Shown here: in pieces, positions 1 to 64,000 of the stretch | Numbering within the stretch: the stretch's first letter is position 1 | How the letters are laid out: each line of letters opens with the position of its first letter | Assembly: GCA_026125795.1 (NCBI GenBank) | Contig: JAHCKM010000001.1 | Span: 1,178,001-1,242,000 of the forward strand | DNA: 64,000 bases | From: Burkholderiaceae bacterium | Lineage (GTDB): Bacteria > Pseudomonadota > Gammaproteobacteria > Burkholderiales > Burkholderiaceae_C | Reading direction: 5' to 3' | The notes under the pieces: model-generated | Told to the model about the DNA's origin: nothing | Database searches by the model: none | The model's input: only the letters and a program-made list of their open reading frames with translations | Translations under genes and position numbers: made by a program

Positions 1-108
1 CGCGATGCGGTCGAGCCGATCGTGCGCGGCCGCCACCACCGCTTCATCGTCGATGTGGCCAAGACCGGCCAGCGGCTCGCGGCCAAGGCGGCCAAGGCCG
101 CGGCCTGA
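1..108 (+). CDS. 3' end of an unidentified gene
   Basis: An open frame enters from the left edge and stops with TGA at 106-108, giving only about 35 C-terminal residues. The tail is rich in Ala and Lys (ends QRLAAKAAKAAA). It lies 30 bases upstream of padB on the same strand, so it is probably the preceding gene of the same operon. In known pad clusters the phenylglyoxylate oxidoreductase genes adjoin padBCD, so a subunit of that enzyme is possible. The visible stretch is too short to recognise a family. Confidence 0.6.
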   Translation, partial: RDAVEPIVRGRHHRFIVDVAKTGQRLAAKAAKAAA

Positions 109-138
109 CCGAGCGCACCCAGCAGCGAGGGCATTTCG

Positions 139-2874
139 ATGGTCAGCGCAGACACCCGAACCCGCCGCGTGCCGACCTACTGCTATCAGTGCGTGGCAGG
201 CCCCGACCTGCTCACCGTGAAGGTGCGCGACGGCGTGGCCACCGAGGTGGAGCCCAACTTCTGCGCCGCCGCGGTCCATCCGGGCGGCGGCAAGGTCTGC
301 GTCAAGGCGTACGGCCTGATCCAGAAGACCTACAACCCGCACCGCGTGCTGACGCCGATGAAGCGCACCAACCCGGTCAAGGGGCGCGACCAGGATCCGG
401 GCTTCGTGCCGATCGGCTGGGACGAGGCGTTCGACCTGATCGCCGAGCGGCTCAACCGCATCCGCGCCCAGGGGTTGCTCGATGCATCGGGTTATCCGCG
501 CCTGGCGGCGAGTTTCGGCGGCGGCGGCACGCCGCAGTCGTACATGGGCACGTTCCCGGCGTTCCTGTCGGCCTGGGGGCCGGTGGACATGGGCTTCGGC
601 TCGGGGCAGGGCGTCAAGTGCGACCACTCCGAGCACCTGTACGGCGAGTTCTGGCACCGCGCGTTCATCGTCGCGGCCGACACGCCGACCACGCGCTACC
701 TGATCTCGTGCGGCTCCAACATCGAGGCCTCTGGCGGCGTGGTGGGTGTCTGGCGGCATGCCAACGCGCGCGTGCGCGGCATGAAGCGCGTGCAGGTGGA
801 GCCGCACCTGTCGGTGACCGGCGCGTGCTCGGCTCAATGGGTGCCGATCAAGCCCAAGACGGATCCGGCGTTCCTCTACGCGTTGATCCACGTGATGCTG
901 CACGAGATGCCGCGCGAGCGGCTTGACCTGCCGTATCTCCAACAACGCACCGCGTCGCCGTACCTGGTGGGGCCGCATGGCTACTACCTGCGCGATCGCG
1001 CGACGGGCAAGCCGCTGGTGTGGGACCGCGCCTCCGCGAGCGCGCAGCCCCACGACATGCCGGGCATCGACGAGGCGCTCGAGATCACCACCGTCGTCGA
1101 CGCCATCGAGATCGGCGCCGACGGCGAGGTGCTGGCCGATGGTGATCTGTGCGGTCGCACCGGCTTCGATCGCCTGGTGGAGCACATGCGCGAGTACACG
1201 CCCGAGTGGGCGGCCCGCGTGTGCGACGTGCCGGCGGCGACGATGCGCAAGATCGCGCACGAGTACGTGGCACACGCCTGCGTCGGCCAGACGACGGAGA
1301 TTGAAGGCCGCACGCTGCCGTACCGACCGGTGGCGGTGACGCTGGGCAAGACGGTCAACAACGGCTGGGGCGGCTACGAGTGCTGCTGGGCGCGTACGCT
1401 GCTGGCCTGCCTGGTCGGCGCGCTCGAGGTGCCGGGCGGCACGCTGGGCACCACCGTGCGGCTGGTGCGGCCGATGTCGGAGCGCCACCACAGCGCGGTG
1501 GCCGGGCCCGACGGCTTCATGGCCTACCCGCTGAACCCGACCGACAAGGCGCACTGGTCGCCGCGGCCCAACATCCGCAACGCCTACCGCACGATGGTGC
1601 CGCTGGTGGGCAACGGCGCCTGGAGCCAGGCGCTCGGGCCGACGCACTTCTCATGGATGTTCCTCGACGGCACGCCCAAGGGCCTGCCGCCGGTGACGCT
1701 GCCCGACGTGTGGTTCGTCTATCGCACCAATCCGGCGATCTCGTTCTGGGACACCCAGGCGCTGGGCGACAGGCTGGCGCGTTTTCCGTTCGTGGTGGCG
1801 ATGGCCTACACGCGCGACGAGACCAACCACTTCGCCGACATCCTGCTGCCCGACGCCACCGATCTCGAAGGCCTGCAGCTGATTCGCATCGGCGGTACCA
1901 AGTACGTGGAGCAGTTCTGGGAGCAGCAGGGCTTCGCGCTGCGCCAGCCGGTGGTACCGATGCGCGGCCAGGCGCGCGACTTCACCGACATCGCCACCGA
2001 ACTGGCGCGCCGCTGCGGCATCCTGGACAAGTACAACGGCGCGATCAACAAGGGCGCGGGCGGCGTGCCTTTGAAGAACGAGTTCGGCGACTTCTCGCTC
2101 GCGCCCGACGTGGCGCACACACGCGAGCAGATCTGGGACGCGGTGTGCCGCGCCGCCAGCGCCGACCTGAGCGACGGCCGCGAGACGCACGGCCTCGACT
2201 GGTGGAAGGAGCACGGCCTGGCGACGCGCCCGTTCTCCAGGCTCGACTGGTACCTGCACCCGACGATGGTCGAGCGTGGGCTGCGCTACGAGATGCCCTA
2301 CCAGGAACGGCTGCAGCGCGTGGGCGCCGAGCTGAAGAACCGGCTGCACGAGCACGACATGCGCTGGTGGGACCAGCAGATGACCGAGTACCAGGCGCTG
2401 CCGCGCTGGAAGGACTTTCCGGGGCTGTGGGAGAACATCGTCACCGCCAGCGGCGCCAAGGCCGGCGACTATCCGTTCTGGTTGCTCACAGCGCGCAGCA
2501 TGCAATACGCCTGGGGCGGCAACGTCGGCGTGCAGATGATCCGCGAGGTGGCCGACAACGTGGCCGGCCACCGCGGCGTGATCGTCAACACCAGCGCCGC
2601 GCAGCGCCTGGGCATCTCCGATGGCGACACCATCGAGATCGCCACGCCGCAGCGCAGCGTGCGCGGCCGTGCGGTGCTGCGCCAGGGCATCCGACCCGAC
2701 ACGCTGCTGCTGATCGGCCAGTTCGACCACTGGGCGACGCCGCTGGCCAAGGACTTCGGCGTGCCGAGCCTGAATGCATTGGCTTCGATGTCGATCGATC
2801 TCACCGATGCGACGGGGTCGAGCGCGGACATCGTGCGCGTGAAGGTGAGCCGGGTGGCGGAGGTGTTGGCGTGA
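139..2874 (+). CDS. padB: Phenylacetyl-CoA:acceptor oxidoreductase, molybdopterin subunit (PadB-like)
   Basis: The 911-residue protein has the DMSO-reductase-family molybdopterin oxidoreductase plan. An N-terminal iron-sulfur motif uses C15, C18 and downstream Cys42/Cys54, followed by the long bis-MGD catalytic domain and a C-terminal molydopterin-dinucleotide-binding domain (from about residue 780). There is no twin-arginine leader, so it is expected on the cytoplasmic side. PadB of Thauera/Aromatoleum oxidises phenylacetyl-CoA at the alpha carbon to phenylglyoxylate under denitrifying conditions, giving electrons to quinone through PadC and PadD. The size, the CYQC start and the order catalytic/four-cluster ferredoxin/membrane anchor fit PadBCD, and aromatic acyl-CoA genes follow. 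Other members of this superfamily share the three-gene layout, so the substrate rests on context. Confidence 0.75.
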   Translation: MVSADTRTRRVPTYCYQCVAGPDLLTVKVRDGVATEVEPNFCAAAVHPGGGKVCVKAYGLIQKTYNPHRVLTPMKRTNPVKGRDQDPGFVPIGWDEAFDLIAERLNRIRAQGLLDASGYPRLAASFGGGGTPQSYMGTFPAFLSAWGPVDMGFGSGQGVKCDHSEHLYGEFWHRAFIVAADTPTTRYLISCGSNIEASGGVVGVWRHANARVRGMKRVQVEPHLSVTGACSAQWVPIKPKTDPAFLYALIHVMLHEMPRERLDLPYLQQRTASPYLVGPHGYYLRDRATGKPLVWDRASASAQPHDMPGIDEALEITTVVDAIEIGADGEVLADGDLCGRTGFDRLVEHMREYTPEWAARVCDVPAATMRKIAHEYVAHACVGQTTEIEGRTLPYRPVAVTLGKTVNNGWGGYECCWARTLLACLVGALEVPGGTLGTTVRLVRPMSERHHSAVAGPDGFMAYPLNPTDKAHWSPRPNIRNAYRTMVPLVGNGAWSQALGPTHFSWMFLDGTPKGLPPVTLPDVWFVYRTNPAISFWDTQALGDRLARFPFVVAMAYTRDETNHFADILLPDATDLEGLQLIRIGGTKYVEQFWEQQGFALRQPVVPMRGQARDFTDIATELARRCGILDKYNGAINKGAGGVPLKNEFGDFSLAPDVAHTREQIWDAVCRAASADLSDGRETHGLDWWKEHGLATRPFSRLDWYLHPTMVERGLRYEMPYQERLQRVGAELKNRLHEHDMRWWDQQMTEYQALPRWKDFPGLWENIVTASGAKAGDYPFWLLTARSMQYAWGGNVGVQMIREVADNVAGHRGVIVNTSAAQRLGISDGDTIEIATPQRSVRGRAVLRQGIRPDTLLLIGQFDHWATPLAKDFGVPSLNALASMSIDLTDATGSSADIVRVKVSRVAEVLA

Positions 2875-2899
2875 ATCAGCTGCGCTCTGCAATACCCTG

Positions 2900-2945
2900 C
2901 GCCGGCGTGGCGCGGTGCGGCACACCCGGCCGCGGCTTTGCCCTC
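2900..2945. repeat. Fragment of the composite intergenic repeat between padB and padC
   Basis: The padB-padC spacer holds a stretch with the core cacacccggccgcggcttt. The same core ends the large repeat copies at about 24358 and 28222, and appears inverted near 54860. The spacer (2875-2986) otherwise shows no gene. The fragment suggests that pieces of this repeat family settle inside operons. Confidence 0.55.
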
Positions 2946-2986
2946 CTCGGTCCTACGCAAGTTGCGGCCAAAGACGAGCAAACGCC

Positions 2987-3658
2987 ATGACCAAGTGGAC
3001 CATGGTGGCCGACCTCCGGCGCTGCATCGGGTGCCAGACCTGCACCGCCGCGTGCAAGCATGCCAATGCCACGCCGCCGGGCGTGCAGTGGCGGCGCGTG
3101 CTCGACATGGAGTTCGGCGAGTACCCCGACGTGCAGCGCGCGTTCGTGCCGGTGGGCTGCCAGCACTGCGACGACCCGCCGTGTCTGGAGGTGTGCCCGA
3201 CCACCGCGACGAAGAAACGCGCCGACGGCATCGTCACGATCGACTACGACCTGTGCATCGGCTGCGCCTACTGTGCGGTGGCCTGTCCGTACCAGGCGCG
3301 ATACAAGACCGAGCGCCCGACCTTCGCCTACGGCAAGGCGACGGCTGCCGAAGCGCAGCGGCACGACGATGCGCGCATCGGCGTGGCCACCAAGTGCACC
3401 TTCTGCGTCGAGCGCATCGACGCCGGCACTGCCCGGGGGCTGAAGCCGGGCATCGATCCCGAGGCCACGCCGGCCTGCGTCAACTCGTGCATCGCGCAGG
3501 CGCTCGCCTTCGGCGATGCCGACGACCCTGACAGCAACGTGTCGCAGCTGCTGGCGCGGCACGAGCACTTTCGGATGCACGAAGAGCTCGGCACCGGGTC
3601 GAACTTTCACTACCTGTGGGACGAGCGGCGCGACGCGCCGGAACCCGAGGAGACATGA
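2987..3658 (+). CDS. padC: Phenylacetyl-CoA:acceptor oxidoreductase, four-[4Fe-4S] ferredoxin subunit (PadC-like)
   Basis: The 223-residue protein belongs to the DmsB/NrfC/PsrB electron-transfer family. Four Cys groups are visible: CIGCQTC..C from residue 13, C..CDDPPCLEVC near 60, CIGCAYC..C near 95, and a split CTFC...CVNSC group from about 135 to 165. It should relay electrons from the molybdenum subunit to the membrane anchor. ATG 2987 is chosen because it starts directly before the conserved ferredoxin opening; the upstream in-frame extension is repeat-derived. It sits 112 bases after padB and overlaps the next gene by ATGA. Confidence 0.8.
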   Translation: MTKWTMVADLRRCIGCQTCTAACKHANATPPGVQWRRVLDMEFGEYPDVQRAFVPVGCQHCDDPPCLEVCPTTATKKRADGIVTIDYDLCIGCAYCAVACPYQARYKTERPTFAYGKATAAEAQRHDDARIGVATKCTFCVERIDAGTARGLKPGIDPEATPACVNSCIAQALAFGDADDPDSNVSQLLARHEHFRMHEELGTGSNFHYLWDERRDAPEPEET

Positions 3659-4512
3659 TGAGCTTCGGCCCCAACCCGTGGGAGCAGGCGCACTGGGATG
3701 CGCGCGCCGCCGGCAACTTCATCGGCGGCGGCGCGGGCAGCGGCCTGATCGTGGCGGCTGTCGCTGCCGGCGCGAGCGGCAACCTGCGCACGGTGGCGCT
3801 GGCGTTGGCGATGGGGCTCATCGGTGGCGGCCTGCTGTGCGTCTGGGCCGAGATCGGGCGGCCCTGGCGCGCGATCAACGTGCTGTTCAATCCCCGCACG
3901 TCGTGGATGTCGCGTGAGGCGGCGCTGGCGCCGCTCGTGCTGGGCAGCGCGGCGCTGGGGCTGGCGGGTGTGCGCGGTGCGGCCTGGATCGCGGCGCTGG
4001 CGGCGCTCGGTTTCCTCTACTGCCAGGCGCGCATCCTTCACGCGGCGCGCGGCATTCCGGCCTGGCGCGAGCCGCTGACGGTGCCCTTGATCGTGATGTC
4101 GGGCATCGTCGAAGGCGTCGGGCTGTACGCGGCGCTCGCGGTGGGGCTGGGCCGGCCGAGCGCGGCGCTTTGCCTCGGATTGGCCGCGCTGCTGGCGCTG
4201 CGCAGCGGCATCGCGTTCGCATGGCGCGTGCGCGTGGCGCGCCAGCTGCGCGCACCGGCGGCGCTGCGCAGTGCGCTCGTCGCGTCGCGCATCGCCGGAG
4301 CGCTGGCGCTCGGGGTTGCACTGCTCGCCACGCTGAGTCCGCTGTCGAGCGGCTGGGTCGGGGCCACGCAATTGCTGGCCGGCGTGCTCGCGCTGGCCGG
4401 CGGCGCGTGGTTCGAGTTCGTGCTGATCACGCGCTTGGCATTCAACCAGGGCTTCGCGCTGCCGCACCTGCCGGTGCGCGGCGTGCGGCATGAAACGGAA
4501 GTGGCGTCATGA
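3655..4512 (+). CDS. padD: Phenylacetyl-CoA:acceptor oxidoreductase, DmsC-like membrane anchor (PadD-like)
   Basis: The 285-residue protein has about eight hydrophobic segments and few charged loops, as in DmsC/PadD quinol-interacting anchors. It would hold PadBC to the membrane and pass electrons to quinone. A GAGGAG ribosome-binding site precedes two adjacent ATG codons (3655 and 3658), and the start overlaps the padC stop. It is translationally coupled to the ligase downstream through another ATGA overlap. The family is poorly conserved in sequence, so the call relies on topology, size and position after padBC. Confidence 0.7.
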   Translation: MMSFGPNPWEQAHWDARAAGNFIGGGAGSGLIVAAVAAGASGNLRTVALALAMGLIGGGLLCVWAEIGRPWRAINVLFNPRTSWMSREAALAPLVLGSAALGLAGVRGAAWIAALAALGFLYCQARILHAARGIPAWREPLTVPLIVMSGIVEGVGLYAALAVGLGRPSAALCLGLAALLALRSGIAFAWRVRVARQLRAPAALRSALVASRIAGALALGVALLATLSPLSSGWVGATQLLAGVLALAGGAWFEFVLITRLAFNQGFALPHLPVRGVRHETEVAS

Positions 4513-5852
4513 GCGCAGCCGTCGCCGTCCACGACCGCACCGCGCGCCGCACGGTCGGCCTGCACCCCGAGGTGGAGGCGCTGCCGCGCGAGCGGCTCGC
4601 CGCCCTGCAGCTCGAGCGCCTGCGCGAGTCGCTGCGCCGCGCGTGGGAGCAGGTGCCGTGGCAGCGCGAGCGGCTGCAGCGCGCGGGACTGTCCGGCGCA
4701 CAGGACGTGCGCACGCTCGACGATCTGCGCCGCCTGCCATTCACGGTCAAGACCGACCTGCGCGATCACTACCCGTTCGGGCTGTTCGCGTTGCCGGTCG
4801 AGCAACTCGCGCGGCTGCACGCCTCGTCGGGCACCACCGGCAAGCCCACGGTGGTGGGCTACAGCGCGGCCGACCTGAACACCTGGGCCGACCTGATGGC
4901 ACGCACGCTGCACTGCGCCGGCGCGCGGCGCGGCGACATCGTGCACAACGCCTACGGCTATGGCCTGTTCACCGGCGGCCTGGGCATGCACGCCGGCGCC
5001 GAGCGGCTCGGCGCGGTGGTGGTGCCGGCCTCCGGCGGCGGCACCGAGCGTCAGGTGGCGCTGATCATGGATTTTGGTGCGCGCGTGTTGTGCGCGACGC
5101 CGTCGTATGCGCTGGCGATCGCCGAAGTCGCTGAAGCACAGGGCGTCGATCTGCGCCGCAGTGCGCTGCGCGTCGGCCTGTTCGGTGCCGAGCCGTGGAG
5201 CGAGGCGATGCGCCGCGAGATCCAGGCGCGGCTGCCGCTGAAGGCGATCGACAACTACGGCCTGTCGGAGATCATGGGCCCGGGCGTGGCGGTGGAGTGC
5301 GAGCAGCAGGATGGCCTGCACGGCTGGGAGGACCACTTCCTGTTCGAGGTGGTGGATCCCGACACGCAGGCGCCGCTGCCCGACGGCGCGGCCGGCGAGC
5401 TGGTGATCACCACGCTGACCAGGCAGGCGCTGCCGATGCTGCGCTACCGCACGCGCGACATCACGCGGCTCACGCGTGTGCGCTGCGCCTGCGGACGCAC
5501 GCACGCGCGGCTGCTGCGCGTGAGCGGCCGCAACGACGACATGCTGATCGTGCGCGGCGTCAACGTGTTCCCGTCGCAGATCGAGGCGGTGCTGATCGGC
5601 CAGCCGCACCTGGCGCCGCACTACCAGCTGGTGCTGCGCCGGCGCGGCAGCCTGGATCACGTGACGCTGGAGGCCGAGGCGGTGCCCGGCCTGGCGGCGT
5701 TGCAGTACGACGGCGTCGCACGCGAGGTGGCGCACCGCGTCAAGTCGACGGTCGGCATCACGGTTGAGGTGGTGCTGCAAGCGCCCGGCGCGCTGCCGCG
5801 CTCGCAGGGCAAGGCGGTGCGTGTGCGCGACTTGCGCAAAAAAGGGGCTTGA
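4509..5852 (+). CDS. Phenylacetate-CoA ligase-type aryl-CoA ligase
   Basis: The 447-residue adenylate-forming enzyme is of PaaK length. It shows the phosphate loop SSGTTGKPT near residue 115, the NYGLSE motif near 252, the RYRTRD segment near 315 and a VRGVNVFPSQIE hinge near 350. PaaK-type ligases convert phenylacetate or 4-hydroxyphenylacetate plus CoA and ATP to the CoA thioester, the substrate PadB needs. It is coupled by ATGA to padD and lies one base before the hcrC start codon. The product may be phenylacetyl-CoA, 4-hydroxyphenylacetyl-CoA or both; sequence alone cannot decide. Confidence 0.8.
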   Translation: MSAAVAVHDRTARRTVGLHPEVEALPRERLAALQLERLRESLRRAWEQVPWQRERLQRAGLSGAQDVRTLDDLRRLPFTVKTDLRDHYPFGLFALPVEQLARLHASSGTTGKPTVVGYSAADLNTWADLMARTLHCAGARRGDIVHNAYGYGLFTGGLGMHAGAERLGAVVVPASGGGTERQVALIMDFGARVLCATPSYALAIAEVAEAQGVDLRRSALRVGLFGAEPWSEAMRREIQARLPLKAIDNYGLSEIMGPGVAVECEQQDGLHGWEDHFLFEVVDPDTQAPLPDGAAGELVITTLTRQALPMLRYRTRDITRLTRVRCACGRTHARLLRVSGRNDDMLIVRGVNVFPSQIEAVLIGQPHLAPHYQLVLRRRGSLDHVTLEAEAVPGLAALQYDGVAREVAHRVKSTVGITVEVVLQAPGALPRSQGKAVRVRDLRKKGA

Positions 5853-5853
5853 A

Positions 5854-6324
5854 ATGGCCAAACGATTGCTCACGCTGCGGGTCAACGGCCGAGACCACGA
5901 GCTCGCCGTGGCCGACCACGCGCTGCTGGTCGACGTGCTGCGCGACGCGCTGCAGCTCACCGGCACCAAACAAGGCTGCGACGGCGGCGAGTGCGGCGCC
6001 TGCACGGTGCTGGTCGACGGTGCGCCGCGGCTGGCGTGCATCACGCTGGCGGCGTCGGTGCAAGGCCGCGCGATCGAGACCATCGAAGGGCTCGCGTCGT
6101 CGGGCCGCATGAGCGCACTGCAGCAGGCGTTTCACGAGAAGCTCGGCACGCAATGCGGCTTCTGCACGCCGGGCATGGTGATGGCCGCCGAGGCGCTGCT
6201 GCGCCGCGAGCCCGATCCGAGCGTCGAGCAGATCCGCGAGGCGCTGGCGGGCAACCTGTGCCGCTGCACCGGCTACGTGAAGATCGTCGAGTCGGTGCAG
6301 GCGGCAGCGGAGGGTGTTCGATGA
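5854..6324 (+). CDS. hcrC: 4-hydroxybenzoyl-CoA reductase, [2Fe-2S] subunit
   Basis: The 156-residue small subunit of the xanthine-oxidase family has a plant-type [2Fe-2S] site (C42, C47, C50 and a Cys near 62). Its helical domain carries a second cluster in the CGFCTPGM and CRCTGY motifs. It carries electrons between the FAD/[4Fe-4S] subunit and the molybdenum subunit in dehydroxylation of 4-hydroxybenzoyl-CoA to benzoyl-CoA. ATG 5854 is the start because MAKRLL begins the ferredoxin fold and follows an AAAAGGGG-type ribosome site; the in-frame upstream extension lies within the ligase gene. The order C-A-B fits an hcr cluster. Confidence 0.85.
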
Positions 6325-8690
6325 AGCACGAACACGTCGCGATGCAACGCGAGGCCGCCCCGCCGACGCACTCGATCGGCGCGCGCACGCCGCTGGTCGA
6401 CGGCATCGACAAGGTCACCGGCCGCGCGCGCTACACCGCCGATCTGCCGCTCGGGGCCACACTGGTCGGCCGCATCTTCAGGAGCCCGGTGGCGCACGGC
6501 GTGATCCGCCGCATCGACGCCACGCGCGCGCTCGCGCTGCCCGGCGTGCGCGCGCTGATCACCGGCGCCGACTTCGCCGCACCCTACGGCGTCATCCCGA
6601 TCGCGCAGAACGAGTGGCCGCTGGCGCGCGGCAAGGTGCGCTACCGCGGCGAGCCGCTGTTCGCGGTGGCGGCGGACGACGACGCCTGCGCCGAGGCCGC
6701 GATGGCCGCGGTGACGCTCGAGATCGATCCGCTGCCGGCGTACTTCGACGCCGATGCCGCGCGCGCCGAGGGCGCGGTGCTGCTGCACGACCACAAGCCC
6801 GGCAACATCGAGCGCGAGGTGGCGCAGGACTTCGGCGACGTCGATGCCGGCTTCGCGGCCGCCGACCTGGTGCTCGAGCGCCGGTATGCCTGTGCCGAAG
6901 TGGCGCACGGCCAGATCGAGCTCAACGCCACGGTCGCGCACTGGGAGCCCGAGCGCCAGCGCCTCACGGTGCACTCGGTGACGCAGGTGCCGTACTACCT
7001 GCACCTCACGCTGGCGCAGACGCTCGGCCTCGATCCCTCGCAGATCCGCGTCGTCAAGCCGTTCGTCGGCGGCGGCTTCGGCCACCGCGTGGAACCGCTG
7101 AACTTCGAGATGATCACCGCCGCGCTGGCACGCGCTGCCGGCGGCGCGGTGACCATGCAACTGAGCCGCGAGGAGGTCTTTCTCACGCACCGCGGCCGCC
7201 CGGCCACCGACACGCGGCTGAAGATCGGCCTGAAGAAGAGCGGCGAGATCACCGCGGTGGAGGCCGAGGTGGTGCAGCGCGGCGGCGCCTACGGCGGCTA
7301 CGGCCTGGTGACCATCCTGTATGCGGGCGCGTTGCTGCACGCGCTGTACCGAGTGGGCTCAGTTCGCTACCGCGGCTATCGGGTGTACACCAACCTGCCG
7401 CCGTGCGGCGCGATGCGCGGCCACGGCGCCGTCAACGTGCGCTTTGCGTTCGAATCGTTGCTCGACGAGATGGCCGAGGCGTTGCGCCTCGACCCGTTCG
7501 AGCTGCGCCGCGCCAACCTGATCGCACCGCCATACCGCACGCTGAACGACCTGCAGGTCAACTCCTACGGCCTGCCGCAGTGCCTCGATGCCGTGCAGGC
7601 CGCCTCGCGCTGGCGCGAGCGCAAGGGCGCGCTGCCGCGCGGCCGCGGTCTGGGCCTGGCGTGCTCGCACTACGTGTCGGGCTCGGCCAAGCCGGTGCAC
7701 TGGAGCGGCGAACCGCACGCGGTGGTGAACCTGAAGCTCGACTTCGACAACAGCATCACCATCCTGACCGGCGCGTCCGACATCGGCCAGGGCTCGTCGA
7801 CCCTGCTGACCCAGGTGGTGGCCGAGGTGCTGCTGCTGCCGATGGCGCGCATCCGCGTGATGGCCACCGACAGCATGCTGACGCCCAAGGACAACGGCTC
7901 GTATTCGTCGCGTGTGTCGTTCATGGTCGGAAACGCCGCGCTGCGTGCCGCGCAGGCAATGAAGCAGTTGCTGGTGAACGCCGCGGCCAGGCGCCTGGAG
8001 GTGGCGGCGTCCGACATCGACTGGCAGGGCGAATCGTGTGCGGTGGCCGGCACCGACCGCCGCCTGGACTTTGCGCAGGTGGTGCAGGGCGCGCTCGCCG
8101 ATGCCGGCACGCTCACCGTCAAGGGCGTCTGGTCGACCCCGCCCGAGACGCAGGGCGGCAGCTTCCGCGGCGCGGCGGTGGGATCGACCGCCGGCTTTTC
8201 GTATGCCGCGCAGGTGGTCGAGGTCAGCGTCGACGAGGAGACCGCTGCGGTGAAGGTCGAGCGCGTGTGGGTGGCGCACGACTGCGGCCGCGCCCTCAAT
8301 CCGCTGGCCGTCGAAGGGCAGGTGCAGGGCGCGGTGTGGATGGGCATGGGCCAGGCGCTCAGCGAAGAGACGCAGTACCACGAGGGCTTGCACCTGTGCG
8401 CCAACTTCATCGACTACCGCATGCCGACCATCGCCGAGTCGCCGCCGATCGACGTGACGCTGGTCGAGAGCATCGACCCGCTCGGCCCGTTCGGCGCCAA
8501 GGAGGCGAGCGAGGGCGCGCTGCACGGTTTTGCGCCGGCGCTGGCGGCCGCCATCCGCGACGCGGTGGGCATCCGGCCGCACGAGCTGCCGGTGACGCCC
8601 GATCGTCTGTTCGACGCGCTGCAGGCGCGGCGGCGTGCCGAGCGTATGCGCGCGCGGCGCGCCGTTGAAACGCAGAAGGCGATGCCATGA
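6321..8690 (+). CDS. hcrA: 4-hydroxybenzoyl-CoA reductase, molybdenum subunit
   Basis: The 789-residue large subunit has the xanthine dehydrogenase a/b hammerhead domain at the N-terminus (DGIDKVTGRARYTAD from about residue 25). The molybdenum-cofactor domains follow, with GGGFGHRVEP near 250, a GQGSSTLLTQV segment near 490 and GPFGAKEASEG near 725. It binds the Mo-cytosine-dinucleotide site where the phenolic hydroxyl is reductively removed. It starts by ATGA overlap with hcrC and ends by ATGA overlap with hcrB, so the three are coupled. Assignment to 4-hydroxybenzoyl-CoA rather than another aryl-CoA rests mainly on the HcrB-type partner. Confidence 0.85.
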   Translation: MKHEHVAMQREAAPPTHSIGARTPLVDGIDKVTGRARYTADLPLGATLVGRIFRSPVAHGVIRRIDATRALALPGVRALITGADFAAPYGVIPIAQNEWPLARGKVRYRGEPLFAVAADDDACAEAAMAAVTLEIDPLPAYFDADAARAEGAVLLHDHKPGNIEREVAQDFGDVDAGFAAADLVLERRYACAEVAHGQIELNATVAHWEPERQRLTVHSVTQVPYYLHLTLAQTLGLDPSQIRVVKPFVGGGFGHRVEPLNFEMITAALARAAGGAVTMQLSREEVFLTHRGRPATDTRLKIGLKKSGEITAVEAEVVQRGGAYGGYGLVTILYAGALLHALYRVGSVRYRGYRVYTNLPPCGAMRGHGAVNVRFAFESLLDEMAEALRLDPFELRRANLIAPPYRTLNDLQVNSYGLPQCLDAVQAASRWRERKGALPRGRGLGLACSHYVSGSAKPVHWSGEPHAVVNLKLDFDNSITILTGASDIGQGSSTLLTQVVAEVLLLPMARIRVMATDSMLTPKDNGSYSSRVSFMVGNAALRAAQAMKQLLVNAAARRLEVAASDIDWQGESCAVAGTDRRLDFAQVVQGALADAGTLTVKGVWSTPPETQGGSFRGAAVGSTAGFSYAAQVVEVSVDEETAAVKVERVWVAHDCGRALNPLAVEGQVQGAVWMGMGQALSEETQYHEGLHLCANFIDYRMPTIAESPPIDVTLVESIDPLGPFGAKEASEGALHGFAPALAAAIRDAVGIRPHELPVTPDRLFDALQARRRAERMRARRAVETQKAMP

Positions 8691-9679
8691 ACGTGTTGCC
8701 CGAGTTCGTGCTCTCGCGGCCGACCGGTCGCACCGAGGCTGCCGCGCAGCTGGCCGACGGCGCGCGGGCCATCGCCGGTGGCACCGATCTGCTGCCCAAC
8801 CTGCGGCGCGGCCTCGAGCAGCCGCTGCGGCTGGTTGACCTGACGCGCATCGATGGCCTCGATCGCATCGAGCTGCGCGATGGCGAGTTGTCGATCGGCG
8901 CCAATGCCACGTTGGCGCAGCTGGCGTGCCACCCCGCGGTGATGCGGCATCTGAGCGCTCTGGCCGTTGCCGCCGGCGACGTAGCCGGGCCGGGGCACCG
9001 CAGCGCGGCCACGCTGGGCGGCAACCTGTGTCAGGACACGCGCTGCGTGTTCTACAACCAGAGCGCGTGGTGGCGCGCCAGCAACCACGGTTGCCTCAAG
9101 CGCGGCGGCGACATCTGCCACGTGGCGCCGCAAGGCCAGCGTTGCCACGCCGCGTTCAGCGGCGATCTGGCGCCGGTGCTGCTGGCGGCGCGGGCCGAGG
9201 TGGAGATCGCCTCGCCGAGCGGCATGCGGCGCATGCCGCTGGATGCGCTGTATCGCGACGACGGCGCGGCGCACCTCACGCTGTCCGCCGGCGAGTTCGT
9301 GGCCGCCGTGCACGTGACGGCGGCCGGATGCGAGCGACGCAGCGCCTATCGCAAGGCCCGCGTGCGCCAGGCGATGGATTTTCCGCTTGCCGGCGTCGCG
9401 GTGGTGCTGGCGTTGCGCGAGGGCGTGATCGCCGAGATCGGCGTGGGCTGCAGCGGCACCAACTCGCGGCCGATCGCGCTGCAGGGCCTCGAGCCGTTCG
9501 TCGGCGCACCGGTGGACGCCGAGCGGCTCGCGGCACTGGCCAAACTCGTGCAGCAGCAGACCAGCCCGATGCGCAGCACGGTGACAGCGGCGAACTACCG
9601 GCGCCAGCTCGCCGCGGTGCTGGCGCGACGGCTGGTGCGCGAGCTGGCGGCCGATGCGGTTGCCGGGAGCGGCGCATGA
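8687..9679 (+). CDS. hcrB: 4-hydroxybenzoyl-CoA reductase, FAD and [4Fe-4S] subunit
   Basis: The 330-residue FAD-binding subunit (AGGTDLLPN near residue 30) contains the feature that separates 4-hydroxybenzoyl-CoA reductase from other xanthine-oxidase-family enzymes. This is an inserted loop with cysteines at 120, 136, 144 and 153, whose spacing matches the [4Fe-4S] ligands known in Thauera HcrB (122, 138, 146, 155). That extra cluster allows low-potential electron input from ferredoxin. The gene overlaps hcrA and the following fusion gene by ATGA on each side. This is the strongest evidence for the function of the hcrCAB set. Confidence 0.9.
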   Translation: MNVLPEFVLSRPTGRTEAAAQLADGARAIAGGTDLLPNLRRGLEQPLRLVDLTRIDGLDRIELRDGELSIGANATLAQLACHPAVMRHLSALAVAAGDVAGPGHRSAATLGGNLCQDTRCVFYNQSAWWRASNHGCLKRGGDICHVAPQGQRCHAAFSGDLAPVLLAARAEVEIASPSGMRRMPLDALYRDDGAAHLTLSAGEFVAAVHVTAAGCERRSAYRKARVRQAMDFPLAGVAVVLALREGVIAEIGVGCSGTNSRPIALQGLEPFVGAPVDAERLAALAKLVQQQTSPMRSTVTAANYRRQLAAVLARRLVRELAADAVAGSGA

Positions 9680-11877
9680 AGTGCTCGTCGTGCGACCGGC
9701 CGCTGGACTTTGCTGCCGAAGGTCTCTATGTGTGCTGCGCGGGTGCAAGCCGGCGCTGGCGCTGCGCCGCCTGCAATGCCGAGCACGAGGGCTTCGCGTT
9801 CGCCTACGGTGCCTGCCCGTCGTGCGGCGGCCGCTTGCTCTCGGCCGACGCATCGGCCGTCGACGACGGGGCGCGCGCCGGCGTGCGCATGGCGTTCGAG
9901 ATCGAGCTGGGCGGGCGCGCGTTCTACCAGCGTGCCGCCGCCGAGACGTGCGACCCGCAGATGCGCGAGCTGTTCATCCGATTCGCGCTGATGGAAGGCG
10001 AGCACATGGAGACGCTCGCGCGCCGCTACCACGTGCCTCACGTTCCGCTGGTGGCGCATCCGCTGCGCCTGGACCTGGCGGCGCTGTTTGGCGGCGTCGA
10101 GCACCGGCCGCAGGATCCCGACAACCTGTTTCGCATCGCCATCGCGATCGAGCAGCGCGCGGCGCGGCTGTTCGCCGAACACGCCGACCGGGCGGACTGC
10201 ACGAGCCCCGACGCCGAGCTGTTCCGCGAGCTGGCGGCCGAGGAGGCCGAGCATGCACTGCACCTGGGCAACGAGCACGCGCGTTGGCGTGCCGGCCGGA
10301 CGGCACGGATCGCGCAGAGCGTGCGCGTATCCGAGGTCGCCGGCGCGACCCAGGCGCCGATCAATGCCGCCGAGTTGCTGCTCGGCGGCCACGATCCGGA
10401 GATGCCGGCGCTCGAATGCGGCGAACAGCGGCTGACCCGTGGGGCGCTGCGCGGTTGGGCGGCGCGCTGCGCCGCGGTGTGGGCCGCGCGTGGCCTGCGC
10501 CCGGGAGACCGGGTGGCGATCAAGCTGCCCGACGGCCTCGACTGGGTGGCCGCTTTTCTCGGCAGCCTGTGGGGCGGCATGGTCGCGGTGGCGGTGAATC
10601 CACGCATCCCGGCGGCCGAGTGGCGCTACATCCTCGACGAGGCGGGCTTCAGCGTGATCCTCGCCGAGCACGACGGCGACACGCCCGACCCCTGGCGCTC
10701 GCGCTTGATGCGCGTCGACGACTGGCGCCGCGCTTGCGAGTTCAGCGCCGCCGCCGACGTGTTGCCGATGGACCCCGAGGCGCCGGCGTTCTGGTGCCAC
10801 TCGTCGGGCACGTCGGGCCAGCCGAAAGCGGTGGTGCACGCGCATCGTTTCGCCGCGCACGTGGAGCAGGTCTCGCGCGACGGCCTCGGGCTGCGCAGCG
10901 GCGATCGTGTGTTCGCCAGCTCCAAGCTGTTCTTTGCCTATCCGCAGACCAACGCGTTGTTCGCCGGCCTCAGGCTCGGCGCCACCGTGATCCTCGATCC
11001 GCTGTGGCCCACCGCGGCCGGCGTGGCCGCCACCGTCGCGGCGCTGCGCCCGAGCGTGCTGTTCAGCGTGCCGTCGCTGTACCGCAACCTGCTGCACGAC
11101 GACGCTCTGGCGCAGCAGATAACGCACGCCGGCGTGCGCCTGTGCGTGTCGGCCGGCGAGGCGCTGCCGGCGCAGCTGCGCGAGCAATGGCAGGCCCGGA
11201 CCGGTCTGCCGATGGTCGATGGCTACGGGGCGTCGGAGACGCTGGTGCTGGTGATGCTGGCGCGCGACGGCACGCGCGGCTTCGAGCCGTCACCGGGTGT
11301 CGACGTGCAGCCGCTCGACGACGTGCCGATCGGCGTGCCGACCCGGCTGCGCATCCGCGCGCCGACGCTCGCGCTCGGTTATCTCGACCGCCCGCTCGCG
11401 CAGAGCGAGGCGTTTCGAGAGGGCGCATTCTGCCCGGCCGACCTGTGGCAACGCACCGCGGGCGGCGGCTGGCAGTTTGCCGGCCGCGAGGATTCGCTGG
11501 TCAAGATCCGCGGCCGCTGGGTCAACCTGGTCGCGCTGGCCGAACAGCTGGCCGCGCACGCGCCGTGCGTGCTCGAGGGCGCCGCCGTCTGCGTGCCCGA
11601 CGCCGACGGCGTCGACTCCGTGGCGTACTTCTACGTGCCGTCCGATGCCGCACGCGCGCTCGAGGCGCTGCAGGCGCGTGCGCAGACGTTGCCGCACCAC
11701 CAGCGTCCGCGCTGGCTGCATGCGATCGACAGCCTGCCGCGCGGTCCCACCGGCAAGTTGCTGCGGCGCAAGCTGCAGGAGCTGCATGAGCGCTTTGCGC
11801 CCATGCAGCCCTGCAGCCCTGCTGCCGAAATGGGGCACCCCCTGCCCCCCGCCGAGCGGGGGTTCCAGCATGAGTGA
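9676..11877 (+). CDS. Rubrerythrin-like diiron domain fused to an aryl-CoA ligase
   Basis: The 733-residue fusion has three parts. Residues 1-55 form a Cys-rich zinc ribbon or rubredoxin-like knuckle (C3, C6, C30, C33, C47, C50). Residues 70-205 form a ferritin-like four-helix domain with the full diiron ligand set: E77, E107-x2-H110, E159, E190-x2-H193, and E77-x6-Y84 as in rubrerythrins. Residues about 225-733 are a benzoate-CoA-ligase-like adenylate-forming enzyme (SSGTSGQPKA near 375, GYGASET near 517, KIRGRWVN, terminal PTGKLLRRK). Ligases of this class make benzoyl- or hydroxybenzoyl-CoA; rubrerythrins reduce peroxide. The last 20 or so residues look repeat-derived. ATG 9676 overlaps the hcrB stop, so the diiron part is truly in frame. 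Confidence 0.85.
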   Translation: MKCSSCDRPLDFAAEGLYVCCAGASRRWRCAACNAEHEGFAFAYGACPSCGGRLLSADASAVDDGARAGVRMAFEIELGGRAFYQRAAAETCDPQMRELFIRFALMEGEHMETLARRYHVPHVPLVAHPLRLDLAALFGGVEHRPQDPDNLFRIAIAIEQRAARLFAEHADRADCTSPDAELFRELAAEEAEHALHLGNEHARWRAGRTARIAQSVRVSEVAGATQAPINAAELLLGGHDPEMPALECGEQRLTRGALRGWAARCAAVWAARGLRPGDRVAIKLPDGLDWVAAFLGSLWGGMVAVAVNPRIPAAEWRYILDEAGFSVILAEHDGDTPDPWRSRLMRVDDWRRACEFSAAADVLPMDPEAPAFWCHSSGTSGQPKAVVHAHRFAAHVEQVSRDGLGLRSGDRVFASSKLFFAYPQTNALFAGLRLGATVILDPLWPTAAGVAATVAALRPSVLFSVPSLYRNLLHDDALAQQITHAGVRLCVSAGEALPAQLREQWQARTGLPMVDGYGASETLVLVMLARDGTRGFEPSPGVDVQPLDDVPIGVPTRLRIRAPTLALGYLDRPLAQSEAFREGAFCPADLWQRTAGGGWQFAGREDSLVKIRGRWVNLVALAEQLAAHAPCVLEGAAVCVPDADGVDSVAYFYVPSDAARALEALQARAQTLPHHQRPRWLHAIDSLPRGPTGKLLRRKLQELHERFAPMQPCSPAAEMGHPLPPAERGFQHE

Positions 11878-11905
11878 CGCCCGGGCCGCGTTGCGGCCCT
11901 CTGGA
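11825..11905. repeat. Palindromic intergenic repeat at the 3' end of the fusion ligase
   Basis: The stretch contains ccgccgagcggggg flanked by runs of C and G and a GCCCGGGCCGCG hairpin. It resembles the C-rich/G-rich palindromes at 19825-19960 and 44928-45000. It supplies the last codons and stop of the fusion ligase and reaches the ribosome site of the next gene. It looks like a dispersed hairpin repeat rather than an intrinsic terminator, as no T tract follows. Confidence 0.4.
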
Positions 11906-11913
11906 GGTGCGCG

Positions 11914-12717
11914 ATGAGCGTGGTTGTCACGCCGCTGCTCAGTACCGAGCGCGTTGGAGACGCGCTCCTCGTGACGCTCGAGCGCGCGCCGGTCAACGCG
12001 ATCAACGACGAGTTGCTCGCGCAGCTCGATGCCGTGCTCGACGAGGCCGAGGCTGACGAGCGCATCGCGGTGCTGCACCTGCGCAGCGCACTGCCGGTGT
12101 TCTGCGGCGGTGCCGACCTGGCGCTGATCCGCTCGTGCGTGGCCACACCGCAGGGTCGCAACGAGATGGTGACGATCGTGCAGCGCATGCAGCGCGTGTT
12201 CGCGCGGCTCGAGAACGTCGGTTGCGTGACGCTCGCCGAGCTCGGCGGCGCCACGCTCGGCGGTGGCCTCGAGCTGGCGCTGGCCTGCGACTGGCGCATC
12301 GCGGCTCACGACGTGCGCATCGGCCTGCCCGAGGCGGGGCTCGGCCTGCTGGCTGCCGGTGGCGGCACGCAGCGCCTGACGCGGCTGGTGGGCCCCGGCA
12401 TCGCGCGTCGCCTGATCCTCGGCGCCGAGACGGTCAGCGGCACCGAGGCCGAGCGGCTCGGGCTGGTGCAGTGGTCAGTCCCGGCCGAGCGTCTGGCCGA
12501 CACGGCGCGCGCATTGGCACAGCGCTGCTCCGAGTTGCCGCGTCTGGCGCTGGCCGAGAACAAGCGCTGCATCGCGCTGGCCAGCGCGCCGCACGGCGAC
12601 GGCTTTGCCGCCGAGATCGCTGCCACGCGACGCCTGTACGAACACCCCGAAACCCGGCGCCGCGTGTCGGCCTTTCTCGACAAGCGCGCCTTGCACACGA
12701 CACACGCGAAGGAGTAG
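11914..12717 (+). CDS. Enoyl-CoA hydratase/isomerase family protein
   Basis: The 267-residue crotonase-fold protein has the oxyanion-hole strand FCGGADLALI near residue 63, the LGGATLGGGLELALACD segment near 108 and a PEAGLGLLAAGGGTQRL loop near 137. Members hydrate enoyl-CoA or cleave cyclic keto-acyl-CoA. A strong GGAGG site precedes ATG 11914. Its place between an aryl-CoA ligase and a BadH-like dehydrogenase suggests a step in ring or side-chain beta-oxidation. A BadI-type ring hydrolase is possible, but no decisive motif is visible. Confidence 0.8.
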   Translation: MSVVVTPLLSTERVGDALLVTLERAPVNAINDELLAQLDAVLDEAEADERIAVLHLRSALPVFCGGADLALIRSCVATPQGRNEMVTIVQRMQRVFARLENVGCVTLAELGGATLGGGLELALACDWRIAAHDVRIGLPEAGLGLLAAGGGTQRLTRLVGPGIARRLILGAETVSGTEAERLGLVQWSVPAERLADTARALAQRCSELPRLALAENKRCIALASAPHGDGFAAEIAATRRLYEHPETRRRVSAFLDKRALHTTHAKE

Positions 12718-12722
12718 GACTC

Positions 12723-13469
12723 ATGACGCTCAAAGACAAGATCGCCATCGTCACCGGCGCCGCATCCGGCATCGGTGCGGCCACCGCGAAGGAACTGGCC
12801 GAGGCCGGCGCCACCGTGATCGTGGCCGACGTGCAGAAGGACAAGGGTGAGGCGCAGGCCGCCGCATTGCGTGATGCCGGCGGCAAGGCCCACTACCTGC
12901 ACGTCGACATGACCGACGCGCAATCGATCGCCGCGTTCGCCGACGCGGTGCAGACGCGCTTCGGCGCGCCCGACGTGCTGGTCAACGGCGCCGGCTGGGG
13001 CACGACGCACCCGTTCTGGGAAGGCACGCCCGAGCTGTGGGACAAGATCATCGGCCTCAACTTCATCGGTCCGATGCGCCTGACCAAGGCGTTGCTGCCG
13101 GCGATGATCCGGCGCGGCAGCGGCAAGATCGTCAACATCGCCAGCGACGCCGGGCGCGTGGGCAGCCTCGGCGAGACGGTGTACGCCGGATCGAAGGGCG
13201 GACTCATCGCGTTCACCAAGTCGCTGGCGCGCGAGGTGGCGCGCTACCAGATCTGCGTCAACTGCGTCTGCCCCGGCCCGACCGACACGCCGCTGATGGC
13301 CGCGGTGCCCGAGAAGGTGACCGAGGCGCTGAAGAAGGCCATTCCGTTCCGCCGCCTCGGCAGGCCGGAGGAAGTGGCCGACGCGGTGCTGTTCTTCTGC
13401 GACGACACCGCGAGCTACGCCACCGGGCAGGTGCTGAGCGTGAGCGGCGGGCTGACGATGGCGGGTTAG
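12723..13469 (+). CDS. Short-chain dehydrogenase, BadH-like (2-hydroxycyclohexanecarboxyl-CoA dehydrogenase type)
   Basis: The 248-residue SDR has the NAD-binding TGAASGIGAA near residue 12, catalytic Ser in NIASDAGRVG near 140, YAGSK (Tyr/Lys) near 155 and PGPTDTPL near 185. The segment from NIASDA through GQVLSVSGGLTM closely follows BadH of Rhodopseudomonas, which oxidises the ring hydroxyl of 2-hydroxycyclohexanecarboxyl-CoA. Other 3-hydroxyacyl-CoA SDRs share much of this pattern. It begins five bases after the hydratase gene and closes the aromatic operon. The exact substrate is inferred. Confidence 0.75.
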   Translation: MTLKDKIAIVTGAASGIGAATAKELAEAGATVIVADVQKDKGEAQAAALRDAGGKAHYLHVDMTDAQSIAAFADAVQTRFGAPDVLVNGAGWGTTHPFWEGTPELWDKIIGLNFIGPMRLTKALLPAMIRRGSGKIVNIASDAGRVGSLGETVYAGSKGGLIAFTKSLAREVARYQICVNCVCPGPTDTPLMAAVPEKVTEALKKAIPFRRLGRPEEVADAVLFFCDDTASYATGQVLSVSGGLTMAG

Positions 13470-13485
13470 ATGAAACGTCCAGACG

Positions 13486-13525
13486 TCGCGCGGCGCGGTG
13501 GGCGGTACCCGGTGCGGGCTCGGTC
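13486..13525. repeat. Fragment of the composite intergenic repeat
   Basis: Between the SDR gene and the DUF2249-like gene the spacer holds gcggtgggcggtacccggtg. This matches the left end of the large repeat copies at 23824 and 27801, centred on a GGTACC palindrome. The short leader gtgaggtgctga just before the next start codon also recurs before the gene at 24410. Confidence 0.5.
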
Positions 13526-13569
13526 AACCACGATTCATGCGTCGCGCGACGCAGCAGTGAGGTGCTGAC

Positions 13570-13818
13570 ATGAAGCAGTGGAGCGAAGCCGATGCCGAGC
13601 ACATCGACGTGCGCGGCCTGTCGCCGCCGCAACCGCTGATCGCGATCGTGCGGCTGATCGAGAGCGTCGACGACGCGCGTGCGGTGGTGGCGCACCTCGA
13701 CCGCGATCCGGTGATGTTGTACCCCGAGCTGGCCGAGCGCGGCTGGGCGGCGCGACGCATGCCCGCGCCGTCGGGTGAGGTGCGGTTGAAGCTGACGCGC
13801 GACGCGGACAGCGCCTGA
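13570..13818 (+). CDS. DUF2249/TusA-like small protein
   Basis: The 82-residue soluble protein opens with IDVRGLSPPQPLIAI, the strand-loop-helix start of the TusA/DUF2249 fold. In place of the TusA Cys-Pro it has Pro-Pro, so sulfur-relay activity through that Cys is unlikely. DUF2249 proteins are often found next to denitrification and nitrosative-stress genes, and another one lies at 34467. It follows GAGGTGCTGA as ribosome site and is ATGA-adjacent to the ferritin-like gene. Function unknown. Confidence 0.65.
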   Translation: MKQWSEADAEHIDVRGLSPPQPLIAIVRLIESVDDARAVVAHLDRDPVMLYPELAERGWAARRMPAPSGEVRLKLTRDADSA

Positions 13819-13832
13819 TGCGAGAGGTCGAG

Positions 13833-14288
13833 ATGAGCTACACGCTGCCCCAATTCCTGGCCCATGCGATCGCGCTGGAGTCCGAAGCGGCCGATCGTTA
13901 CCACGAGCTGGCCGACATGATGGAAGCGCACCGCAACGACGAAGTGTCGGCGCTGTTCCGCGACATGGTGCGCTACTCGCGCCTGCACCACGACTCGGTC
14001 GTCGCGCGCGCCGGCGGCACCGCGCTGCCCAAGATCGGCCCGTGGGAGTACCTGTGGCGCACGCCGCCCGAGGCCGGCGGCGACGAGGCGTTCGACTATC
14101 GCATCCACCCGTACGACGCGCTGTTGTACGCGCGCGAGAACGAAGTGCGGGCGATGAACTACTACGCCGAGGTCGAACGCGACGCCAGCCTGCCCGAGGT
14201 GCGCCACCTCGCGGCGCAGTTTGCCGCCGAGGAGGCCGAACACGTCGCGGCGCTCGACCAATGGCTGGCCCGCACACAACGGCCTTGA
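13833..14288 (+). CDS. Ferritin-like (rubrerythrin family) protein
   Basis: The 151-residue helical protein has duplicated E-x6-Y helices (E16-Y23 and E104-Y111) and one complete E-x2-H (E134-H137). In the first half, the Glu expected three residues before H52/H53 is missing (Ser49/Arg50), so the metal site may be altered. Rubrerythrin-type proteins reduce peroxide or bind iron. ATG 13833 is chosen for its GAGAGG site; ATG 13818, overlapping the upstream stop, is the alternative. It sits between a DUF2249-like gene and nnrS, pointing to protection against oxygen or NO. Confidence 0.75.
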   Translation: MSYTLPQFLAHAIALESEAADRYHELADMMEAHRNDEVSALFRDMVRYSRLHHDSVVARAGGTALPKIGPWEYLWRTPPEAGGDEAFDYRIHPYDALLYARENEVRAMNYYAEVERDASLPEVRHLAAQFAAEEAEHVAALDQWLARTQRP

Positions 14289-14353
14289 GGCGTGCACGTC
14301 ATGAAGCAGATCGCGTGGGCCGGCAGGCAAGTGCCGCTGTTGCGGGGCGATTG

Positions 14354-15709
14354 ATGTCGAGCGCGCTGGCGCAGAAGGCCCCTGCGGCGGACGTTGCACG
14401 CGCGCAGCCTCCGCGTTTTGCCGGTGCATCGTTTCCGCGCGGCGCGCATGGACGCCTGTTGCCGCTTTCGGTGCCGATGCGGTTCTTCGGCGCAGCCGTC
14501 GCGTTTCATGTGCTGGCCTGGATCGCGTTGGCCTTCGGCGCGCCCCACGTGCCGCGTTACGCCGGCGGGATCGGCTGGCCGCTGGCCGCGTTGCATGCGC
14601 TCACGCTCGGCGTGTTCGTGATGGCCGCCATCGGGGCGAGCCTGCAGTTGATGCCGGTGGCGACCCGGCAGGCGCTGGTGTCGCGGCGTGCGGTGAGCGC
14701 GCTGTGGTGGTTGTACACGCCCGGCGTGGCCGCGCTGGTGGTGGCCATCGGCATGCAGCGGCCGCTGTGGATGGCAGGGGCTGCGGTGCCGGTGGCGGCC
14801 GCCCTGATCCTCTACATGGCGCTGCTGGCGCGCAACCTGGCCGGCGCGCGCGGCATGGCCGGCGTGCGCACCATGGGCTGGCTTGCGCTGGCCGCGCTCG
14901 CGCTGGCGCTGCTGAGCGCGCTCGGCATGGTGGCCACCTGGGCGGGCTGGGGCGCCTGGCCGCGGCCCGGGCTGCTGATGCTGCACATCACGATGGCGGT
15001 GTTCGGCTTCATGGGGCTGCTGGCGCTCGGTCTGTCGAACGTGCTGGTGCCGATGTTCGCGCTGGCGCCGGTGCCGCAGGAGCGCACGCAAGCGGCCATC
15101 GCGGCGTTGTGCGCGCTGGCGCTCGCGCTCACGGTGCCGGTGGCGCTGCAGTCGTGGCCACCGCAAGCGCTGGCGTGGGCGATCGCGTCGGCGGCGGCGG
15201 CCACCGCGTGGCACGTGGCGTCGATGCACTGCGTGCTGCGCCAGGGACTGCGACGCGAGCTCGGCGGCTCGTTCCGGCTGGTGCGGCTCGCGTGGACCAT
15301 GCTCGGCGTCACGTGGGCTCTGGCGGCGTGGTGGGCGTTCGACCCGGCGCGCGATGGGCTGGCCACTGCGCTGATCGCCAGCGCGCTGCTCGGTTGGCTG
15401 GCCAGCTTTCTGTTCGGCATCCTGCAGCGCATCGTGCCGTTCCTGGTGGCGATGCATCTGGGCGGCACCGTCAGGCGCGCGCCGACGCCCTCGTCACTGA
15501 CCGACGAGCGGGCCTTGTCCTGGCACCGGCGCGTCCATGGGGCGGCGCTCGGCCTGCTCGCGCTGGCGTTCGCGCTCGACAGCGCGGCGGCAGCGCTGGC
15601 CGCCGCGCTGGCCGGCACGCTGGGCGCGCTGGCCTTCGCGGCGTTCTTCGTCACGGTGCTGCGGCGCACGGCGCGCGCACGCGCCGCAGCCGGCGCGCCA
15701 CGCGCCTAG
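14354..15709 (+). CDS. nnrS: NnrS-family heme/copper membrane protein
   Basis: The 451-residue protein is mostly hydrophobic with about twelve membrane segments, matching NnrS in length and layout. NnrS protects denitrifiers against nitric oxide and is usually controlled by NnrR/Dnr regulators. Histidines sit in helices at FHVLAW, ALHALTLGVF and LMLHITMAVFGFMG, as expected for metal or heme binding. It starts at ATG 14354 soon after the ferritin-like gene and runs convergent to the thioesterase. No FNR-type site is seen directly before it, so it may be read from upstream. Confidence 0.75.
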   Translation: MSSALAQKAPAADVARAQPPRFAGASFPRGAHGRLLPLSVPMRFFGAAVAFHVLAWIALAFGAPHVPRYAGGIGWPLAALHALTLGVFVMAAIGASLQLMPVATRQALVSRRAVSALWWLYTPGVAALVVAIGMQRPLWMAGAAVPVAAALILYMALLARNLAGARGMAGVRTMGWLALAALALALLSALGMVATWAGWGAWPRPGLLMLHITMAVFGFMGLLALGLSNVLVPMFALAPVPQERTQAAIAALCALALALTVPVALQSWPPQALAWAIASAAAATAWHVASMHCVLRQGLRRELGGSFRLVRLAWTMLGVTWALAAWWAFDPARDGLATALIASALLGWLASFLFGILQRIVPFLVAMHLGGTVRRAPTPSSLTDERALSWHRRVHGAALGLLALAFALDSAAAALAAALAGTLGALAFAAFFVTVLRRTARARAAAGAPRA

Positions 15710-16071
15710 GCGCTCTGCGGGTCGCCGCAGCAGAACCTGCGCGTCTCGGTGCATTCGCCGATCAGCTCGTCGTCGCAGGTGATCACGTGCCTCTGCACGA
15801 AGACCTCCGGCGGCCCTTCTTCGACGTGCGTGCGGATCAGCAGCTTGTCGCCGTCGGTGGCGCTGCGGACGAAGCGGGCGCGTTGTTCGAGCAGCACCGT
15901 GGCGACGCCGCCGTGGCGCGTCGGTGCGGGACCCCACACGGTGAAGTGGTTGGTCGACGCGGCCTCGATCCATCGCTGAAAGCGCGCAAGGCAAACGATG
16001 CCCGCGGGATCGCAGTCGCCCGGGCGCACGTCGACGCTCATCGTCGTCGTCCTGCCCGTTGCCGTGTCCAT
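15706..16071 (-). CDS. 4-hydroxybenzoyl-CoA thioesterase family protein
   Basis: The 121-residue single hotdog-domain protein contains GDCDPAGIV near residue 18, the catalytic-Asp motif of the Pseudomonas-type 4-hydroxybenzoyl-CoA thioesterase. The helix RWIEAAS and later FVQRHVITCDD follow as in that family. It would hydrolyse aryl-CoA to the free acid, perhaps to recover CoA when the reductases stall. The start is taken at 16071, which has an AAGGAC site; 16041 is a possible shorter start. The 177 bases between it and the heme A synthase gene hold no recognisable feature. Confidence 0.8.
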   Translation of the reverse strand: MDTATGRTTTMSVDVRPGDCDPAGIVCLARFQRWIEAASTNHFTVWGPAPTRHGGVATVLLEQRARFVRSATDGDKLLIRTHVEEGPPEVFVQRHVITCDDELIGECTETRRFCCGDPQSA

Positions 16072-16248
16072 GGTCTCGACCGTCCTTCAACCGCGGCATC
16101 GACCGCCGCTCGAAACTGGCGCTTGCGCAGCGGCAGTCTCTGGCCGGCGGTGCGGGCGCGTCCTTGTTGTGGATCAAGCCCGTGGCGCGTCGTCAGCCAA
16201 GCGCAGGCGCGCGCCGGTTCGTGGGCGCCTGCCAGCGGCCATGCGCGC

Positions 16249-17211
16249 TCAGAGCAGACAGGCCAGCAGCGTGGCCAGCAGTGCCGCCAGCAGGTTGTGC
16301 AACAACGCGGCCGTCAGCGGCAGCACCGGCGTCAGCAACCACAGGCCGGCGGCCAGCTGCAACGACAGCAGCACGAGCAGGGCGATGGCGCTGCCGCGCG
16401 CACCGTGGCGCCACGCCAGCCACGCGGTGGGCAGTGCCGCCAGCAGCACGACCGGTGCCCACGCGCGATGCACGAGCTGCGCCAGCGCGCCGTCGGGGTG
16501 GATCGGCATCTGTGCGGCGGCTTCGAACACCGGCTCGCGCCAGGGGTTCAGCGCCGACCAGGGCCATCCTTGTTGCGCCGCGGTGCGCGCGCAGTCCTGC
16601 AGGCTGCTGCAGCTCAGGTGGGCGAACGATGCGCTCACCAGGCCGCCGAGCACCACCTGGATCGCCACCGCGCCCAACGTGAGGGCCGCGGCGCGCGACA
16701 GCGCGGGCCGTGGCGCGCGGGCCGCGGTGCCGGCGAGCGCCAGACGCGTGCTCAGCGCGAGCATCGCAAAGCCGCCCAGCAGGTTGCCGATCGCCACCGC
16801 GGGCAGTCGCGAGGCGCCGGTGCGCAACCCCAGCATGGCAAGGAACAGCGCGAGCGCGAGCAGGCCGATCGACAGCGCCGCTTCGTCGCGCTGCAACGGC
16901 CTGGCCGTGATCGCGCTCAGCGCCAGCACGATCACCAGCACCAGCACCACCGAGGCCACCACGCGGTGGGCCAGGCGTGCCAGCGCCACGCCTTGCGCAT
17001 CGGCCCCGGATGCGCCGATGCCGTGCTGCTGCTGGCGCAGCGCCTGCCCGTAACACTGGGGCCACGGCGCACAACCGAGACCGGCCTTCGACAGGCGCAA
17101 GTACGCGCTCAACGCCGCGATCAAAAGCACCAGCAGCGCGCACAGCCAAGCGATGCGACGCAGCGTGCGGCGGCGCAGCTGCGACGGCGACAGCGGGCTC
17201 ACGGGCTTCAT
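16249..17211 (-). CDS. ctaA: Heme A synthase, COX15/CtaA family
   Basis: The 320-residue protein has eight predicted membrane helices and the family hallmark near the N-terminus, RLSKAGLGCAPWPQCYG. Heme-ligand histidines appear in ARLAHRVVAS and QLVHRAWAP. It oxidises heme O to heme A (or a related farnesyl heme). It is divergent from the CuA/heme-copper operon, and heme O synthase CtaB lies within that operon, so the terminal reductase here probably uses an A- or O-type heme. This fits oxidases and the eNOR type of NO reductase, and argues against a plain heme-b cNOR. Confidence 0.85.
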   Translation of the reverse strand: MKPVSPLSPSQLRRRTLRRIAWLCALLVLLIAALSAYLRLSKAGLGCAPWPQCYGQALRQQQHGIGASGADAQGVALARLAHRVVASVVLVLVIVLALSAITARPLQRDEAALSIGLLALALFLAMLGLRTGASRLPAVAIGNLLGGFAMLALSTRLALAGTAARAPRPALSRAAALTLGAVAIQVVLGGLVSASFAHLSCSSLQDCARTAAQQGWPWSALNPWREPVFEAAAQMPIHPDGALAQLVHRAWAPVVLLAALPTAWLAWRHGARGSAIALLVLLSLQLAAGLWLLTPVLPLTAALLHNLLAALLATLLACLL

Positions 17212-17254
17212 GGTGCGTTGCGGCGAACGTTAGCAGCGCGTCGATCGTTCTTTC

Positions 17255-17268
17255 TTGACTTGTCTTAA
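17255..17268 (+). promoter_or_regulatory. Possible FNR/DNR site in the ctaA / heme-copper operon spacer
   Basis: TTGACTTGTCTTAA has a full left half (TTGAC) and a degenerate right half compared with TTGA-N6-TCAA. It lies 43 bases before ctaA on one side and about 70 bases before the small membrane gene on the other. Its position in a divergent spacer of respiratory genes is suggestive; the match is imperfect. Confidence 0.4.
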
Positions 17269-17336
17269 GGCTCCCGATGCAGCGTCCTCGACAGAATCGT
17301 CCGCAGGTTTTGTTCATCCGCCTCGAGGAGACCACC

Positions 17337-17492
17337 ATGAGCCCACCCGATGCCAGCGACGAACCGGTGCCGTGGATGCAGCAGCTGCTGGACAACCCGT
17401 TCCTGCTGCTGTTCATCGGCGTGATGGTGCCGATGGTGCTCTACACGCTGTGGGGTGTGATCGACATCCTGACGGTGCCGCTGGCCAAGTAG
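17337..17492 (+). CDS. Small single-helix membrane protein of the terminal reductase
   Basis: The 51-residue protein has one hydrophobic helix (about residues 21-45) after an acidic amphipathic N-terminus. A GAGGAG site precedes ATG 17337. It directly precedes the CuA and heme-copper subunits and is probably an accessory subunit, like the small helices of ba3- and cbb3-type enzymes. No family name can be given from sequence alone. Confidence 0.7.
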   Translation: MSPPDASDEPVPWMQQLLDNPFLLLFIGVMVPMVLYTLWGVIDILTVPLAK

Positions 17493-17535
17493 CCGCGCAT
17501 TCCCACGTCACGCATCCAATGAGAGGGTTTCATCC

Positions 17536-18075
17536 ATGAGCGCCATCCTGCCGCCATCGGAACGACTGTGGTGGAAACACCCGCTCGATCGCGTCGAAGG
17601 GACGTGGATCGCGATCGCATTGGTGTGGTGCCTGATCATGTTTTTCATGATGATCGGCTGGCACATCTACGGCAAGCAGAACCTCTCCACCGAGACCTAC
17701 AAGACCACGCCGGAGAAGTTCACCGCCAAGGCGCAGGCGGTGGTCGACAAGTACACGGTGCGCACCGAGACCGCCGACAAGACGCCGGTGGTGGCTCCGC
17801 CGCCGGGCAGCGACGTCTACATGATCGCGCGGCTGTGGAGCTTCTGGCCGATCCTGGAGCTGGAGAAGGACAAGACCTACCGGCTGCACCTGACATCGCT
17901 GGACTACAACCACGGCTTCTCGCTGCAGCCGGCCAACATCAACATCCAGGTCGTGCCCGGCTACGAGCACGTGGTCACCGTGACACCCAACCAGTCGGGC
18001 ACGTACTCGGTGGTGTGCAACGAATACTGCGGCATCAACCATCACACGATGGTCGGCCGCGTCTACGTCAAGTGA
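17536..18075 (+). CDS. CuA-containing subunit II of a heme-copper reductase
   Basis: The 179-residue protein has a single N-terminal helix (about residues 25-45) and a cupredoxin domain. The CuA ligands are complete: an early His in YNHGFSL near 133 and the cluster CNEYCGINHHTM near 160 (C-x3-C-x3-H-x2-M). It takes electrons from a soluble donor such as a c-type cytochrome and passes them to subunit I. The short length and single helix resemble ba3/B-family or CuA-type NO reductases rather than the two-helix mitochondrial type. It precedes subunit I by about ten bases. Confidence 0.85.
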   Translation: MSAILPPSERLWWKHPLDRVEGTWIAIALVWCLIMFFMMIGWHIYGKQNLSTETYKTTPEKFTAKAQAVVDKYTVRTETADKTPVVAPPPGSDVYMIARLWSFWPILELEKDKTYRLHLTSLDYNHGFSLQPANINIQVVPGYEHVVTVTPNQSGTYSVVCNEYCGINHHTMVGRVYVK

Positions 18076-18085
18076 GGAGGGCAGC

Positions 18086-19813
18086 ATGACGGCCACGCTT
18101 CCGGTGCCCGCCTCGGCGCGTGGCACCACCTATCGCACCTGCCCGCGCTCGGGCCTGCAGTTCGAGGCCAGCGCCGAGCGCCTGATGATCGCCAACGCGG
18201 TGGTGGCCGTGGTGGCGCTGCTGGTGGGCGGCGTGCTGGCCGTCGGCGTGGTGCTGACGCGCTGGCCCGCGATCCACTGGCTCGAGGCCGACACCTTCTA
18301 CATGGTGCTGACGGCCCACGGCATCGACATGCTGATCTTCTGGATCATCTTCTTCGAGGTGGCGGTGCTGTACTTCTGCTCCTCCACGCTGCTGCGCTGC
18401 CGGCTGGCCACGCCCAACGTGGCCTGGCTGGCGTTCGCGCTGATGCTGATCGGCGCCGTCACCAACAACGTGGCGGTGTTCCAGGGCGGCTCCAGCGTGA
18501 TGATGACGTCGTACGTGCCGATGATGGCGCAGCCGTCGTTCTACCTCGGGCTGATCCTGTTCGCGGTGGGCGCGCTGATCGCCTGCTTCGTGTTCTTCGG
18601 CACGCTGGTGATCGCCAAGCGCGACAAGACCTACACCGGCTCGGTGCCGCTGGTCACCTTCGGCGCCATCACCGCGGCCATCATCGCGGTGTTCACCATC
18701 GCCTCCGGCGCGATCATCCTGATCCCGACGTTCCTGATGTCGGTGGGCTGGATTGCTTCAGTCGACCCGCTGATGTACCGCACCATCTGGTGGGCCTTCG
18801 GCCACTCGTCGCAGCAGATCAACGTGGCCGCGCACATCTCCATCTGGTACGCGGTGGCGGCCATCGCGTTCGGCGCCGCGCCGATGAGCGAGCGCGTCAG
18901 CCGCGGCGCCTTCCTGCTGTACATCCTGTTCCTGCAGCTGGCGAGCGCGCACCACCTGCTGGCCGACCCGGGCCTGTCCACCGGCTGGAAGGTCGTCAAC
19001 ACCAGCTACTTCATGTACTTTGCAGTGCTGGCCTCGATGATCCACGGCCTGACCATCCCCGGTGCGATCGAGGTCGCGCAGCGCAAGAAGGGCCTCAACA
19101 AGGGCCTGTTCGAGTGGCTGCGCAAGGCGCCGTGGGGCAACCCGGTGTTCAGCGGCATGTTCATCGCGCTGATCGGCTTCGGCTTCCTGGGCGGCATCTC
19201 GGGCGTGATGATGGGCACCGAGCAGCTCAACATGATCATCCACAACACCATCTACGTGCCGGGGCATTTCCACGCCACCGTGGTGGTGGGCACCACGCTG
19301 TCGTTCATGGCGCTGACCTACTTCCTGATTCCGGTGCTGTTCAAGCGCGAGATGATCAACCCGGGCCTGGCCAAGATCCAGCCGTACCTGTTCGGGCTGT
19401 CGATGTACTTCTTCTGCCTGGTGATGATGGGCGCCGGCACGCTCGGCGTCTCGCGGCGCCACTGGGACATGGCCTTCAGCGGCAACGCGCTGGCCTACGA
19501 CTGGCCGGGCGCGGCCTATCTGATGCTGGGGCTGATGGGTGTGGCCGGCGTCGTGGCCATCGTCGGCGGTGCGATCTACATCTACATCACGGTGGGCTCG
19601 CTGCTGTGGGGCAAGCCGCTGGCCGCCGGCGAGAAGAGCCCGCACTTCACGCCGATTCCCGTGACGGCGCCGACCCGGGTGGTCCAGAGCTACGGCTCGA
19701 TGGGCTTCGCGGCGCCGGGCACTTTCGTGCTGGCCATGGTGTTCCTGGTGGCGTTCGTTCTCTACTACTTCATCAACTGGAAGTACCTGTCCCAGGTGTG
19801 GGGCCTGAGCTGA
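18086..19813 (+). CDS. Heme-copper reductase subunit I, tyrosine-less; probable eNOR-type nitric oxide reductase
   Basis: The 575-residue multi-helix protein has all six metal-binding His of the superfamily: H78 (low-spin heme), H240, H289 and H290 (CuB site), and H394/H396 in VPGHFH. The helix VI motif reads GHSSQQINV instead of GHPEVY, so Gln244 stands where oxidases have the cross-linked Tyr. No compensating Tyr is evident. Loss of that Tyr marks NO-reducing branches of the superfamily, including eNOR-type enzymes that pair with CuA subunits and use A-type heme. No norB/norC occurs in the window, while nirS, nnrS and dnr do. NO reduction is therefore the best guess; an unusual oxidase is the alternative. 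Confidence 0.75.
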   Translation: MTATLPVPASARGTTYRTCPRSGLQFEASAERLMIANAVVAVVALLVGGVLAVGVVLTRWPAIHWLEADTFYMVLTAHGIDMLIFWIIFFEVAVLYFCSSTLLRCRLATPNVAWLAFALMLIGAVTNNVAVFQGGSSVMMTSYVPMMAQPSFYLGLILFAVGALIACFVFFGTLVIAKRDKTYTGSVPLVTFGAITAAIIAVFTIASGAIILIPTFLMSVGWIASVDPLMYRTIWWAFGHSSQQINVAAHISIWYAVAAIAFGAAPMSERVSRGAFLLYILFLQLASAHHLLADPGLSTGWKVVNTSYFMYFAVLASMIHGLTIPGAIEVAQRKKGLNKGLFEWLRKAPWGNPVFSGMFIALIGFGFLGGISGVMMGTEQLNMIIHNTIYVPGHFHATVVVGTTLSFMALTYFLIPVLFKREMINPGLAKIQPYLFGLSMYFFCLVMMGAGTLGVSRRHWDMAFSGNALAYDWPGAAYLMLGLMGVAGVVAIVGGAIYIYITVGSLLWGKPLAAGEKSPHFTPIPVTAPTRVVQSYGSMGFAAPGTFVLAMVFLVAFVLYYFINWKYLSQVWGLS

Positions 19814-19821
19814 TGAACCAC

Positions 19822-19962
19822 CCCCGAGTCGGCCTGGCGGCCTCCTCCCCCTCGAGGGGGCAACACCAGCGGACCGGCGAAGCCGGATCCGCGGTGTTCG
19901 CTTGGGGATGCGCCGCTGGAGCGGCGCGGGTGCCAGAGGCCACTCGGGGCGCCGGAGGGTGA
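19822..19962. repeat. GC-rich palindromic intergenic repeat before ctaB
   Basis: The spacer between subunit I and ctaB contains the palindrome CCCCCTCGAGGGGG followed by several short inverted repeats (GGCGAAGCCGG, CGCCGCTGGAGCGGCGCG). No coding frame is convincing. It resembles the dispersed hairpin elements near 11825 and 44928. It may trim or stabilise the operon transcript; the ribosome site CGGAGGGTGAC of ctaB follows directly. Confidence 0.5.
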
Positions 19963-19963
19963 C

Positions 19964-20857
19964 ATGAACACCATTGCTGCATCACATCGGCAATCCGTGC
20001 GCTTCGCGCGCGACGTGCTCGGGCTGTTCAAGCTGCGCATCGGCGTGATGATCATGGTCACTGCGCTGGTGGGTCTGGTGGTCACACCGGGCGCTGCGCT
20101 GAGCGCCGGTCAGGTGATCGTGCTGGCGCTGTCGGTGCTGATCGCCTCGGCCAGTGCCGGTGCCTACAACCAGTACTTCGAGCACGACCTTGATCAGCTG
20201 ATGCGGCGCACGCGCAGCCGCGCGTTCGTCACCGGGGCGCTGCCGCACACGCCGGCGTGGTTGCTGCTGATCGTCGCGCTGCTGGCCGGCGCGGTGGGCG
20301 CGGCGTGGTGGACCCTCAACGCAACGTCGGCACTGTTCGTCTTTCTCGGCGCGTTCTTCTACGCGGTGGTCTACACCGTGTGGCTCAAACGGCGCAGCTG
20401 GCTCAACATCGTCGTTGGGGGCCTGGCGGGCAGCTTTGCGGTTCTGGCCGGCGCGGCGGCGGTGGATCCGACGCCGGGGCCGCTGCCGCTGCTGCTGGCG
20501 CTGGTGCTGTTCCTGTGGACGCCGCCGCACTTCTGGAGCCTGGCCATCGCCAACCGCGCCGACTACGCCGCCGCGGGCGTGCCGATGCTGCCGGTGGTGG
20601 TGGGCGAGGCGCGCGCGGCGCGTGTGGTGCTGCACAGCACCGTGGCGCTGGTGGCGGTGTCGTTGCTGCCGGCGGGGTTCGGCGCCGGGCCGATCTACCT
20701 CGCCGGTGCGGCCGCCGGCGGCCTGTATTTCATCGTCAAGGCGGCGCAACTTGCGCGCGCGCCGGGCCGGCTGACCGCGATGCGTGCGTTCTTCGCGTCG
20801 CTGGTGCAATTGAGCGCGCTGCTGGTGGCGGCCACCGTCGACGGGTTGTTGCGATGA
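19964..20857 (+). CDS. ctaB: Protoheme IX farnesyltransferase (heme O synthase)
   Basis: The 297-residue UbiA-superfamily protein has about nine helices. The Asp-rich motif appears as YNQYFEHDLDQLMRRT near residue 67 and the second conserved loop as YTVWLKRRS near 130. It adds a farnesyl group to heme B, giving heme O, the substrate of CtaA. Its place between subunit I and the SCO gene shows that this operon makes its own farnesylated heme. The first Asp-rich motif has His-Asp where many members have Glu/Asp variants, but spacing is normal. It overlaps the SCO gene by ATGA. Confidence 0.85.
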   Translation: MNTIAASHRQSVRFARDVLGLFKLRIGVMIMVTALVGLVVTPGAALSAGQVIVLALSVLIASASAGAYNQYFEHDLDQLMRRTRSRAFVTGALPHTPAWLLLIVALLAGAVGAAWWTLNATSALFVFLGAFFYAVVYTVWLKRRSWLNIVVGGLAGSFAVLAGAAAVDPTPGPLPLLLALVLFLWTPPHFWSLAIANRADYAAAGVPMLPVVVGEARAARVVLHSTVALVAVSLLPAGFGAGPIYLAGAAAGGLYFIVKAAQLARAPGRLTAMRAFFASLVQLSALLVAATVDGLLR

Positions 20858-21693
20858 ACCTGCGTTTCTTCGCGCTGTGCCTGAGCGCATTGGCCGCCAG
20901 CGCACCGGCGCAGGACGCGGCCGTCAAGCTCGACGCGCAGGCGGCGCTGCGCGACAGCCAGGCCGCGGTGGGCCGCACCATCGCCGACCATGTGCTGCTC
21001 GATCGCCGTGAAAGCGCGGTGCCGCTGTCGCGCTTTCGCGGCAAGCCGCTGCTGGTGAGCTTCATCTACACCGGCTGCTTCCAGATCTGCCCCACAACCA
21101 CGCGCTCGCTGTCCGACGCGGTGGCCCGCCTGAGCGAGGACTTTGGCGCCGACACGTTCAACGTGGTCAGCATCGGCTTCAACCAGCCGTTCGATTCGCC
21201 GCAGGCGATGCGCACGTTCGCAAAGACGATGCGCATCGATGCGCCCAACTGGGAGTTCCTCAGCCCGCCGCTGCCGGCGGTGCAGGCGCTGACCGACGAC
21301 TTCGGCTTTCGCTACGTCGCCACGCCGGCCGGCTTCGACCACGTGCTGACGGTGTCGGTGGTGGATGCCGAGGGCAAGCTGGTGCAGCAGGTGTACGGCG
21401 AGCAGTTCGCGCGCGAGCAGCTCGGCGAGCCGTTGCGGCGCCTGCTGCGCAACGCGCCGCTCAAGCGCGACGCGCCGCTGGCCGACCTGATCGAACGCGT
21501 GCGCATCATCTGCACCGTCTACGATCCCGAGACCGGCACCTACCGCTTCAAGTACGGCCTGCTGATCGAGATCGCCGGCGGCGTCACCTTCCTCGCGGCG
21601 ATGGTGTGGTTCTTTGCGCTCGAGTGGCGCACCCGCCGGCGCCTGCGCCGCCCGCCCGGCGCGACACGGCCGACGCTGGCGCGGGCTGAATAA
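20854..21693 (+). CDS. SCO1/SenC-type copper chaperone with C-terminal membrane helix
   Basis: The 279-residue protein starts with a signal peptide (cleavage near residue 20). It has a thioredoxin-fold SCO domain with the copper motif CFQICP near 76 and the ligand His in FDHVLTVSV near 167. It delivers copper to the CuA site of subunit II. Unlike most SCO proteins, a membrane helix follows the domain (about residues 232-252), so it is probably held by its C-terminus. It is coupled to ctaB. Confidence 0.85.
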   Translation: MNLRFFALCLSALAASAPAQDAAVKLDAQAALRDSQAAVGRTIADHVLLDRRESAVPLSRFRGKPLLVSFIYTGCFQICPTTTRSLSDAVARLSEDFGADTFNVVSIGFNQPFDSPQAMRTFAKTMRIDAPNWEFLSPPLPAVQALTDDFGFRYVATPAGFDHVLTVSVVDAEGKLVQQVYGEQFAREQLGEPLRRLLRNAPLKRDAPLADLIERVRIICTVYDPETGTYRFKYGLLIEIAGGVTFLAAMVWFFALEWRTRRRLRRPPGATRPTLARAE

Positions 21694-21736
21694 CGCGCCG
21701 GTCCATCGGCGGCGGTTGTCTTGAACGCGGCTTCCC

Positions 21737-23287
21737 ATGCAACCGGCCCGCGCGCTGCGCCTCGCCTCGCTCGCCGTGTGGCAACGAGCGGAACACGCCT
21801 TCGATGCGATCTTCGGCGCGCCGGGCAACCCCTGGCGGCAGCTCGGCGCGCTCGGCTTCCTGCTGTTGTGGCTGCTGGTGGCCAGCGGCATCGTCCTGTA
21901 CGCGGTGCTCGACACCTCGGCCACCGGCGCCTGGCAGTCGATCGACGCGCTGTCGCGCCAGCAGCCGGTCCTGGGCGGCCTGCTGCGCAGCCTGCACCGC
22001 TATGCCGCCGATGCCCTGGTGCTCGTGACGCTGGCGCATCTGCTGCGCGAGGCGCTGCACGGCCGCTACGCGCACTTTCGCCGCTTCTCGTGGTGGACCG
22101 GCGTGCCGCTGCTGGCGCTGGTGTTCGTCTGCGCCGTGGGCGGCTTCTGGCTCAACTGGGACCAGCTCGGCCAGTACTCGGCGCTGGCCACCGCCGAGTG
22201 GATCGACGCGTTGCCGCTGCTGGCCGCTCCGGTGACGCGCAACTTCATCGACGTGGCAGCGGTCAGCGACCGCCTGTTCTCGCTGTTGGTGTTCGTGCAC
22301 CTGGGCGTGCCGCTGCTGCTGGTGTTCGGGCTGTGGTTCCACATCCAGCGCATCAGCCGGGCCGCCGTGTTTCCCACGCGCGCGCTGGCGCTGGGCACGG
22401 TGATCGCATTGCTGGCGCTGGCCTGGGCGGCGCCGGTGATGAGCCATGCGCCGGCCGATCTGACGCGCGAGCCCGCGACGCTGGCGCTCGACTGGATCGT
22501 GCTCGCCGTGCACCCGCTGACGCGCGCGCTCGGTGCCGGCCCGATGTGGCTGTTGCTGGCCGCCGCGCTGGCCTGGCTGCTGGTACTGCCGTGGCTGCGC
22601 CAGCCGCGACAAGCGCCGGTGGCGGTGGTGGATCCGGCCAACTGCAACGGCTGCCGGCGCTGCTTCGACGATTGTCCGTATGCCGCGGTGACGATGGTCG
22701 CGCACCCGGCCAAACGTCTGCGTCAGATGGCGCAGGTGGACGCCGACCTGTGCGCCAGCTGCGGCATCTGCGTGGGCGCGTGTCCCTCGTCGACACCGTT
22801 TCGCAGCGCCGCCGCGCTGGTGACCGGCATCGACATGCCCGCGCAGCCGATCGGCGTGCTGCGCCGGCAGCTGCAGCAGGCGCTGGCCGCGATGGATGCG
22901 GCCGCGCCGCGCTTCGTCGCCTTCGGATGCGACTGCGGCGCGCACGTGGCGTCGATCGCGGCGCCCGACGTGGCGGTGTTCAGCCTGGTGTGCACCGGCC
23001 AGCTGCCGCCGTCGTTCGTCGAGTACGCGTTGCGCGATGGGGCCGACGGCGTGCTCGTCGCGGCCTGCCAGGGTTGCGAGTTCCGGCTCGGCGCGCGATG
23101 GATCGCCGAGCGTCTCGGCGGCGCGCGCGAGCCGCACCTGCGCACGAACGTGCCGCGCGAGCGCTTCCTGCTGACAGGCGCCGATGCCGGCCAGGAGCCG
23201 GTGCTGCTGGCGGCTCTGGCCACGCTGCGGCACAGGCATCGGAGCGTCGACCGATCGATTTCACCGACGGCGGCCGCCCATGAATGA
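21737..23287 (+). CDS. Cytochrome b / 2[4Fe-4S] ferredoxin / MvhD-like fusion oxidoreductase
   Basis: The 516-residue protein joins three modules. Residues 1-290 are a cytochrome b N-terminal domain with four or more helices and two bis-His heme pairs of canonical spacing (H87/H101 and H188/H202). Residues 300-350 are a two-cluster ferredoxin (C303, C306, C309, C313; C339, C342, C345, C349). Residues 390-490 resemble the MvhD/FrhD delta subunit of methanogen hydrogenase-heterodisulfide reductase complexes (C398, C400, C419, C444, C447 and a GADGVLVAACQGC motif). MvhD proteins bind a [2Fe-2S] cluster and connect to flavin-based bifurcating partners. The layout suggests transfer between a soluble low-potential carrier and quinone. 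The partner is unknown. Confidence 0.75.
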   Translation: MQPARALRLASLAVWQRAEHAFDAIFGAPGNPWRQLGALGFLLLWLLVASGIVLYAVLDTSATGAWQSIDALSRQQPVLGGLLRSLHRYAADALVLVTLAHLLREALHGRYAHFRRFSWWTGVPLLALVFVCAVGGFWLNWDQLGQYSALATAEWIDALPLLAAPVTRNFIDVAAVSDRLFSLLVFVHLGVPLLLVFGLWFHIQRISRAAVFPTRALALGTVIALLALAWAAPVMSHAPADLTREPATLALDWIVLAVHPLTRALGAGPMWLLLAAALAWLLVLPWLRQPRQAPVAVVDPANCNGCRRCFDDCPYAAVTMVAHPAKRLRQMAQVDADLCASCGICVGACPSSTPFRSAAALVTGIDMPAQPIGVLRRQLQQALAAMDAAAPRFVAFGCDCGAHVASIAAPDVAVFSLVCTGQLPPSFVEYALRDGADGVLVAACQGCEFRLGARWIAERLGGAREPHLRTNVPRERFLLTGADAGQEPVLLAALATLRHRHRSVDRSISPTAAAHE

Positions 23288-23798
23288 GCACGCGCGCACC
23301 GGCGCCGCGTCGTGGCTCGGCCAGGCGCTGCTGTACGGCTTGTTCGCGGCGGTGATCGGCGTGTTCTCCCGCTGGCCGCCGTACCAGCACCTCGCGCCCG
23401 ATCAGGCGCTGCTCAAGCTGAGCTTCAGCCAACCCGGCAAGCCGGTGTCGGAGTGCCGCCGCGCCACCGAAGAGGAGCTGGCCAAGCTGCCGCCCAACAT
23501 GCGCGCGCCGATGCGTTGTCCGCGCGAACGTTCGCCGATCACGGTGGAGGTCGACGTCGACGGTCGCGCCGCGCTGCGCCACGTGGCACGGCCGAGCGGC
23601 CTGTCGCGCGACGGTGCGTCGGCGGTCTATCGGCGCATGGAGCTCGCGGCCGGCGCGCACCACATCGCCGTGCGCTTGAACGACGACGTGCGCGTCAGCG
23701 GCTTCAACCACACGCGCGAGGACACGGTGACGCTGCAGCCGGCGCAGATCCTGGTGATCGATTTCGACCCCGAGAGAGGCGGGATCACGTTGAGGTGA
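23280..23798 (+). CDS. Membrane-anchored hypothetical protein
   Basis: The 172-residue protein has one N-terminal hydrophobic segment (about residues 11-30) followed by a mostly beta-type soluble region with three Cys. Its start overlaps the stop of the cytochrome b-MvhD fusion, so the two are coupled and may form a complex. No family is recognised. The soluble part probably faces the periplasm, judging by the charge distribution around the helix, but this is uncertain. Confidence 0.6.
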   Translation: MNEHARTGAASWLGQALLYGLFAAVIGVFSRWPPYQHLAPDQALLKLSFSQPGKPVSECRRATEEELAKLPPNMRAPMRCPRERSPITVEVDVDGRAALRHVARPSGLSRDGASAVYRRMELAAGAHHIAVRLNDDVRVSGFNHTREDTVTLQPAQILVIDFDPERGGITLR

Positions 23799-23823
23799 AC
23801 TCGATTTGGTCATTCGAGCAGGT

Positions 23824-24360
23824 TGCGCGGCGCGGCGGGCGGTACCCGGGGAGGGCTCCTACTGGGTCGGTCGGCGCTGCGCGCCGACTGCGCTGTGGTG
23901 CTCGCTCCGAGAGGGCGGCTGCGATGCCGCTCGCAGCGGCCCTGAACGGGCCACTGCTTCATGGCTTCTCGCCGGTCCGTCGCCTGCGGCGCCGGACTTC
24001 CCCTCTCTGCGCTGCGCTCCTCGCCGCCCCACAAGTCGCCCACCCCGGATACCGCCCACCGCGCAGAAACGCTCGTGGTGTTCCTGCAGGAATACCTCAG
24101 TGGTGCGGCAAAGCCGTGGTCGGGTGTGCGCCGGCAGCGACATCTGCGGCGCCGAGGACCGCAGAGCGCATGGCCGCGCGCGCGCAGCGCGCGCTTCAAC
24201 ATCTGACTCGCGTCGATTGTTCGAGCGTAGCGAACGCAGTGAGCGAAGCGAGTTTCGACGCGGGCCAGGCGATCGAGGACCGCAGGGGAGTCGGCCGCAG
24301 GCCGACCGCCGCAGCCGAGCGCCGGCGCACACCCGGCCGCGGCTTTGCTCTCTCATTGTT
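23824..24360. repeat. Composite intergenic repeat, copy A
   Basis: This long noncoding stretch fills the 611-base gap between the anchored protein and the heme-copper-like gene. It begins with a GC-rich block around ggcgggcggtacccgg and ends with cacccggccgcggctttgct. Inside are several short inverted repeats (CGGCGCTGCGCGCCG; GCCGCGCGCGCGCAGCGCGCGC; GTCGGCCGCAGGCCGAC). Most of it recurs in direct orientation at 27801-28224 and inverted at 54857-55527. Reading frames in it are open in several phases, as expected from composition, and none resembles a known protein. No transposase or clear target duplication is seen. Confidence 0.75.
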
Positions 24361-24409
24361 GAAGGCCAAGCAATGTCGGGCGATCTCTACGCTGTGGTGA
24401 GGTGCTGAG

Positions 24410-25846
24410 ATGAACACGTTCAATCCCGCATTGCCAGGCGCGTCGCGCGCCCACCAGCAGGCCGCGACTTCGACGCCCGCGCACTACACGCTCGACGTGC
24501 CGCACGGCCTGCAGCGCCAGCTGGCGCGTTGCTGGTTGTGGCTGGGTCTGGCGGCGCTGATCGGCTCGGGCCTGTTCTCGGTGCTGCTGGTGCTGGCGCG
24601 CACGCCGGGCGTGAACCGCTGGCTGCCGGTGTCCGATTTCTTTCGCGTCGCGCTGGTGGTGCACGTCGACTTGTCGGTGCTGGTGTGGTTCATCGCGATG
24701 GCGGGCCTGTTGTGGAGCCTCAACAGCGCGCCGCGCGGTCGCATTGGCGGTTGGGCGGCGCCGCTGCTGTGTGGTGCCGGCGCGCTGGGGATGTCGATCG
24801 CGCCGTTCGTTGACCACGGCGCGGCCGTCATGGCCAACTACATCCCGGTGCTCGATGGGGCGGTGTTCCTTGGCGGCTTGGTGGTGTTTGCGCTCGGCGT
24901 CGGCGTGCTGGTGTGGCGCGGCCTGGTGCTGGCGCCCAAGCTCGGGCTCGCGTTCGATGGCGGTGGCGCGTTGCGCTTCGGGTTGAATGCCAGCGTGGTC
25001 GCCACCGCGGTGGCGCTGCTTGCATTCGCGTGGTCGTGGCTCGCGCTGCCCACCGAGTTGGCCGGGCGCGCGTACTACGAGATCCTGTTCTGGGGCGGCG
25101 GGCATGCGCTGCAGTTCACCTGGACCTTGCTGATGCTGGTGGCCTGGCTGTGGCTGGCCAGCGCCAGCGGCGCGCCGGTGCGCCTGAGCCCGCGCGTGGC
25201 GGTGGCGATGTTCGGCCTGGCATTGCTGGCGGTGTTCGTGACGCCGTATGCCTACGTGTCCCACGACATCGCCTCGGTCGAGCACCGCAACCTGCTCACC
25301 TGGGCGATGCGCGCCGGCGGCGGGCCGGCCATCGTGCCGATCGGCCTGGCCGTGCTGCTGGCGCTGCGCCAGGCCCCCGCCACATCGGTCAGCCCGACGA
25401 CGCGACCGCTGCGCTCGGCGCTGGTGGCTTCAGTGCTGCTGTTCGCCGCCGGCGGGATGATCGGCGTGTTCATCCAGGGCAGCAACGTGCGCATCCCGGC
25501 GCACTATCACGGCTGCATCGTGGGCGTGACGCTGGCGCTGATGGGGCTGGTGTTCCATCTGCTGCCGCGTCTGGGCTATCGCGCACCGACGTCGCGCTGG
25601 GCCGCCTGGCAGCCCGCGCTGTACGGTGCCGGTCAACTGATGCACATCGTCGGCCTGGTGTGGTCGGGCGGTTATGGCGTGCAGCGCAAGGTGGCCGGCA
25701 GCGAGCAGGTGCTGCGCAGCGGCGCCGAGATCGCCGGCATGGGGCTGATGGGCCTGGGTGGGCTGATCGCCATCGCGGGTGGGCTGCTGTTCGTGCTGGT
25801 GGTGTGGCGCGCGATGCGTGGCGCACCCCATGCCGACCCGCGGTGA
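24410..25846 (+). CDS. Divergent heme-copper oxidase/NO reductase-like membrane protein
   Basis: The 478-residue multi-helix protein follows the subunit I plan: H85 in a helix (VVHVDLSVLVWF), H232 in helix VI (WGGGHALQF), and H365/H367 in RIPAHYHG as heme ligands. Neither the Tyr nor the Glu of oxidase helix VI is present; the residue four after H232 is Phe. The His-His pair expected after helix VII is absent, with only H285 (SHD) and H292 (EHR) nearby. The CuB site may be changed or lost. It directly precedes the cytochrome b-FNR fusion (4-base gap), which is probably its partner. It could be a divergent NO reductase or a pure heme electron-transfer subunit. Confidence 0.65.
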   Translation: MNTFNPALPGASRAHQQAATSTPAHYTLDVPHGLQRQLARCWLWLGLAALIGSGLFSVLLVLARTPGVNRWLPVSDFFRVALVVHVDLSVLVWFIAMAGLLWSLNSAPRGRIGGWAAPLLCGAGALGMSIAPFVDHGAAVMANYIPVLDGAVFLGGLVVFALGVGVLVWRGLVLAPKLGLAFDGGGALRFGLNASVVATAVALLAFAWSWLALPTELAGRAYYEILFWGGGHALQFTWTLLMLVAWLWLASASGAPVRLSPRVAVAMFGLALLAVFVTPYAYVSHDIASVEHRNLLTWAMRAGGGPAIVPIGLAVLLALRQAPATSVSPTTRPLRSALVASVLLFAAGGMIGVFIQGSNVRIPAHYHGCIVGVTLALMGLVFHLLPRLGYRAPTSRWAAWQPALYGAGQLMHIVGLVWSGGYGVQRKVAGSEQVLRSGAEIAGMGLMGLGGLIAIAGGLLFVLVVWRAMRGAPHADPR

Positions 25847-25850
25847 ACGC

Positions 25851-27764
25851 ATGATCCACCGCCTGCAAGCGCTGCTGCAGCAGTCGTTCCTGCGCGTCGA
25901 GGGTGTCTTCAACCGCGCCTTCGGCGACCGGCTCAACCCGCTGTACCACCTGGGCTCGATCAGCTTCTACCTGTTCTGGCTGGTGGCCGGTAGCGGCCTG
26001 TACCTGTATGCCTTCTTCGAGACCGGCGTCGCGGATGCGTATGCCTCGGTCGACGCGCTCACGCACCGCCAGTGGTTTGCCGGTGGCGTGCTGCGCAGCG
26101 TGCACCGCTATGCATCCGACGCGATGGTGCTGACGATGCTGCTGCACATGCTGCGCCACTTCGCGTTCGACCGCCTGCGCGGCTTTCGCTGGTTCTCGTG
26201 GGTCAGCGGCGTGGCGCTGGTGTGGGGCGTGTACGTCTCGGGCATCAACGGCTACATGCTGCCGTGGGACAGGCTGGCGCAGTTCGTCATCGTGGCGAGC
26301 TTCGAGTGGCTCGACTGGCTGCCCGGATTCGGCGGCACGCTGGTGCGCAACTTCATCTACGCCGACAGCGTCAACGACCGCTTCTTCTCGCTGCTGGCGT
26401 TCATGCACATCGGCATCCCGCTGGTGGTGCTGCTGTTGATGTGGGTGCACGTGCAGCGCGTGCCCAAGGCCCGCACCAATCCGCCGCGCCCCTTGATGTG
26501 GAGCGTGGCGCTCACGCTGCTCGTCGCGGCGGCCGCAGCGCCGGTGGCGAGCCAGGGCGGCGCGGCGCAGCTCGAGCGTGCCGTGACCGACGTGCGGCTC
26601 GACTGGTTCTACCTGCTGGTGTTCCCGCTGCTGTACCAGTGGCCGCTCGGCGCCGTGTGGGCGCTGCTCGGCGGTGCCACCGCCGCGCTGGTGTTGTTGC
26701 CGTGGCTGCCGCCCAGGTTGCGGCGCGGCGCGCTGCCGTCGCATCGCATGGAGGTGCACGGCCACGCCGGGCCGATCACCGCGCGCGCCGGCGAGTCGTT
26801 GCTCGAAGCCGGCCTGCGCGCCGGCGCGGCACTGCCGTACGAATGCCGCAACGGCGGCTGCGGCGTGTGCCGCTGCACCGTGCTGCACGGCCGCGTCGAC
26901 CACGGCCCGTACCAGCACAGCGCCCTCAGCGACGCGCAGCGCGCACGCGGACAGACGCTGGCGTGCTGCGCCACGGCGTTGAGCGACCTGGAGATCGAGT
27001 TCGAGGCGCCGCTTTGTGCGCCGCTCGCGACGCGACTGCACCGCGCGATCGTCGAGCGCATGGACCGCCTGGCCCCGGAGGTGATGCGCCTCACGCTCGT
27101 GCTGCCCGACGAAGAGCCGATGGCCTTCGTGGCCGGGCAATACATCCACATCGTGCTGCCCGATGGTCAGCGGCGCGCCTTCTCGTTTGCCAATCCGCCG
27201 CACGACAACACGCGCATCGAGCTGCACGTGCGCCGCATTCCGGGCGGGCGTTTCACCGGCCATGTCTTCACGCAGATGCAGGCCGGCGACGAACTGCACT
27301 TCGAGGGGCCACTCGGCAGCTTCCGGCTCAACGACAGCGATGCACCGATCCTGATGGTGGCGGGCGCCACCGGTTTCGCGCCCATCAAGAGCATCGTCGA
27401 GGACGCCTTCCACCGCGGCATCCGCCGCCCGATCTGGCTGTATTGGGGCGTGCGCCGCCGCGCCGACCTGTACATGCTGGAGCTCGCGCTGCAGTGGCAG
27501 TCGCAGCACCCGAACTTCCAGGTGGTTCCCGTGCTGTCCGAAGCGACGGCGGAGGACGCATGGACCGGCCGGCGCGGCCTGGTGCACGAGGCGATGCTCG
27601 CGGACTTTCCAGACCTGCGCGGACACGAGGTCTATGTCTGCGGCTCGGTGAAGATGGTGGACGCGGCGGTGCCGGCTTTCGTCGCCCAGGGCCTGAGCGA
27701 AGACGCGTGCTTCTCGGATGCGTTCTTGCCGGTGATGGGGAGTGCGGTTGCGTCGGCTGTCTGA
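25851..27764 (+). CDS. Cytochrome b / [2Fe-2S] ferredoxin / FNR fusion reductase
   Basis: The 637-residue protein has a cytochrome b N-terminal domain (residues 1-290) with bis-His pairs H85/H99 and H186/H200. Its helix layout matches the fusion at 21737. A plant-type [2Fe-2S] domain follows (C332, C337, C340 and a Cys at 372/373), then an FAD/NAD(P) reductase domain (about 395-637) with RRAFSFANPP, VAGATGFAPIKS and YVCGSVKMVD. It could move electrons between NAD(P)H and quinone or heme across the membrane. ATG 25851 is used; an earlier in-frame ATG lies inside the upstream gene. The reductase part resembles AscD/phenol hydroxylase reductase types. Confidence 0.8.
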   Translation: MIHRLQALLQQSFLRVEGVFNRAFGDRLNPLYHLGSISFYLFWLVAGSGLYLYAFFETGVADAYASVDALTHRQWFAGGVLRSVHRYASDAMVLTMLLHMLRHFAFDRLRGFRWFSWVSGVALVWGVYVSGINGYMLPWDRLAQFVIVASFEWLDWLPGFGGTLVRNFIYADSVNDRFFSLLAFMHIGIPLVVLLLMWVHVQRVPKARTNPPRPLMWSVALTLLVAAAAAPVASQGGAAQLERAVTDVRLDWFYLLVFPLLYQWPLGAVWALLGGATAALVLLPWLPPRLRRGALPSHRMEVHGHAGPITARAGESLLEAGLRAGAALPYECRNGGCGVCRCTVLHGRVDHGPYQHSALSDAQRARGQTLACCATALSDLEIEFEAPLCAPLATRLHRAIVERMDRLAPEVMRLTLVLPDEEPMAFVAGQYIHIVLPDGQRRAFSFANPPHDNTRIELHVRRIPGGRFTGHVFTQMQAGDELHFEGPLGSFRLNDSDAPILMVAGATGFAPIKSIVEDAFHRGIRRPIWLYWGVRRRADLYMLELALQWQSQHPNFQVVPVLSEATAEDAWTGRRGLVHEAMLADFPDLRGHEVYVCGSVKMVDAAVPAFVAQGLSEDACFSDAFLPVMGSAVASAV

Positions 27765-27800
27765 GGTGGATCTCGACGGCTGATTGGGGGCATAGAGCGG

Positions 27801-28224
27801 TGCGGCGCGGCGGGCGGTACCCGGTATCGGCTCCTACTGGGTCGGTCGGCGCTGCGCGCCGACTTCGCTGCGATGCTCAGAGGACAAGGGCGGCTGCGAT
27901 GCCGCTCGCAAGCGGCGCTCCCGCGCCGCTGCTTCATGGCTTCTCGCCGGTCCGGCCCTGGCGGGCCGGACTTCCCCTTGCCCTCTTGCGCTTCTCGCCG
28001 CCCCACAAGTCGCCGACACCGGATACCGCCCACCGCGCAGAGACGCTCGTGGTGCTGCTCGAAGAAGACCTCGGTGCATCGGCAAGGCCGTGGTCGGGTG
28101 TGCGCCGGCAGCAACATTGTGCGGCGCCGAGCACCGCAGAGCGCATGGGAGTCCGGCCCGCAGGGCCGACCGCTGCACACGAGCGCCGGCGCATACCCGG
28201 CCGCGGCTTTGCTCGCTCACTGTC
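27801..28224. repeat. Composite intergenic repeat, copy B
   Basis: The spacer 27765-28258 between the cytochrome b-FNR gene and livF is filled by a second direct copy of the repeat at 23824. It has the same left end (GGTACC palindrome, then ctcctactgggtcggtcggc) and the same right end (ccggccgcggctttgct). It is about 110 bases shorter because the middle block with the TCGAGCGTAGCGAACG-type segment is missing. No gene is seen in this spacer. Confidence 0.75.
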
Positions 28225-28258
28225 GATCAAGTGTCGTGCGTCGACACGAAGCGCGCAG

Positions 28259-28969
28259 TCAAACGCCGAGGTAAGACGCCAGCGCGTCACCGTGCCGCAG
28301 CGACGCCGACGCACCGCTCAACACCACCTGGCCTTTCTGCAGTACGACCAATCGGTCGGTGTGCGCGGCCACCTTGCGGTAGTCGCGGTCCACGATCAGC
28401 GTGGCGATGCCGTCGCGCCGGATCGCCTCGAGCACGGCCCACACTTCGGCCACGATCTTCGGTGCCAGGCCCTCGGTGGCCTCGTCGAGCACGATCAGCG
28501 AGGGCTGCGTCATCAGCGCGCGGCCGATGGCCAGCATCTGCTGTTCACCACCCGAGAGCTGCGCACCCAGGTGCTGCAGCCGCTCGGCGAGCCGCGGAAA
28601 GGTCCGGAGCGTGCGCTCCAGCGTCCATCCCGTGCGGCCGTCGCCGCGCGAGGCCATCACCAGGTTCTCGCGCACGGTCAGGTTGGGGAACACGCCGCGG
28701 CCCTCCGGCACGTAGGCCACACCCAATCGTGCGGCCTGGTGCGGCCGTGCGCGTGACAGGTCGTGGCCGGCGATGCGGATCACGCCCGAGCGCTGCTTGA
28801 CGTGCCCGAGCAACGCGCGAATCAGCGTGCTCTTGCCCATGCCGTTGCGACCGAGCAAGCCCACGGTCTCGCCGCGCGCGATGCGCAAGCTGACGCCGTG
28901 CAGCACATGGCTGGAGCCGTACCAGGCGTGCAGGTCGGCGGCTTCGACGATGCAGCCGGTCTGACTCAT
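28259..28969 (-). CDS. livF: Branched-chain amino acid/amide-type ABC transporter ATP-binding protein
   Basis: The 236-residue ABC ATPase has Walker A GRNGMGKST near residue 40, the signature LSGGEQQ near 138 and Walker B LIVLDEATEGLAP near 158. It matches the LivF branch (AYVPEGRGVFPNLTV near 90). LivF normally works with LivG and two permeases for branched-chain amino acids, urea or aromatic acids; none of these is in the window. It begins nine bases after the TonB receptor gene on the same strand. It may serve an aromatic-acid importer encoded elsewhere. Confidence 0.8.
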   Translation of the reverse strand: MSQTGCIVEAADLHAWYGSSHVLHGVSLRIARGETVGLLGRNGMGKSTLIRALLGHVKQRSGVIRIAGHDLSRARPHQAARLGVAYVPEGRGVFPNLTVRENLVMASRGDGRTGWTLERTLRTFPRLAERLQHLGAQLSGGEQQMLAIGRALMTQPSLIVLDEATEGLAPKIVAEVWAVLEAIRRDGIATLIVDRDYRKVAAHTDRLVVLQKGQVVLSGASASLRHGDALASYLGV

Positions 28970-28978
28970 GGCCGCGGC

Positions 28979-30940
28979 TCACCAGCGGCCACGCAAGCCG
29001 ACGTGCCACGTGCGCGGCGCCTCGGCATGGGTGTACAGCGGCGATTTTTCGGACAGGCGCACGTCGGTCAGGTTGCGCACGCCGAGCGTTGCCTCGAGAC
29101 CGGCCGGCAACGCCACCGTCACATGGGCGCCGACGAACGTCAGACCGGGCACCGGCTGCGGCGGCGTGTTGGGCGTTGTGGCCGGCAGCAGCTGGTCGAC
29201 GGAACGCTCGATGCTGATACCGATGCGCCAGGGTCCGCCGCGCCAGTCGACCCGAACGGTGGCGCTGTGGCGCGGCCGGCGCTCCAGCCGTGCACCGCTG
29301 AGCGCGTTGGTGGCATCGAGGTAGGTGTAGCTGGTGGCGGCGCTGAAGCCCGCGCCCAGCGGCCAGGCCAGGCCGAGCTCCGCGCCGCGCAGCCGCGCGC
29401 GGGCCAGGTTCTCGTAGGTGTAGGTGCCGATGCCCGGCACCGGCCCCGGCGCGACCAGACGCACTTCGATCAGATCCTTGACGCGCTGGTCGAACAGCAT
29501 CAGCTGGGCCTGCCGTGCACCGTTGGTGAAGCCGACGCCGAGCTCGACGCTATCGCTGGTTTCGGGCTGCAGGCCCGGGTTGCCGAGAAAGGTGTTGGGT
29601 CCCTCGGGTCGCGCGCCGGGCACCACCTGCTTCAGGTTGGGCACCTTGAAGCCGTGGCTGTATCCGCCCTTGACCGTCCAAAATCCGTCGACGCGCCACA
29701 CGCCGTACAGCCGCGGGCTCAGCTCGTCGCCGTAGTCGCCGTGCGTGTCGTGGCGCAGGCCGACGGTCAATGTCAGCGGCTGCAGCGGCGACCACTCGTC
29801 CTGCGCGAACAACGAGCGGTGGCGCAGCACGCCGCTGCCGCCGGGCAGGCCCGGATCGTCGAGCCCTTCGTTGCGCGCCTCCAAACCGACCAGCAGCGCG
29901 TGTGCGCCCAGCGGCGCGCGTGCCTGGCCCTCGAGCACGTCTTCGGTCACGCGCTGCGGCACGTTGGGCGTCACGCCGGCGCTGCGCCGGTTGACCACGT
30001 CGATCGTCGATCGGTAGGCGCGCAGCTGGGTCTCGACCGCCGCGGCCCACTCGGCGTCCCAGCTCAACGCGCTGTGCGCACGTTCGATCTCGTTGGTGGT
30101 CACGTGGTAGCGGCGCGCGCCGGCACGCTCGCGCGCGTTGGCTTCGCGGTCCTCACGGCCTGCGCGGTGTTCCAGCTCGAAGCGGTGGCCCGGCAGGCCG
30201 CGCCAAGCGATGCCCAGCCAGGCATCGCGCTGCCGTCGCGCCTCGAGCTCGTCGATGCGCGCGTCGGCCGGCGCGGCCACGGCGTCGATCGCTCTGGCCG
30301 TTGCGCCGGCGCGCACAAAAGTGTCGGCACCCAGCGGCCCGTCGGCGCGCGCGCCCAGGCGCCAGCCGTCGCCGCCGCGCGCCGTGTCGGTCAGGCTGCC
30401 TTCGCTCAGGGCGCCAAAGCGCCAGCTGTCGCCCGCCTGGCGCGTGATCACGTTGACCACGCCGCCGATCGCCTCGGACCCGTAGAGCACCGACATTGGA
30501 CCGCGCACGATCTCGATGCGTTCGATGTCATCGACCGCGATCCAGTCGTACTGGAAGTCCGACGCACCGATCACGCCGTCGGACGCACCGATGCGCTTGC
30601 CGTCGACCAGGAACAGCGCATGGCGGCTGTCCATGCCGCGCAGCGACAGCACCTTGCGACCGCCCACCGCGCGGCCCTGCAGCGACAACCCGGTCTCGCC
30701 GCGGATCGCCTCCAGCACGTTGGCCGCGCCGCGCGCCTCGATGTCGCGCGCGGTGACCACCGACAGCGCGGCGGGTGCGTCGTTGAACAGCAACGCATGG
30801 CGCGTGGCAGTGACCACCACGGTCTGCGTCGGCGGCTCGGGCGACGCCGCCTGCGCGCACGCGCCGCCCGACGCGACGGCAGCCCCGACGGCCGCGACCC
30901 CGACACGCACCCGCGACGTTCTTCCGGAGTTCTTGTTCAT
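28979..30940 (-). CDS. TonB-dependent outer-membrane receptor
   Basis: The 653-residue protein has a signal peptide (about residues 1-30) and a TonB-box-like TQTVVVTATR. A plug domain covers roughly residues 40-150 and a 22-strand barrel ends in GLRGRW with a terminal aromatic residue. It is of the smaller BtuB/CirA-like class. The start 30940 is used because MNKNSGRT leads into the signal peptide; the longer frame adds 65 residues across the promoter region. It is divergent from nirS and shares the FNR-type site in between, so a substrate linked to denitrification (copper or a metal chelate) is possible. The ligand is unknown. Confidence 0.8.
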   Translation of the reverse strand: MNKNSGRTSRVRVGVAAVGAAVASGGACAQAASPEPPTQTVVVTATRHALLFNDAPAALSVVTARDIEARGAANVLEAIRGETGLSLQGRAVGGRKVLSLRGMDSRHALFLVDGKRIGASDGVIGASDFQYDWIAVDDIERIEIVRGPMSVLYGSEAIGGVVNVITRQAGDSWRFGALSEGSLTDTARGGDGWRLGARADGPLGADTFVRAGATARAIDAVAAPADARIDELEARRQRDAWLGIAWRGLPGHRFELEHRAGREDREANARERAGARRYHVTTNEIERAHSALSWDAEWAAAVETQLRAYRSTIDVVNRRSAGVTPNVPQRVTEDVLEGQARAPLGAHALLVGLEARNEGLDDPGLPGGSGVLRHRSLFAQDEWSPLQPLTLTVGLRHDTHGDYGDELSPRLYGVWRVDGFWTVKGGYSHGFKVPNLKQVVPGARPEGPNTFLGNPGLQPETSDSVELGVGFTNGARQAQLMLFDQRVKDLIEVRLVAPGPVPGIGTYTYENLARARLRGAELGLAWPLGAGFSAATSYTYLDATNALSGARLERRPRHSATVRVDWRGGPWRIGISIERSVDQLLPATTPNTPPQPVPGLTFVGAHVTVALPAGLEATLGVRNLTDVRLSEKSPLYTHAEAPRTWHVGLRGRW

Positions 30941-31022
30941 GGGTCCCGAGCTTGTGGGCTGCGCGCAGCGCGCGCCTTGATGCAGGTCGGGTTTGGCGCG
31001 GCCGGGCCGACCGTCCGCGCGC

Positions 31023-32822
<1,800 letters not shown>

Positions 32823-32823
<1 letters not shown>

Positions 32824-33152
32824 TGAAGCGCACGTTGACTCGCTCCTGGCTGCTGGCGGCCGGGGTGGTGCTCGTCCCGTACGCGGCGGCGGCCAACCCC
32901 GCGGCGGAGGCGGCGATGAACAAGGCCGGCTGCATGGCCTGCCACAGCAAGGACAAGAAGCTGGTCGGGCCGTCGTTCAAGGAGATCGCGGCCAAGTACA
33001 AAGGGCAAGCCGACGTCCCGACCAAGCTGGCGGAAAAAGTCCGCAAGGGCGGCAGCGGCGTGTACGGACCGGTGCCGATGTCGCCCAACCCGCCGGACAA
33101 GATCGGCGACAAGGAGCTGAAAGAGGCGATCGAGCTGATCCTGAAGTCGTGA
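32823..33152 (+). CDS. nirM: Cytochrome c551-type electron donor
   Basis: The 109-residue protein has a signal peptide (to about residue 23), then CMACH near 37 and a Met ligand in PVPMSPNP near 85, as in class I cytochromes c551/c5. It is the likely periplasmic donor for NirS and perhaps also for the CuA subunit at 17536. It starts by ATGA overlap with nirS, and its stop overlaps the GTG start of the next gene. Confidence 0.9.
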
Positions 33153-33673
33153 CGGCGCGTGCAGCCGTGGCTTGGGCCCTGCTGGGCCTGTTTGCGCTAC
33201 GCGCCGAAGCCGCGGCCGAAGCCGTTTCAGCCGATGGCCGTTGGCGCGTGGTGGGCCAGCCGACGCAGGTGGTGGTGTTCGACGGGGCCGAGCGTGTGCG
33301 CACGTTGGCCGCGCGCGAGCTTCACGGCAGCGCGGGCGGTGCGGCGCGCCAGGTGCAGTACCTGCCGGCACGGCGCAGCTTCGTCATCTCGTTCGAGGCA
33401 CCGATGCGCGAGCTGTGGGAGCTGTCGGTCGATCCGGGCGCGGCGCCGGTGTTCGACGGCCTGGTGCACGACCATCGCATGGGCGAGGCGATCGGCGCCC
33501 CGGGATTCCTCGGCGTGCGCCGCACGCCGCTCGACGATCCGATCGACGCGCTGGCGGCCGATGCCGCGGGCGGCCCGTACGTGCTCGCGCGCAGCGCCGG
33601 CGCCTGGCACCTGATCCACCTCGATGCGCGGCGCGCCATCGCGCGTTATCCGCGGCGGCTTCACGGCGACTGA
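33149..33673 (+). CDS. Short periplasmic protein resembling part of a d1-heme beta-propeller
   Basis: The 174-residue protein begins at GTG 33149, overlapping the nirM stop, with a signal peptide (cleavage near residue 23). Residues 80-115, around RELWELSVD and DGLVHDHRMGE, resemble a middle section of NirF/NirN-type d1-propeller proteins. The normal propeller is over twice this length, so this is either a shortened relative or a reduced remnant kept in the nirS operon. Its 3' end overlaps the convergent dnr gene by about 13 bases. Function unknown; a role in d1-heme handling is conceivable. Confidence 0.55.
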   Translation: MTARAAVAWALLGLFALRAEAAAEAVSADGRWRVVGQPTQVVVFDGAERVRTLAARELHGSAGGAARQVQYLPARRSFVISFEAPMRELWELSVDPGAAPVFDGLVHDHRMGEAIGAPGFLGVRRTPLDDPIDALAADAAGGPYVLARSAGAWHLIHLDARRAIARYPRRLHGD

Positions 33674-34365
33674 TAGCTCGCCAGTGCCGGTGCGTCGAGA
33701 ATGTGGATGTCGCGCTTGTCGATGCGCACCAGCCCGGCGGCTTCCAGCTCGTGCAGCACGCGCGAGAAATACTCGGGCGTCAGCGACAGGCGCGATGCGA
33801 TCGTGGCCTTGCTCACCGGCAACGAGACCATGACCGGCTGCGTGCTGTCGGTGGCGATGTCGCGCAGCAGGTAGCCGATCACGCGCTGCACGCCGCTGTG
33901 CAGCGCATAGGCCTCCACGTCGTGCACCAGGCCGTGCAGCCGGCGCGAGATGCCCGCGAGCATGCGCAGCGCAAAGCGCGCATCGTGCTCGATCTCGCCC
34001 TCGACGGCCTGCTTCTTGACTGACAGCAGCAGGCAATCGGCCAGCGCCTGCGCGTTGATGATGTACGGTCGGCCCGTGAACATCAGCGCCTCGGCGAAGC
34101 TCTGGCCCTGGCTAATGATGTCGATCACTTTTTCGGAACCGGTCGACGAGGCCGCATACAGCTTGACCTGCCCGACCACGCAGACATGGAACTCCTGGCA
34201 CGGCTGGCCGACCCGGAAGATGTCTTCGCCGCGGCTGAAGCGCCGCAGTACGCAGCCTTTGGCCAGTCGATCGAGTTCCGCCGGGCTCAGGTCGCTGAAC
34301 AGCGGCAGCCGCGAAAGATAGCGAGGTATGTCGAAGACGCGCAGATCCATCGCATTCCTTGCCAT
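33661..34365 (-). CDS. dnr: Dnr-type CRP/FNR-family transcriptional regulator
   Basis: The 234-residue regulator has a cyclic-nucleotide-binding-type sensor domain (residues 15-130), a dimer helix and a C-terminal winged helix. The recognition helix has TPEYFSRVLHEL, with the Glu and Ser-Arg used to read TTGA half-sites. It has no N-terminal cysteine cluster, as in the NO/heme-sensing Dnr/NnrR branch rather than FNR. The start 34365 has a GGAAGGAC site; ATG 34350 is the alternative. It is convergent with the nirS operon, whose operator matches its expected target. Confidence 0.8.
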   Translation of the reverse strand: MARNAMDLRVFDIPRYLSRLPLFSDLSPAELDRLAKGCVLRRFSRGEDIFRVGQPCQEFHVCVVGQVKLYAASSTGSEKVIDIISQGQSFAEALMFTGRPYIINAQALADCLLLSVKKQAVEGEIEHDARFALRMLAGISRRLHGLVHDVEAYALHSGVQRVIGYLLRDIATDSTQPVMVSLPVSKATIASRLSLTPEYFSRVLHELEAAGLVRIDKRDIHILDAPALASYQSP

Positions 34366-34414
34366 GTCCTTCCCAGGATTCGGCCCATTGTTGGGTGCCG
34401 GACGCGGCAGCAAC

Positions 34415-34428
34415 TTGACATGCCGCAA
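34415..34428 (-). promoter_or_regulatory. Possible FNR/DNR site before dnr
   Basis: On the minus strand the sequence reads TTGCGGCATGTCAA. The right half is complete and the left half is off by one core base. It lies about 50 bases upstream of the dnr start and could allow autoregulation. Confidence 0.35.
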
Positions 34429-34466
34429 GCCACCGACCGGGCAGCCGGCGTTGGCGCGGGCAGCGT

Positions 34467-34703
34467 TCAGATCCGCGACAGGCGCGTGCGCCAGCACTCC
34501 GGCCCGTCTTGCAGCATGCGCCAGCCGAACTGTCCCGGGCGCGTCGACTCCAGGTGCGTCTTCAGCGGCCACGGGTCCAGATCGACCACCAGCTCGAGCG
34601 CTTCGCCGGGTGCCAGCCGGTCGAAGGCCTGCACGATCACGGCCAGGCGGCGCCAGAACGGCGTGGATCGCACGTCGATGACGGTTGTCTGTTCGTCGTC
34701 CAT
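34467..34703 (-). CDS. DUF2249 domain protein
   Basis: The 78-residue protein matches DUF2249 throughout: IDVRS start, PGEALELVVDLDPWPL near residue 40, and the closing PGQFGWRML...WRTRL. These small proteins are common in denitrification and NO-response regulons, though their biochemistry is not settled. ATG 34703 gives the usual family length; ATG 34733 would add ten residues, and neither has a clear ribosome site. It sits between dnr and the double-Usp gene on the same strand. Confidence 0.8.
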   Translation of the reverse strand: MDDEQTTVIDVRSTPFWRRLAVIVQAFDRLAPGEALELVVDLDPWPLKTHLESTRPGQFGWRMLQDGPECWRTRLSRI

Positions 34704-34762
34704 CGAGGGGAAAGCACGAAAGCTGCGTGGCATCACTGTCACGCGTGCGTGCGCGCCCGTCC

Positions 34763-34776
34763 TTGAAGTGATCCAA
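34763..34776 (-). promoter_or_regulatory. Possible FNR/DNR site before the DUF2249 gene
   Basis: On the minus strand the sequence is TTGGATCACTTCAA, one mismatch from the TTGA-N6-TCAA core. It lies 60 bases upstream of the chosen DUF2249 start at 34703, a typical distance for a class II-type site plus leader. Confidence 0.45.
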
Positions 34777-34861
34777 GGAAGTGTCGATTGGGCTCGACGT
34801 GCCAAGGCGCCGCCGCGGCGCCGGGTGCGGCGGGAGTTCGTGCGGGCCGCGCTGCCGCGTC

Positions 34862-35680
34862 TCAGTGCGCCATCAGCACCGGCACGGTCATCGACTCGAG
34901 CACGGTGCGGCTGGCACCGCCGAGCGCGAACTCGCGGGCTCTGGAGTGCCCGTAGCAGCCCATGACGATCAGGTCGGCACCCACGTCGGCGGCCATCGAG
35001 AGGATGGCCTCGCCGGCGCCCGACGTCCGGCTCGACAGCGTGGTGACGGTGGCGCGGATGCCGTGTCGGCCGAGGAACTCGAGCAACACCTCCCGGTACG
35101 CCGAGCCGGTGTCGCCGTCGATCGCCACGTTGACGCTTTGCGCGGACTGAAGAAAGGGGATCGCAGCGCTCAACGCACGCGAGGACTCTCGGGTCGCCTT
35201 CCAGGCCACCAGCACGTTGCCGAACGGCGCCGCGCGCGCCCCGATGTACGGCACGACGATTGCCGGCTTGCCGCTGCCGGTGATGACCCATGGCGCAAAG
35301 TCAGAGGCCACGCCGGTGTGCCGGTTGGCGCGGTCGTGCTGGCCCAGCAGCAGCAGGTCGGCGCACAAGGCCTGGGCGATCGTGGCGTGCTCCGGCCCGT
35401 CGCGCGCTTCACGCCAGGCGATCGGCACGCCGGATTCGGCCGCCACCGCGGCCACCAGCGTGCGCGCGTCGGTCATGCGCGATTCGTCGATGTCGAGCAT
35501 GGTCTGCGGCGGCGCGCCCATGGCCACGTCGAACGCCATTGCAACGACCACCGGCGTCACGGCATAGAGCGCGGTCACGTCGGCGCCGCGCGCCCGGCCC
35601 AGCGCGGCGGCCAGCGCGAGGCGGGCGCGGCACTGCACCCCGGCATCCACGTGCACGAGGATGGAACGGATCGGGTCCAT
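34862..35680 (-). CDS. Tandem universal stress protein (two Usp domains)
   Basis: The 272-residue protein contains two Usp domains in tandem. The first (residues 1-145) begins IRSILVHVD. The second (about 150-272) ends with the ATP-binding signature GADLIVMGCYGHS followed by GGASRTVLESMTVPV. The first domain keeps less of the nucleotide motif. Such proteins support survival under anoxia or energy stress in many proteobacteria. ATG 35680 is preceded by AAAGGC. An FNR-type palindrome lies upstream. Confidence 0.85.
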   Translation of the reverse strand: MDPIRSILVHVDAGVQCRARLALAAALGRARGADVTALYAVTPVVVAMAFDVAMGAPPQTMLDIDESRMTDARTLVAAVAAESGVPIAWREARDGPEHATIAQALCADLLLLGQHDRANRHTGVASDFAPWVITGSGKPAIVVPYIGARAAPFGNVLVAWKATRESSRALSAAIPFLQSAQSVNVAIDGDTGSAYREVLLEFLGRHGIRATVTTLSSRTSGAGEAILSMAADVGADLIVMGCYGHSRAREFALGGASRTVLESMTVPVLMAH

Positions 35681-35751
35681 TTCGTTGCCTTTCTGCAAGT
35701 TGCCGCAGCTCGCGACAGCGGTCAATCTGCGCCTGTGGCGAACTGTTGCCG

Positions 35752-35765
35752 TTGAGATGGATCAA
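35752..35765 (-). promoter_or_regulatory. FNR/DNR-type operator before the double-Usp gene
   Basis: The minus-strand sequence TTGATCCATCTCAA fits TTGA-N6-TCAA exactly and extends to TTGAT-N4-NTCAA. It lies about 72 bases upstream of the Usp gene start (35680) and about 75 bases before the secreted-protein gene on the other strand. Anaerobic control of Usp genes by FNR-family proteins is well known. Confidence 0.7.
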
Positions 35766-35840
35766 TCGCGGGATGCGTTGCGGCCGGTTCAATCGGCAGC
35801 AACATCGCAACGGGTGGGGAAGAGGCAGGGGGTTGGTGAC

Positions 35841-37523
35841 GTGAAGCGGCGCGTGGGGTTCTTGCTGTGGGCTTGGGGGGCCGCGGCCATCGGCCTGCTG
35901 TGGGTCGCGCCCGCGGCGCTGGCCGCCCCCGCGGCGGCGCCGCGCACCGTGTGCACCATCACCGTCAACTCCGAGGACGAGAAGGAGGTCTTCCGGCGCT
36001 ACCTGCCCGAGCCGGGCCACCGCTTCGTCGAGCTTGTGGAACGCGGCCGGCCCGACTGGCTGGCCTCGGCCTGCCAGCGCCGCGTGAGCTGCGACGTGCT
36101 GATCATCTCGGCGCACTACGACGGCGACAACGCGTTCTTCCCCGACCGGCTCGAGCTCAACGAGAGCCTGACCGTCACCGAGCTGGAGCGCGCGTCGTGC
36201 AGCGGCTCGTGCCCGAGCGTGTTCGCGGACCTCAAGGAGGTGTACCTGTTCGGCTGCAACACGCTCAATGCCGAGCCGCAAGGCGGCGCGTCGGCCGAGG
36301 TGGTGCGCGCTCTGGTGCGCGAAGGCCTGTCGCCCAAGGAGGCGCAGCGGCAGCTGCGTGCGCTGAGCGGGTCCTACGGCGAGAGCAGCCGCGATCGCAT
36401 GCGGCAGATCTTCAACGACGTGCCGGCGATCTACGGCTTTTCGTCCACCGCGCCGATCGGGCCGATCGCCGGCTCTGCGCTGCAGCGCCACTTCCGCGCC
36501 GCCGGCGTGCGCGACGTGGGCTCGGGGCGGCCGAGCGGCCGCCTGCTCGCCGCCTTTTCCAGCTACGGGCTCACGGTGGCCGCTGGCACCGGCGAGCGCG
36601 GGGCGCTGGCCGCGGCACGGGCCGACATGTGCCAGTTTGCCGACGAGCGGCTGAGCACCGCCACCAAGCTCGCCTTCGTGCACGAGCTGCTGCAGCGCCA
36701 CGTCGGCGAGGCACGCCTGCACCTCGATCGGATCCAGCGCCTCATGGCCACGCTCGACGAGCAGGTGCGGCGCCAGCCGGCAGTGGCGCAGGCGCTCGAA
36801 GAGCTGGGCCGTGACGCGCTGGCGCGCGCGCGGGTGCTCGACTACGCACGTGCCACCGAGCCGTCGGTGCGCGTGCGCCTGTTGGCCCTGGCGCAGGACG
36901 TGGGCTGGCTCTCGCCTGCCGAGCACCGCGACGAGCTGGCGGCGATGTTGCGCGAGCTGCATGGCCGCAGCACGCTCGGCATGTCGGAGGTCAACCTGGC
37001 CTGCACGCTCAACCGGGACCGCCGCCTCGACGGCGCGGTCGGCCAGGGCGCGGCGCCGGCCGGCGCGGCCGACGACGTGCCGCATGCCGCGCTGCGCGCC
37101 TGCCTGGGCAACGCCGCGGACCGGGCGCGCACGCTGCAGGCGCTGCTGAGTCCCGACGAGTCCACCATGCACGTGGCGCAGGCCTACTTGCGGCATCGGC
37201 CGATCACCGACGCGGCCGAGCTGCGCGCGCTCGCCGACGCGATCGCGCGCATGCAGCCGGGGCCGGGGCAGGCGCGCGCGCTCGAGTCGCTGGCGCGCCT
37301 CTATGTGTCGGACCGTGAGGTGCTGCAGGGCTTGATGCGCTTGTTCGCCAGTACGCCGTCGACGGCGGTGCAGACGGCGATCGCCGGCGTCCTGATCCGC
37401 GCCGACCGCCGCGAGCTGCCGCGCGCCGATCTGATCACGCTGCTGACGAGCGAGCGGCGCGCGGCGCCCGACGGGGCCGACGACATCATCGATGCGCTGA
37501 TCCGGACCTTGCGGTCGCCCTGA
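35841..37523 (+). CDS. Secreted protein with caspase/CHAT-like His-Cys pattern, paralog 1
   Basis: The 560-residue protein starts at GTG 35841 with a clear signal peptide (cleavage near residue 29). A conserved N-terminal domain holds a hydrophobic strand ending in H92 (VLIISAHYDGD) and a second strand ending in C139 (KEVYLFGCNT). This spacing and strand context is what caspase-fold peptidases and CHAT domains use for their catalytic pair. The C-terminal half (about residues 300-560) is alpha-helical with HEAT-like periodicity. It is 54 kDa-class, secreted and followed by a paralog of the same layout. No family name is recognised; the peptidase idea is an inference. Confidence 0.75.
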   Translation: MKRRVGFLLWAWGAAAIGLLWVAPAALAAPAAAPRTVCTITVNSEDEKEVFRRYLPEPGHRFVELVERGRPDWLASACQRRVSCDVLIISAHYDGDNAFFPDRLELNESLTVTELERASCSGSCPSVFADLKEVYLFGCNTLNAEPQGGASAEVVRALVREGLSPKEAQRQLRALSGSYGESSRDRMRQIFNDVPAIYGFSSTAPIGPIAGSALQRHFRAAGVRDVGSGRPSGRLLAAFSSYGLTVAAGTGERGALAAARADMCQFADERLSTATKLAFVHELLQRHVGEARLHLDRIQRLMATLDEQVRRQPAVAQALEELGRDALARARVLDYARATEPSVRVRLLALAQDVGWLSPAEHRDELAAMLRELHGRSTLGMSEVNLACTLNRDRRLDGAVGQGAAPAGAADDVPHAALRACLGNAADRARTLQALLSPDESTMHVAQAYLRHRPITDAAELRALADAIARMQPGPGQARALESLARLYVSDREVLQGLMRLFASTPSTAVQTAIAGVLIRADRRELPRADLITLLTSERRAAPDGADDIIDALIRTLRSP

Positions 37524-37604
37524 GGGCCCACAACGTCACGGCGCGGGCGCTCCGGCGGTCACACGCGGTTTCGCCGCGTGGCGCCGCCGTGCCACACTGA
37601 TGTC

Positions 37605-39269
37605 ATGCTGTTGCGTGGTTCATCCTTGTTGGGTCGTGTGGCGATCGCCTGCGCGACGTTGATCTTCGTCAATGCCTGGGCCGCGCCCAAGACGGTGTGC
37701 ACCGTCACCATCAACTCGCCCGACGAGCGCGACACCTTCAAGCGCCACCTGCCGCCCGACGAGTACCGCTTCGTCGAGTTGGTGCAGCGCGGCCAGCCCG
37801 ACTGGCTGGCGCAGGCCTGCCAGCGCCGCGTGAGCTGTGACGCGCTGATCATCTCGGGCCACTTCGACGACGGCATCGAGTTCTACCCCGACCGCTTCGA
37901 GAACCAGGAGGCGCTCACGGTGCACGAGCTGCAGCGCGCTTCGTGCAGCGCGTCGTGCAGCAGCTTGTTCGCGCAGCTGAAGGAGGTGTACCTGTTCGGC
38001 TGCAACACGCTGAAGACCGATCCGCGCCACGTCGCCGAGGCCGAGGTGCTGCGCAGCCTGCAGCGCGCCGGTGCCTCGCCGGCCGAGGCCGAGCGCGTGG
38101 CGGGGCAACTCAACGCGCGCTACGGCGAAAGCAACCGCGACCGCATCCGCCACATCTTCAAGGACGTGCCGGTGCTGTACGGTTTCTCGTCCAAGGCCCC
38201 GCTCGGCCGCTACGCCGGTCCGGTGCTGGAGAAGTACTTTCAAAGCGCGCCGGCCGGCGAGGTGGCCAGCGGCCGGCCGAGCCCCACCCTGCTCAGCCTG
38301 TTCGGGCCGGTGTCGATGGTGGCCGTGCCGGGTTTGACCGATGCCGAGCCCAACGCCGGCTTCCGTGGAGACATGTGCGGCTTTGCCGACGATCAGCCCA
38401 CCGACGCGCAGAAGCTCGCCTTCCTGCACGACGTGATGCGGCGCGACATCACGCACGTGCGCATGTTCTTCGACCACCTGGAGCACTACGTTGCATCGCT
38501 CGGCCCGGGAGAGCGGCAGCGGCCCGACGTGGCGGCGGCGCTGGCGCGCATCCAGTCCGATGCCGCGGCGCGCGAGCGTTACCTCACGCTGGCACGCGAC
38601 GCCGAACGCGCCACGGTGCAGAGCCGCATGATGGCGCTGGCACGCGGCCTGGGCTGGCTCACGGCCGAGCAGGAGCGCGACGAGTTCGTGCAGATGATCG
38701 TGCAGCGCATGGCGCGCAACGCGCTGGGCAGGCACGAGGTCGATCTGGTGTGCTCCAGCGCCTACGGGCGCGAGCCGGCCCTGGCTGCGCAGGTGAGCGC
38801 CGGCGGCGCCGTGCGAGCGGGCCAGCTGGCGCATACCGCCGTGCTGGCGTGCCTGGGCCACACGCCGTCGCACGAGCAGACCTTGAAGGCGCTCACCAGC
38901 GCGCACGATGGCGACGCGGAGATCGCACAGGTGTACCTGCGCCACCGCCCGCTCGCCGACGTGACCGAAGTGCGCGCGCTCGCCGAAGGCATCGGCCGCA
39001 TGCGCTCGCCGGCGGCGCAGGTGCGTGCGCTGGAAACGCTGGCGCGCCAGCGCCTGGCCGATCCCAAGAGCCTGCAGGAGATCGCGCGCCTGTTCCCGCG
39101 TGCGCGCTCGCTGCAGCTGCAGCGCGCCATTGCCAACATCCTGATCCGCGCCGATCACGCCGGGCTCGCACGCGCCGACCTGGCGCGCTTGCTGCGCCAG
39201 CATCGCCTGCGCTCGCCCGACGGCAGCGACGTGATCGACGCGCTGATCCGCATGCTGCAGGCCGCCTGA
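37605..39269 (+). CDS. Secreted protein with caspase/CHAT-like His-Cys pattern, paralog 2
   Basis: The 554-residue protein is the tandem paralog of the gene upstream, similar along the whole length. It has a signal peptide (to about residue 26), H86 in LIISGHFDDG and C133 in KEVYLFGCNT (H-to-C distance 47, as in paralog 1), and then the helical C-terminal half. Shared blocks include YGESNRDR, PVLYGFSSKAP and the closing IDALIRML. ATG 37605 is used because it starts the signal peptide; an upstream in-frame GTG at 37578 is less likely. The 81-base spacer between the pair shows no terminator. Confidence 0.75.
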   Translation: MLLRGSSLLGRVAIACATLIFVNAWAAPKTVCTVTINSPDERDTFKRHLPPDEYRFVELVQRGQPDWLAQACQRRVSCDALIISGHFDDGIEFYPDRFENQEALTVHELQRASCSASCSSLFAQLKEVYLFGCNTLKTDPRHVAEAEVLRSLQRAGASPAEAERVAGQLNARYGESNRDRIRHIFKDVPVLYGFSSKAPLGRYAGPVLEKYFQSAPAGEVASGRPSPTLLSLFGPVSMVAVPGLTDAEPNAGFRGDMCGFADDQPTDAQKLAFLHDVMRRDITHVRMFFDHLEHYVASLGPGERQRPDVAAALARIQSDAAARERYLTLARDAERATVQSRMMALARGLGWLTAEQERDEFVQMIVQRMARNALGRHEVDLVCSSAYGREPALAAQVSAGGAVRAGQLAHTAVLACLGHTPSHEQTLKALTSAHDGDAEIAQVYLRHRPLADVTEVRALAEGIGRMRSPAAQVRALETLARQRLADPKSLQEIARLFPRARSLQLQRAIANILIRADHAGLARADLARLLRQHRLRSPDGSDVIDALIRMLQAA

Positions 39270-39313
39270 AGCGGCGCCGATCGGGCAGGCTCGGCCGGAC
39301 GGCCGGCCGCCCT

Positions 39314-41057
<1,744 letters not shown>

Positions 41058-41070
41058 CGCGGCCTCCAGC

Positions 41071-41280
41071 TCAGCATCCGCTCTGCACGCCCAGCTTGCG
41101 CAGGATGATCTCCAGCGGGCACCAGCGCGTGAGCGAGCTTTGCAGCAGGTTGGCACCGACGAAGGCCGTCAGGGCCAGCCACCAGGCGCTCACAAACAGC
41201 GGGCTGCCCGGCACGCCGAGCGCGAGCGAAACGAGGATGAATGTGCCTGCGAACAGGCGGACGACTTGCCATGAGGTCAT
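41071..41280 (-). CDS. DUF2892 small inner-membrane protein
   Basis: The 69-residue protein has two hydrophobic helices and the RWCPLEIILRKLG ending typical of DUF2892/YgaP-type membrane segments. These are often joined to rhodanese or sulfide-handling proteins. Its start overlaps the stop of the RND gene, and trxC follows after 13 bases. Confidence 0.8.
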   Translation of the reverse strand: MTSWQVVRLFAGTFILVSLALGVPGSPLFVSAWWLALTAFVGANLLQSSLTRWCPLEIILRKLGVQSGC

Positions 41281-44200
41281 GCGGGTACTCCTTCAGGGAT
41301 TGAGACGGTGGGTGCGGCGCGGCGCCGGTAGGCGACGAAATACAGCAGCGGGATCACCACCAGCGTCAGCACGGTGCTGACGAGGATCCCGAAGATCAGC
41401 GAGATCGCGAGCCCGTTGAAGATCGGGTCGTCGAGGATGAAGAACGCGCCCAGCATCGCGGCCAGGCCGGTCAGCAGGATCGGTTGCGCGCGCGTGGCGG
41501 CCGAGCGCACCACCGCGTCGTCGAGCGCCACGCCTTGCGCCATCTGCAGCTCGATGAAGTCGACCAGCAGGATCGAGTTGCGCACGATGATGCCGGCCAG
41601 CGCGATCATGCCGATCATGCTGGTGGCGGTGAATTGCGCGCCGAGCAGCGCATGACCGGGCATCACGCCGACGATCGTCAGCGGGATCGGCGCCATGATG
41701 ATCAGCGGCGTCAGGTAAGAACGGAACTGCGCCACCACCAGCAGGTAGATCAGCACCAGGCCCACCGCATAGGCCATGCCCATGTCGCGGAAGGTCTCGT
41801 ATGTGATCTGCCACTCGCCGTCCCACTTGATCGCATAGCCACGCCAGGCGTCGTCGGGCTGGCGAATGAAGTGCTCGCCGAGGGTCGCGCCGTCGGGCGT
41901 GGCGATGTCGCGCAGCTTGCTGCGCATCGCGAACATGCCGTACAGCGGGCTGTCAAGCGCGCCGGCCATGTCGGCGACCACGTAGTTCACCGGCAGCAGG
42001 TCCTTGTGGTACAGCGGCTGCTCGCGTTGCGTGTCGCTCACCGTGACCAGCTCGCGGATCGGCACCAGCTGGCCGCCGCTGCCGCGCACCGCCAGCTGCA
42101 GCAGCACGTCGAGGTCGCCCTGCGCGGCGGCAGGCAGCTGCAGCGTGGCGGCCGCCGGGTACTTGCTGGCATCGTGCAGGTAGGCCGTCGCCTCGCCGGC
42201 CAGGCCGGCGCGCAGCGTGCTCACGATCGTGTTCTGCGGCACGCCGAGCATGGCCGCCTTGCGCCGATCGATCAGCAGCAGCTTGCGCGGCGCGGCCGCG
42301 ATGCTGCTGTCGTCGACGTCGACGATGCCCGGCGTCTGCTCGAACACCGCGCGCACGGCCTTTGCCACCTGGCGGCGCCCCTCGGCGTCGGGGCCGTAGA
42401 CCTCGGCCACGATCGGCGCCAGCACCGGCGGGCCGGGCGGCACTTCCACCACCTTCACGTTGGCACCGAAGCGCGCGCCGATCTTCTGCAGCTCGGGGCG
42501 CAGGCGGGTCGCGATGGCGTGGCTTTGTTCGCTGCGCGCGTGCTTGTCGACCAGGTTCACCTGCAGGTCGCCCACGTCACCGCCCGAGCGCAGGTAGTAC
42601 TGCCGTACCAGGCCGTTGAAGTTGATCGGTGCCGCGGTGCCGGCATACGCCTGGTAGTCGCTCACCTCGGGCTGCCGTCCCACGTGGGCCCCCAGCTCGC
42701 GCAGCACGGCGGCGGTCTGCTCCAGCGGCGTGCCGGCCGGCATGTCGACGATCACCTGCAGCTCCGACTTGTTGTCGAACGGCAGCATCTTCAGCACCAC
42801 CAGGCCGAGCGCCGGCAGCGCGAGCGACAGCGCGATCAGGCCGGCCACGGCGGCACCGAGCGCGGCGCGCCGACGCGCGCCGCGCCGCGCGTCGAGCAGC
42901 GGGCGGAAGATGCGCTCGAACAGCGGGCCGAGCTTCGCGGCAAGGCCGGTGGGTGTGCTGTCGCCGTGCGCGCCGGGCGCGTGCTTCATCCACAGCCGTG
43001 CCAGCCACGGCGTGACGACGAACGCGATCGCCAGCGACAGCAGCATGCCCATGCTCGCGTTGATGGGGATCGGTCCCATGTACGGCCCCATCAGGCCGGA
43101 CACGAAGGCCATCGGCAGCAGCGCCGCGATCACCGTGAGCGTGGCCAGGATGGTGGGGCCGCCAACCTCGTCGACGGCGCCCGGGATCAACTGCGCCAGC
43201 GTCTTCTCGGGGTGTAGCGCCTGGTGGCGATGGATGTTCTCGACGACGACGATCGCGTCGTCGACCAGGATGCCGATCGAGAAGATCAGCGCGAACAGCG
43301 ACACGCGGTTGAGCGTGAAGCCCCAGGCCCAGGACGCGAACAGCGTCACCGTCAGGGTGAGGATCACCGCGGCGCCGACGATGGCGGCCTCGCGCCGGCC
43401 GAGCGCCACGAACACCAGCGCCACCACGCTGGCGGTGGCGAACAACAGCTTCTGGATCAGCTTGAGCGCCTTGTCGTTGGCGGTGGCGCCATAGTTGCGC
43501 GTGGTGGCCACGTCCACGCTGTGCGGGATCACGGTGTTGCGCAGGGTCTCCACCCGACGCAGCACCGCCTCGGCGACGTCGATCGCGTTCTCGCCCGGCT
43601 TCTTGGTCACCGTGATCGTCACGGCAGGAAACTCCGCACCCTGGGCGCCGGCGATGCCGTGCCAGACGTAGCGCTGCGCCGGCGGCGCACCGTCGCGCAC
43701 CATCGCCACGTCCTGCAGGAACACCGGCTTGCCGTTGTGCGTGCCGACCACCAGCTCGCCCACGTCGCGTGCGTCGCGCAGGAACGGCCCGGCCTCGAGC
43801 GCCACTGCGCGGTTGCCGCCCAGCAGCTCGCCCACCGGCATGCCGAGGTTGGCCGACTGCAGCGCGTGGCGCAGATCGGCCACCGTCGTGCCGGCGCCGG
43901 CCAGGCGCGCCGGATCGATCTCCACCAGCACCGCACGGCCCGGGCCGCCGATGGTGACCACCTCGCGCGTGCCGGCCACACGCTTGAGGTCGGCTTCCAC
44001 GCTGTGCGCCACGCGCTCCAGGTCGAACGCGCCGCTGGCCTCGTGGCGCGCGAACAGCGTCAGCGTGACGATCGGCACGTCGTCGATGCCCTTGGGCTTG
44101 ATCAGCGGCTCGCCGACGCCGAGGCCGGCCGGCAGCCAGTCGGCGTTGGCGTTGACCGTGTCGTACAGCCGCACCAGCGCCTCGGTGCGCGGCACGCCCA

Positions 44201-44510
44201 CCTCGAACTGCACCGTGATCACCGCCAGCCCCGGCCGCGACACCGACATCACGTGCTCGATGCCGGCGATCTGCGACAGCACCTGCTCGGCGGGTGCGGC
44301 GACCATCTGCTCCACGTCGCGCACCGAGGCGCCGGGAAACGGGATCAGCACGTTGGCCATCGTCACGTTGATCTGCGGCTCTTCCTCGCGCGGCGTGACC
44401 AGCACGGCAAAAGCGCCCAGCAGCAGCGCCACCAGCGCCAGCAGCGGCGTGATCTGCGCCTGCTGAAACGCGGCGGCGATGCGGCCGGAGATGCCGAGCG
44501 GCTGGTTCAT
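41277..44510 (-). CDS. RND-family efflux transporter (inner membrane)
   Basis: The 1077-residue protein has twelve helices and two large periplasmic domains. The proton-relay aspartates are seen in GILVDDAIVVVEN near residue 415. It belongs to the AcrB/HAE1-like proton-driven exporters, but the sequence does not name the substrate. It is ATGA-coupled to the membrane fusion protein upstream and to the DUF2892 gene downstream. No outer-membrane channel gene is present, so it must borrow one. Grouping with SQR and thioredoxin suggests the exported compound relates to sulfur or thiol stress. Confidence 0.85.
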   Translation of the reverse strand: MNQPLGISGRIAAAFQQAQITPLLALVALLLGAFAVLVTPREEEPQINVTMANVLIPFPGASVRDVEQMVAAPAEQVLSQIAGIEHVMSVSRPGLAVITVQFEVGVPRTEALVRLYDTVNANADWLPAGLGVGEPLIKPKGIDDVPIVTLTLFARHEASGAFDLERVAHSVEADLKRVAGTREVVTIGGPGRAVLVEIDPARLAGAGTTVADLRHALQSANLGMPVGELLGGNRAVALEAGPFLRDARDVGELVVGTHNGKPVFLQDVAMVRDGAPPAQRYVWHGIAGAQGAEFPAVTITVTKKPGENAIDVAEAVLRRVETLRNTVIPHSVDVATTRNYGATANDKALKLIQKLLFATASVVALVFVALGRREAAIVGAAVILTLTVTLFASWAWGFTLNRVSLFALIFSIGILVDDAIVVVENIHRHQALHPEKTLAQLIPGAVDEVGGPTILATLTVIAALLPMAFVSGLMGPYMGPIPINASMGMLLSLAIAFVVTPWLARLWMKHAPGAHGDSTPTGLAAKLGPLFERIFRPLLDARRGARRRAALGAAVAGLIALSLALPALGLVVLKMLPFDNKSELQVIVDMPAGTPLEQTAAVLRELGAHVGRQPEVSDYQAYAGTAAPINFNGLVRQYYLRSGGDVGDLQVNLVDKHARSEQSHAIATRLRPELQKIGARFGANVKVVEVPPGPPVLAPIVAEVYGPDAEGRRQVAKAVRAVFEQTPGIVDVDDSSIAAAPRKLLLIDRRKAAMLGVPQNTIVSTLRAGLAGEATAYLHDASKYPAAATLQLPAAAQGDLDVLLQLAVRGSGGQLVPIRELVTVSDTQREQPLYHKDLLPVNYVVADMAGALDSPLYGMFAMRSKLRDIATPDGATLGEHFIRQPDDAWRGYAIKWDGEWQITYETFRDMGMAYAVGLVLIYLLVVAQFRSYLTPLIIMAPIPLTIVGVMPGHALLGAQFTATSMIGMIALAGIIVRNSILLVDFIELQMAQGVALDDAVVRSAATRAQPILLTGLAAMLGAFFILDDPIFNGLAISLIFGILVSTVLTLVVIPLLYFVAYRRRAAPTVSIPEGVPA

Positions 44511-45652
44511 CGCGGATCGCCCCTGACTCCGGACTGGCGTGCGGCGGCTTGCGGCTCGAGCACCACCTGCTCGCCGGCGGACACGCCGGCCAACACCTCG
44601 ACCGTGTCGCCCTGTTCGCGGCCGAGCCGCACCTGGCGCAACAGGGGACGCCCGTCGCTGCCCACCACGTACACGGCGGTCATTTCGGCGCGCCGCACGA
44701 CCGCGCGTGCCGGCACGTACAGACGCGTGTCCGCCGCGCCGGTGAGCGGCAGCCAGGCGCGCGCGAACATGCCGGGCGCCACGCCGGCCAGGCCCGACGG
44801 CAGGTCGAGCCTCAACTCGAGCGTGTGCGTGGCGGGGTCCACCGTCGGCAGGAGCTGCGCTTTCAGCGGCGCGATGCGCCCCTTGAATCCCGCCAGCTCC
44901 ACCTGCGGCAACGCGGCCGCGGCTACTGGTGCCCCCTCGGGCCCTCGGCCCTGTCCCTCCGAGAGGGAATGAGCCCCTTCGGACGGCCGGGCGGGGCTCA
45001 TGCGCGCCGCCACCGACTGCGGCACCGCCACGCTGACACGCAGGCTGCGCGGGTCGTACACCGAGAGCAGCGCCCGCCCCGGCATGGCCATGTCGCCCAG
45101 CACGACGGCGACGTCGGACACCACGCCGTCATAAGGCGCCTTCACAACGTAGAAGTCGGACTGGGTGCGCGCCGCACCGGCGGCCGCCAGCTGGGCCGAG
45201 GCCTCGGCCTGCGCGGCCTTGTGCTGCGCCTCGGCCCGGTCGAGCGCGGCCTGGCTGATGAACTGGGTCTGGAACAGCAGCTGCTGGCGCTGAAACTCCT
45301 TGGTCGCGGCTTCCTGTGCGGCGCGTGCCGCCTGCACCTGCGCTGCACCGGCGGCGGCGGTCTGCTCGGCGGCGCGCGCATCGAGCCGCAACAGCACCTG
45401 GCCGGCCTTGACGGCCTCGCCCGCCTTCACGTGCAGCGCGACGACGGCACCGGGCACCTGCGCGGCGACGGTGGTCTGGCGCACGGCCTGCACCACGCCA
45501 TCGAAGCCGCCGAGGTCGGCGCCGCCGTTGGACGCCACCGGCGCGGTCGGCAGCGGCGGCGTGGCCGGGCTGCCGGGGCTTTGCGCGCCGGCGCTCAGGG
45601 CCAGCGCCAGCAGCGTGGCCGCGGCGAGCGCTCGTGTTGCATCCAGTGCCAT
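44507..45652 (-). CDS. RND efflux periplasmic adaptor (membrane fusion protein)
   Basis: The 381-residue adaptor has a signal peptide (to about residue 23), a lipoyl-type half motif (VVALHVKAGEAVKAGQVL near 70), a helical hairpin (about 95-150) and beta-barrel domains. A stretch of about 25 residues near 215-240 (rich in Ser, Glu and Gly, with SLSEGQGRGPEG) interrupts the barrel. It is encoded by a dispersed hairpin repeat, apparently inserted in frame. It starts the minus-strand operon and is divergent from the ArsR gene. Confidence 0.85.
   Translation of the reverse strand: MALDATRALAAATLLALALSAGAQSPGSPATPPLPTAPVASNGGADLGGFDGVVQAVRQTTVAAQVPGAVVALHVKAGEAVKAGQVLLRLDARAAEQTAAAGAAQVQAARAAQEAATKEFQRQQLLFQTQFISQAALDRAEAQHKAAQAEASAQLAAAGAARTQSDFYVVKAPYDGVVSDVAVVLGDMAMPGRALLSVYDPRSLRVSVAVPQSVAARMSPARPSEGAHSLSEGQGRGPEGAPVAAAALPQVELAGFKGRIAPLKAQLLPTVDPATHTLELRLDLPSGLAGVAPGMFARAWLPLTGAADTRLYVPARAVVRRAEMTAVYVVGSDGRPLLRQVRLGREQGDTVEVLAGVSAGEQVVLEPQAAARQSGVRGDPR
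44928..45000. repeat. In-frame hairpin repeat inside the adaptor gene
   Basis: The stretch around ctccgagagggaatgagcc, with flanking GCCCTCGGGCCC-type inverted pieces, has the look of the dispersed GC-rich repeats at 11825 and 19822. It lies inside the adaptor gene, and its length keeps the reading frame open. Confidence 0.45.
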
Positions 45653-45685
45653 GTTTGTTTCCGTTCGACTTGCGTGTATTATTAA

Positions 45686-45701
45686 CTAAGTAGCTAAATA
45701 G
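45686..45701. promoter_or_regulatory. Likely ArsR operator between the divergent adaptor and arsR genes
   Basis: CTAAGTAGCTAAATAG is an imperfect palindrome (12 of 16 positions symmetric, centred on TAGCTA). It lies in the only strongly AT-rich stretch of this region. It sits 34 bases upstream of the adaptor gene and about 57 before the ArsR gene, placed to repress both. Confidence 0.6.
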
Positions 45702-45757
45702 TCAAGAACATGATTGAACTGCCCGTTCCGCCGCTTGCTCGTTGTCGCTGAGGCATC

Positions 45758-46162
45758 ATGTCGATCCGACAACCGCTTGTTTGTGCCGTCATGGAAGGTC
45801 TGCCTCCGGAGGCTCTCGAACACGTGGCGGCGTACTTCCAGGCGCTGTCGGAGCCGACGCGCCTGCAGATCCTGAATCTGCTGCGCAGCGGCGAACGCAG
45901 CGTGGGCGAGCTGGCCGAGCAGTGCGGCTACACCTCGGCCAACATCTCGCGCCATCTCGCCTTTCTGACCCGGCAGGGACTGGTGGAGCGCGAAAGCCGC
46001 GGCACCAGCGTCTACTACCGCATCGCCGACGAATCGGTGTATGCGCTGTGCGATCTGGTGTGCGGCAACATCGCGCGCCACCTCGAGCGCAGGGCGAGCG
46101 GTCGCCAGCTGTTCGCGCGCAGCGCGCGGCAGGCCGCCAAGGCGCGCGCGCGCCGCCCCTGA
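45758..46162 (+). CDS. ArsR-family repressor
   Basis: The 134-residue winged-helix protein matches ArsR/SmtB across residues 20-105 (ALSEPTRLQILNLL near 30, GYTSANISRHLAFL near 60, SVYYRI near 88). Cysteines at about 59, 97 and 101 could sense thiols, persulfide or metal. Its gene is divergent from the efflux-trxC-sqr operon, so it is the probable local repressor. A sulfide/persulfide sensor like BigR or SqrR is suggested by the sqr gene, but the Cys positions are not the textbook pair. Confidence 0.85.
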   Translation: MSIRQPLVCAVMEGLPPEALEHVAAYFQALSEPTRLQILNLLRSGERSVGELAEQCGYTSANISRHLAFLTRQGLVERESRGTSVYYRIADESVYALCDLVCGNIARHLERRASGRQLFARSARQAAKARARRP

Positions 46163-46193
46163 CGCCGCGTGGCCCCGGGCAGCGGCGCGGCGA

Positions 46194-48017
46194 TCAGCTC
46201 GCGCGCATGGCCGAGCGATAGCCGCGGATCGCTTCTTCATCCAGCGTCTCCTTGAGCATCAGCTCTTCGGCGCCGCGCTCCAGCAGCGCGCGGTGCTGCT
46301 GCAGCACCGCGCGCGCGCGCTCCAGGCCGGCGCTGACGAGGCTGCGAATGGCCCCATCGACGCGCTGCTGCATGTCCTCGGACACCACGCCGCGCGGCGA
46401 GGCCATGGCCGGTGCGATGTCGAGCATCGGCGACACGGGGGGCTCGATCGTCACCGGACCCACCGAGGCGTCCATGCCGTGGCGCATCACCATGTCGCGC
46501 GCCAGGTCGGTGGCCTTGGCCAGATCGTCTGCCGCGCCGGTGGACGCTTCGTCGAACACCAGGCACTCGGCGGCGCGGCCGGCCATCAGCACCGCGATGC
46601 GTCGCTCGAGCTCGTTGCGCGTGGCCAGGTAGCGGTCTTCGCTCGGGCGCTGGATGGTGTAGCCGAGAGCCGCGATGCCGTGCGGGATGATCGACACCTT
46701 GTGCACCGTGTCGCCATCGTCCTGCGACAACGCCACCAGTGCGTGGCCCATTTCGTGGAACGCGACCCGGCGCTTCTCCTTTGGCCCGAGCAGCCGGCTG
46801 CGCCGCTCCAGTCCGGCGACGATGCGCTCGATCGCGGCGTTGAAGTCCTGCATCGCGACCTTGGCCGCGCCGCGCCGCGTGGCCGCCAGCGCGGCCTCGT
46901 TGACCAGATTGGCCAGGTCGGCGCCGCTGAAGCCGGGCGTCAGCGCCGCCACGTCGTCGAGCGAGACGGCGGGGTCGATGGTGATCTTGCGAACGTGGAC
47001 TCTCAGGATGTCCAATCGCCCCTTGCGGTCGGGACGGTCGACCAGGATCTGCCGGTCGAACCGCCCGGCGCGCAGCAGGGCGGGGTCCAGGATCTCGGGG
47101 CGGTTGGTCGCGGCCAGGATGATCAGACCCACCGACGTGTCGAAGCCGTCCATCTCCGCCAGCAACTGGTTGAGCGTCTGCTCCTTCTCGTCATGCCCGC
47201 CCAGCGCACCGTAGGCGCCGCGCGCCCGTCCCAGCGCATCGAGCTCGTCGATGAAGATGATCGCCGGCGCGCGCGTGCGCGCCTGCTCGAACAGGTCGCG
47301 CACGCGGGCGGCGCCCACACCGACGAACATCTCCACGAACTCGCTGCCCGAGATCGACAGGAACGGCACGTCCGCCTCGCCGGCCACCGCCTTGGCCAGC
47401 AGCGTCTTGCCGGTGCCCGGCGGCCCCACCAGCAGCACGCCGCGCGGGATGTGCGCGCCCAGCCGGCCGTACTCCTTGGGGTGCTTCAGAAAGTCGACCA
47501 CCTCGGCGAGCTCGGCGCGTGCCTCGTCGACGCCGGCCACGTCGGCGAAGCTGACGCCGGTGTCGGTCTGCACGTAGACCTTGGCGTTGCTCTTGCCGAT
47601 CGACATGAAGCCGCCCATGCCCTGGCGGTCGGCGAAGCGCCGGATCACGAAGTACCACAGCCCGACGAACACCAGCGCCGGAATCACCCACGACATCAGG
47701 TCGCGCAGCAGCGTGCTCTCCACCAAGCGCGTGTAGCGCACGCCGAACTTCTCCAGGCGCGCCGCCAGCTCGGGCTCGACGCGCGTGGCCACCAGCGTGG
47801 TCGTGCGGCCGTCGGGCGTCTTCAGGTGTCCGGCGATGGTGCGCTCGGAGATGCTGACCTCGTCGATCTTGCCGTCGGCCAGCGCCTTCTCGAACTCGCT
47901 GTAGGGCACCGCCTCGACACGCGTGGCGTTCTGCCACAGCGCCTGCGCCCACAGCAGCACGACGAAGGCGAGCACCCAGTAGCCGAAGTTCCAGGCGTGT
48001 TTCTTATCGATCACCAT
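46194..48017 (-). CDS. ftsH: FtsH-family ATP-dependent zinc metalloprotease
   Basis: The 607-residue protein has two N-terminal helices (about 12-30 and 105-125). The AAA domain has Walker A GPPGTGKT near 200 and the second region of homology near 310. The protease domain has HEMGH near 420 and the third zinc ligand Asp in the [11 protein letters not shown] segment near 495. It degrades membrane and regulatory proteins. It differs from housekeeping FtsH by a short C-terminus and by its place beside stress genes, so it is probably a second paralog. ATG 48017 is used. An FNR-type site lies 34 bases upstream. Confidence 0.9.
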
Positions 48018-48050
48018 GGTCCGATGCTGCACGCGCGCATGGGGCCACGG

Positions 48051-48064
48051 TTGACAACGATCAA
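48051..48064 (-). promoter_or_regulatory. FNR/DNR-type operator before ftsH
   Basis: TTGACAACGATCAA is an exact TTGA-N6-TCAA palindrome in the spacer between ftsH (minus strand, start 34 bases away) and the PaaK-like ligase (plus strand, about 105 bases away). The match is as good as that of nirS. Confidence 0.7.
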
Positions 48065-48169
48065 GGCAAGCCGACGCCGTCAGGCGCCGCGCCGCCGCGC
48101 GGCTCGCCGCCTTGCACGCACGGCAGGGGTTGCGGCGCGTCAAGGCCGCGGCGAGGCTGCCGCGCGAGA

Positions 48170-49639
48170 GTGTTCCACGTGAGGGCAGCCCCGTCTCCAT
48201 CCCACGTGCAGCGGCCGGGGCCGCTCGCCGTCGACCCGTGGCTGTGGTCCAGGACTTTTGCCGACACTTGGCTGGCGGGGCTCGACCCGGCCGGTGCCGG
48301 CGCGCGGCAACGCGAGCGGCGCCTGGCCAGCCTGTTGACGGCGGCCGCCGGCTCGCCGCTGTACCGCCAGCGCTTGCGCGCGGCCCGCGGGTCGACGCCG
48401 CCGCAGCTGCAGGCGCTCGAGCCGGTGGGCAAGGACGAGCTGATGCATCGCTTCGATGAATGGTCCACCGATCGTCGCGTCACGCGCGCCGCCGTCGAGC
48501 AGTTCCTGTACGGTTCGAGTCGACTGGCCGATGCCTTCCTCGGCCAGTACCTGGTGTGGACCAGCTCGGGAACCAGCGGCGCGCCGGGCATCTTCGTGCA
48601 GGACGCCGCCAGCATCGCGGCCTATGAGGCGCTCGATGCCTGGCGCCTGCGCGGATCGCCCGCGCAAGGCCCGCCGCTGGCCGCATGGAGTTTCGGGCAG
48701 CGGTTTGCGTTCGTGGGCGCCACCGGCGGCCACTTTGCCGGCGTGGTCAGCGTCGAACGGCTGCGGCGCTTGAACACCGATCCCTCGATCGCGCCGTTCG
48801 GGTGGCTGGCCCCCACGGTGCAGACGTTCTCGGTGCTGCGCCCGCTGGAGGAACTGGCGGCGCAGCTGCAGGTGTTTGCGCCGGCGGTGCTGATCACCTA
48901 CCCCAGCAGCGCCGCCGCGCTGGCACGGCTGCAGCTCGAGCAGCGGCTGAACCTGCGCCTGAAGGAAGTCTGGTGCGGCGGCGAGCAACTGTCGGACGCC
49001 CAGCGTGTGCTGGTGCGCCGCGCGTTCAACTGCCCGGTCCGCAACAACTACGGCGCCTCCGAGTTCTTCTCCATCGCCTGGGAGTGCGAGCACGGACGAT
49101 TGCACCTCAACGACGACTGGGTCATCCTCGAGCCGGTCGATGACGATCTGCGTCCGGTGCCCAGCGGCACGGCCGCGCGCGCGGTGCTGCTGACCAACCT
49201 GGCCAACCATGTGCAGCCGCTGCTGCGCTACCGGCTCGACGACTCGGTGCGTTTCACCGGCCAGCGTTGCCCCTGCGGCAGCGCATTTCCCGTCATCGAA
49301 GTGCAAGGCCGCAGCGCCCACACGCTGCTGCTGCACGGCGCCGGCGAGCGTCCGGTCACGGTGCTGCCGCTGGCGGTGGAAACGGCCATCGAAGAGGGCG
49401 GGCAGGTGACGCAGTTCCAGCTGCTGTGCACTGCCCCCGATGCGCTCGAGCTTCGCTTCGAGCCGCAAGTGGCCGATGCGAACGCGGCCTTCGCCCGCGC
49501 GCGCCGCGCGCTGCTCGACTACCTGCGCACCTTGGGGCTGGACTCCATCCGCGTCGTGCACGGTCGTGGCCGGCCGTTGCGCGAGCGCCGCAGCGGCAAG
49601 CTGTGCCGCGTGTGCCACGCACCCCACGGGCACCGTTGA
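48170..49639 (+). CDS. PaaK-like adenylate-forming protein
   Basis: The 489-residue protein is related to phenylacetate-CoA ligase/F390 synthetase. It has WTSSGTSGAPG near residue 130, NNYGASEFF near 292 and a RYRLDD motif near 345. The usual C-terminal hinge and lysine region is shortened and ends in a Cys-rich CRVCH tail. GTG 48170 is taken as start; GTG 48179 is equally possible. It is isolated from the aromatic operon and sits beside UspA and ftsH. Its substrate is unknown, and it may not make a CoA thioester at all. Confidence 0.7.
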   Translation: MFHVRAAPSPSHVQRPGPLAVDPWLWSRTFADTWLAGLDPAGAGARQRERRLASLLTAAAGSPLYRQRLRAARGSTPPQLQALEPVGKDELMHRFDEWSTDRRVTRAAVEQFLYGSSRLADAFLGQYLVWTSSGTSGAPGIFVQDAASIAAYEALDAWRLRGSPAQGPPLAAWSFGQRFAFVGATGGHFAGVVSVERLRRLNTDPSIAPFGWLAPTVQTFSVLRPLEELAAQLQVFAPAVLITYPSSAAALARLQLEQRLNLRLKEVWCGGEQLSDAQRVLVRRAFNCPVRNNYGASEFFSIAWECEHGRLHLNDDWVILEPVDDDLRPVPSGTAARAVLLTNLANHVQPLLRYRLDDSVRFTGQRCPCGSAFPVIEVQGRSAHTLLLHGAGERPVTVLPLAVETAIEEGGQVTQFQLLCTAPDALELRFEPQVADANAAFARARRALLDYLRTLGLDSIRVVHGRGRPLRERRSGKLCRVCHAPHGHR

Positions 49640-49764
49640 CGCCGGCCGCGGCCGCTGGCTCGGGCGAGCCGGTGCGATTGTTCTGCGCCATGTCAAAGGC
49701 GATGGCGATCGCTGCGGCATGGTAGCGGGCACCGAACCCCAACCCCAGTCACGGAGACTCCGCC

Positions 49765-50190
49765 ATGAAAGTCCTGATCCCGGTCGACGATTCCGACGTC
49801 GCGCGCCGCGCCGTCGAGCACGTGCAACGCGTTGCGCACGATCCGGCGAGCATCGAAGCGATCCTGCTGAACGTGCGCAGCGACCCCGAGTACCACGGCG
49901 AGCTGGCGCCGCTCGACTACAAGGCGATCGAGCGTGCGCAACGCGAGGCCCAGCAGAAACTGCTGGCGCGCGCTCTCGAGCACGCGCAACGGATCGGACT
50001 GACGCGGGTGTCGATCGACGCGGCACAGGGCTCGGCCGGCGACGAGATCGCGCGCGTGGCGCAGGAAAAGGGCGTCGACCAGATCGTCATGGGCACACAC
50101 GGGCGCGGCGCCGTCGGCCGCTTGTTCCTGGGCTCGGTGGCGCAGCGGGTGATCCACCTCGCGCCGATGCCGGTCACCGTGGTCAAGTGA
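49765..50190 (+). CDS. Universal stress protein, single Usp domain
   Basis: The 141-residue protein begins KVLIPVDDSDVARRA and ends with the ATP-binding signature GVDQIVMGTHGRGAVGRLFLGSVAQRV, the full Usp pattern with the G-x2-G-x9-GS motif. A GGAGACTCCGCC leader precedes ATG 49765. It is convergent with the patatin gene. The ATP-binding type usually acts as a stress-induced regulator. Confidence 0.9.
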   Translation: MKVLIPVDDSDVARRAVEHVQRVAHDPASIEAILLNVRSDPEYHGELAPLDYKAIERAQREAQQKLLARALEHAQRIGLTRVSIDAAQGSAGDEIARVAQEKGVDQIVMGTHGRGAVGRLFLGSVAQRVIHLAPMPVTVVK

Positions 50191-50219
50191 AGGTCTGGCC
50201 GGCCCGCCCGCGAGGCGCC

Positions 50220-51196
50220 TCACTCGCGGGTGCGCGGCTGCAGGAACACACGCAGCCGCGACGCCGAGGTGTCGGCCACGGTTCGTTCGGCCAGCTCGAT
50301 CAGCGTGCGGCCGGCTTCCTCGGTGGCCACGTCCACACCCAGGCCCGCTTCGCGCGGCCAGGCGGCGTCGAGCCGCAGGTAGCGCACGCCGAGGCGGTCT
50401 TCCATCATGGCCTGCACGTGCTGTTGCTGCACGGCGATCAGGGTCAGGATCAGGCGGCCGCCGGACAACCAGCCGACGGCGCCCGCATCGTCGTCGACAC
50501 CGCTGCTCGGCTGGTATCCCATGGTGGCCGTGCCCACCGACAGCATGCGCACCTGCTGCGGCTCGATGCCCATGAAGTGCTGCGCTTCGTGCAAGGCCAC
50601 CTGATCGGGCGCCACGGCGAACAAGCCGCCATCGGCGTACAAGGCCCCATTGATCAGCACCGACGGAAAGTACGCCGGCGCGGCGCAGCTGGCCAAGGTG
50701 GCATCGAGCAGCCGCACCTGCTCGTCGCCGCGCGAGCGGCGCGCGTGCGGCGACTTGAAGACCTTGGTGACGCAGCGTGTCACGTCGACCGCCGGCAGGA
50801 CCAGCGCATGCAGCGTGTCGGCCATCGTGCGCGTGCCCAGGTGCTCTTGCAGCGCGGCCCGCAACGCCTGGCCTGAATACTTGGGGCCCAGCACCGAGCG
50901 GCTCAGGTCGAGCAGGCGGCTCACCGGTCCTTCGGGCAGCGCGCGCGGCGAGAACACCGCGGCGCCGTGGCGCTGGAACAGCTCGACCACGTCGGCCATC
51001 GGCACCTCGCACGCCAGCGCGGCGGCGAGCACGGCGCCGACCGACGTGCCGGCAATCAGATCGAAACGCCGCCCCAGCGGCTCGCCGGCCTCGGCCTCGA
51101 GCTGCGCCAGCACGCCGGCCGCGTACAGCCCGAGAAAGCCGCCGCCCGACACCGCGAGGATGCGGAACTCGGGCTCATCGGGCCTGGCGGCCGCCA

Positions 51197-51197
<1 letters not shown>
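50220..51197 (-). CDS. Patatin-like phospholipase
   Basis: The 325-residue protein has the patatin catalytic set: oxyanion GGGFLGLYAAGVL near residue 18, nucleophile GTSVG near 48 and the Asp of DGGLFA near 212. There is no signal peptide, so it is probably cytoplasmic. It hydrolyses acyl esters. Its start overlaps the stop of the GroEL gene, and PhaC lies upstream, so a link with polyester granule surface or turnover is conceivable. A general lipase role is the alternative. Confidence 0.85.
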
Positions 51198-52831
<1,634 letters not shown>

Positions 52832-52896
52832 GGCAATTCCTTTGCATCGGTGAACGCGGTCGGTGTCGATCCTCCGCGCGCCGGCGGCCACGGGTA

Positions 52897-52910
52897 TTGC
52901 GGTATCTCAA
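52897..52910 (-). promoter_or_regulatory. Possible FNR/DNR site before groEL
   Basis: The minus-strand sequence TTGAGATACCGCAA has a full left half and one core mismatch in the right half. It lies 66 bases before the GroEL start, in the spacer to phaC. Confidence 0.35.
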
Positions 52911-52935
52911 ACGAGCTTGGCGCCGGCCGGCCGGC

Positions 52936-54768
52936 TCAACGTTCCAGCACGTAGCGCCCGGGTGCGGCGCCGAGAGGGCGGGTTCCCGGGCCGCCGATGC
53001 GCGGCGGCTTGCGCATGCCCGACGAGTGGCGCGCGAGCCATTCAAACCACGCGGTCCACCACGACCCGTCGGTGGCGGGTGTGCACTCGAGCCATTCGTC
53101 AGGCGTGAGGATGCGATCCCCGGCCCGCCAGCGCCGGACGCGGTGGCTGGTGGGGGTCTGGTCCGGCGGATTGACGATGCCCACGTTGTGGCCGCCGGCC
53201 GTCAGCACGAAGGTCTGCTCGGCATCGGTCAGGCCGTGCAGCTTGAACACCGAACGCCACGGCGCCACGTGATCCTGCACCGCGCCGACGTTGAAGATCG
53301 GCACCCGGATGTCGGCGAGGTTGATCGCTTGCCCGGCCAACCGCGCCTGGCCGTGGGCCAGCGCGTTGTCCAGGAACAGCGTGTGCAGGTACTGCGAATG
53401 CATCTTGTAGGGCAGGCGCGTGCCGTCGCTGTTCCAGGCCATCAGGTCGCTGACCGGCTGGCGCACGCCCATCAGGTAGTTCATCACCCGGTACGACCAG
53501 ATCAGGTCGCGCGAGCGCAGTTGCGCGAAGGCGCCCTTCATTCGCCGCTCATCCAGGAAGCCACGGCGCCACATCATGGCATCCAGCAGCTCGACCTGGC
53601 CGTCGTCGATGAACAGGCTCAGCTCGCCCGGATCGGTGAAGTCGGTCTGCGCGGCCAGCAGCGTGAGGCTCTTGAGCGAGCGCGGCCGCGTGCGCGACAA
53701 CGCCGCCGCGGCCATGGCCAGCAGCGTGCCGCCGAGGCAATAGCCGAGCGCGTGCACCGGCGCGCCGGGCATCACGCGGGCGATGGCATCGAGCGCCGCT
53801 TCGACGCCGAGGTGGAAGTAGTCGTCCAGGCTGGTGTCGCGGTCTTCGGCCACCGGGTTCTTCCACGACACCATGAACACCGTGAAGCCGCGATCCAGCA
53901 GCGCCTTGACCATCGAGTTGTGCGGCGACAGGTCGAGGATGTAGTACTTCATGATCCAGGCCGGCACCAGCAGCACCGGCTCGCGGTGCGTGCGCGGCGT
54001 GGTGGGTTCGTACTGGATGAGCTCGGCCAGGCGGTTGCGCAGGATCACCTTGCCCGGCGTGACCGCGATGTTCTTGCCAACCTTGAAGGCCGACGCGCCG
54101 GCCGGCGGCTGGTCGAGCGCCTCGCGCAGCGCATCGTCGCCGGCGTGCAGCGCACCGCGCATCAGGTTGGCGCCGCCTTCGATCAAGGTGCGCTTCAGCA
54201 CCACCGGGTTGGTGAGAATCGAGTTCGACGGCGCCACCATGTCGAGCCACTGGCGTGCACCGAAGCTCACCATCGCCTCGTGATGCGGCCTGACGCCGGG
54301 CACGCCGTTGGTGGCGCGCTGCCAGATGTGCTGCAGGCCGAGAAACGCCTGCGCATACGCCGCGAAGGGCCACGCCTGCCACTCCGGCGCGTCGAATCGC
54401 TTGTCCTGCGGCAGGGGTTCGAACGGGCAGGCCGTGCCGGTGCCCGCGGTGCACCCCCAGTGGGCCAGCCGCACCCACGTGCCGGCGGCCTCGTGCAGCA
54501 GATCCAGGCGTTTGGCAGGCGATGCCAGCAGGTGGATCCACCAGTCCACGGCTGCCGCTGACAGCGTGGCCGGCGCCAGGCCGCCGCTGATGTCGGCGAT
54601 GGACGCCAGCAGCCACCGGTCGAGGTCGCGGTAGCGCTGAAAGACCCCGTCGCCGGTGCCGGGCTGACCGAGCCATGCACTGTCGCCACGCTCACGCACA
54701 CCGCGGGCGAGCTGCTTCTCTGCCTTGGCGGATGGGAAAGCGGGTGACACGGGTGCAAGTTTCTTCAT
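52936..54768 (-). CDS. phaC: Poly(3-hydroxyalkanoate) synthase
   Basis: The 610-residue protein is of class I PhaC length. The catalytic Cys lies in the lipase-box-like GYCLGG near residue 345, the Asp in VQDHVAPW near 500 and the His in GGHNVGI near 530. The family segments PAWIMKYYILDLSPHNSM near 275 and FMVSWKNP near 305 are well kept. It polymerises hydroxyacyl-CoA to polyester on granules. phaA, phaB and phasin genes are absent nearby. It heads a minus-strand set with groEL and patatin. Confidence 0.92.
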   Translation of the reverse strand: MKKLAPVSPAFPSAKAEKQLARGVRERGDSAWLGQPGTGDGVFQRYRDLDRWLLASIADISGGLAPATLSAAAVDWWIHLLASPAKRLDLLHEAAGTWVRLAHWGCTAGTGTACPFEPLPQDKRFDAPEWQAWPFAAYAQAFLGLQHIWQRATNGVPGVRPHHEAMVSFGARQWLDMVAPSNSILTNPVVLKRTLIEGGANLMRGALHAGDDALREALDQPPAGASAFKVGKNIAVTPGKVILRNRLAELIQYEPTTPRTHREPVLLVPAWIMKYYILDLSPHNSMVKALLDRGFTVFMVSWKNPVAEDRDTSLDDYFHLGVEAALDAIARVMPGAPVHALGYCLGGTLLAMAAAALSRTRPRSLKSLTLLAAQTDFTDPGELSLFIDDGQVELLDAMMWRRGFLDERRMKGAFAQLRSRDLIWSYRVMNYLMGVRQPVSDLMAWNSDGTRLPYKMHSQYLHTLFLDNALAHGQARLAGQAINLADIRVPIFNVGAVQDHVAPWRSVFKLHGLTDAEQTFVLTAGGHNVGIVNPPDQTPTSHRVRRWRAGDRILTPDEWLECTPATDGSWWTAWFEWLARHSSGMRKPPRIGGPGTRPLGAAPGRYVLER

Positions 54769-54856
54769 GTTCGGACGTGGGTGCTGTTGCGCATCGATGC
54801 GGCGCGCGTCAGTTGCCGATTGCGCTTCGCGTCTGCGACGGTTGAAGACCGGTCGA

Positions 54857-55527
54857 CAGTGAGCGCGCAAAGCCGCGGCCGGGTGCGCGCCGGCGCTCGG
54901 CTGCAGCGGCCGGCCTGCGGCCGGCTCCCCCGCGCTGCTCGATCGCATGGCCCGCGTCGAAACTCCCTCCGCTCACTTCGTTCGCTGTGGTCGAACAGTC
55001 GACGCGAGTCAGATGTTGAAGCGCGCGCTGCGCGCGCGCGGCCATGCGCTCTGCGCTGCTCGGCGCCGCAGATGTCGCTGCCGGCGCACACCCGACCACG
55101 GCTTTGCCGATGCACCGAGGTGTTGCACGAAGCACACCACGAGCGGTGCTGCGCGGCGGGCGGTACCCGGGGTGGGCGACTTGTGGGGCGGCGACAACGA
55201 AGTTGCGGCGTAGGGTCATATGCGCGAAGCGCATGTGAGCCGGAGCCAAAAGCGGACCAGCACAAGGGGAAGTCCGGCGCGCTTTGAGCGCCGGACCGGC
55301 GAGAAGCCATGAAGCAGCGGCGCGTTCAGCGCCGCTTGCGAGCGGCATCGCAGCCGCCCTTGTGATGGGAGCACCGCAGCGAAGTCGGCGCGCAGCGCCG
55401 ACCGACCCAGTAGGAGCCCACCCCGGGTACCGCCCGCCGCGCCGCGCAGCACTCTCGCGTGCCGGGTACCGCCCGCCGCGCCGCGCAGCACTCTCGCGTA
55501 CCGGGCACCGCCCGCCGCGCCGCGCCA
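54857..55527. repeat. Composite intergenic repeat, copy C (inverted, with 3' tandem)
   Basis: The 981-base gap between phaC and the FNR-family gene is mainly an inverted copy of the repeats at 23824 and 27801. It begins with the reverse of the ccggccgcggctttgc end and continues through the cggcgcgcagcgccgaccga block near 55390. Like copy A, and unlike copy B, it keeps the middle block. No gene is supported anywhere in the gap. Confidence 0.75.
55425..55526. repeat. 39-base tandem repeat, about 2.6 units
   Basis: Units start at 55425, 55464 and 55503 with gggtaccgcccgccgcgccg (the third reads gggcaccg). They end in cagcactctcgcgt plus a variable last base. The third unit stops after 24 bases. 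The unit corresponds to the end of the composite repeat carrying the GGTACC palindrome, so it probably arose by local duplication of that end. Confidence 0.85.
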
Positions 55528-55749
55528 AATGCTCAAGAAACGACCGATCGAATTTCACGTCAGCTATTGGGCTCGATCCCCGGATAGCGTCCGTTGACGG
55601 ATCTCAAGCCAGGCAGCGCCAGCGACTGGTACAGGCGGTACACGCTCCGTTCACCCACTGTTACCCAACGGTGGGTGCTGTTCTCCACCCGTTTGCATTG
55701 GCGGATCAACCTGCGGTCCGAGTCGATGACTTTCTGTGGAGACCCCGTC

Positions 55750-56538
55750 ATGTTGAATCCCGCCGCGATCTCGAGCCACACCGCTCACCCGGTTCACGCC
55801 GCATGCATGCCGTTGCGCATGACCAGCAGCGACCCGTTCGAGCTGCTGAAGGCGCACGTGTCCGTCAACCGCCGCGTGGTGCGCGAGGGCGATCGGGTGC
55901 ACCAGGTGGGCCAGCCGCTCGAATGGCTGCATGTCATTCATTCGGGCAGCTTCAAGACGGTGAATCTGGCCCCGGACGGTCGCGAGCAGGTGGTGGGGCT
56001 GCACCTTAAGGGCGACTGGCTCGGCTTCGATGGCATCGCACGCGGTCAGCACACCTGCGACGCCGTGGCCATGGACATCGGCGAGGTGTGGTCGGTCTCC
56101 TACGCCGCGCTGCTGCAAGCCAGCACACGCGTGCCGGCGCTTGCGGCCCTGCTGCATGCCGCGATGAGCCGCGAGATGACCCGCGAGCGCAACGCGATGA
56201 TGACGCTGTGCACGCTGCCGGCGACCGCGCGCGTGGCGGAGTTCCTGCGCGTCTGGGTGGAGTCGATGAGCGAGCGCGGACTGCGCACCGACCTCATCAC
56301 GCTGCGCATGACCCGTGCCGAGATCGGCAAGTATCTGGGCCTGACGCTGGAGACGGTGAGCCGGGCGTTCTCGCAGCTGGCGCGCGCGAACGTGATTGAC
56401 TTTCCGGAGAAGGGGCGCCGGCACCTGAGCATCACCGATCCTGATGCGCTGTCGCGCTTCGTGCAGCGCAGCCAGACGGACAAGGAAGACCTGCCGCGCG
56501 CTGCGTGCGTCGCGAACGAACCCTGCATGGTGCACTGA
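55750..56538 (+). CDS. FNR-family transcriptional regulator
   Basis: The 262-residue CRP/FNR protein has a sensor domain (about 30-150), a long dimer helix and a C-terminal winged helix. The recognition segment LTLETVSRAFSQL has the Glu and Ser-Arg of FNR, predicting TTGA-N6-TCAA binding. Only one Cys remains in the usual N-terminal cluster region (AACMPL), with another in the sensor domain (QHTCDAV), so a standard [4Fe-4S] oxygen sensor is doubtful. ATG 55750 follows TGTGGAGA; ATG 55726 is the alternative. Its stop overlaps the ppsA start. Confidence 0.85.
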   Translation: MLNPAAISSHTAHPVHAACMPLRMTSSDPFELLKAHVSVNRRVVREGDRVHQVGQPLEWLHVIHSGSFKTVNLAPDGREQVVGLHLKGDWLGFDGIARGQHTCDAVAMDIGEVWSVSYAALLQASTRVPALAALLHAAMSREMTRERNAMMTLCTLPATARVAEFLRVWVESMSERGLRTDLITLRMTRAEIGKYLGLTLETVSRAFSQLARANVIDFPEKGRRHLSITDPDALSRFVQRSQTDKEDLPRAACVANEPCMVH

Positions 56539-58961
56539 TGGGCACCGGCCGCTACGTGCGCTGGTTTGCCGACACCGGACTGGCCGACATCGCGGCCGTG
56601 GGCGGCAAGAACGCGTCGCTCGGCGAGATGGTGCGCGAGCTGTCGTCGCAAGGGGTGCGCGTGCCCAACGGCTTTGCGGTCACCGCACAGGCCTACCGCG
56701 ACATGCTCGAGCAGGCCGATGCCTGGCCGCGCCTGCAGCGCACGCTGGCGGGCCTCGACGCACGCAACGTCGACGACCTCGCACGGCGCGCGCGCGAGGC
56801 GCGCGAGATCGTGCAGGCGGCGCCGTTGCCCGAGGCGGTGGCGACAGAAATCCTGGCGGGCTATGCGGCGCTGCGCGCCGAATACGGCGCCGACGTGACG
56901 CTCGCGGTGCGCAGCTCGGCCACCGCCGAAGACCTGCCGAGCGCCAGCTTTGCCGGGCAGCACGAGACCTACCTGAACATCAGCGGCGAAGCCAGGCTGC
57001 TGCAGGCGGTGCGACAGTGTTTCGCCAGCCTGTTCATGGACCGCGCCATTGCCTACCGCGTCGAGAACGGCTTCGATCACTTCAAGGTGTTCCAGTCGGT
57101 CGGCGTGATGAAGATGGTGCGCGCCGACCTGGCCGCCAGCGGCGTGATCTTCACGCTCGACACCGACAGCGGCTTTCGCGACGTGGTCTTCGTCACCGGC
57201 GCGTGGGGGCTGGGCGAGAACGTCGTGCAGGGCACGGTCGACCCCGACGAGTTCTACGTCTTCAAGCCGACGCTGCAGCAAGGCCACCGCGCCGTGCTGC
57301 GGCGCAAGCTCGGTGCCAAGGCGGTGCGCATGGTGTACACGCACGGCACCGGTCGCGACAGCACGCGCAACGTGCCCACGCCCAAGGCCGATCGCGCCCG
57401 CTACTGCCTGTCGGATGCCGAGGTGCTGGAACTCTCCGACGCCGCCGTGCGCATCGAGCAGCACTACAGCCGCCTGCACGGCGCGCCGACGCCGATGGAC
57501 ATCGAGTGGGGCAAGGACGGTGTCGACGGGCGCCTGTACATCCTGCAGGCGCGGCCCGAGACCGTGGCATCGCGCAAGCCGCTGCACCTGGTCGACGAGT
57601 ACCGGCTCGGCACGCGTGCCGAGCCGATCGTCACCGGCCGCGCGGTCGGTGCGCGCATCGCCGCCGGCATCGCGCGCGTGGTCACGCACGTGGGGCAGCT
57701 CGGCGAGGTCCGCCCGGGCGAGGTGCTGGTGGCCGATGCCACCAGCCCCGACTGGGGCACCGTGATGAAGACCGCCGGCGCGGTCGTCACCAATCGCGGC
57801 GGGCGCACCTGCCATGCGGCGATCGTGGCGCGCGAGTTCGGCATCCCGGCCGTGGTGGGCTGCGGCGACGCGACCGAGAAGATCCGCACCGGCGACCAGG
57901 TCACCGTGTCGTGCGCCGATGGCGCCGCCGGCCATGTCTACGCCGGGCGGCTGCCGTTCACGCGCGACGAGATCGACCTGTCGGCGCTGCAGCGCCCGCG
58001 CGTGCACCTGATGGTCAACGTCGGCAATCCCGACGTCGCTTTCAAGACCGCGATGCTGCCCAACGACGGCGTCGGGCTGGCGCGCATGGAGTTCATCGTC
58101 GCCGAGCACATCAAGGCGCACCCGATGGCGCTGGTGCATCCCGAGCGCATCGGCGACGAGGCGGTGCGCAACCAGGTGCTGCAGCTGGCGCGCGGCCACG
58201 AGCGACCGCAGGACTACTTCGTGCGCGAGCTCGCCGAAGGCGTGGCCACGATCGCCGCCGCCTTCCACCCCAAGCCCGTGATCGTGCGTTTGTCGGACTT
58301 CAAGACCAACGAGTACGCGAGCCTGCTCGGCGGCCGCTGGTTCGAGCCGACCGAGGAGAACCCGATGATCGGGTTTCGCGGCGCCGCACGTTATGCGCAC
58401 CCTGCGTATGCCGAAGGTTTTGCGCTCGAGTGCGCGGCGATGAAGCGCGTGCGCGACGAGATGGGCTTCACCAACGTCAAGCTGATGATCCCGTTCTGCC
58501 GCCGCGTGGCCGAGGCCGAGCGGGTGCTGGCCGCCATGGCTGCGCACGGCCTGGCGCGCGGCGACAACGGCCTGGAGATCTACGTGATGTGCGAGATCCC
58601 GAACAACGTGCTGCAGATCGATCGGTTCGCGCGCCTGTTCGACGGCTTTTCGATCGGCTCCAACGACCTGACCCAGCTGGTGCTCGGCGTCGACCGCGAC
58701 TCGCAGATCGTGTCGTTCGACTTCGACGAGCGCGACGACGGCGTCAAGGCGATGATCGCGCAGGCCATCGAGGGCGCGCAGCGCAACGGCCGGCACGTGG
58801 GCATCTGCGGCCAGGCGCCGTCGGACTACCCCGAGATGGCGGCCTGGCTGGTCGAGCGCGGCATCGATTCGATCAGCGTCACGCCCGACACGCTGCTCGC
58901 GGTCACGCGCAGCGCGCTCGAACTGGAGCGCAGGCTCGGGCGTGCGCCGCGCGCGGGCTGA
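56538..58961 (+). CDS. ppsA: Phosphoenolpyruvate synthase
   Basis: The 807-residue protein has the three PEP synthase parts: the ATP-grasp domain (SSATAEDLPSASFAGQ near 130), the phosphohistidine domain (GGRTCHAAIVARE near 420) and the TIM-barrel PEP domain with the catalytic Cys in GICGQAPSD near 755. It makes PEP from pyruvate and ATP, the entry to gluconeogenesis from aromatic or acetate-derived carbon. It is coupled by ATGA to the FNR-family regulator, an unusual pairing, and runs convergent to the aldolase. Confidence 0.93.
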   Translation: MGTGRYVRWFADTGLADIAAVGGKNASLGEMVRELSSQGVRVPNGFAVTAQAYRDMLEQADAWPRLQRTLAGLDARNVDDLARRAREAREIVQAAPLPEAVATEILAGYAALRAEYGADVTLAVRSSATAEDLPSASFAGQHETYLNISGEARLLQAVRQCFASLFMDRAIAYRVENGFDHFKVFQSVGVMKMVRADLAASGVIFTLDTDSGFRDVVFVTGAWGLGENVVQGTVDPDEFYVFKPTLQQGHRAVLRRKLGAKAVRMVYTHGTGRDSTRNVPTPKADRARYCLSDAEVLELSDAAVRIEQHYSRLHGAPTPMDIEWGKDGVDGRLYILQARPETVASRKPLHLVDEYRLGTRAEPIVTGRAVGARIAAGIARVVTHVGQLGEVRPGEVLVADATSPDWGTVMKTAGAVVTNRGGRTCHAAIVAREFGIPAVVGCGDATEKIRTGDQVTVSCADGAAGHVYAGRLPFTRDEIDLSALQRPRVHLMVNVGNPDVAFKTAMLPNDGVGLARMEFIVAEHIKAHPMALVHPERIGDEAVRNQVLQLARGHERPQDYFVRELAEGVATIAAAFHPKPVIVRLSDFKTNEYASLLGGRWFEPTEENPMIGFRGAARYAHPAYAEGFALECAAMKRVRDEMGFTNVKLMIPFCRRVAEAERVLAAMAAHGLARGDNGLEIYVMCEIPNNVLQIDRFARLFDGFSIGSNDLTQLVLGVDRDSQIVSFDFDERDDGVKAMIAQAIEGAQRNGRHVGICGQAPSDYPEMAAWLVERGIDSISVTPDTLLAVTRSALELERRLGRAPRAG

Positions 58962-58976
58962 GCCGCGCCGGTCGCA

Positions 58977-59995
58977 TCACGCCGCGGTCTCCATCGCCGC
59001 GCTGTACTGCCCGCGGCGCGCCGCGCCGTTCAAGCGCGCGCGGTGCAGCAGCGCACGCTGCACGGCGGCGGCGTTGGCCGCCTGGCCCCGCCAGGCCTGC
59101 ATCGCCGGGTCCTGCAGCGCGCGGCCGTAGGAGAAGCTCAAGGCCCATGGCAGCGGCGTCAGCCGGTTCATGGCGTCGAGGTTGGCGGTGGCCTCAGCGG
59201 GGGTCTGGCCGCCGGAGAGGAAGAACAGTCCCGGCACCGCCGCCGGCACGGTGCGCTTGAGCGTGCGCACGGTCCACTCGGCGACTTCGGCGGGGTTCGC
59301 CTGCGCGGCGTGCTCCTTGCCCGGCACCACCATGCTCGGCTTGAGCAGCGTCAGCTCCAGCTCGACGCGGTGCTGCTGCAGCGCGTGAAACACCTCGTGC
59401 AGCACCTGCTCGGTGACCTCGGCGCAGCGCGCCAGCGTGTGGTCGCCATCGATCAGCACCTCGGGCTCCACGATCGGCACCACGCCCTGCGCCTGGCAGA
59501 TCGCCGCATAGCGCGCCAGCGCGTGCGCGTTGGCCTTCACCGCGAGGCGCGACGGCAGCGTGTCGGACACGTGATACACCGCGCGCCACTTGGCGAAGCG
59601 CGCGCCCAGCGGTAGCCGTCGAGCCGCTTGGCCAGTCCATCGAGCCCCTCGGTGATCTCGTCGCCGGGCGCCAGCGCCAGCGGGATCTTGCCGGCGTCGA
59701 CCTTGATGCCCGGCACGATGCCCTGGCGCGCCACCAACTGCGGCAGCGGCGTGCCGTCGTCGGCCCGCTGGTTCAGCGTTTCGTCGTAGAAGATGATGCC
59801 GCTGATGTGCTCGCCCAGGCCCGGGGTGGCGAAGATCGTGCTGCGATAGGCGCGCCGGTTCGCCTCGGTGGACTCCACGCCGATCGCCTTGAATCGCTTG
59901 GCGATGGTGGGGCCGCTCTCGTCGGCGGCGAGGATGCCCTTGCCCGCCTGCACCAGGGCCTGCACCGTGGTTCCGAGTTCGCTGCGTGCGTCCAT
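58977..59995 (-). pseudogene. Class I fructose-bisphosphate aldolase, frameshifted
   Basis: The N-terminal third (ATG 59995, MDARSELGTTVQALV, with GILAADESGPTIAKRF near 20) and the remainder (GARFAKWRAV onward, with the Schiff-base lysine in LLKPSMV and LSGGQTPAEA) lie in different frames. The break is near 59610. The span is 1019 bases, one short of 340 codons, so a single-base loss explains it; the residues around the break read YR, then LGARFAKW. The enzyme would serve gluconeogenesis with ppsA. A sequencing error in the GC-rich run and a real mutation cannot be separated here. Confidence 0.8.
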
Positions 59996-60057
59996 GATCA
60001 GTCACCTCCGTGTTCAGGATGCGCGGACAGATCATCGATGCCGAGCGCGGTGCGGCC

Positions 60058-60071
60058 TTGCGTTCCGTCAA
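60058..60071 (-). promoter_or_regulatory. Possible FNR/DNR site before the aldolase
   Basis: The minus-strand sequence TTGACGGAACGCAA has a full left half and one core mismatch in the right half, 63 bases upstream of the aldolase start. It lies in the spacer shared with the CBS-domain gene. Confidence 0.35.
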
Positions 60072-60135
60072 GGCCGCGCGGGCCGGCGCCGGCAGCGCGC
60101 GTCGCGGGCGATCGCGCCGCGCGCCGGCGCCTCGC

Positions 60136-60149
60136 TTGATCGAACGCAA
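60136..60149 (+). promoter_or_regulatory. Possible FNR/DNR site before the CBS-domain gene
   Basis: TTGATCGAACGCAA has a full left half (TTGAT) and one core mismatch in the right half. It is about 60 bases before ATG 60209. Confidence 0.35.
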
Positions 60150-60208
60150 CGAGGCGCAGCCGGGCTGCGTCTACCGTGGCAGGCAGTTCGCTCGCGCTGG
60201 AGTCTGTC

Positions 60209-60688
60209 ATGGTCATCTCCGAGATCTGTACGCGTGAAGTGGTCACTTGCAGCCGCGCCACCGGGGTGCGCGAGCTGGCGCAACTGATGCGCGACCGGCA
60301 CGTCGGCGATGTGGTCGTGGTTGACCGCCGCGACGGCAGCCCCGTGCCGGTGGGCATCGTCACCGATCGCGACCTGGTCGTGCGCGTGCTGGCCAAAGAC
60401 CTGGACATCGATGCGGCCACTGCGGGTGACCTGATGGGCGAGCCGATAACCACGGTGTTCGACACCGAAGGCATCGACGACGCCATCTGGCACATGCGCA
60501 GCCGCGGCATCCGGCGCCTGCCGGTGGTGGATGCGCACGGCGGCCTGTGCGGCGTGGTGACGATGGACGACATCGCCGCCCGGCTCGCCACCGACCTGGC
60601 CGACATGGTGCGCATCGTCCCGGGACAGGGCCGCCGCGAACGGCTGGCGCTCGAGCCGCTGGGCAGCGAGCGCCGGGTGGGCGGGTAG
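60209..60688 (+). CDS. Two-CBS-domain protein
   Basis: The 159-residue protein consists of two CBS domains (about residues 5-65 and 75-135) with VGIVTDRDLVVRV near 48 and LCGVVTMDDIAARL near 113. Such stand-alone pairs bind adenine nucleotides and report energy state. ATG 60209 is the first start giving a full first CBS domain; there is no clear ribosome site. It belongs to the stress-gene group here (Hsp20, OsmC, Usp). Confidence 0.85.
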   Translation: MVISEICTREVVTCSRATGVRELAQLMRDRHVGDVVVVDRRDGSPVPVGIVTDRDLVVRVLAKDLDIDAATAGDLMGEPITTVFDTEGIDDAIWHMRSRGIRRLPVVDAHGGLCGVVTMDDIAARLATDLADMVRIVPGQGRRERLALEPLGSERRVGG

Positions 60689-60783
60689 CGGTTGATTCAC
60701 CAAGCGTTTCCCATCGATTCCAACGGTTCACGGACCCGTGACACCCGTCTCCTAATCTTCAGACAGCAAGCAAGGAGACCTCG

Positions 60784-60987
60784 ATGGACGCCACCAGCAC
60801 CTGCTACGAGTTGCGCTTTCGCTCGTTGTTCGACGAAGGCCGTGGCTTCTCCTTTCCGTGCGATGCCGCGGGCCATGTGGATCTCGACGCGATGAGCGAG
60901 CGCGCGCGGCTGAACTACCTCTACGCACGCACCGTCATCGGCCGCGAGTTCGCGACCCCGGCGGTCCGTGACCTCGATCTGCACTGA
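60784..60987 (+). CDS. Small hypothetical protein
   Basis: The 67-residue soluble protein begins MDATSTCYELRFRSLF, after AAGGAGACCTCG as a strong ribosome site. The ribosome site and the coding-like codon pattern support a real gene. No family is recognised. It lies in the CBS-Hsp20 stretch and is probably co-expressed with the next small gene. Confidence 0.6.
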   Translation: MDATSTCYELRFRSLFDEGRGFSFPCDAAGHVDLDAMSERARLNYLYARTVIGREFATPAVRDLDLH

Positions 60988-61003
60988 AGCCGGGAGCGTG
61001 GCA

Positions 61004-61234
61004 ATGGCACTTCTGCACCTGATCTGGGGATCGATGGCGCGCACGTTGCGCACCGGTCGCCGCAGCGCTGACAGCGCACCGGTCTTCGAGCACGTCGACA
61101 GCCGGTTGCTGGACAGCGGCGGCTTTGTGGCGTCGGAGTCGATCGGCCTGGACGGCGCGCCGTCGATGGCTTTTCACGACGCGATGCCGCCGTACGCCCC
61201 CGACATCGACCAACCCTCCGTGCGCTGCGGTTGA
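61004..61234 (+). CDS. Small hypothetical protein
   Basis: The 76-residue protein starts at ATG 61004 after GGGAGCGTGGCA, sixteen bases behind the previous small gene. It opens with a short hydrophobic stretch (MALLHLIWGSM). No domain is recognised. Codon use agrees with neighbours, but the short length leaves doubt. Confidence 0.5.
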   Translation: MALLHLIWGSMARTLRTGRRSADSAPVFEHVDSRLLDSGGFVASESIGLDGAPSMAFHDAMPPYAPDIDQPSVRCG

Positions 61235-61276
61235 CGCCGCCCGCGCTGCCCAAGTCCCCCCGCGCGTCGCCCGCGA

Positions 61277-61290
61277 TTGAGCGACATCAA
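61277..61290 (+). promoter_or_regulatory. FNR/DNR-type operator before hsp20
   Basis: TTGAGCGACATCAA is an exact TTGA-N6-TCAA palindrome, 83 bases upstream of the Hsp20 start, in a 139-base spacer that otherwise shows nothing. Confidence 0.7.
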
Positions 61291-61373
61291 GGCCGCAGCC
61301 GAAGCCGGCGCGACCATTTCATTGCGAGCGTGGATGCGCCGCATTCGATCCCTGCCAACCCATGGAGAGCCAG

Positions 61374-61799
61374 ATGAACCAACTGCGAGTCCCTGATCTG
61401 TTCGACCTCGATCCTTTCGACGACGCCTTCCGCGGCTTCTTGCGGCCCTGGAAACTCGAGCGCACGGTGCAGGCGCCGCAGATCAAGATCGACCTCACCG
61501 AGCACGACGCCGACTACACGGTCAAGGCCGAGATTCCCGGCGTGCGCAAGGAAGACATCGACGTGAGAATCGACGGCAACCGCGTGACCATCAGCGCCGA
61601 GATCAAGAAGGAGAAGGAAGAAAAGAAAGAAGGCCGCGTGCTGCGCTCGGAGCGCGAATACGGCTACGCCAGTCGCACGTTCACGCTGGCCAGCGCGGTC
61701 GACGACGCCAAGGCCGACGCCAAGTACAACAACGGCGTGCTCGAACTCATGCTGCCCAAGAAGGCCGCGGCGTCGAGCAAGCGCCTCTCGGTGGGCTGA
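61374..61799 (+). CDS. Hsp20/alpha-crystallin small heat-shock protein
   Basis: The 141-residue protein has an alpha-crystallin domain (about residues 40-130) with the PGVRKEDIDV strand near 60 and the closing NGVLELMLPKK near 125. A Lys/Glu-rich loop (KKEKEEKKEG) lies at 83-92. The terminal I-x-I-type anchor is replaced by KRLSVG. ATG 61374 has a GGAGAG site; ATG 61362 lies within it. It holds unfolded proteins and is coupled to the OsmC-type gene by ATGA. Confidence 0.92.
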   Translation: MNQLRVPDLFDLDPFDDAFRGFLRPWKLERTVQAPQIKIDLTEHDADYTVKAEIPGVRKEDIDVRIDGNRVTISAEIKKEKEEKKEGRVLRSEREYGYASRTFTLASAVDDAKADAKYNNGVLELMLPKKAAASSKRLSVG

Positions 61800-62287
61800 T
61801 GAGCGAAGACCCCGGCTTCTCGCTCGAGTTGCGCCAGCAGGCGGACTACCGCTTCGCGGTCGAGTTCGATGCGGGCCAGCTGCCGCCGCTGTTGACCGAC
61901 GAACCGCCGCCGCTGGGCGGCGGGACGGGGCCGAATCCGGCCCGGCTCCTCGGCGCCGCGGTGGCCAACTGCCTGGCGGCGAGTCTGCTGTTCGCGCTGC
62001 GCAAATTCAAGAACAACAACGCGGAACCGCTGCGCGCGCGGGCCACCGTCACGCTGGCGCGCAATCCGCAAGGCCGTTTGCGCGTCGGGCGCATCGCCGT
62101 CGAGTTGCACCTGGCCGCGGCGGCGCGCGAGCTGCGCGCCATCGACCGGGTGCTCGCGCAGTTCGAGGACTTCTGCATCGTCACGCAGAGCGTGCGCACC
62201 GGCATCCAGGTCGACGTGACCGTGATCGACGGCGAGGCCGCGGTGCTGAAGGCACCGGCGGAGTCCGACGCCCTCGTGGCCGGGTGA
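61799..62287 (+). CDS. OsmC-family protein
   Basis: The 162-residue protein matches the OsmC/Ohr fold. A Cys lies in AVANCLAASLLFALR near residue 60 and a second in EDFCIVTQSVRTG near 125, the pair that reduces organic peroxides in the family. The spacing and helix fit OsmC better than Ohr. It is ATGA-coupled to the Hsp20 gene, suggesting a joint stress response. Confidence 0.8.
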   Translation: MSEDPGFSLELRQQADYRFAVEFDAGQLPPLLTDEPPPLGGGTGPNPARLLGAAVANCLAASLLFALRKFKNNNAEPLRARATVTLARNPQGRLRVGRIAVELHLAAAARELRAIDRVLAQFEDFCIVTQSVRTGIQVDVTVIDGEAAVLKAPAESDALVAG

Positions 62288-62359
62288 CGGCCCGATCGGA
62301 ACCTGCATGAAAAACCGCGTCGTCGAGAAGGCCACGCTGCTCGGCGACGGCGGCACGCT

Positions 62360-62956
62360 GTGAGTGCGGTGCGCGACAACGGCGCCGCCGAGGCGCTGCT
62401 GGTCGTCGACGTGCAGCGCGACTTCCTGCCCGGCGGCGCGCTCGCAGTGCCCGGCGGCGATCGTGTGTTGGCCCCGCTGCAGCGCTGCCTCGACCGTTTT
62501 GCCGAACGCGCGCGGCCGGTCTTCTTGACGCGAGACTGGCACCCGGCGGACCACTGCTCGTTCACGACCCAGGGCGGCAGCTGGCCGGTGCATTGTGTGG
62601 GCGGCACGCCCGGCGCTGCGTTTGCGCCGGCGCTGCACATCCCGGCTCAGGCGCAGCTCGTCTCCAAGGGCACCGATCCGCGTGCGGAGGCCTACTCGGC
62701 GTTCAGCGCCACCGATTTGTGTGCGCGTCTGCGGCACCTGGGGATTCATCGCCTCTACGTGGGCGGATTGGCCACGGACTACTGCGTGTTGCAGACGGTG
62801 CTCGATGCGCGCAGCCTCGGCTTCGACGCTCGGGTGATGACCGATGCCGTGGCTGCGGTGGATCTCGCCCCGGGCGACGGCGCTCGCGCGATCCAGCGCA
62901 TGCAGGCCGCCGGCGCCACGCTGACGACCAGCGAAGAGGCCGTGGCGGCGCGCTGA
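62360..62956 (+). CDS. pncA: Nicotinamidase
   Basis: The 198-residue isochorismatase-fold protein has the catalytic triad of nicotinamidase: Asp in VVDVQRDFLPGG near 18, Lys in SKGTDPRAEAYSAF near 105 and Cys in GGLATDYCV near 140. The metal-site sequence DWHPADH lies near 55. It hydrolyses nicotinamide to nicotinate for NAD salvage. GTG 62360 is the first usable start. It is convergent with the nicotinate phosphoribosyltransferase gene, the next pathway step. Confidence 0.9.
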   Translation: MSAVRDNGAAEALLVVDVQRDFLPGGALAVPGGDRVLAPLQRCLDRFAERARPVFLTRDWHPADHCSFTTQGGSWPVHCVGGTPGAAFAPALHIPAQAQLVSKGTDPRAEAYSAFSATDLCARLRHLGIHRLYVGGLATDYCVLQTVLDARSLGFDARVMTDAVAAVDLAPGDGARAIQRMQAAGATLTTSEEAVAAR

Positions 62957-62965
62957 GGGCGCGGC

Positions 62966-64000
62966 TCACGGCCGTGCCGCCGCGGCGGCATCGATGCGCG
63001 CGGTCATGTCGCGCAGCGCCTGCGAGATGACGGGCTCGAACGGCTGGCTGCTCGGCTCCAGCAAACGAAGCTCCGGCGGCAGCATGGCGCGCTGCTCGGC
63101 ATGGAAGGCGCGCACCTGCGCCAGCGATGGCGCCGGCTGCAGCCGCCGACCCGAGCGCATGCACGGCTGCAGCAGCGGCGTGGCGTCAACCGGTTCGCCC
63201 AGCAGCTGAACCCGGTCCTCGAGCAGCGTGCCGTCGTCTCGCCGGCGGCGGCACACCTGCTTGGCGCCGGGCCAGGTGGCCTTGCCCTCCGAGCGCTTGC
63301 GCTTCGGCTCGCCCGCATAGGCCTGCAGCTTGTAGACCATGTCGATCGCCGGCGCGTCGCTCGAGGTGTCGAGTGCGGTGCCGACGCCGAAGCCGTCGAT
63401 GGGCGCACCGGTGCTCACCAGCGAAGCGATGCGGTGCTCGTCGAGGTTGCCGCTGGCAAAGATGGTCAGCGCCCGTTGCCCGGCCGCGTCGAACAGCCCG
63501 CGAACCGCGCGCGCGTGCGCCGCGAGATCGCCGCTGTCGAGCCGCACGCCGCCGATCTGCAGGCCCGCCGACGCCAGGCGTTGCGCGAGCGCAACCACCT
63601 TCTGCGCGCCGGCCTCGGTGTCGTAGGTGTCGATCAGCAGGATCGGCCGCTGCGGCCACACGCGCGCGAACGCTTCGAACGCTGCAGACTCGCTGGCATG
63701 GGCCTGCACGAACGAATGCGCCATCGTGCCGACGACCGGCATGCCGAAGCGACGCCCCGCCTCTGCGGTGGCGGTGGCGTCGAAACCCGCGAGGTAGGCC
63801 GCGCGCGCGGCCATCAACGCCGCCTCTTCGCCGTGCGCGCGCCGCATGCCGAAGTCAACCAGTTGCCGTCCTCCGGCGTGCATGACCACGCGCGCCGCCT
63901 TCGACGCGATCAGCGTCTGCAGGTGCACGATGTTGAGCAGGCGGCTCTCGACCAGCTGGGCCTGCGGCAGCGGTGCCGTCACGCGCAGGATCGGCTCGTT
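62966..64000 (-). CDS. pncB: Nicotinate phosphoribosyltransferase, N-terminus beyond the window
   Basis: About 344 C-terminal residues are visible and the frame runs off the right edge. Family features include DFGMRRAHG near the visible residue 50, the GTMAHSFVQAH segment, LLIDTYDT and VRLDSGDL (phosphoribosyl-binding acidic stretch), and FASGNLDEH. It joins nicotinate to PRPP in NAD salvage, following PncA. The two genes are ten bases apart, tail to tail. Confidence 0.9.
   Translation of the reverse strand, partial: NEPILRVTAPLPQAQLVESRLLNIVHLQTLIASKAARVVMHAGGRQLVDFGMRRAHGEEAALMAARAAYLAGFDATATAEAGRRFGMPVVGTMAHSFVQAHASESAAFEAFARVWPQRPILLIDTYDTEAGAQKVVALAQRLASAGLQIGGVRLDSGDLAAHARAVRGLFDAAGQRALTIFASGNLDEHRIASLVSTGAPIDGFGVGTALDTSSDAPAIDMVYKLQAYAGEPKRKRSEGKATWPGAKQVCRRRRDDGTLLEDRVQLLGEPVDATPLLQPCMRSGRRLQPAPSLAQVRAFHAEQRAMLPPELRLLEPSSQPFEPVISQALRDMTARIDAAAAARP

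Follow-up and report, generated by a model that had tools for sequence, protein, structure and literature searches.

A cytochrome b-ferredoxin-FlpD/MvhD fusion protein as a near-constant genomic partner of eNOR in sampled proteobacteria

A membrane cytochrome b that continues into a two-cluster ferredoxin and an FlpD/MvhD domain, here called cytbFM, was identified as a near-constant genomic partner of the nitric oxide reductase eNOR in the sampled proteobacteria, and this association is well supported. The fusion is encoded in a window of 64,000 nucleotides (the whole stretch of DNA that was analyzed) from a Burkholderiaceae bacterium, as the sixth gene of a conserved operon (Table 1). eNOR itself, a Gln-type nitric oxide reductase with a CuA subunit that is related to the B family, is already known, and its partnership with the fusion suggests an unstudied electron route in nitric oxide respiration. 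We know of no activity, spectrum or complex of this protein.

Table 1. Operon genes with ctaA, parts of the fusion protein, and nirS with its neighbor in the window.
Feature	Position	Strand	Basis
ctaA/COX15 heme A synthase family gene	16249..17211	-	COX15-CtaA 3e-35 (Pfam); divergent from operon
51-aa single-TM-like peptide, first gene of the operon	17337..17492	+	Sequence; no Pfam match
Predicted eNOR subunit II, CuA cupredoxin	17536..18075	+	COX2 1.2e-6 (Pfam)
Predicted eNOR subunit I, heme-copper catalytic subunit	18086..19813	+	COX1 9.3e-62 (Pfam); Gln244 at Tyr position
ctaB/cyoE heme O synthase	19964..20857	+	TIGR01473 over cut-off
SCO1/SenC copper chaperone	20854..21693	+	SCO1-SenC 3.3e-12 (Pfam)
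Fusion cytbFM	21737..23287	+	ATG start, 516 aa; cytochrome b + 2[4Fe-4S] + FlpD/MvhD
Subunit-IV/cytochrome b C-terminal-like part, residues 217-289	22385..22603	+	b6f subunit 4 profile, 2.4e-5
Two 4Fe-4S motifs of the fusion, C303-C349	22643..22783	+	Fer4_7 match; invariant 79/79
FlpD/MvhD cysteines of the fusion, C398-C447	22928..23077	+	FlpD match; MvhD alignment; invariant 79/79
anch172, 172-aa membrane-anchored beta-sandwich protein	23280..23798	+	AF2 model, pLDDT 94.6
hco2, degenerate heme-copper-oxidase-like protein	24410..25846	+	COX1 4.1e-11 (Pfam)
cytbBenC, same cytochrome b + BenC-like [2Fe-2S]-FAD-NAD head	25851..27764	+	Pfam/NCBIfam domain matches
nirS, cytochrome cd1 nitrite reductase	31105..32823	+	Cytochrom_D1 6.3e-150 + cytochrome c domain (Pfam)
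Small c-type cytochrome adjoining nirS	32823..33152	+	Cytochrom_C 1.2e-6 (Pfam)

Domains and ligands of the fusion protein

The chain is divided in three modules, each matched over its Pfam cut-off: Cytochrome_B (residues 33-205, 2e-16), the Fer4_7 dicluster (residues 302-351, 4e-8) and FlpD/MvhD (residues 410-488, 5.5e-9, with 36.5 bits against a cut-off of 22.3). The FlpD region also aligns to solved MvhD chains. An earlier note on this DNA had read a bis-heme cytochrome b, 2[4Fe-4S], an MvhD-type domain and a Cys-rich motif from the letters of this one chain and had proposed a profile search; all four were recovered. The Cys-rich motif, GADGVLVAACQGC, is unusual in its Cx2C spacing, as a simple pattern finds Cx4C in 77/79 relatives.

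All 16 ligand residues are unchanged in the 79 aligned relatives, which are those with a near-full open reading frame among the best 80 loci. The four heme histidines (H87, H101, H188 and H202), the eight cysteines of the two [4Fe-4S] motifs (C303/306/309/313 and C339/342/345/349) and the four of the FlpD region (C398/419/444/447) are each invariant (79/79). The last four correspond to cysteines that we take to be cluster ligands in MvhD. Occupancy of the chain by two hemes and by the iron-sulfur clusters is predicted from these residues.

The iron-sulfur head resembles the C-terminal part of HdrA2, which gives the best NCBIfam match (8.5e-18, far below the cut-off of the model). It shares with this module, and with MvhD, the order of 2[4Fe-4S] followed by FlpD with four cysteines. 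In contrast to those proteins, the module is here joined to a membrane cytochrome b, and the host genome contains no second FlpD domain.

The membrane part has a fold like that of quinol-oxidizing cytochrome b. With the cytochrome b of bc1 and b6f complexes it has in common the four heme histidines in helices B and D, a subunit-IV-like continuation and a putative Qo-type motif. The continuation, at residues 217-289, also matches the C-terminal half of cytochrome b, more weakly than b6f subunit 4. Within it, the invariant pair D252-W253 aligns on the E-W of the PEWY quinol-site motif, while the Pro and Tyr on either side are absent. PEWY-type motifs and their second residue vary across bc complexes, according to the available part of PMC9162462. 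Unlike in bc1 and b6f, none of the operon genes encodes a Rieske protein or cytochrome c1/f, and the chain continues past the subunit-IV-like part. Because of the homology to cytochrome b, it is assumed to leave the membrane on the cytoplasmic side at this point, where the Fe-S head would follow. The likeness of fold makes the link to quinone proposed in the earlier note reasonable, and the fusion would use quinone.

According to the available part of PMC8756737, its Table A3 lists one ORF, RME88945.1, in which cytochrome b6, DMSO-reductase-beta-like Fe-S and FlpD domains occur together. The ORFs tabulated there have a C1 cytochrome domain as well, unlike the fusion.

The operon and its distribution across genomes

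The operon of the window runs from the 51-aa peptide through CuA subunit II, heme-copper subunit I, heme O synthase, SCO, the fusion and anch172 to hco2 and cytbBenC. Its second and third genes are assigned by sequence to an eNOR-type nitric oxide reductase, for which NO reduction is predicted. Subunit I carries Gln (Q244) at the position of the active-site Tyr of oxygen reductases in 69/69 rows, made of 68 relatives and the window after 5/73 matches at 45% identity or less were dropped. The CuB and heme histidines H240, H289, H290, H394 and H396 are kept in the same 69 rows. Its best solved match is 7deg_A, named cytochrome c oxidase subunit I, followed by ba3-type chains. In subunit II, the CuA ligands H126, C161, E163, C165, H169 and M172 are present in 77/77 rows. 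The two genes thus share with eNOR its Gln, the tested ligand histidines and the CuA site. The Gln is the diagnostic residue of eNOR in the available part of PMC8756737, and eNOR reduces NO to N2O and is listed as biochemically characterized in that of PMC11388526.

Neighborhoods were compared in the best 80 of at least 568 confirmed relatives, a choice by which the counts lean toward close kin; contig neighbors were found with the window genes as queries and by Pfam searches of selected ORFs in the flanks. The eNOR subunit I gene lies 5' of the fusion in 60/60 loci with more than 5 kb of upstream sequence. SCO is found directly 5' in 75 of the 77 loci with room for it, and anch172 directly 3' in 74/76. 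Subunit II adjoins subunit I in 66/80 loci, the remaining 14 beginning downstream of subunit II, and a homologue of the 51-aa peptide stands just 5' of subunit II in 63/80. A ctaA homologue is present in 44/80. On a Defluviimonas plasmid, the gene order is identical up to the 172-aa protein, and the fusion is annotated merely as "cytochrome b N-terminal domain-containing protein". The operon has no hydrogenase or Hdr subunit, and genes for a ferredoxin or a soluble oxidoreductase did not show up among the conserved neighbors of the fusion. The earlier note had placed the gene directly behind a heme-copper operon; it does adjoin those genes but actually belongs to their operon. Of the two conserved partners suggested there, the 172-residue anchored protein holds, whereas HdrA is not in the operon. 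The note had named neither eNOR, found with NirS, as the conserved partner, nor the sister gene with the same cytochrome b and an NAD(P)H-reductase-type head.

The association extends to whole genomes, sampled in two sets within Pseudomonadota. Among 300 genomes of the same order, the full-length fusion occurs in 21 (host included), eNOR in 23, hco2 in 24 and the NAD(P)H-headed form represented by cytbBenC in 21, of which 20 have eNOR. In the set of 398 Pseudomonadota genomes, where the search for the BenC-headed form scored at most three candidates per genome, 34 have the fusion and 30 have eNOR. Taken together, 49/52 eNOR genomes carry the fusion and 49/54 fusion carriers have eNOR. The recurrence of the full-length fusion is far beyond chance; the Fisher tests treat genomes as unrelated. 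However, co-occurrence alone does not single out the fusion, since every one of the 23 eNOR genomes in the same-order sample has hco2, against 21 for the fusion.

The exceptions are few. Three genomes have eNOR without the fusion: two of them, G022 and G100, have the NAD(P)H-headed paralogue, and in G367 the contig breaks off immediately past SCO. Five have the fusion and no eNOR match; operon pieces or nirS lie beside it in G416, G440, G515 and G560, and the 172-aa protein only in G432. In L203, L205 and L210, the fusion is located, together with its 172-aa partner, outside the eNOR operon and beside nirS; in G332, G343 and G371 the two are on a different contig from eNOR. The link to eNOR and NirS therefore exceeds shared position.

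A Cytochrom_D1 match (E <= 1e-60) is present in 48/56 genomes with eNOR or the fusion, and in 34/34 of the good-quality ones. Of 60 control genomes of the same order with neither, picked by handle number, 14 have such a match; within the order alone, the comparison is 21/22 against 14/60. As the profile (PF02239) also takes in NirN and NirF, a match is no proof of NirS.

Four genomes of family f79 (L212 to L215) contain two FlpD-headed cytochrome b genes in tandem. Two of the four have an eNOR match, 49% identical to that of the window, and no Cytochrom_D1 protein was found in any of these genomes, which are 69-88% complete.

The presence of nirS in the window agrees with the denitrifying host of the earlier note. 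No other gene of the host has a full Cytochrom_D1 match; one further match covers a fragment of 75 positions (1.2e-6). NirF and NirN have roles in heme d1 synthesis, and the Cytochrom_D1 search found no NirF- or NirN-like second copy in the host genome; several other carriers likewise show one match. The host further has two aa3-like oxidases, one cbb3 oxidase and a qNOR-like gene (motifs read by eye), and, on a contig other than that of the window, a Rieske-bc1 operon (also by eye). Since TIGR04244 found no NosZ over cut-off in its genome, the host probably releases N2O. At positions 139-4512, the window encodes a molybdopterin oxidoreductase, a 4Fe-4S ferredoxin-like protein and a third protein with no Pfam match, which may be a membrane anchor.

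Companion proteins and exchange of the head

The protein cytbBenC is a paralogue of the fusion, its cytochrome b part being 43% identical. The heme histidines, the Asp-Trp pair and the four [2Fe-2S] cysteines are each kept in at least 95% of 71 rows. Its head has the [2Fe-2S]-FAD-NAD build of BenC/MmoC-type reductases; it differs from them in being joined to a cytochrome b and not serving an oxygenase. From its domains, cytbBenC appears to be an unusually built membrane NAD(P)H dehydrogenase. In a midpoint-rooted tree of a 61-sequence subsample, the NAD(P)H-headed form is a single clade (support 0.993). Each of the two forms is found without the other in some genomes, and no NAD(P)H-headed form was detected near the tandem FlpD-headed genes.

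anch172 consists of one transmembrane helix and a beta-sandwich, and accompanies either form of the cytochrome b. It has no Pfam match, and no NCBIfam match over cut-off among the best 25 of 47 rows. Because the heads occur separately and the 172-aa protein goes with either, the core can be described as cytochrome b plus the 172-aa protein, with a variable head. Nothing argues more strongly for electrons entering from the cytoplasm than this exchange, since by family the BenC-like heads belong to the NAD(P)H reductases.

The residues H85, H232, Q235, H365 and H367 of hco2 are kept in 74/74 rows. Phe occupies the Tyr position in 73/74, and the presumed helix-VII His pair is absent (positions assigned by eye). 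A function as a second NO reductase is doubtful, the presumed helix-VII ligands not being kept. No PDB match was found by sequence up to E 0.1, nor an NCBIfam match among the best 25 of 47 rows, and hco2 may form a family of its own. G145 has a relative, 39% identical, without eNOR. An apparent fusion of hco2 with cytbBenC in G022 (an ORF of 1067 aa) was rejected: hco2 is separate there, and the extra length runs over ctaB/SCO in other frames. The hco2-cytbBenC pair of the window is flanked by an intergenic repeat (23827-24362 and 27802-28226), 84-91% alike in four pieces, which is perhaps a mobile element or recombination site.

Possible roles of the fusion in NO respiration

We give about even chances to the reading that the fusion is a Rieske-less bc-type cytochrome b module, working with eNOR and passing cytoplasmic electrons to quinone. 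The membrane part would hold hemes bL and bH and the Asp-Trp variant of the quinol-site motif, and on the cytoplasmic side the chain would bear 2[4Fe-4S] and an MvhD-type [2Fe-2S] head. This head would take electrons from a low-potential iron-sulfur donor in the cytoplasm and pass them via bH to quinone, and quinol would feed eNOR via bc1, cytochrome c and then CuA. cytbBenC would play the same role from NAD(P)H through its BenC-like head, with the 172-residue protein as a shared periplasmic subunit. The path from such a donor through the clusters and bH to quinone should be favored by thermodynamics, and a ferredoxin-to-quinone direction is possible. The donor, direction and activity given here to the module are putative. 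Contact with eNOR or with the 172-residue protein is presumed, and a direct contact with CuA is possible. Against this reading, other operon genes such as hco2 are equally constant, the operon lacks Rieske and c1 genes for a path to CuA, the conserved neighbors include no gene for a ferredoxin, and eNOR may need only cytochrome c in a host that has a Rieske-bc1 operon.

The company of ctaA, ctaB and SCO, all assembly factors, makes a role in maturation a serious rival, although we see it as rather unlikely. The fusion would then supply electrons for building eNOR, for instance to Cu(II) for the loading of SCO, CuA and CuB, or for heme A synthesis. CcoG serves the cbb3 oxidase in a comparable role; no CcoG model is in the Pfam list of the window or among the best 25 of its 47 NCBIfam rows. 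The place of the fusion directly after SCO, with ctaB in the operon and ctaA often near, its near-constancy with eNOR and the suitability of cytoplasmic Fe-S reductase heads for metal or cofactor reduction all fit this role. However, in the three nirS-linked cases the fusion and its partner stand apart from ctaB/SCO, inspection of the 172-aa protein by eye gave no metal-binding motif, and the combination of two different heads with a two-heme b core that seems to retain a quinol-site motif looks bioenergetic.

Reverse flow is improbable. Quinol would be oxidized at the p-side Asp-Trp, and a low-potential electron would move via bL and bH to the cytoplasmic head, with CuA possibly replacing the Rieske protein. 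The invariant Asp-Trp at the place of PEWY and a CuA subunit encoded in an operon without Rieske are in line with this. Reduction of ferredoxin or NAD+ by quinol is strongly uphill, so that an acceptor of moderate potential would be needed, and none was identified; the host moreover keeps a standard Rieske-bc1 operon. Slightly less probable still is a bc-like heterodimer of the two cytochrome b paralogues, in which electrons would cross between the NAD(P)H and FlpD heads over the bL hemes. In its favor are the dimeric nature of bc complexes and the presence in one operon of two paralogues or, where no NAD(P)H-headed form was detected, of two FlpD-headed copies in tandem; against it, either form is found alone in some genomes.

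The earlier note suggested that the fusion may bring low-potential electrons to quinone, for example from ferredoxin reduced in aromatic degradation. Such an entry point, independent of NO reduction, is very unlikely: an MvhD-type head on a quinone-type cytochrome b would suit it, and the window has a phenylacetate-CoA-ligase-like gene (AMP-binding, 4509-5852) and an enoyl-CoA hydratase gene (11914-12717), but these lie 9-17 kb upstream, the conserved company is eNOR and NirS-family proteins, and aromatic-degradation genes are absent from the conserved part of the operon, in a comparison that only sampled the regions farther out in relatives.

These cytochrome b modules are not mentioned in the parts of the eNOR literature covered, and no paper tying this fusion to NO reductase was found in the literature searched, part of it in excerpt and with the main eNOR paper outside the search. 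Nothing was found there on the electron feed of eNOR in these bacteria. A partner that is nearly always present and offers two alternative heads for electron entry is a candidate answer for what feeds eNOR, and the fusion adds a bc-type cytochrome b without a Rieske protein. The finding also improves the annotation of fusion genes such as the Defluviimonas copy. More tentatively, the proteins could represent a class of Rieske-free bc-type complexes, with a core of cytochrome b and beta-sandwich protein, interchangeable heads and eNOR as obligate partner, possibly in one supercomplex. If the proposal is true, cytoplasmic reductant would be wired into periplasmic-side NO reduction.
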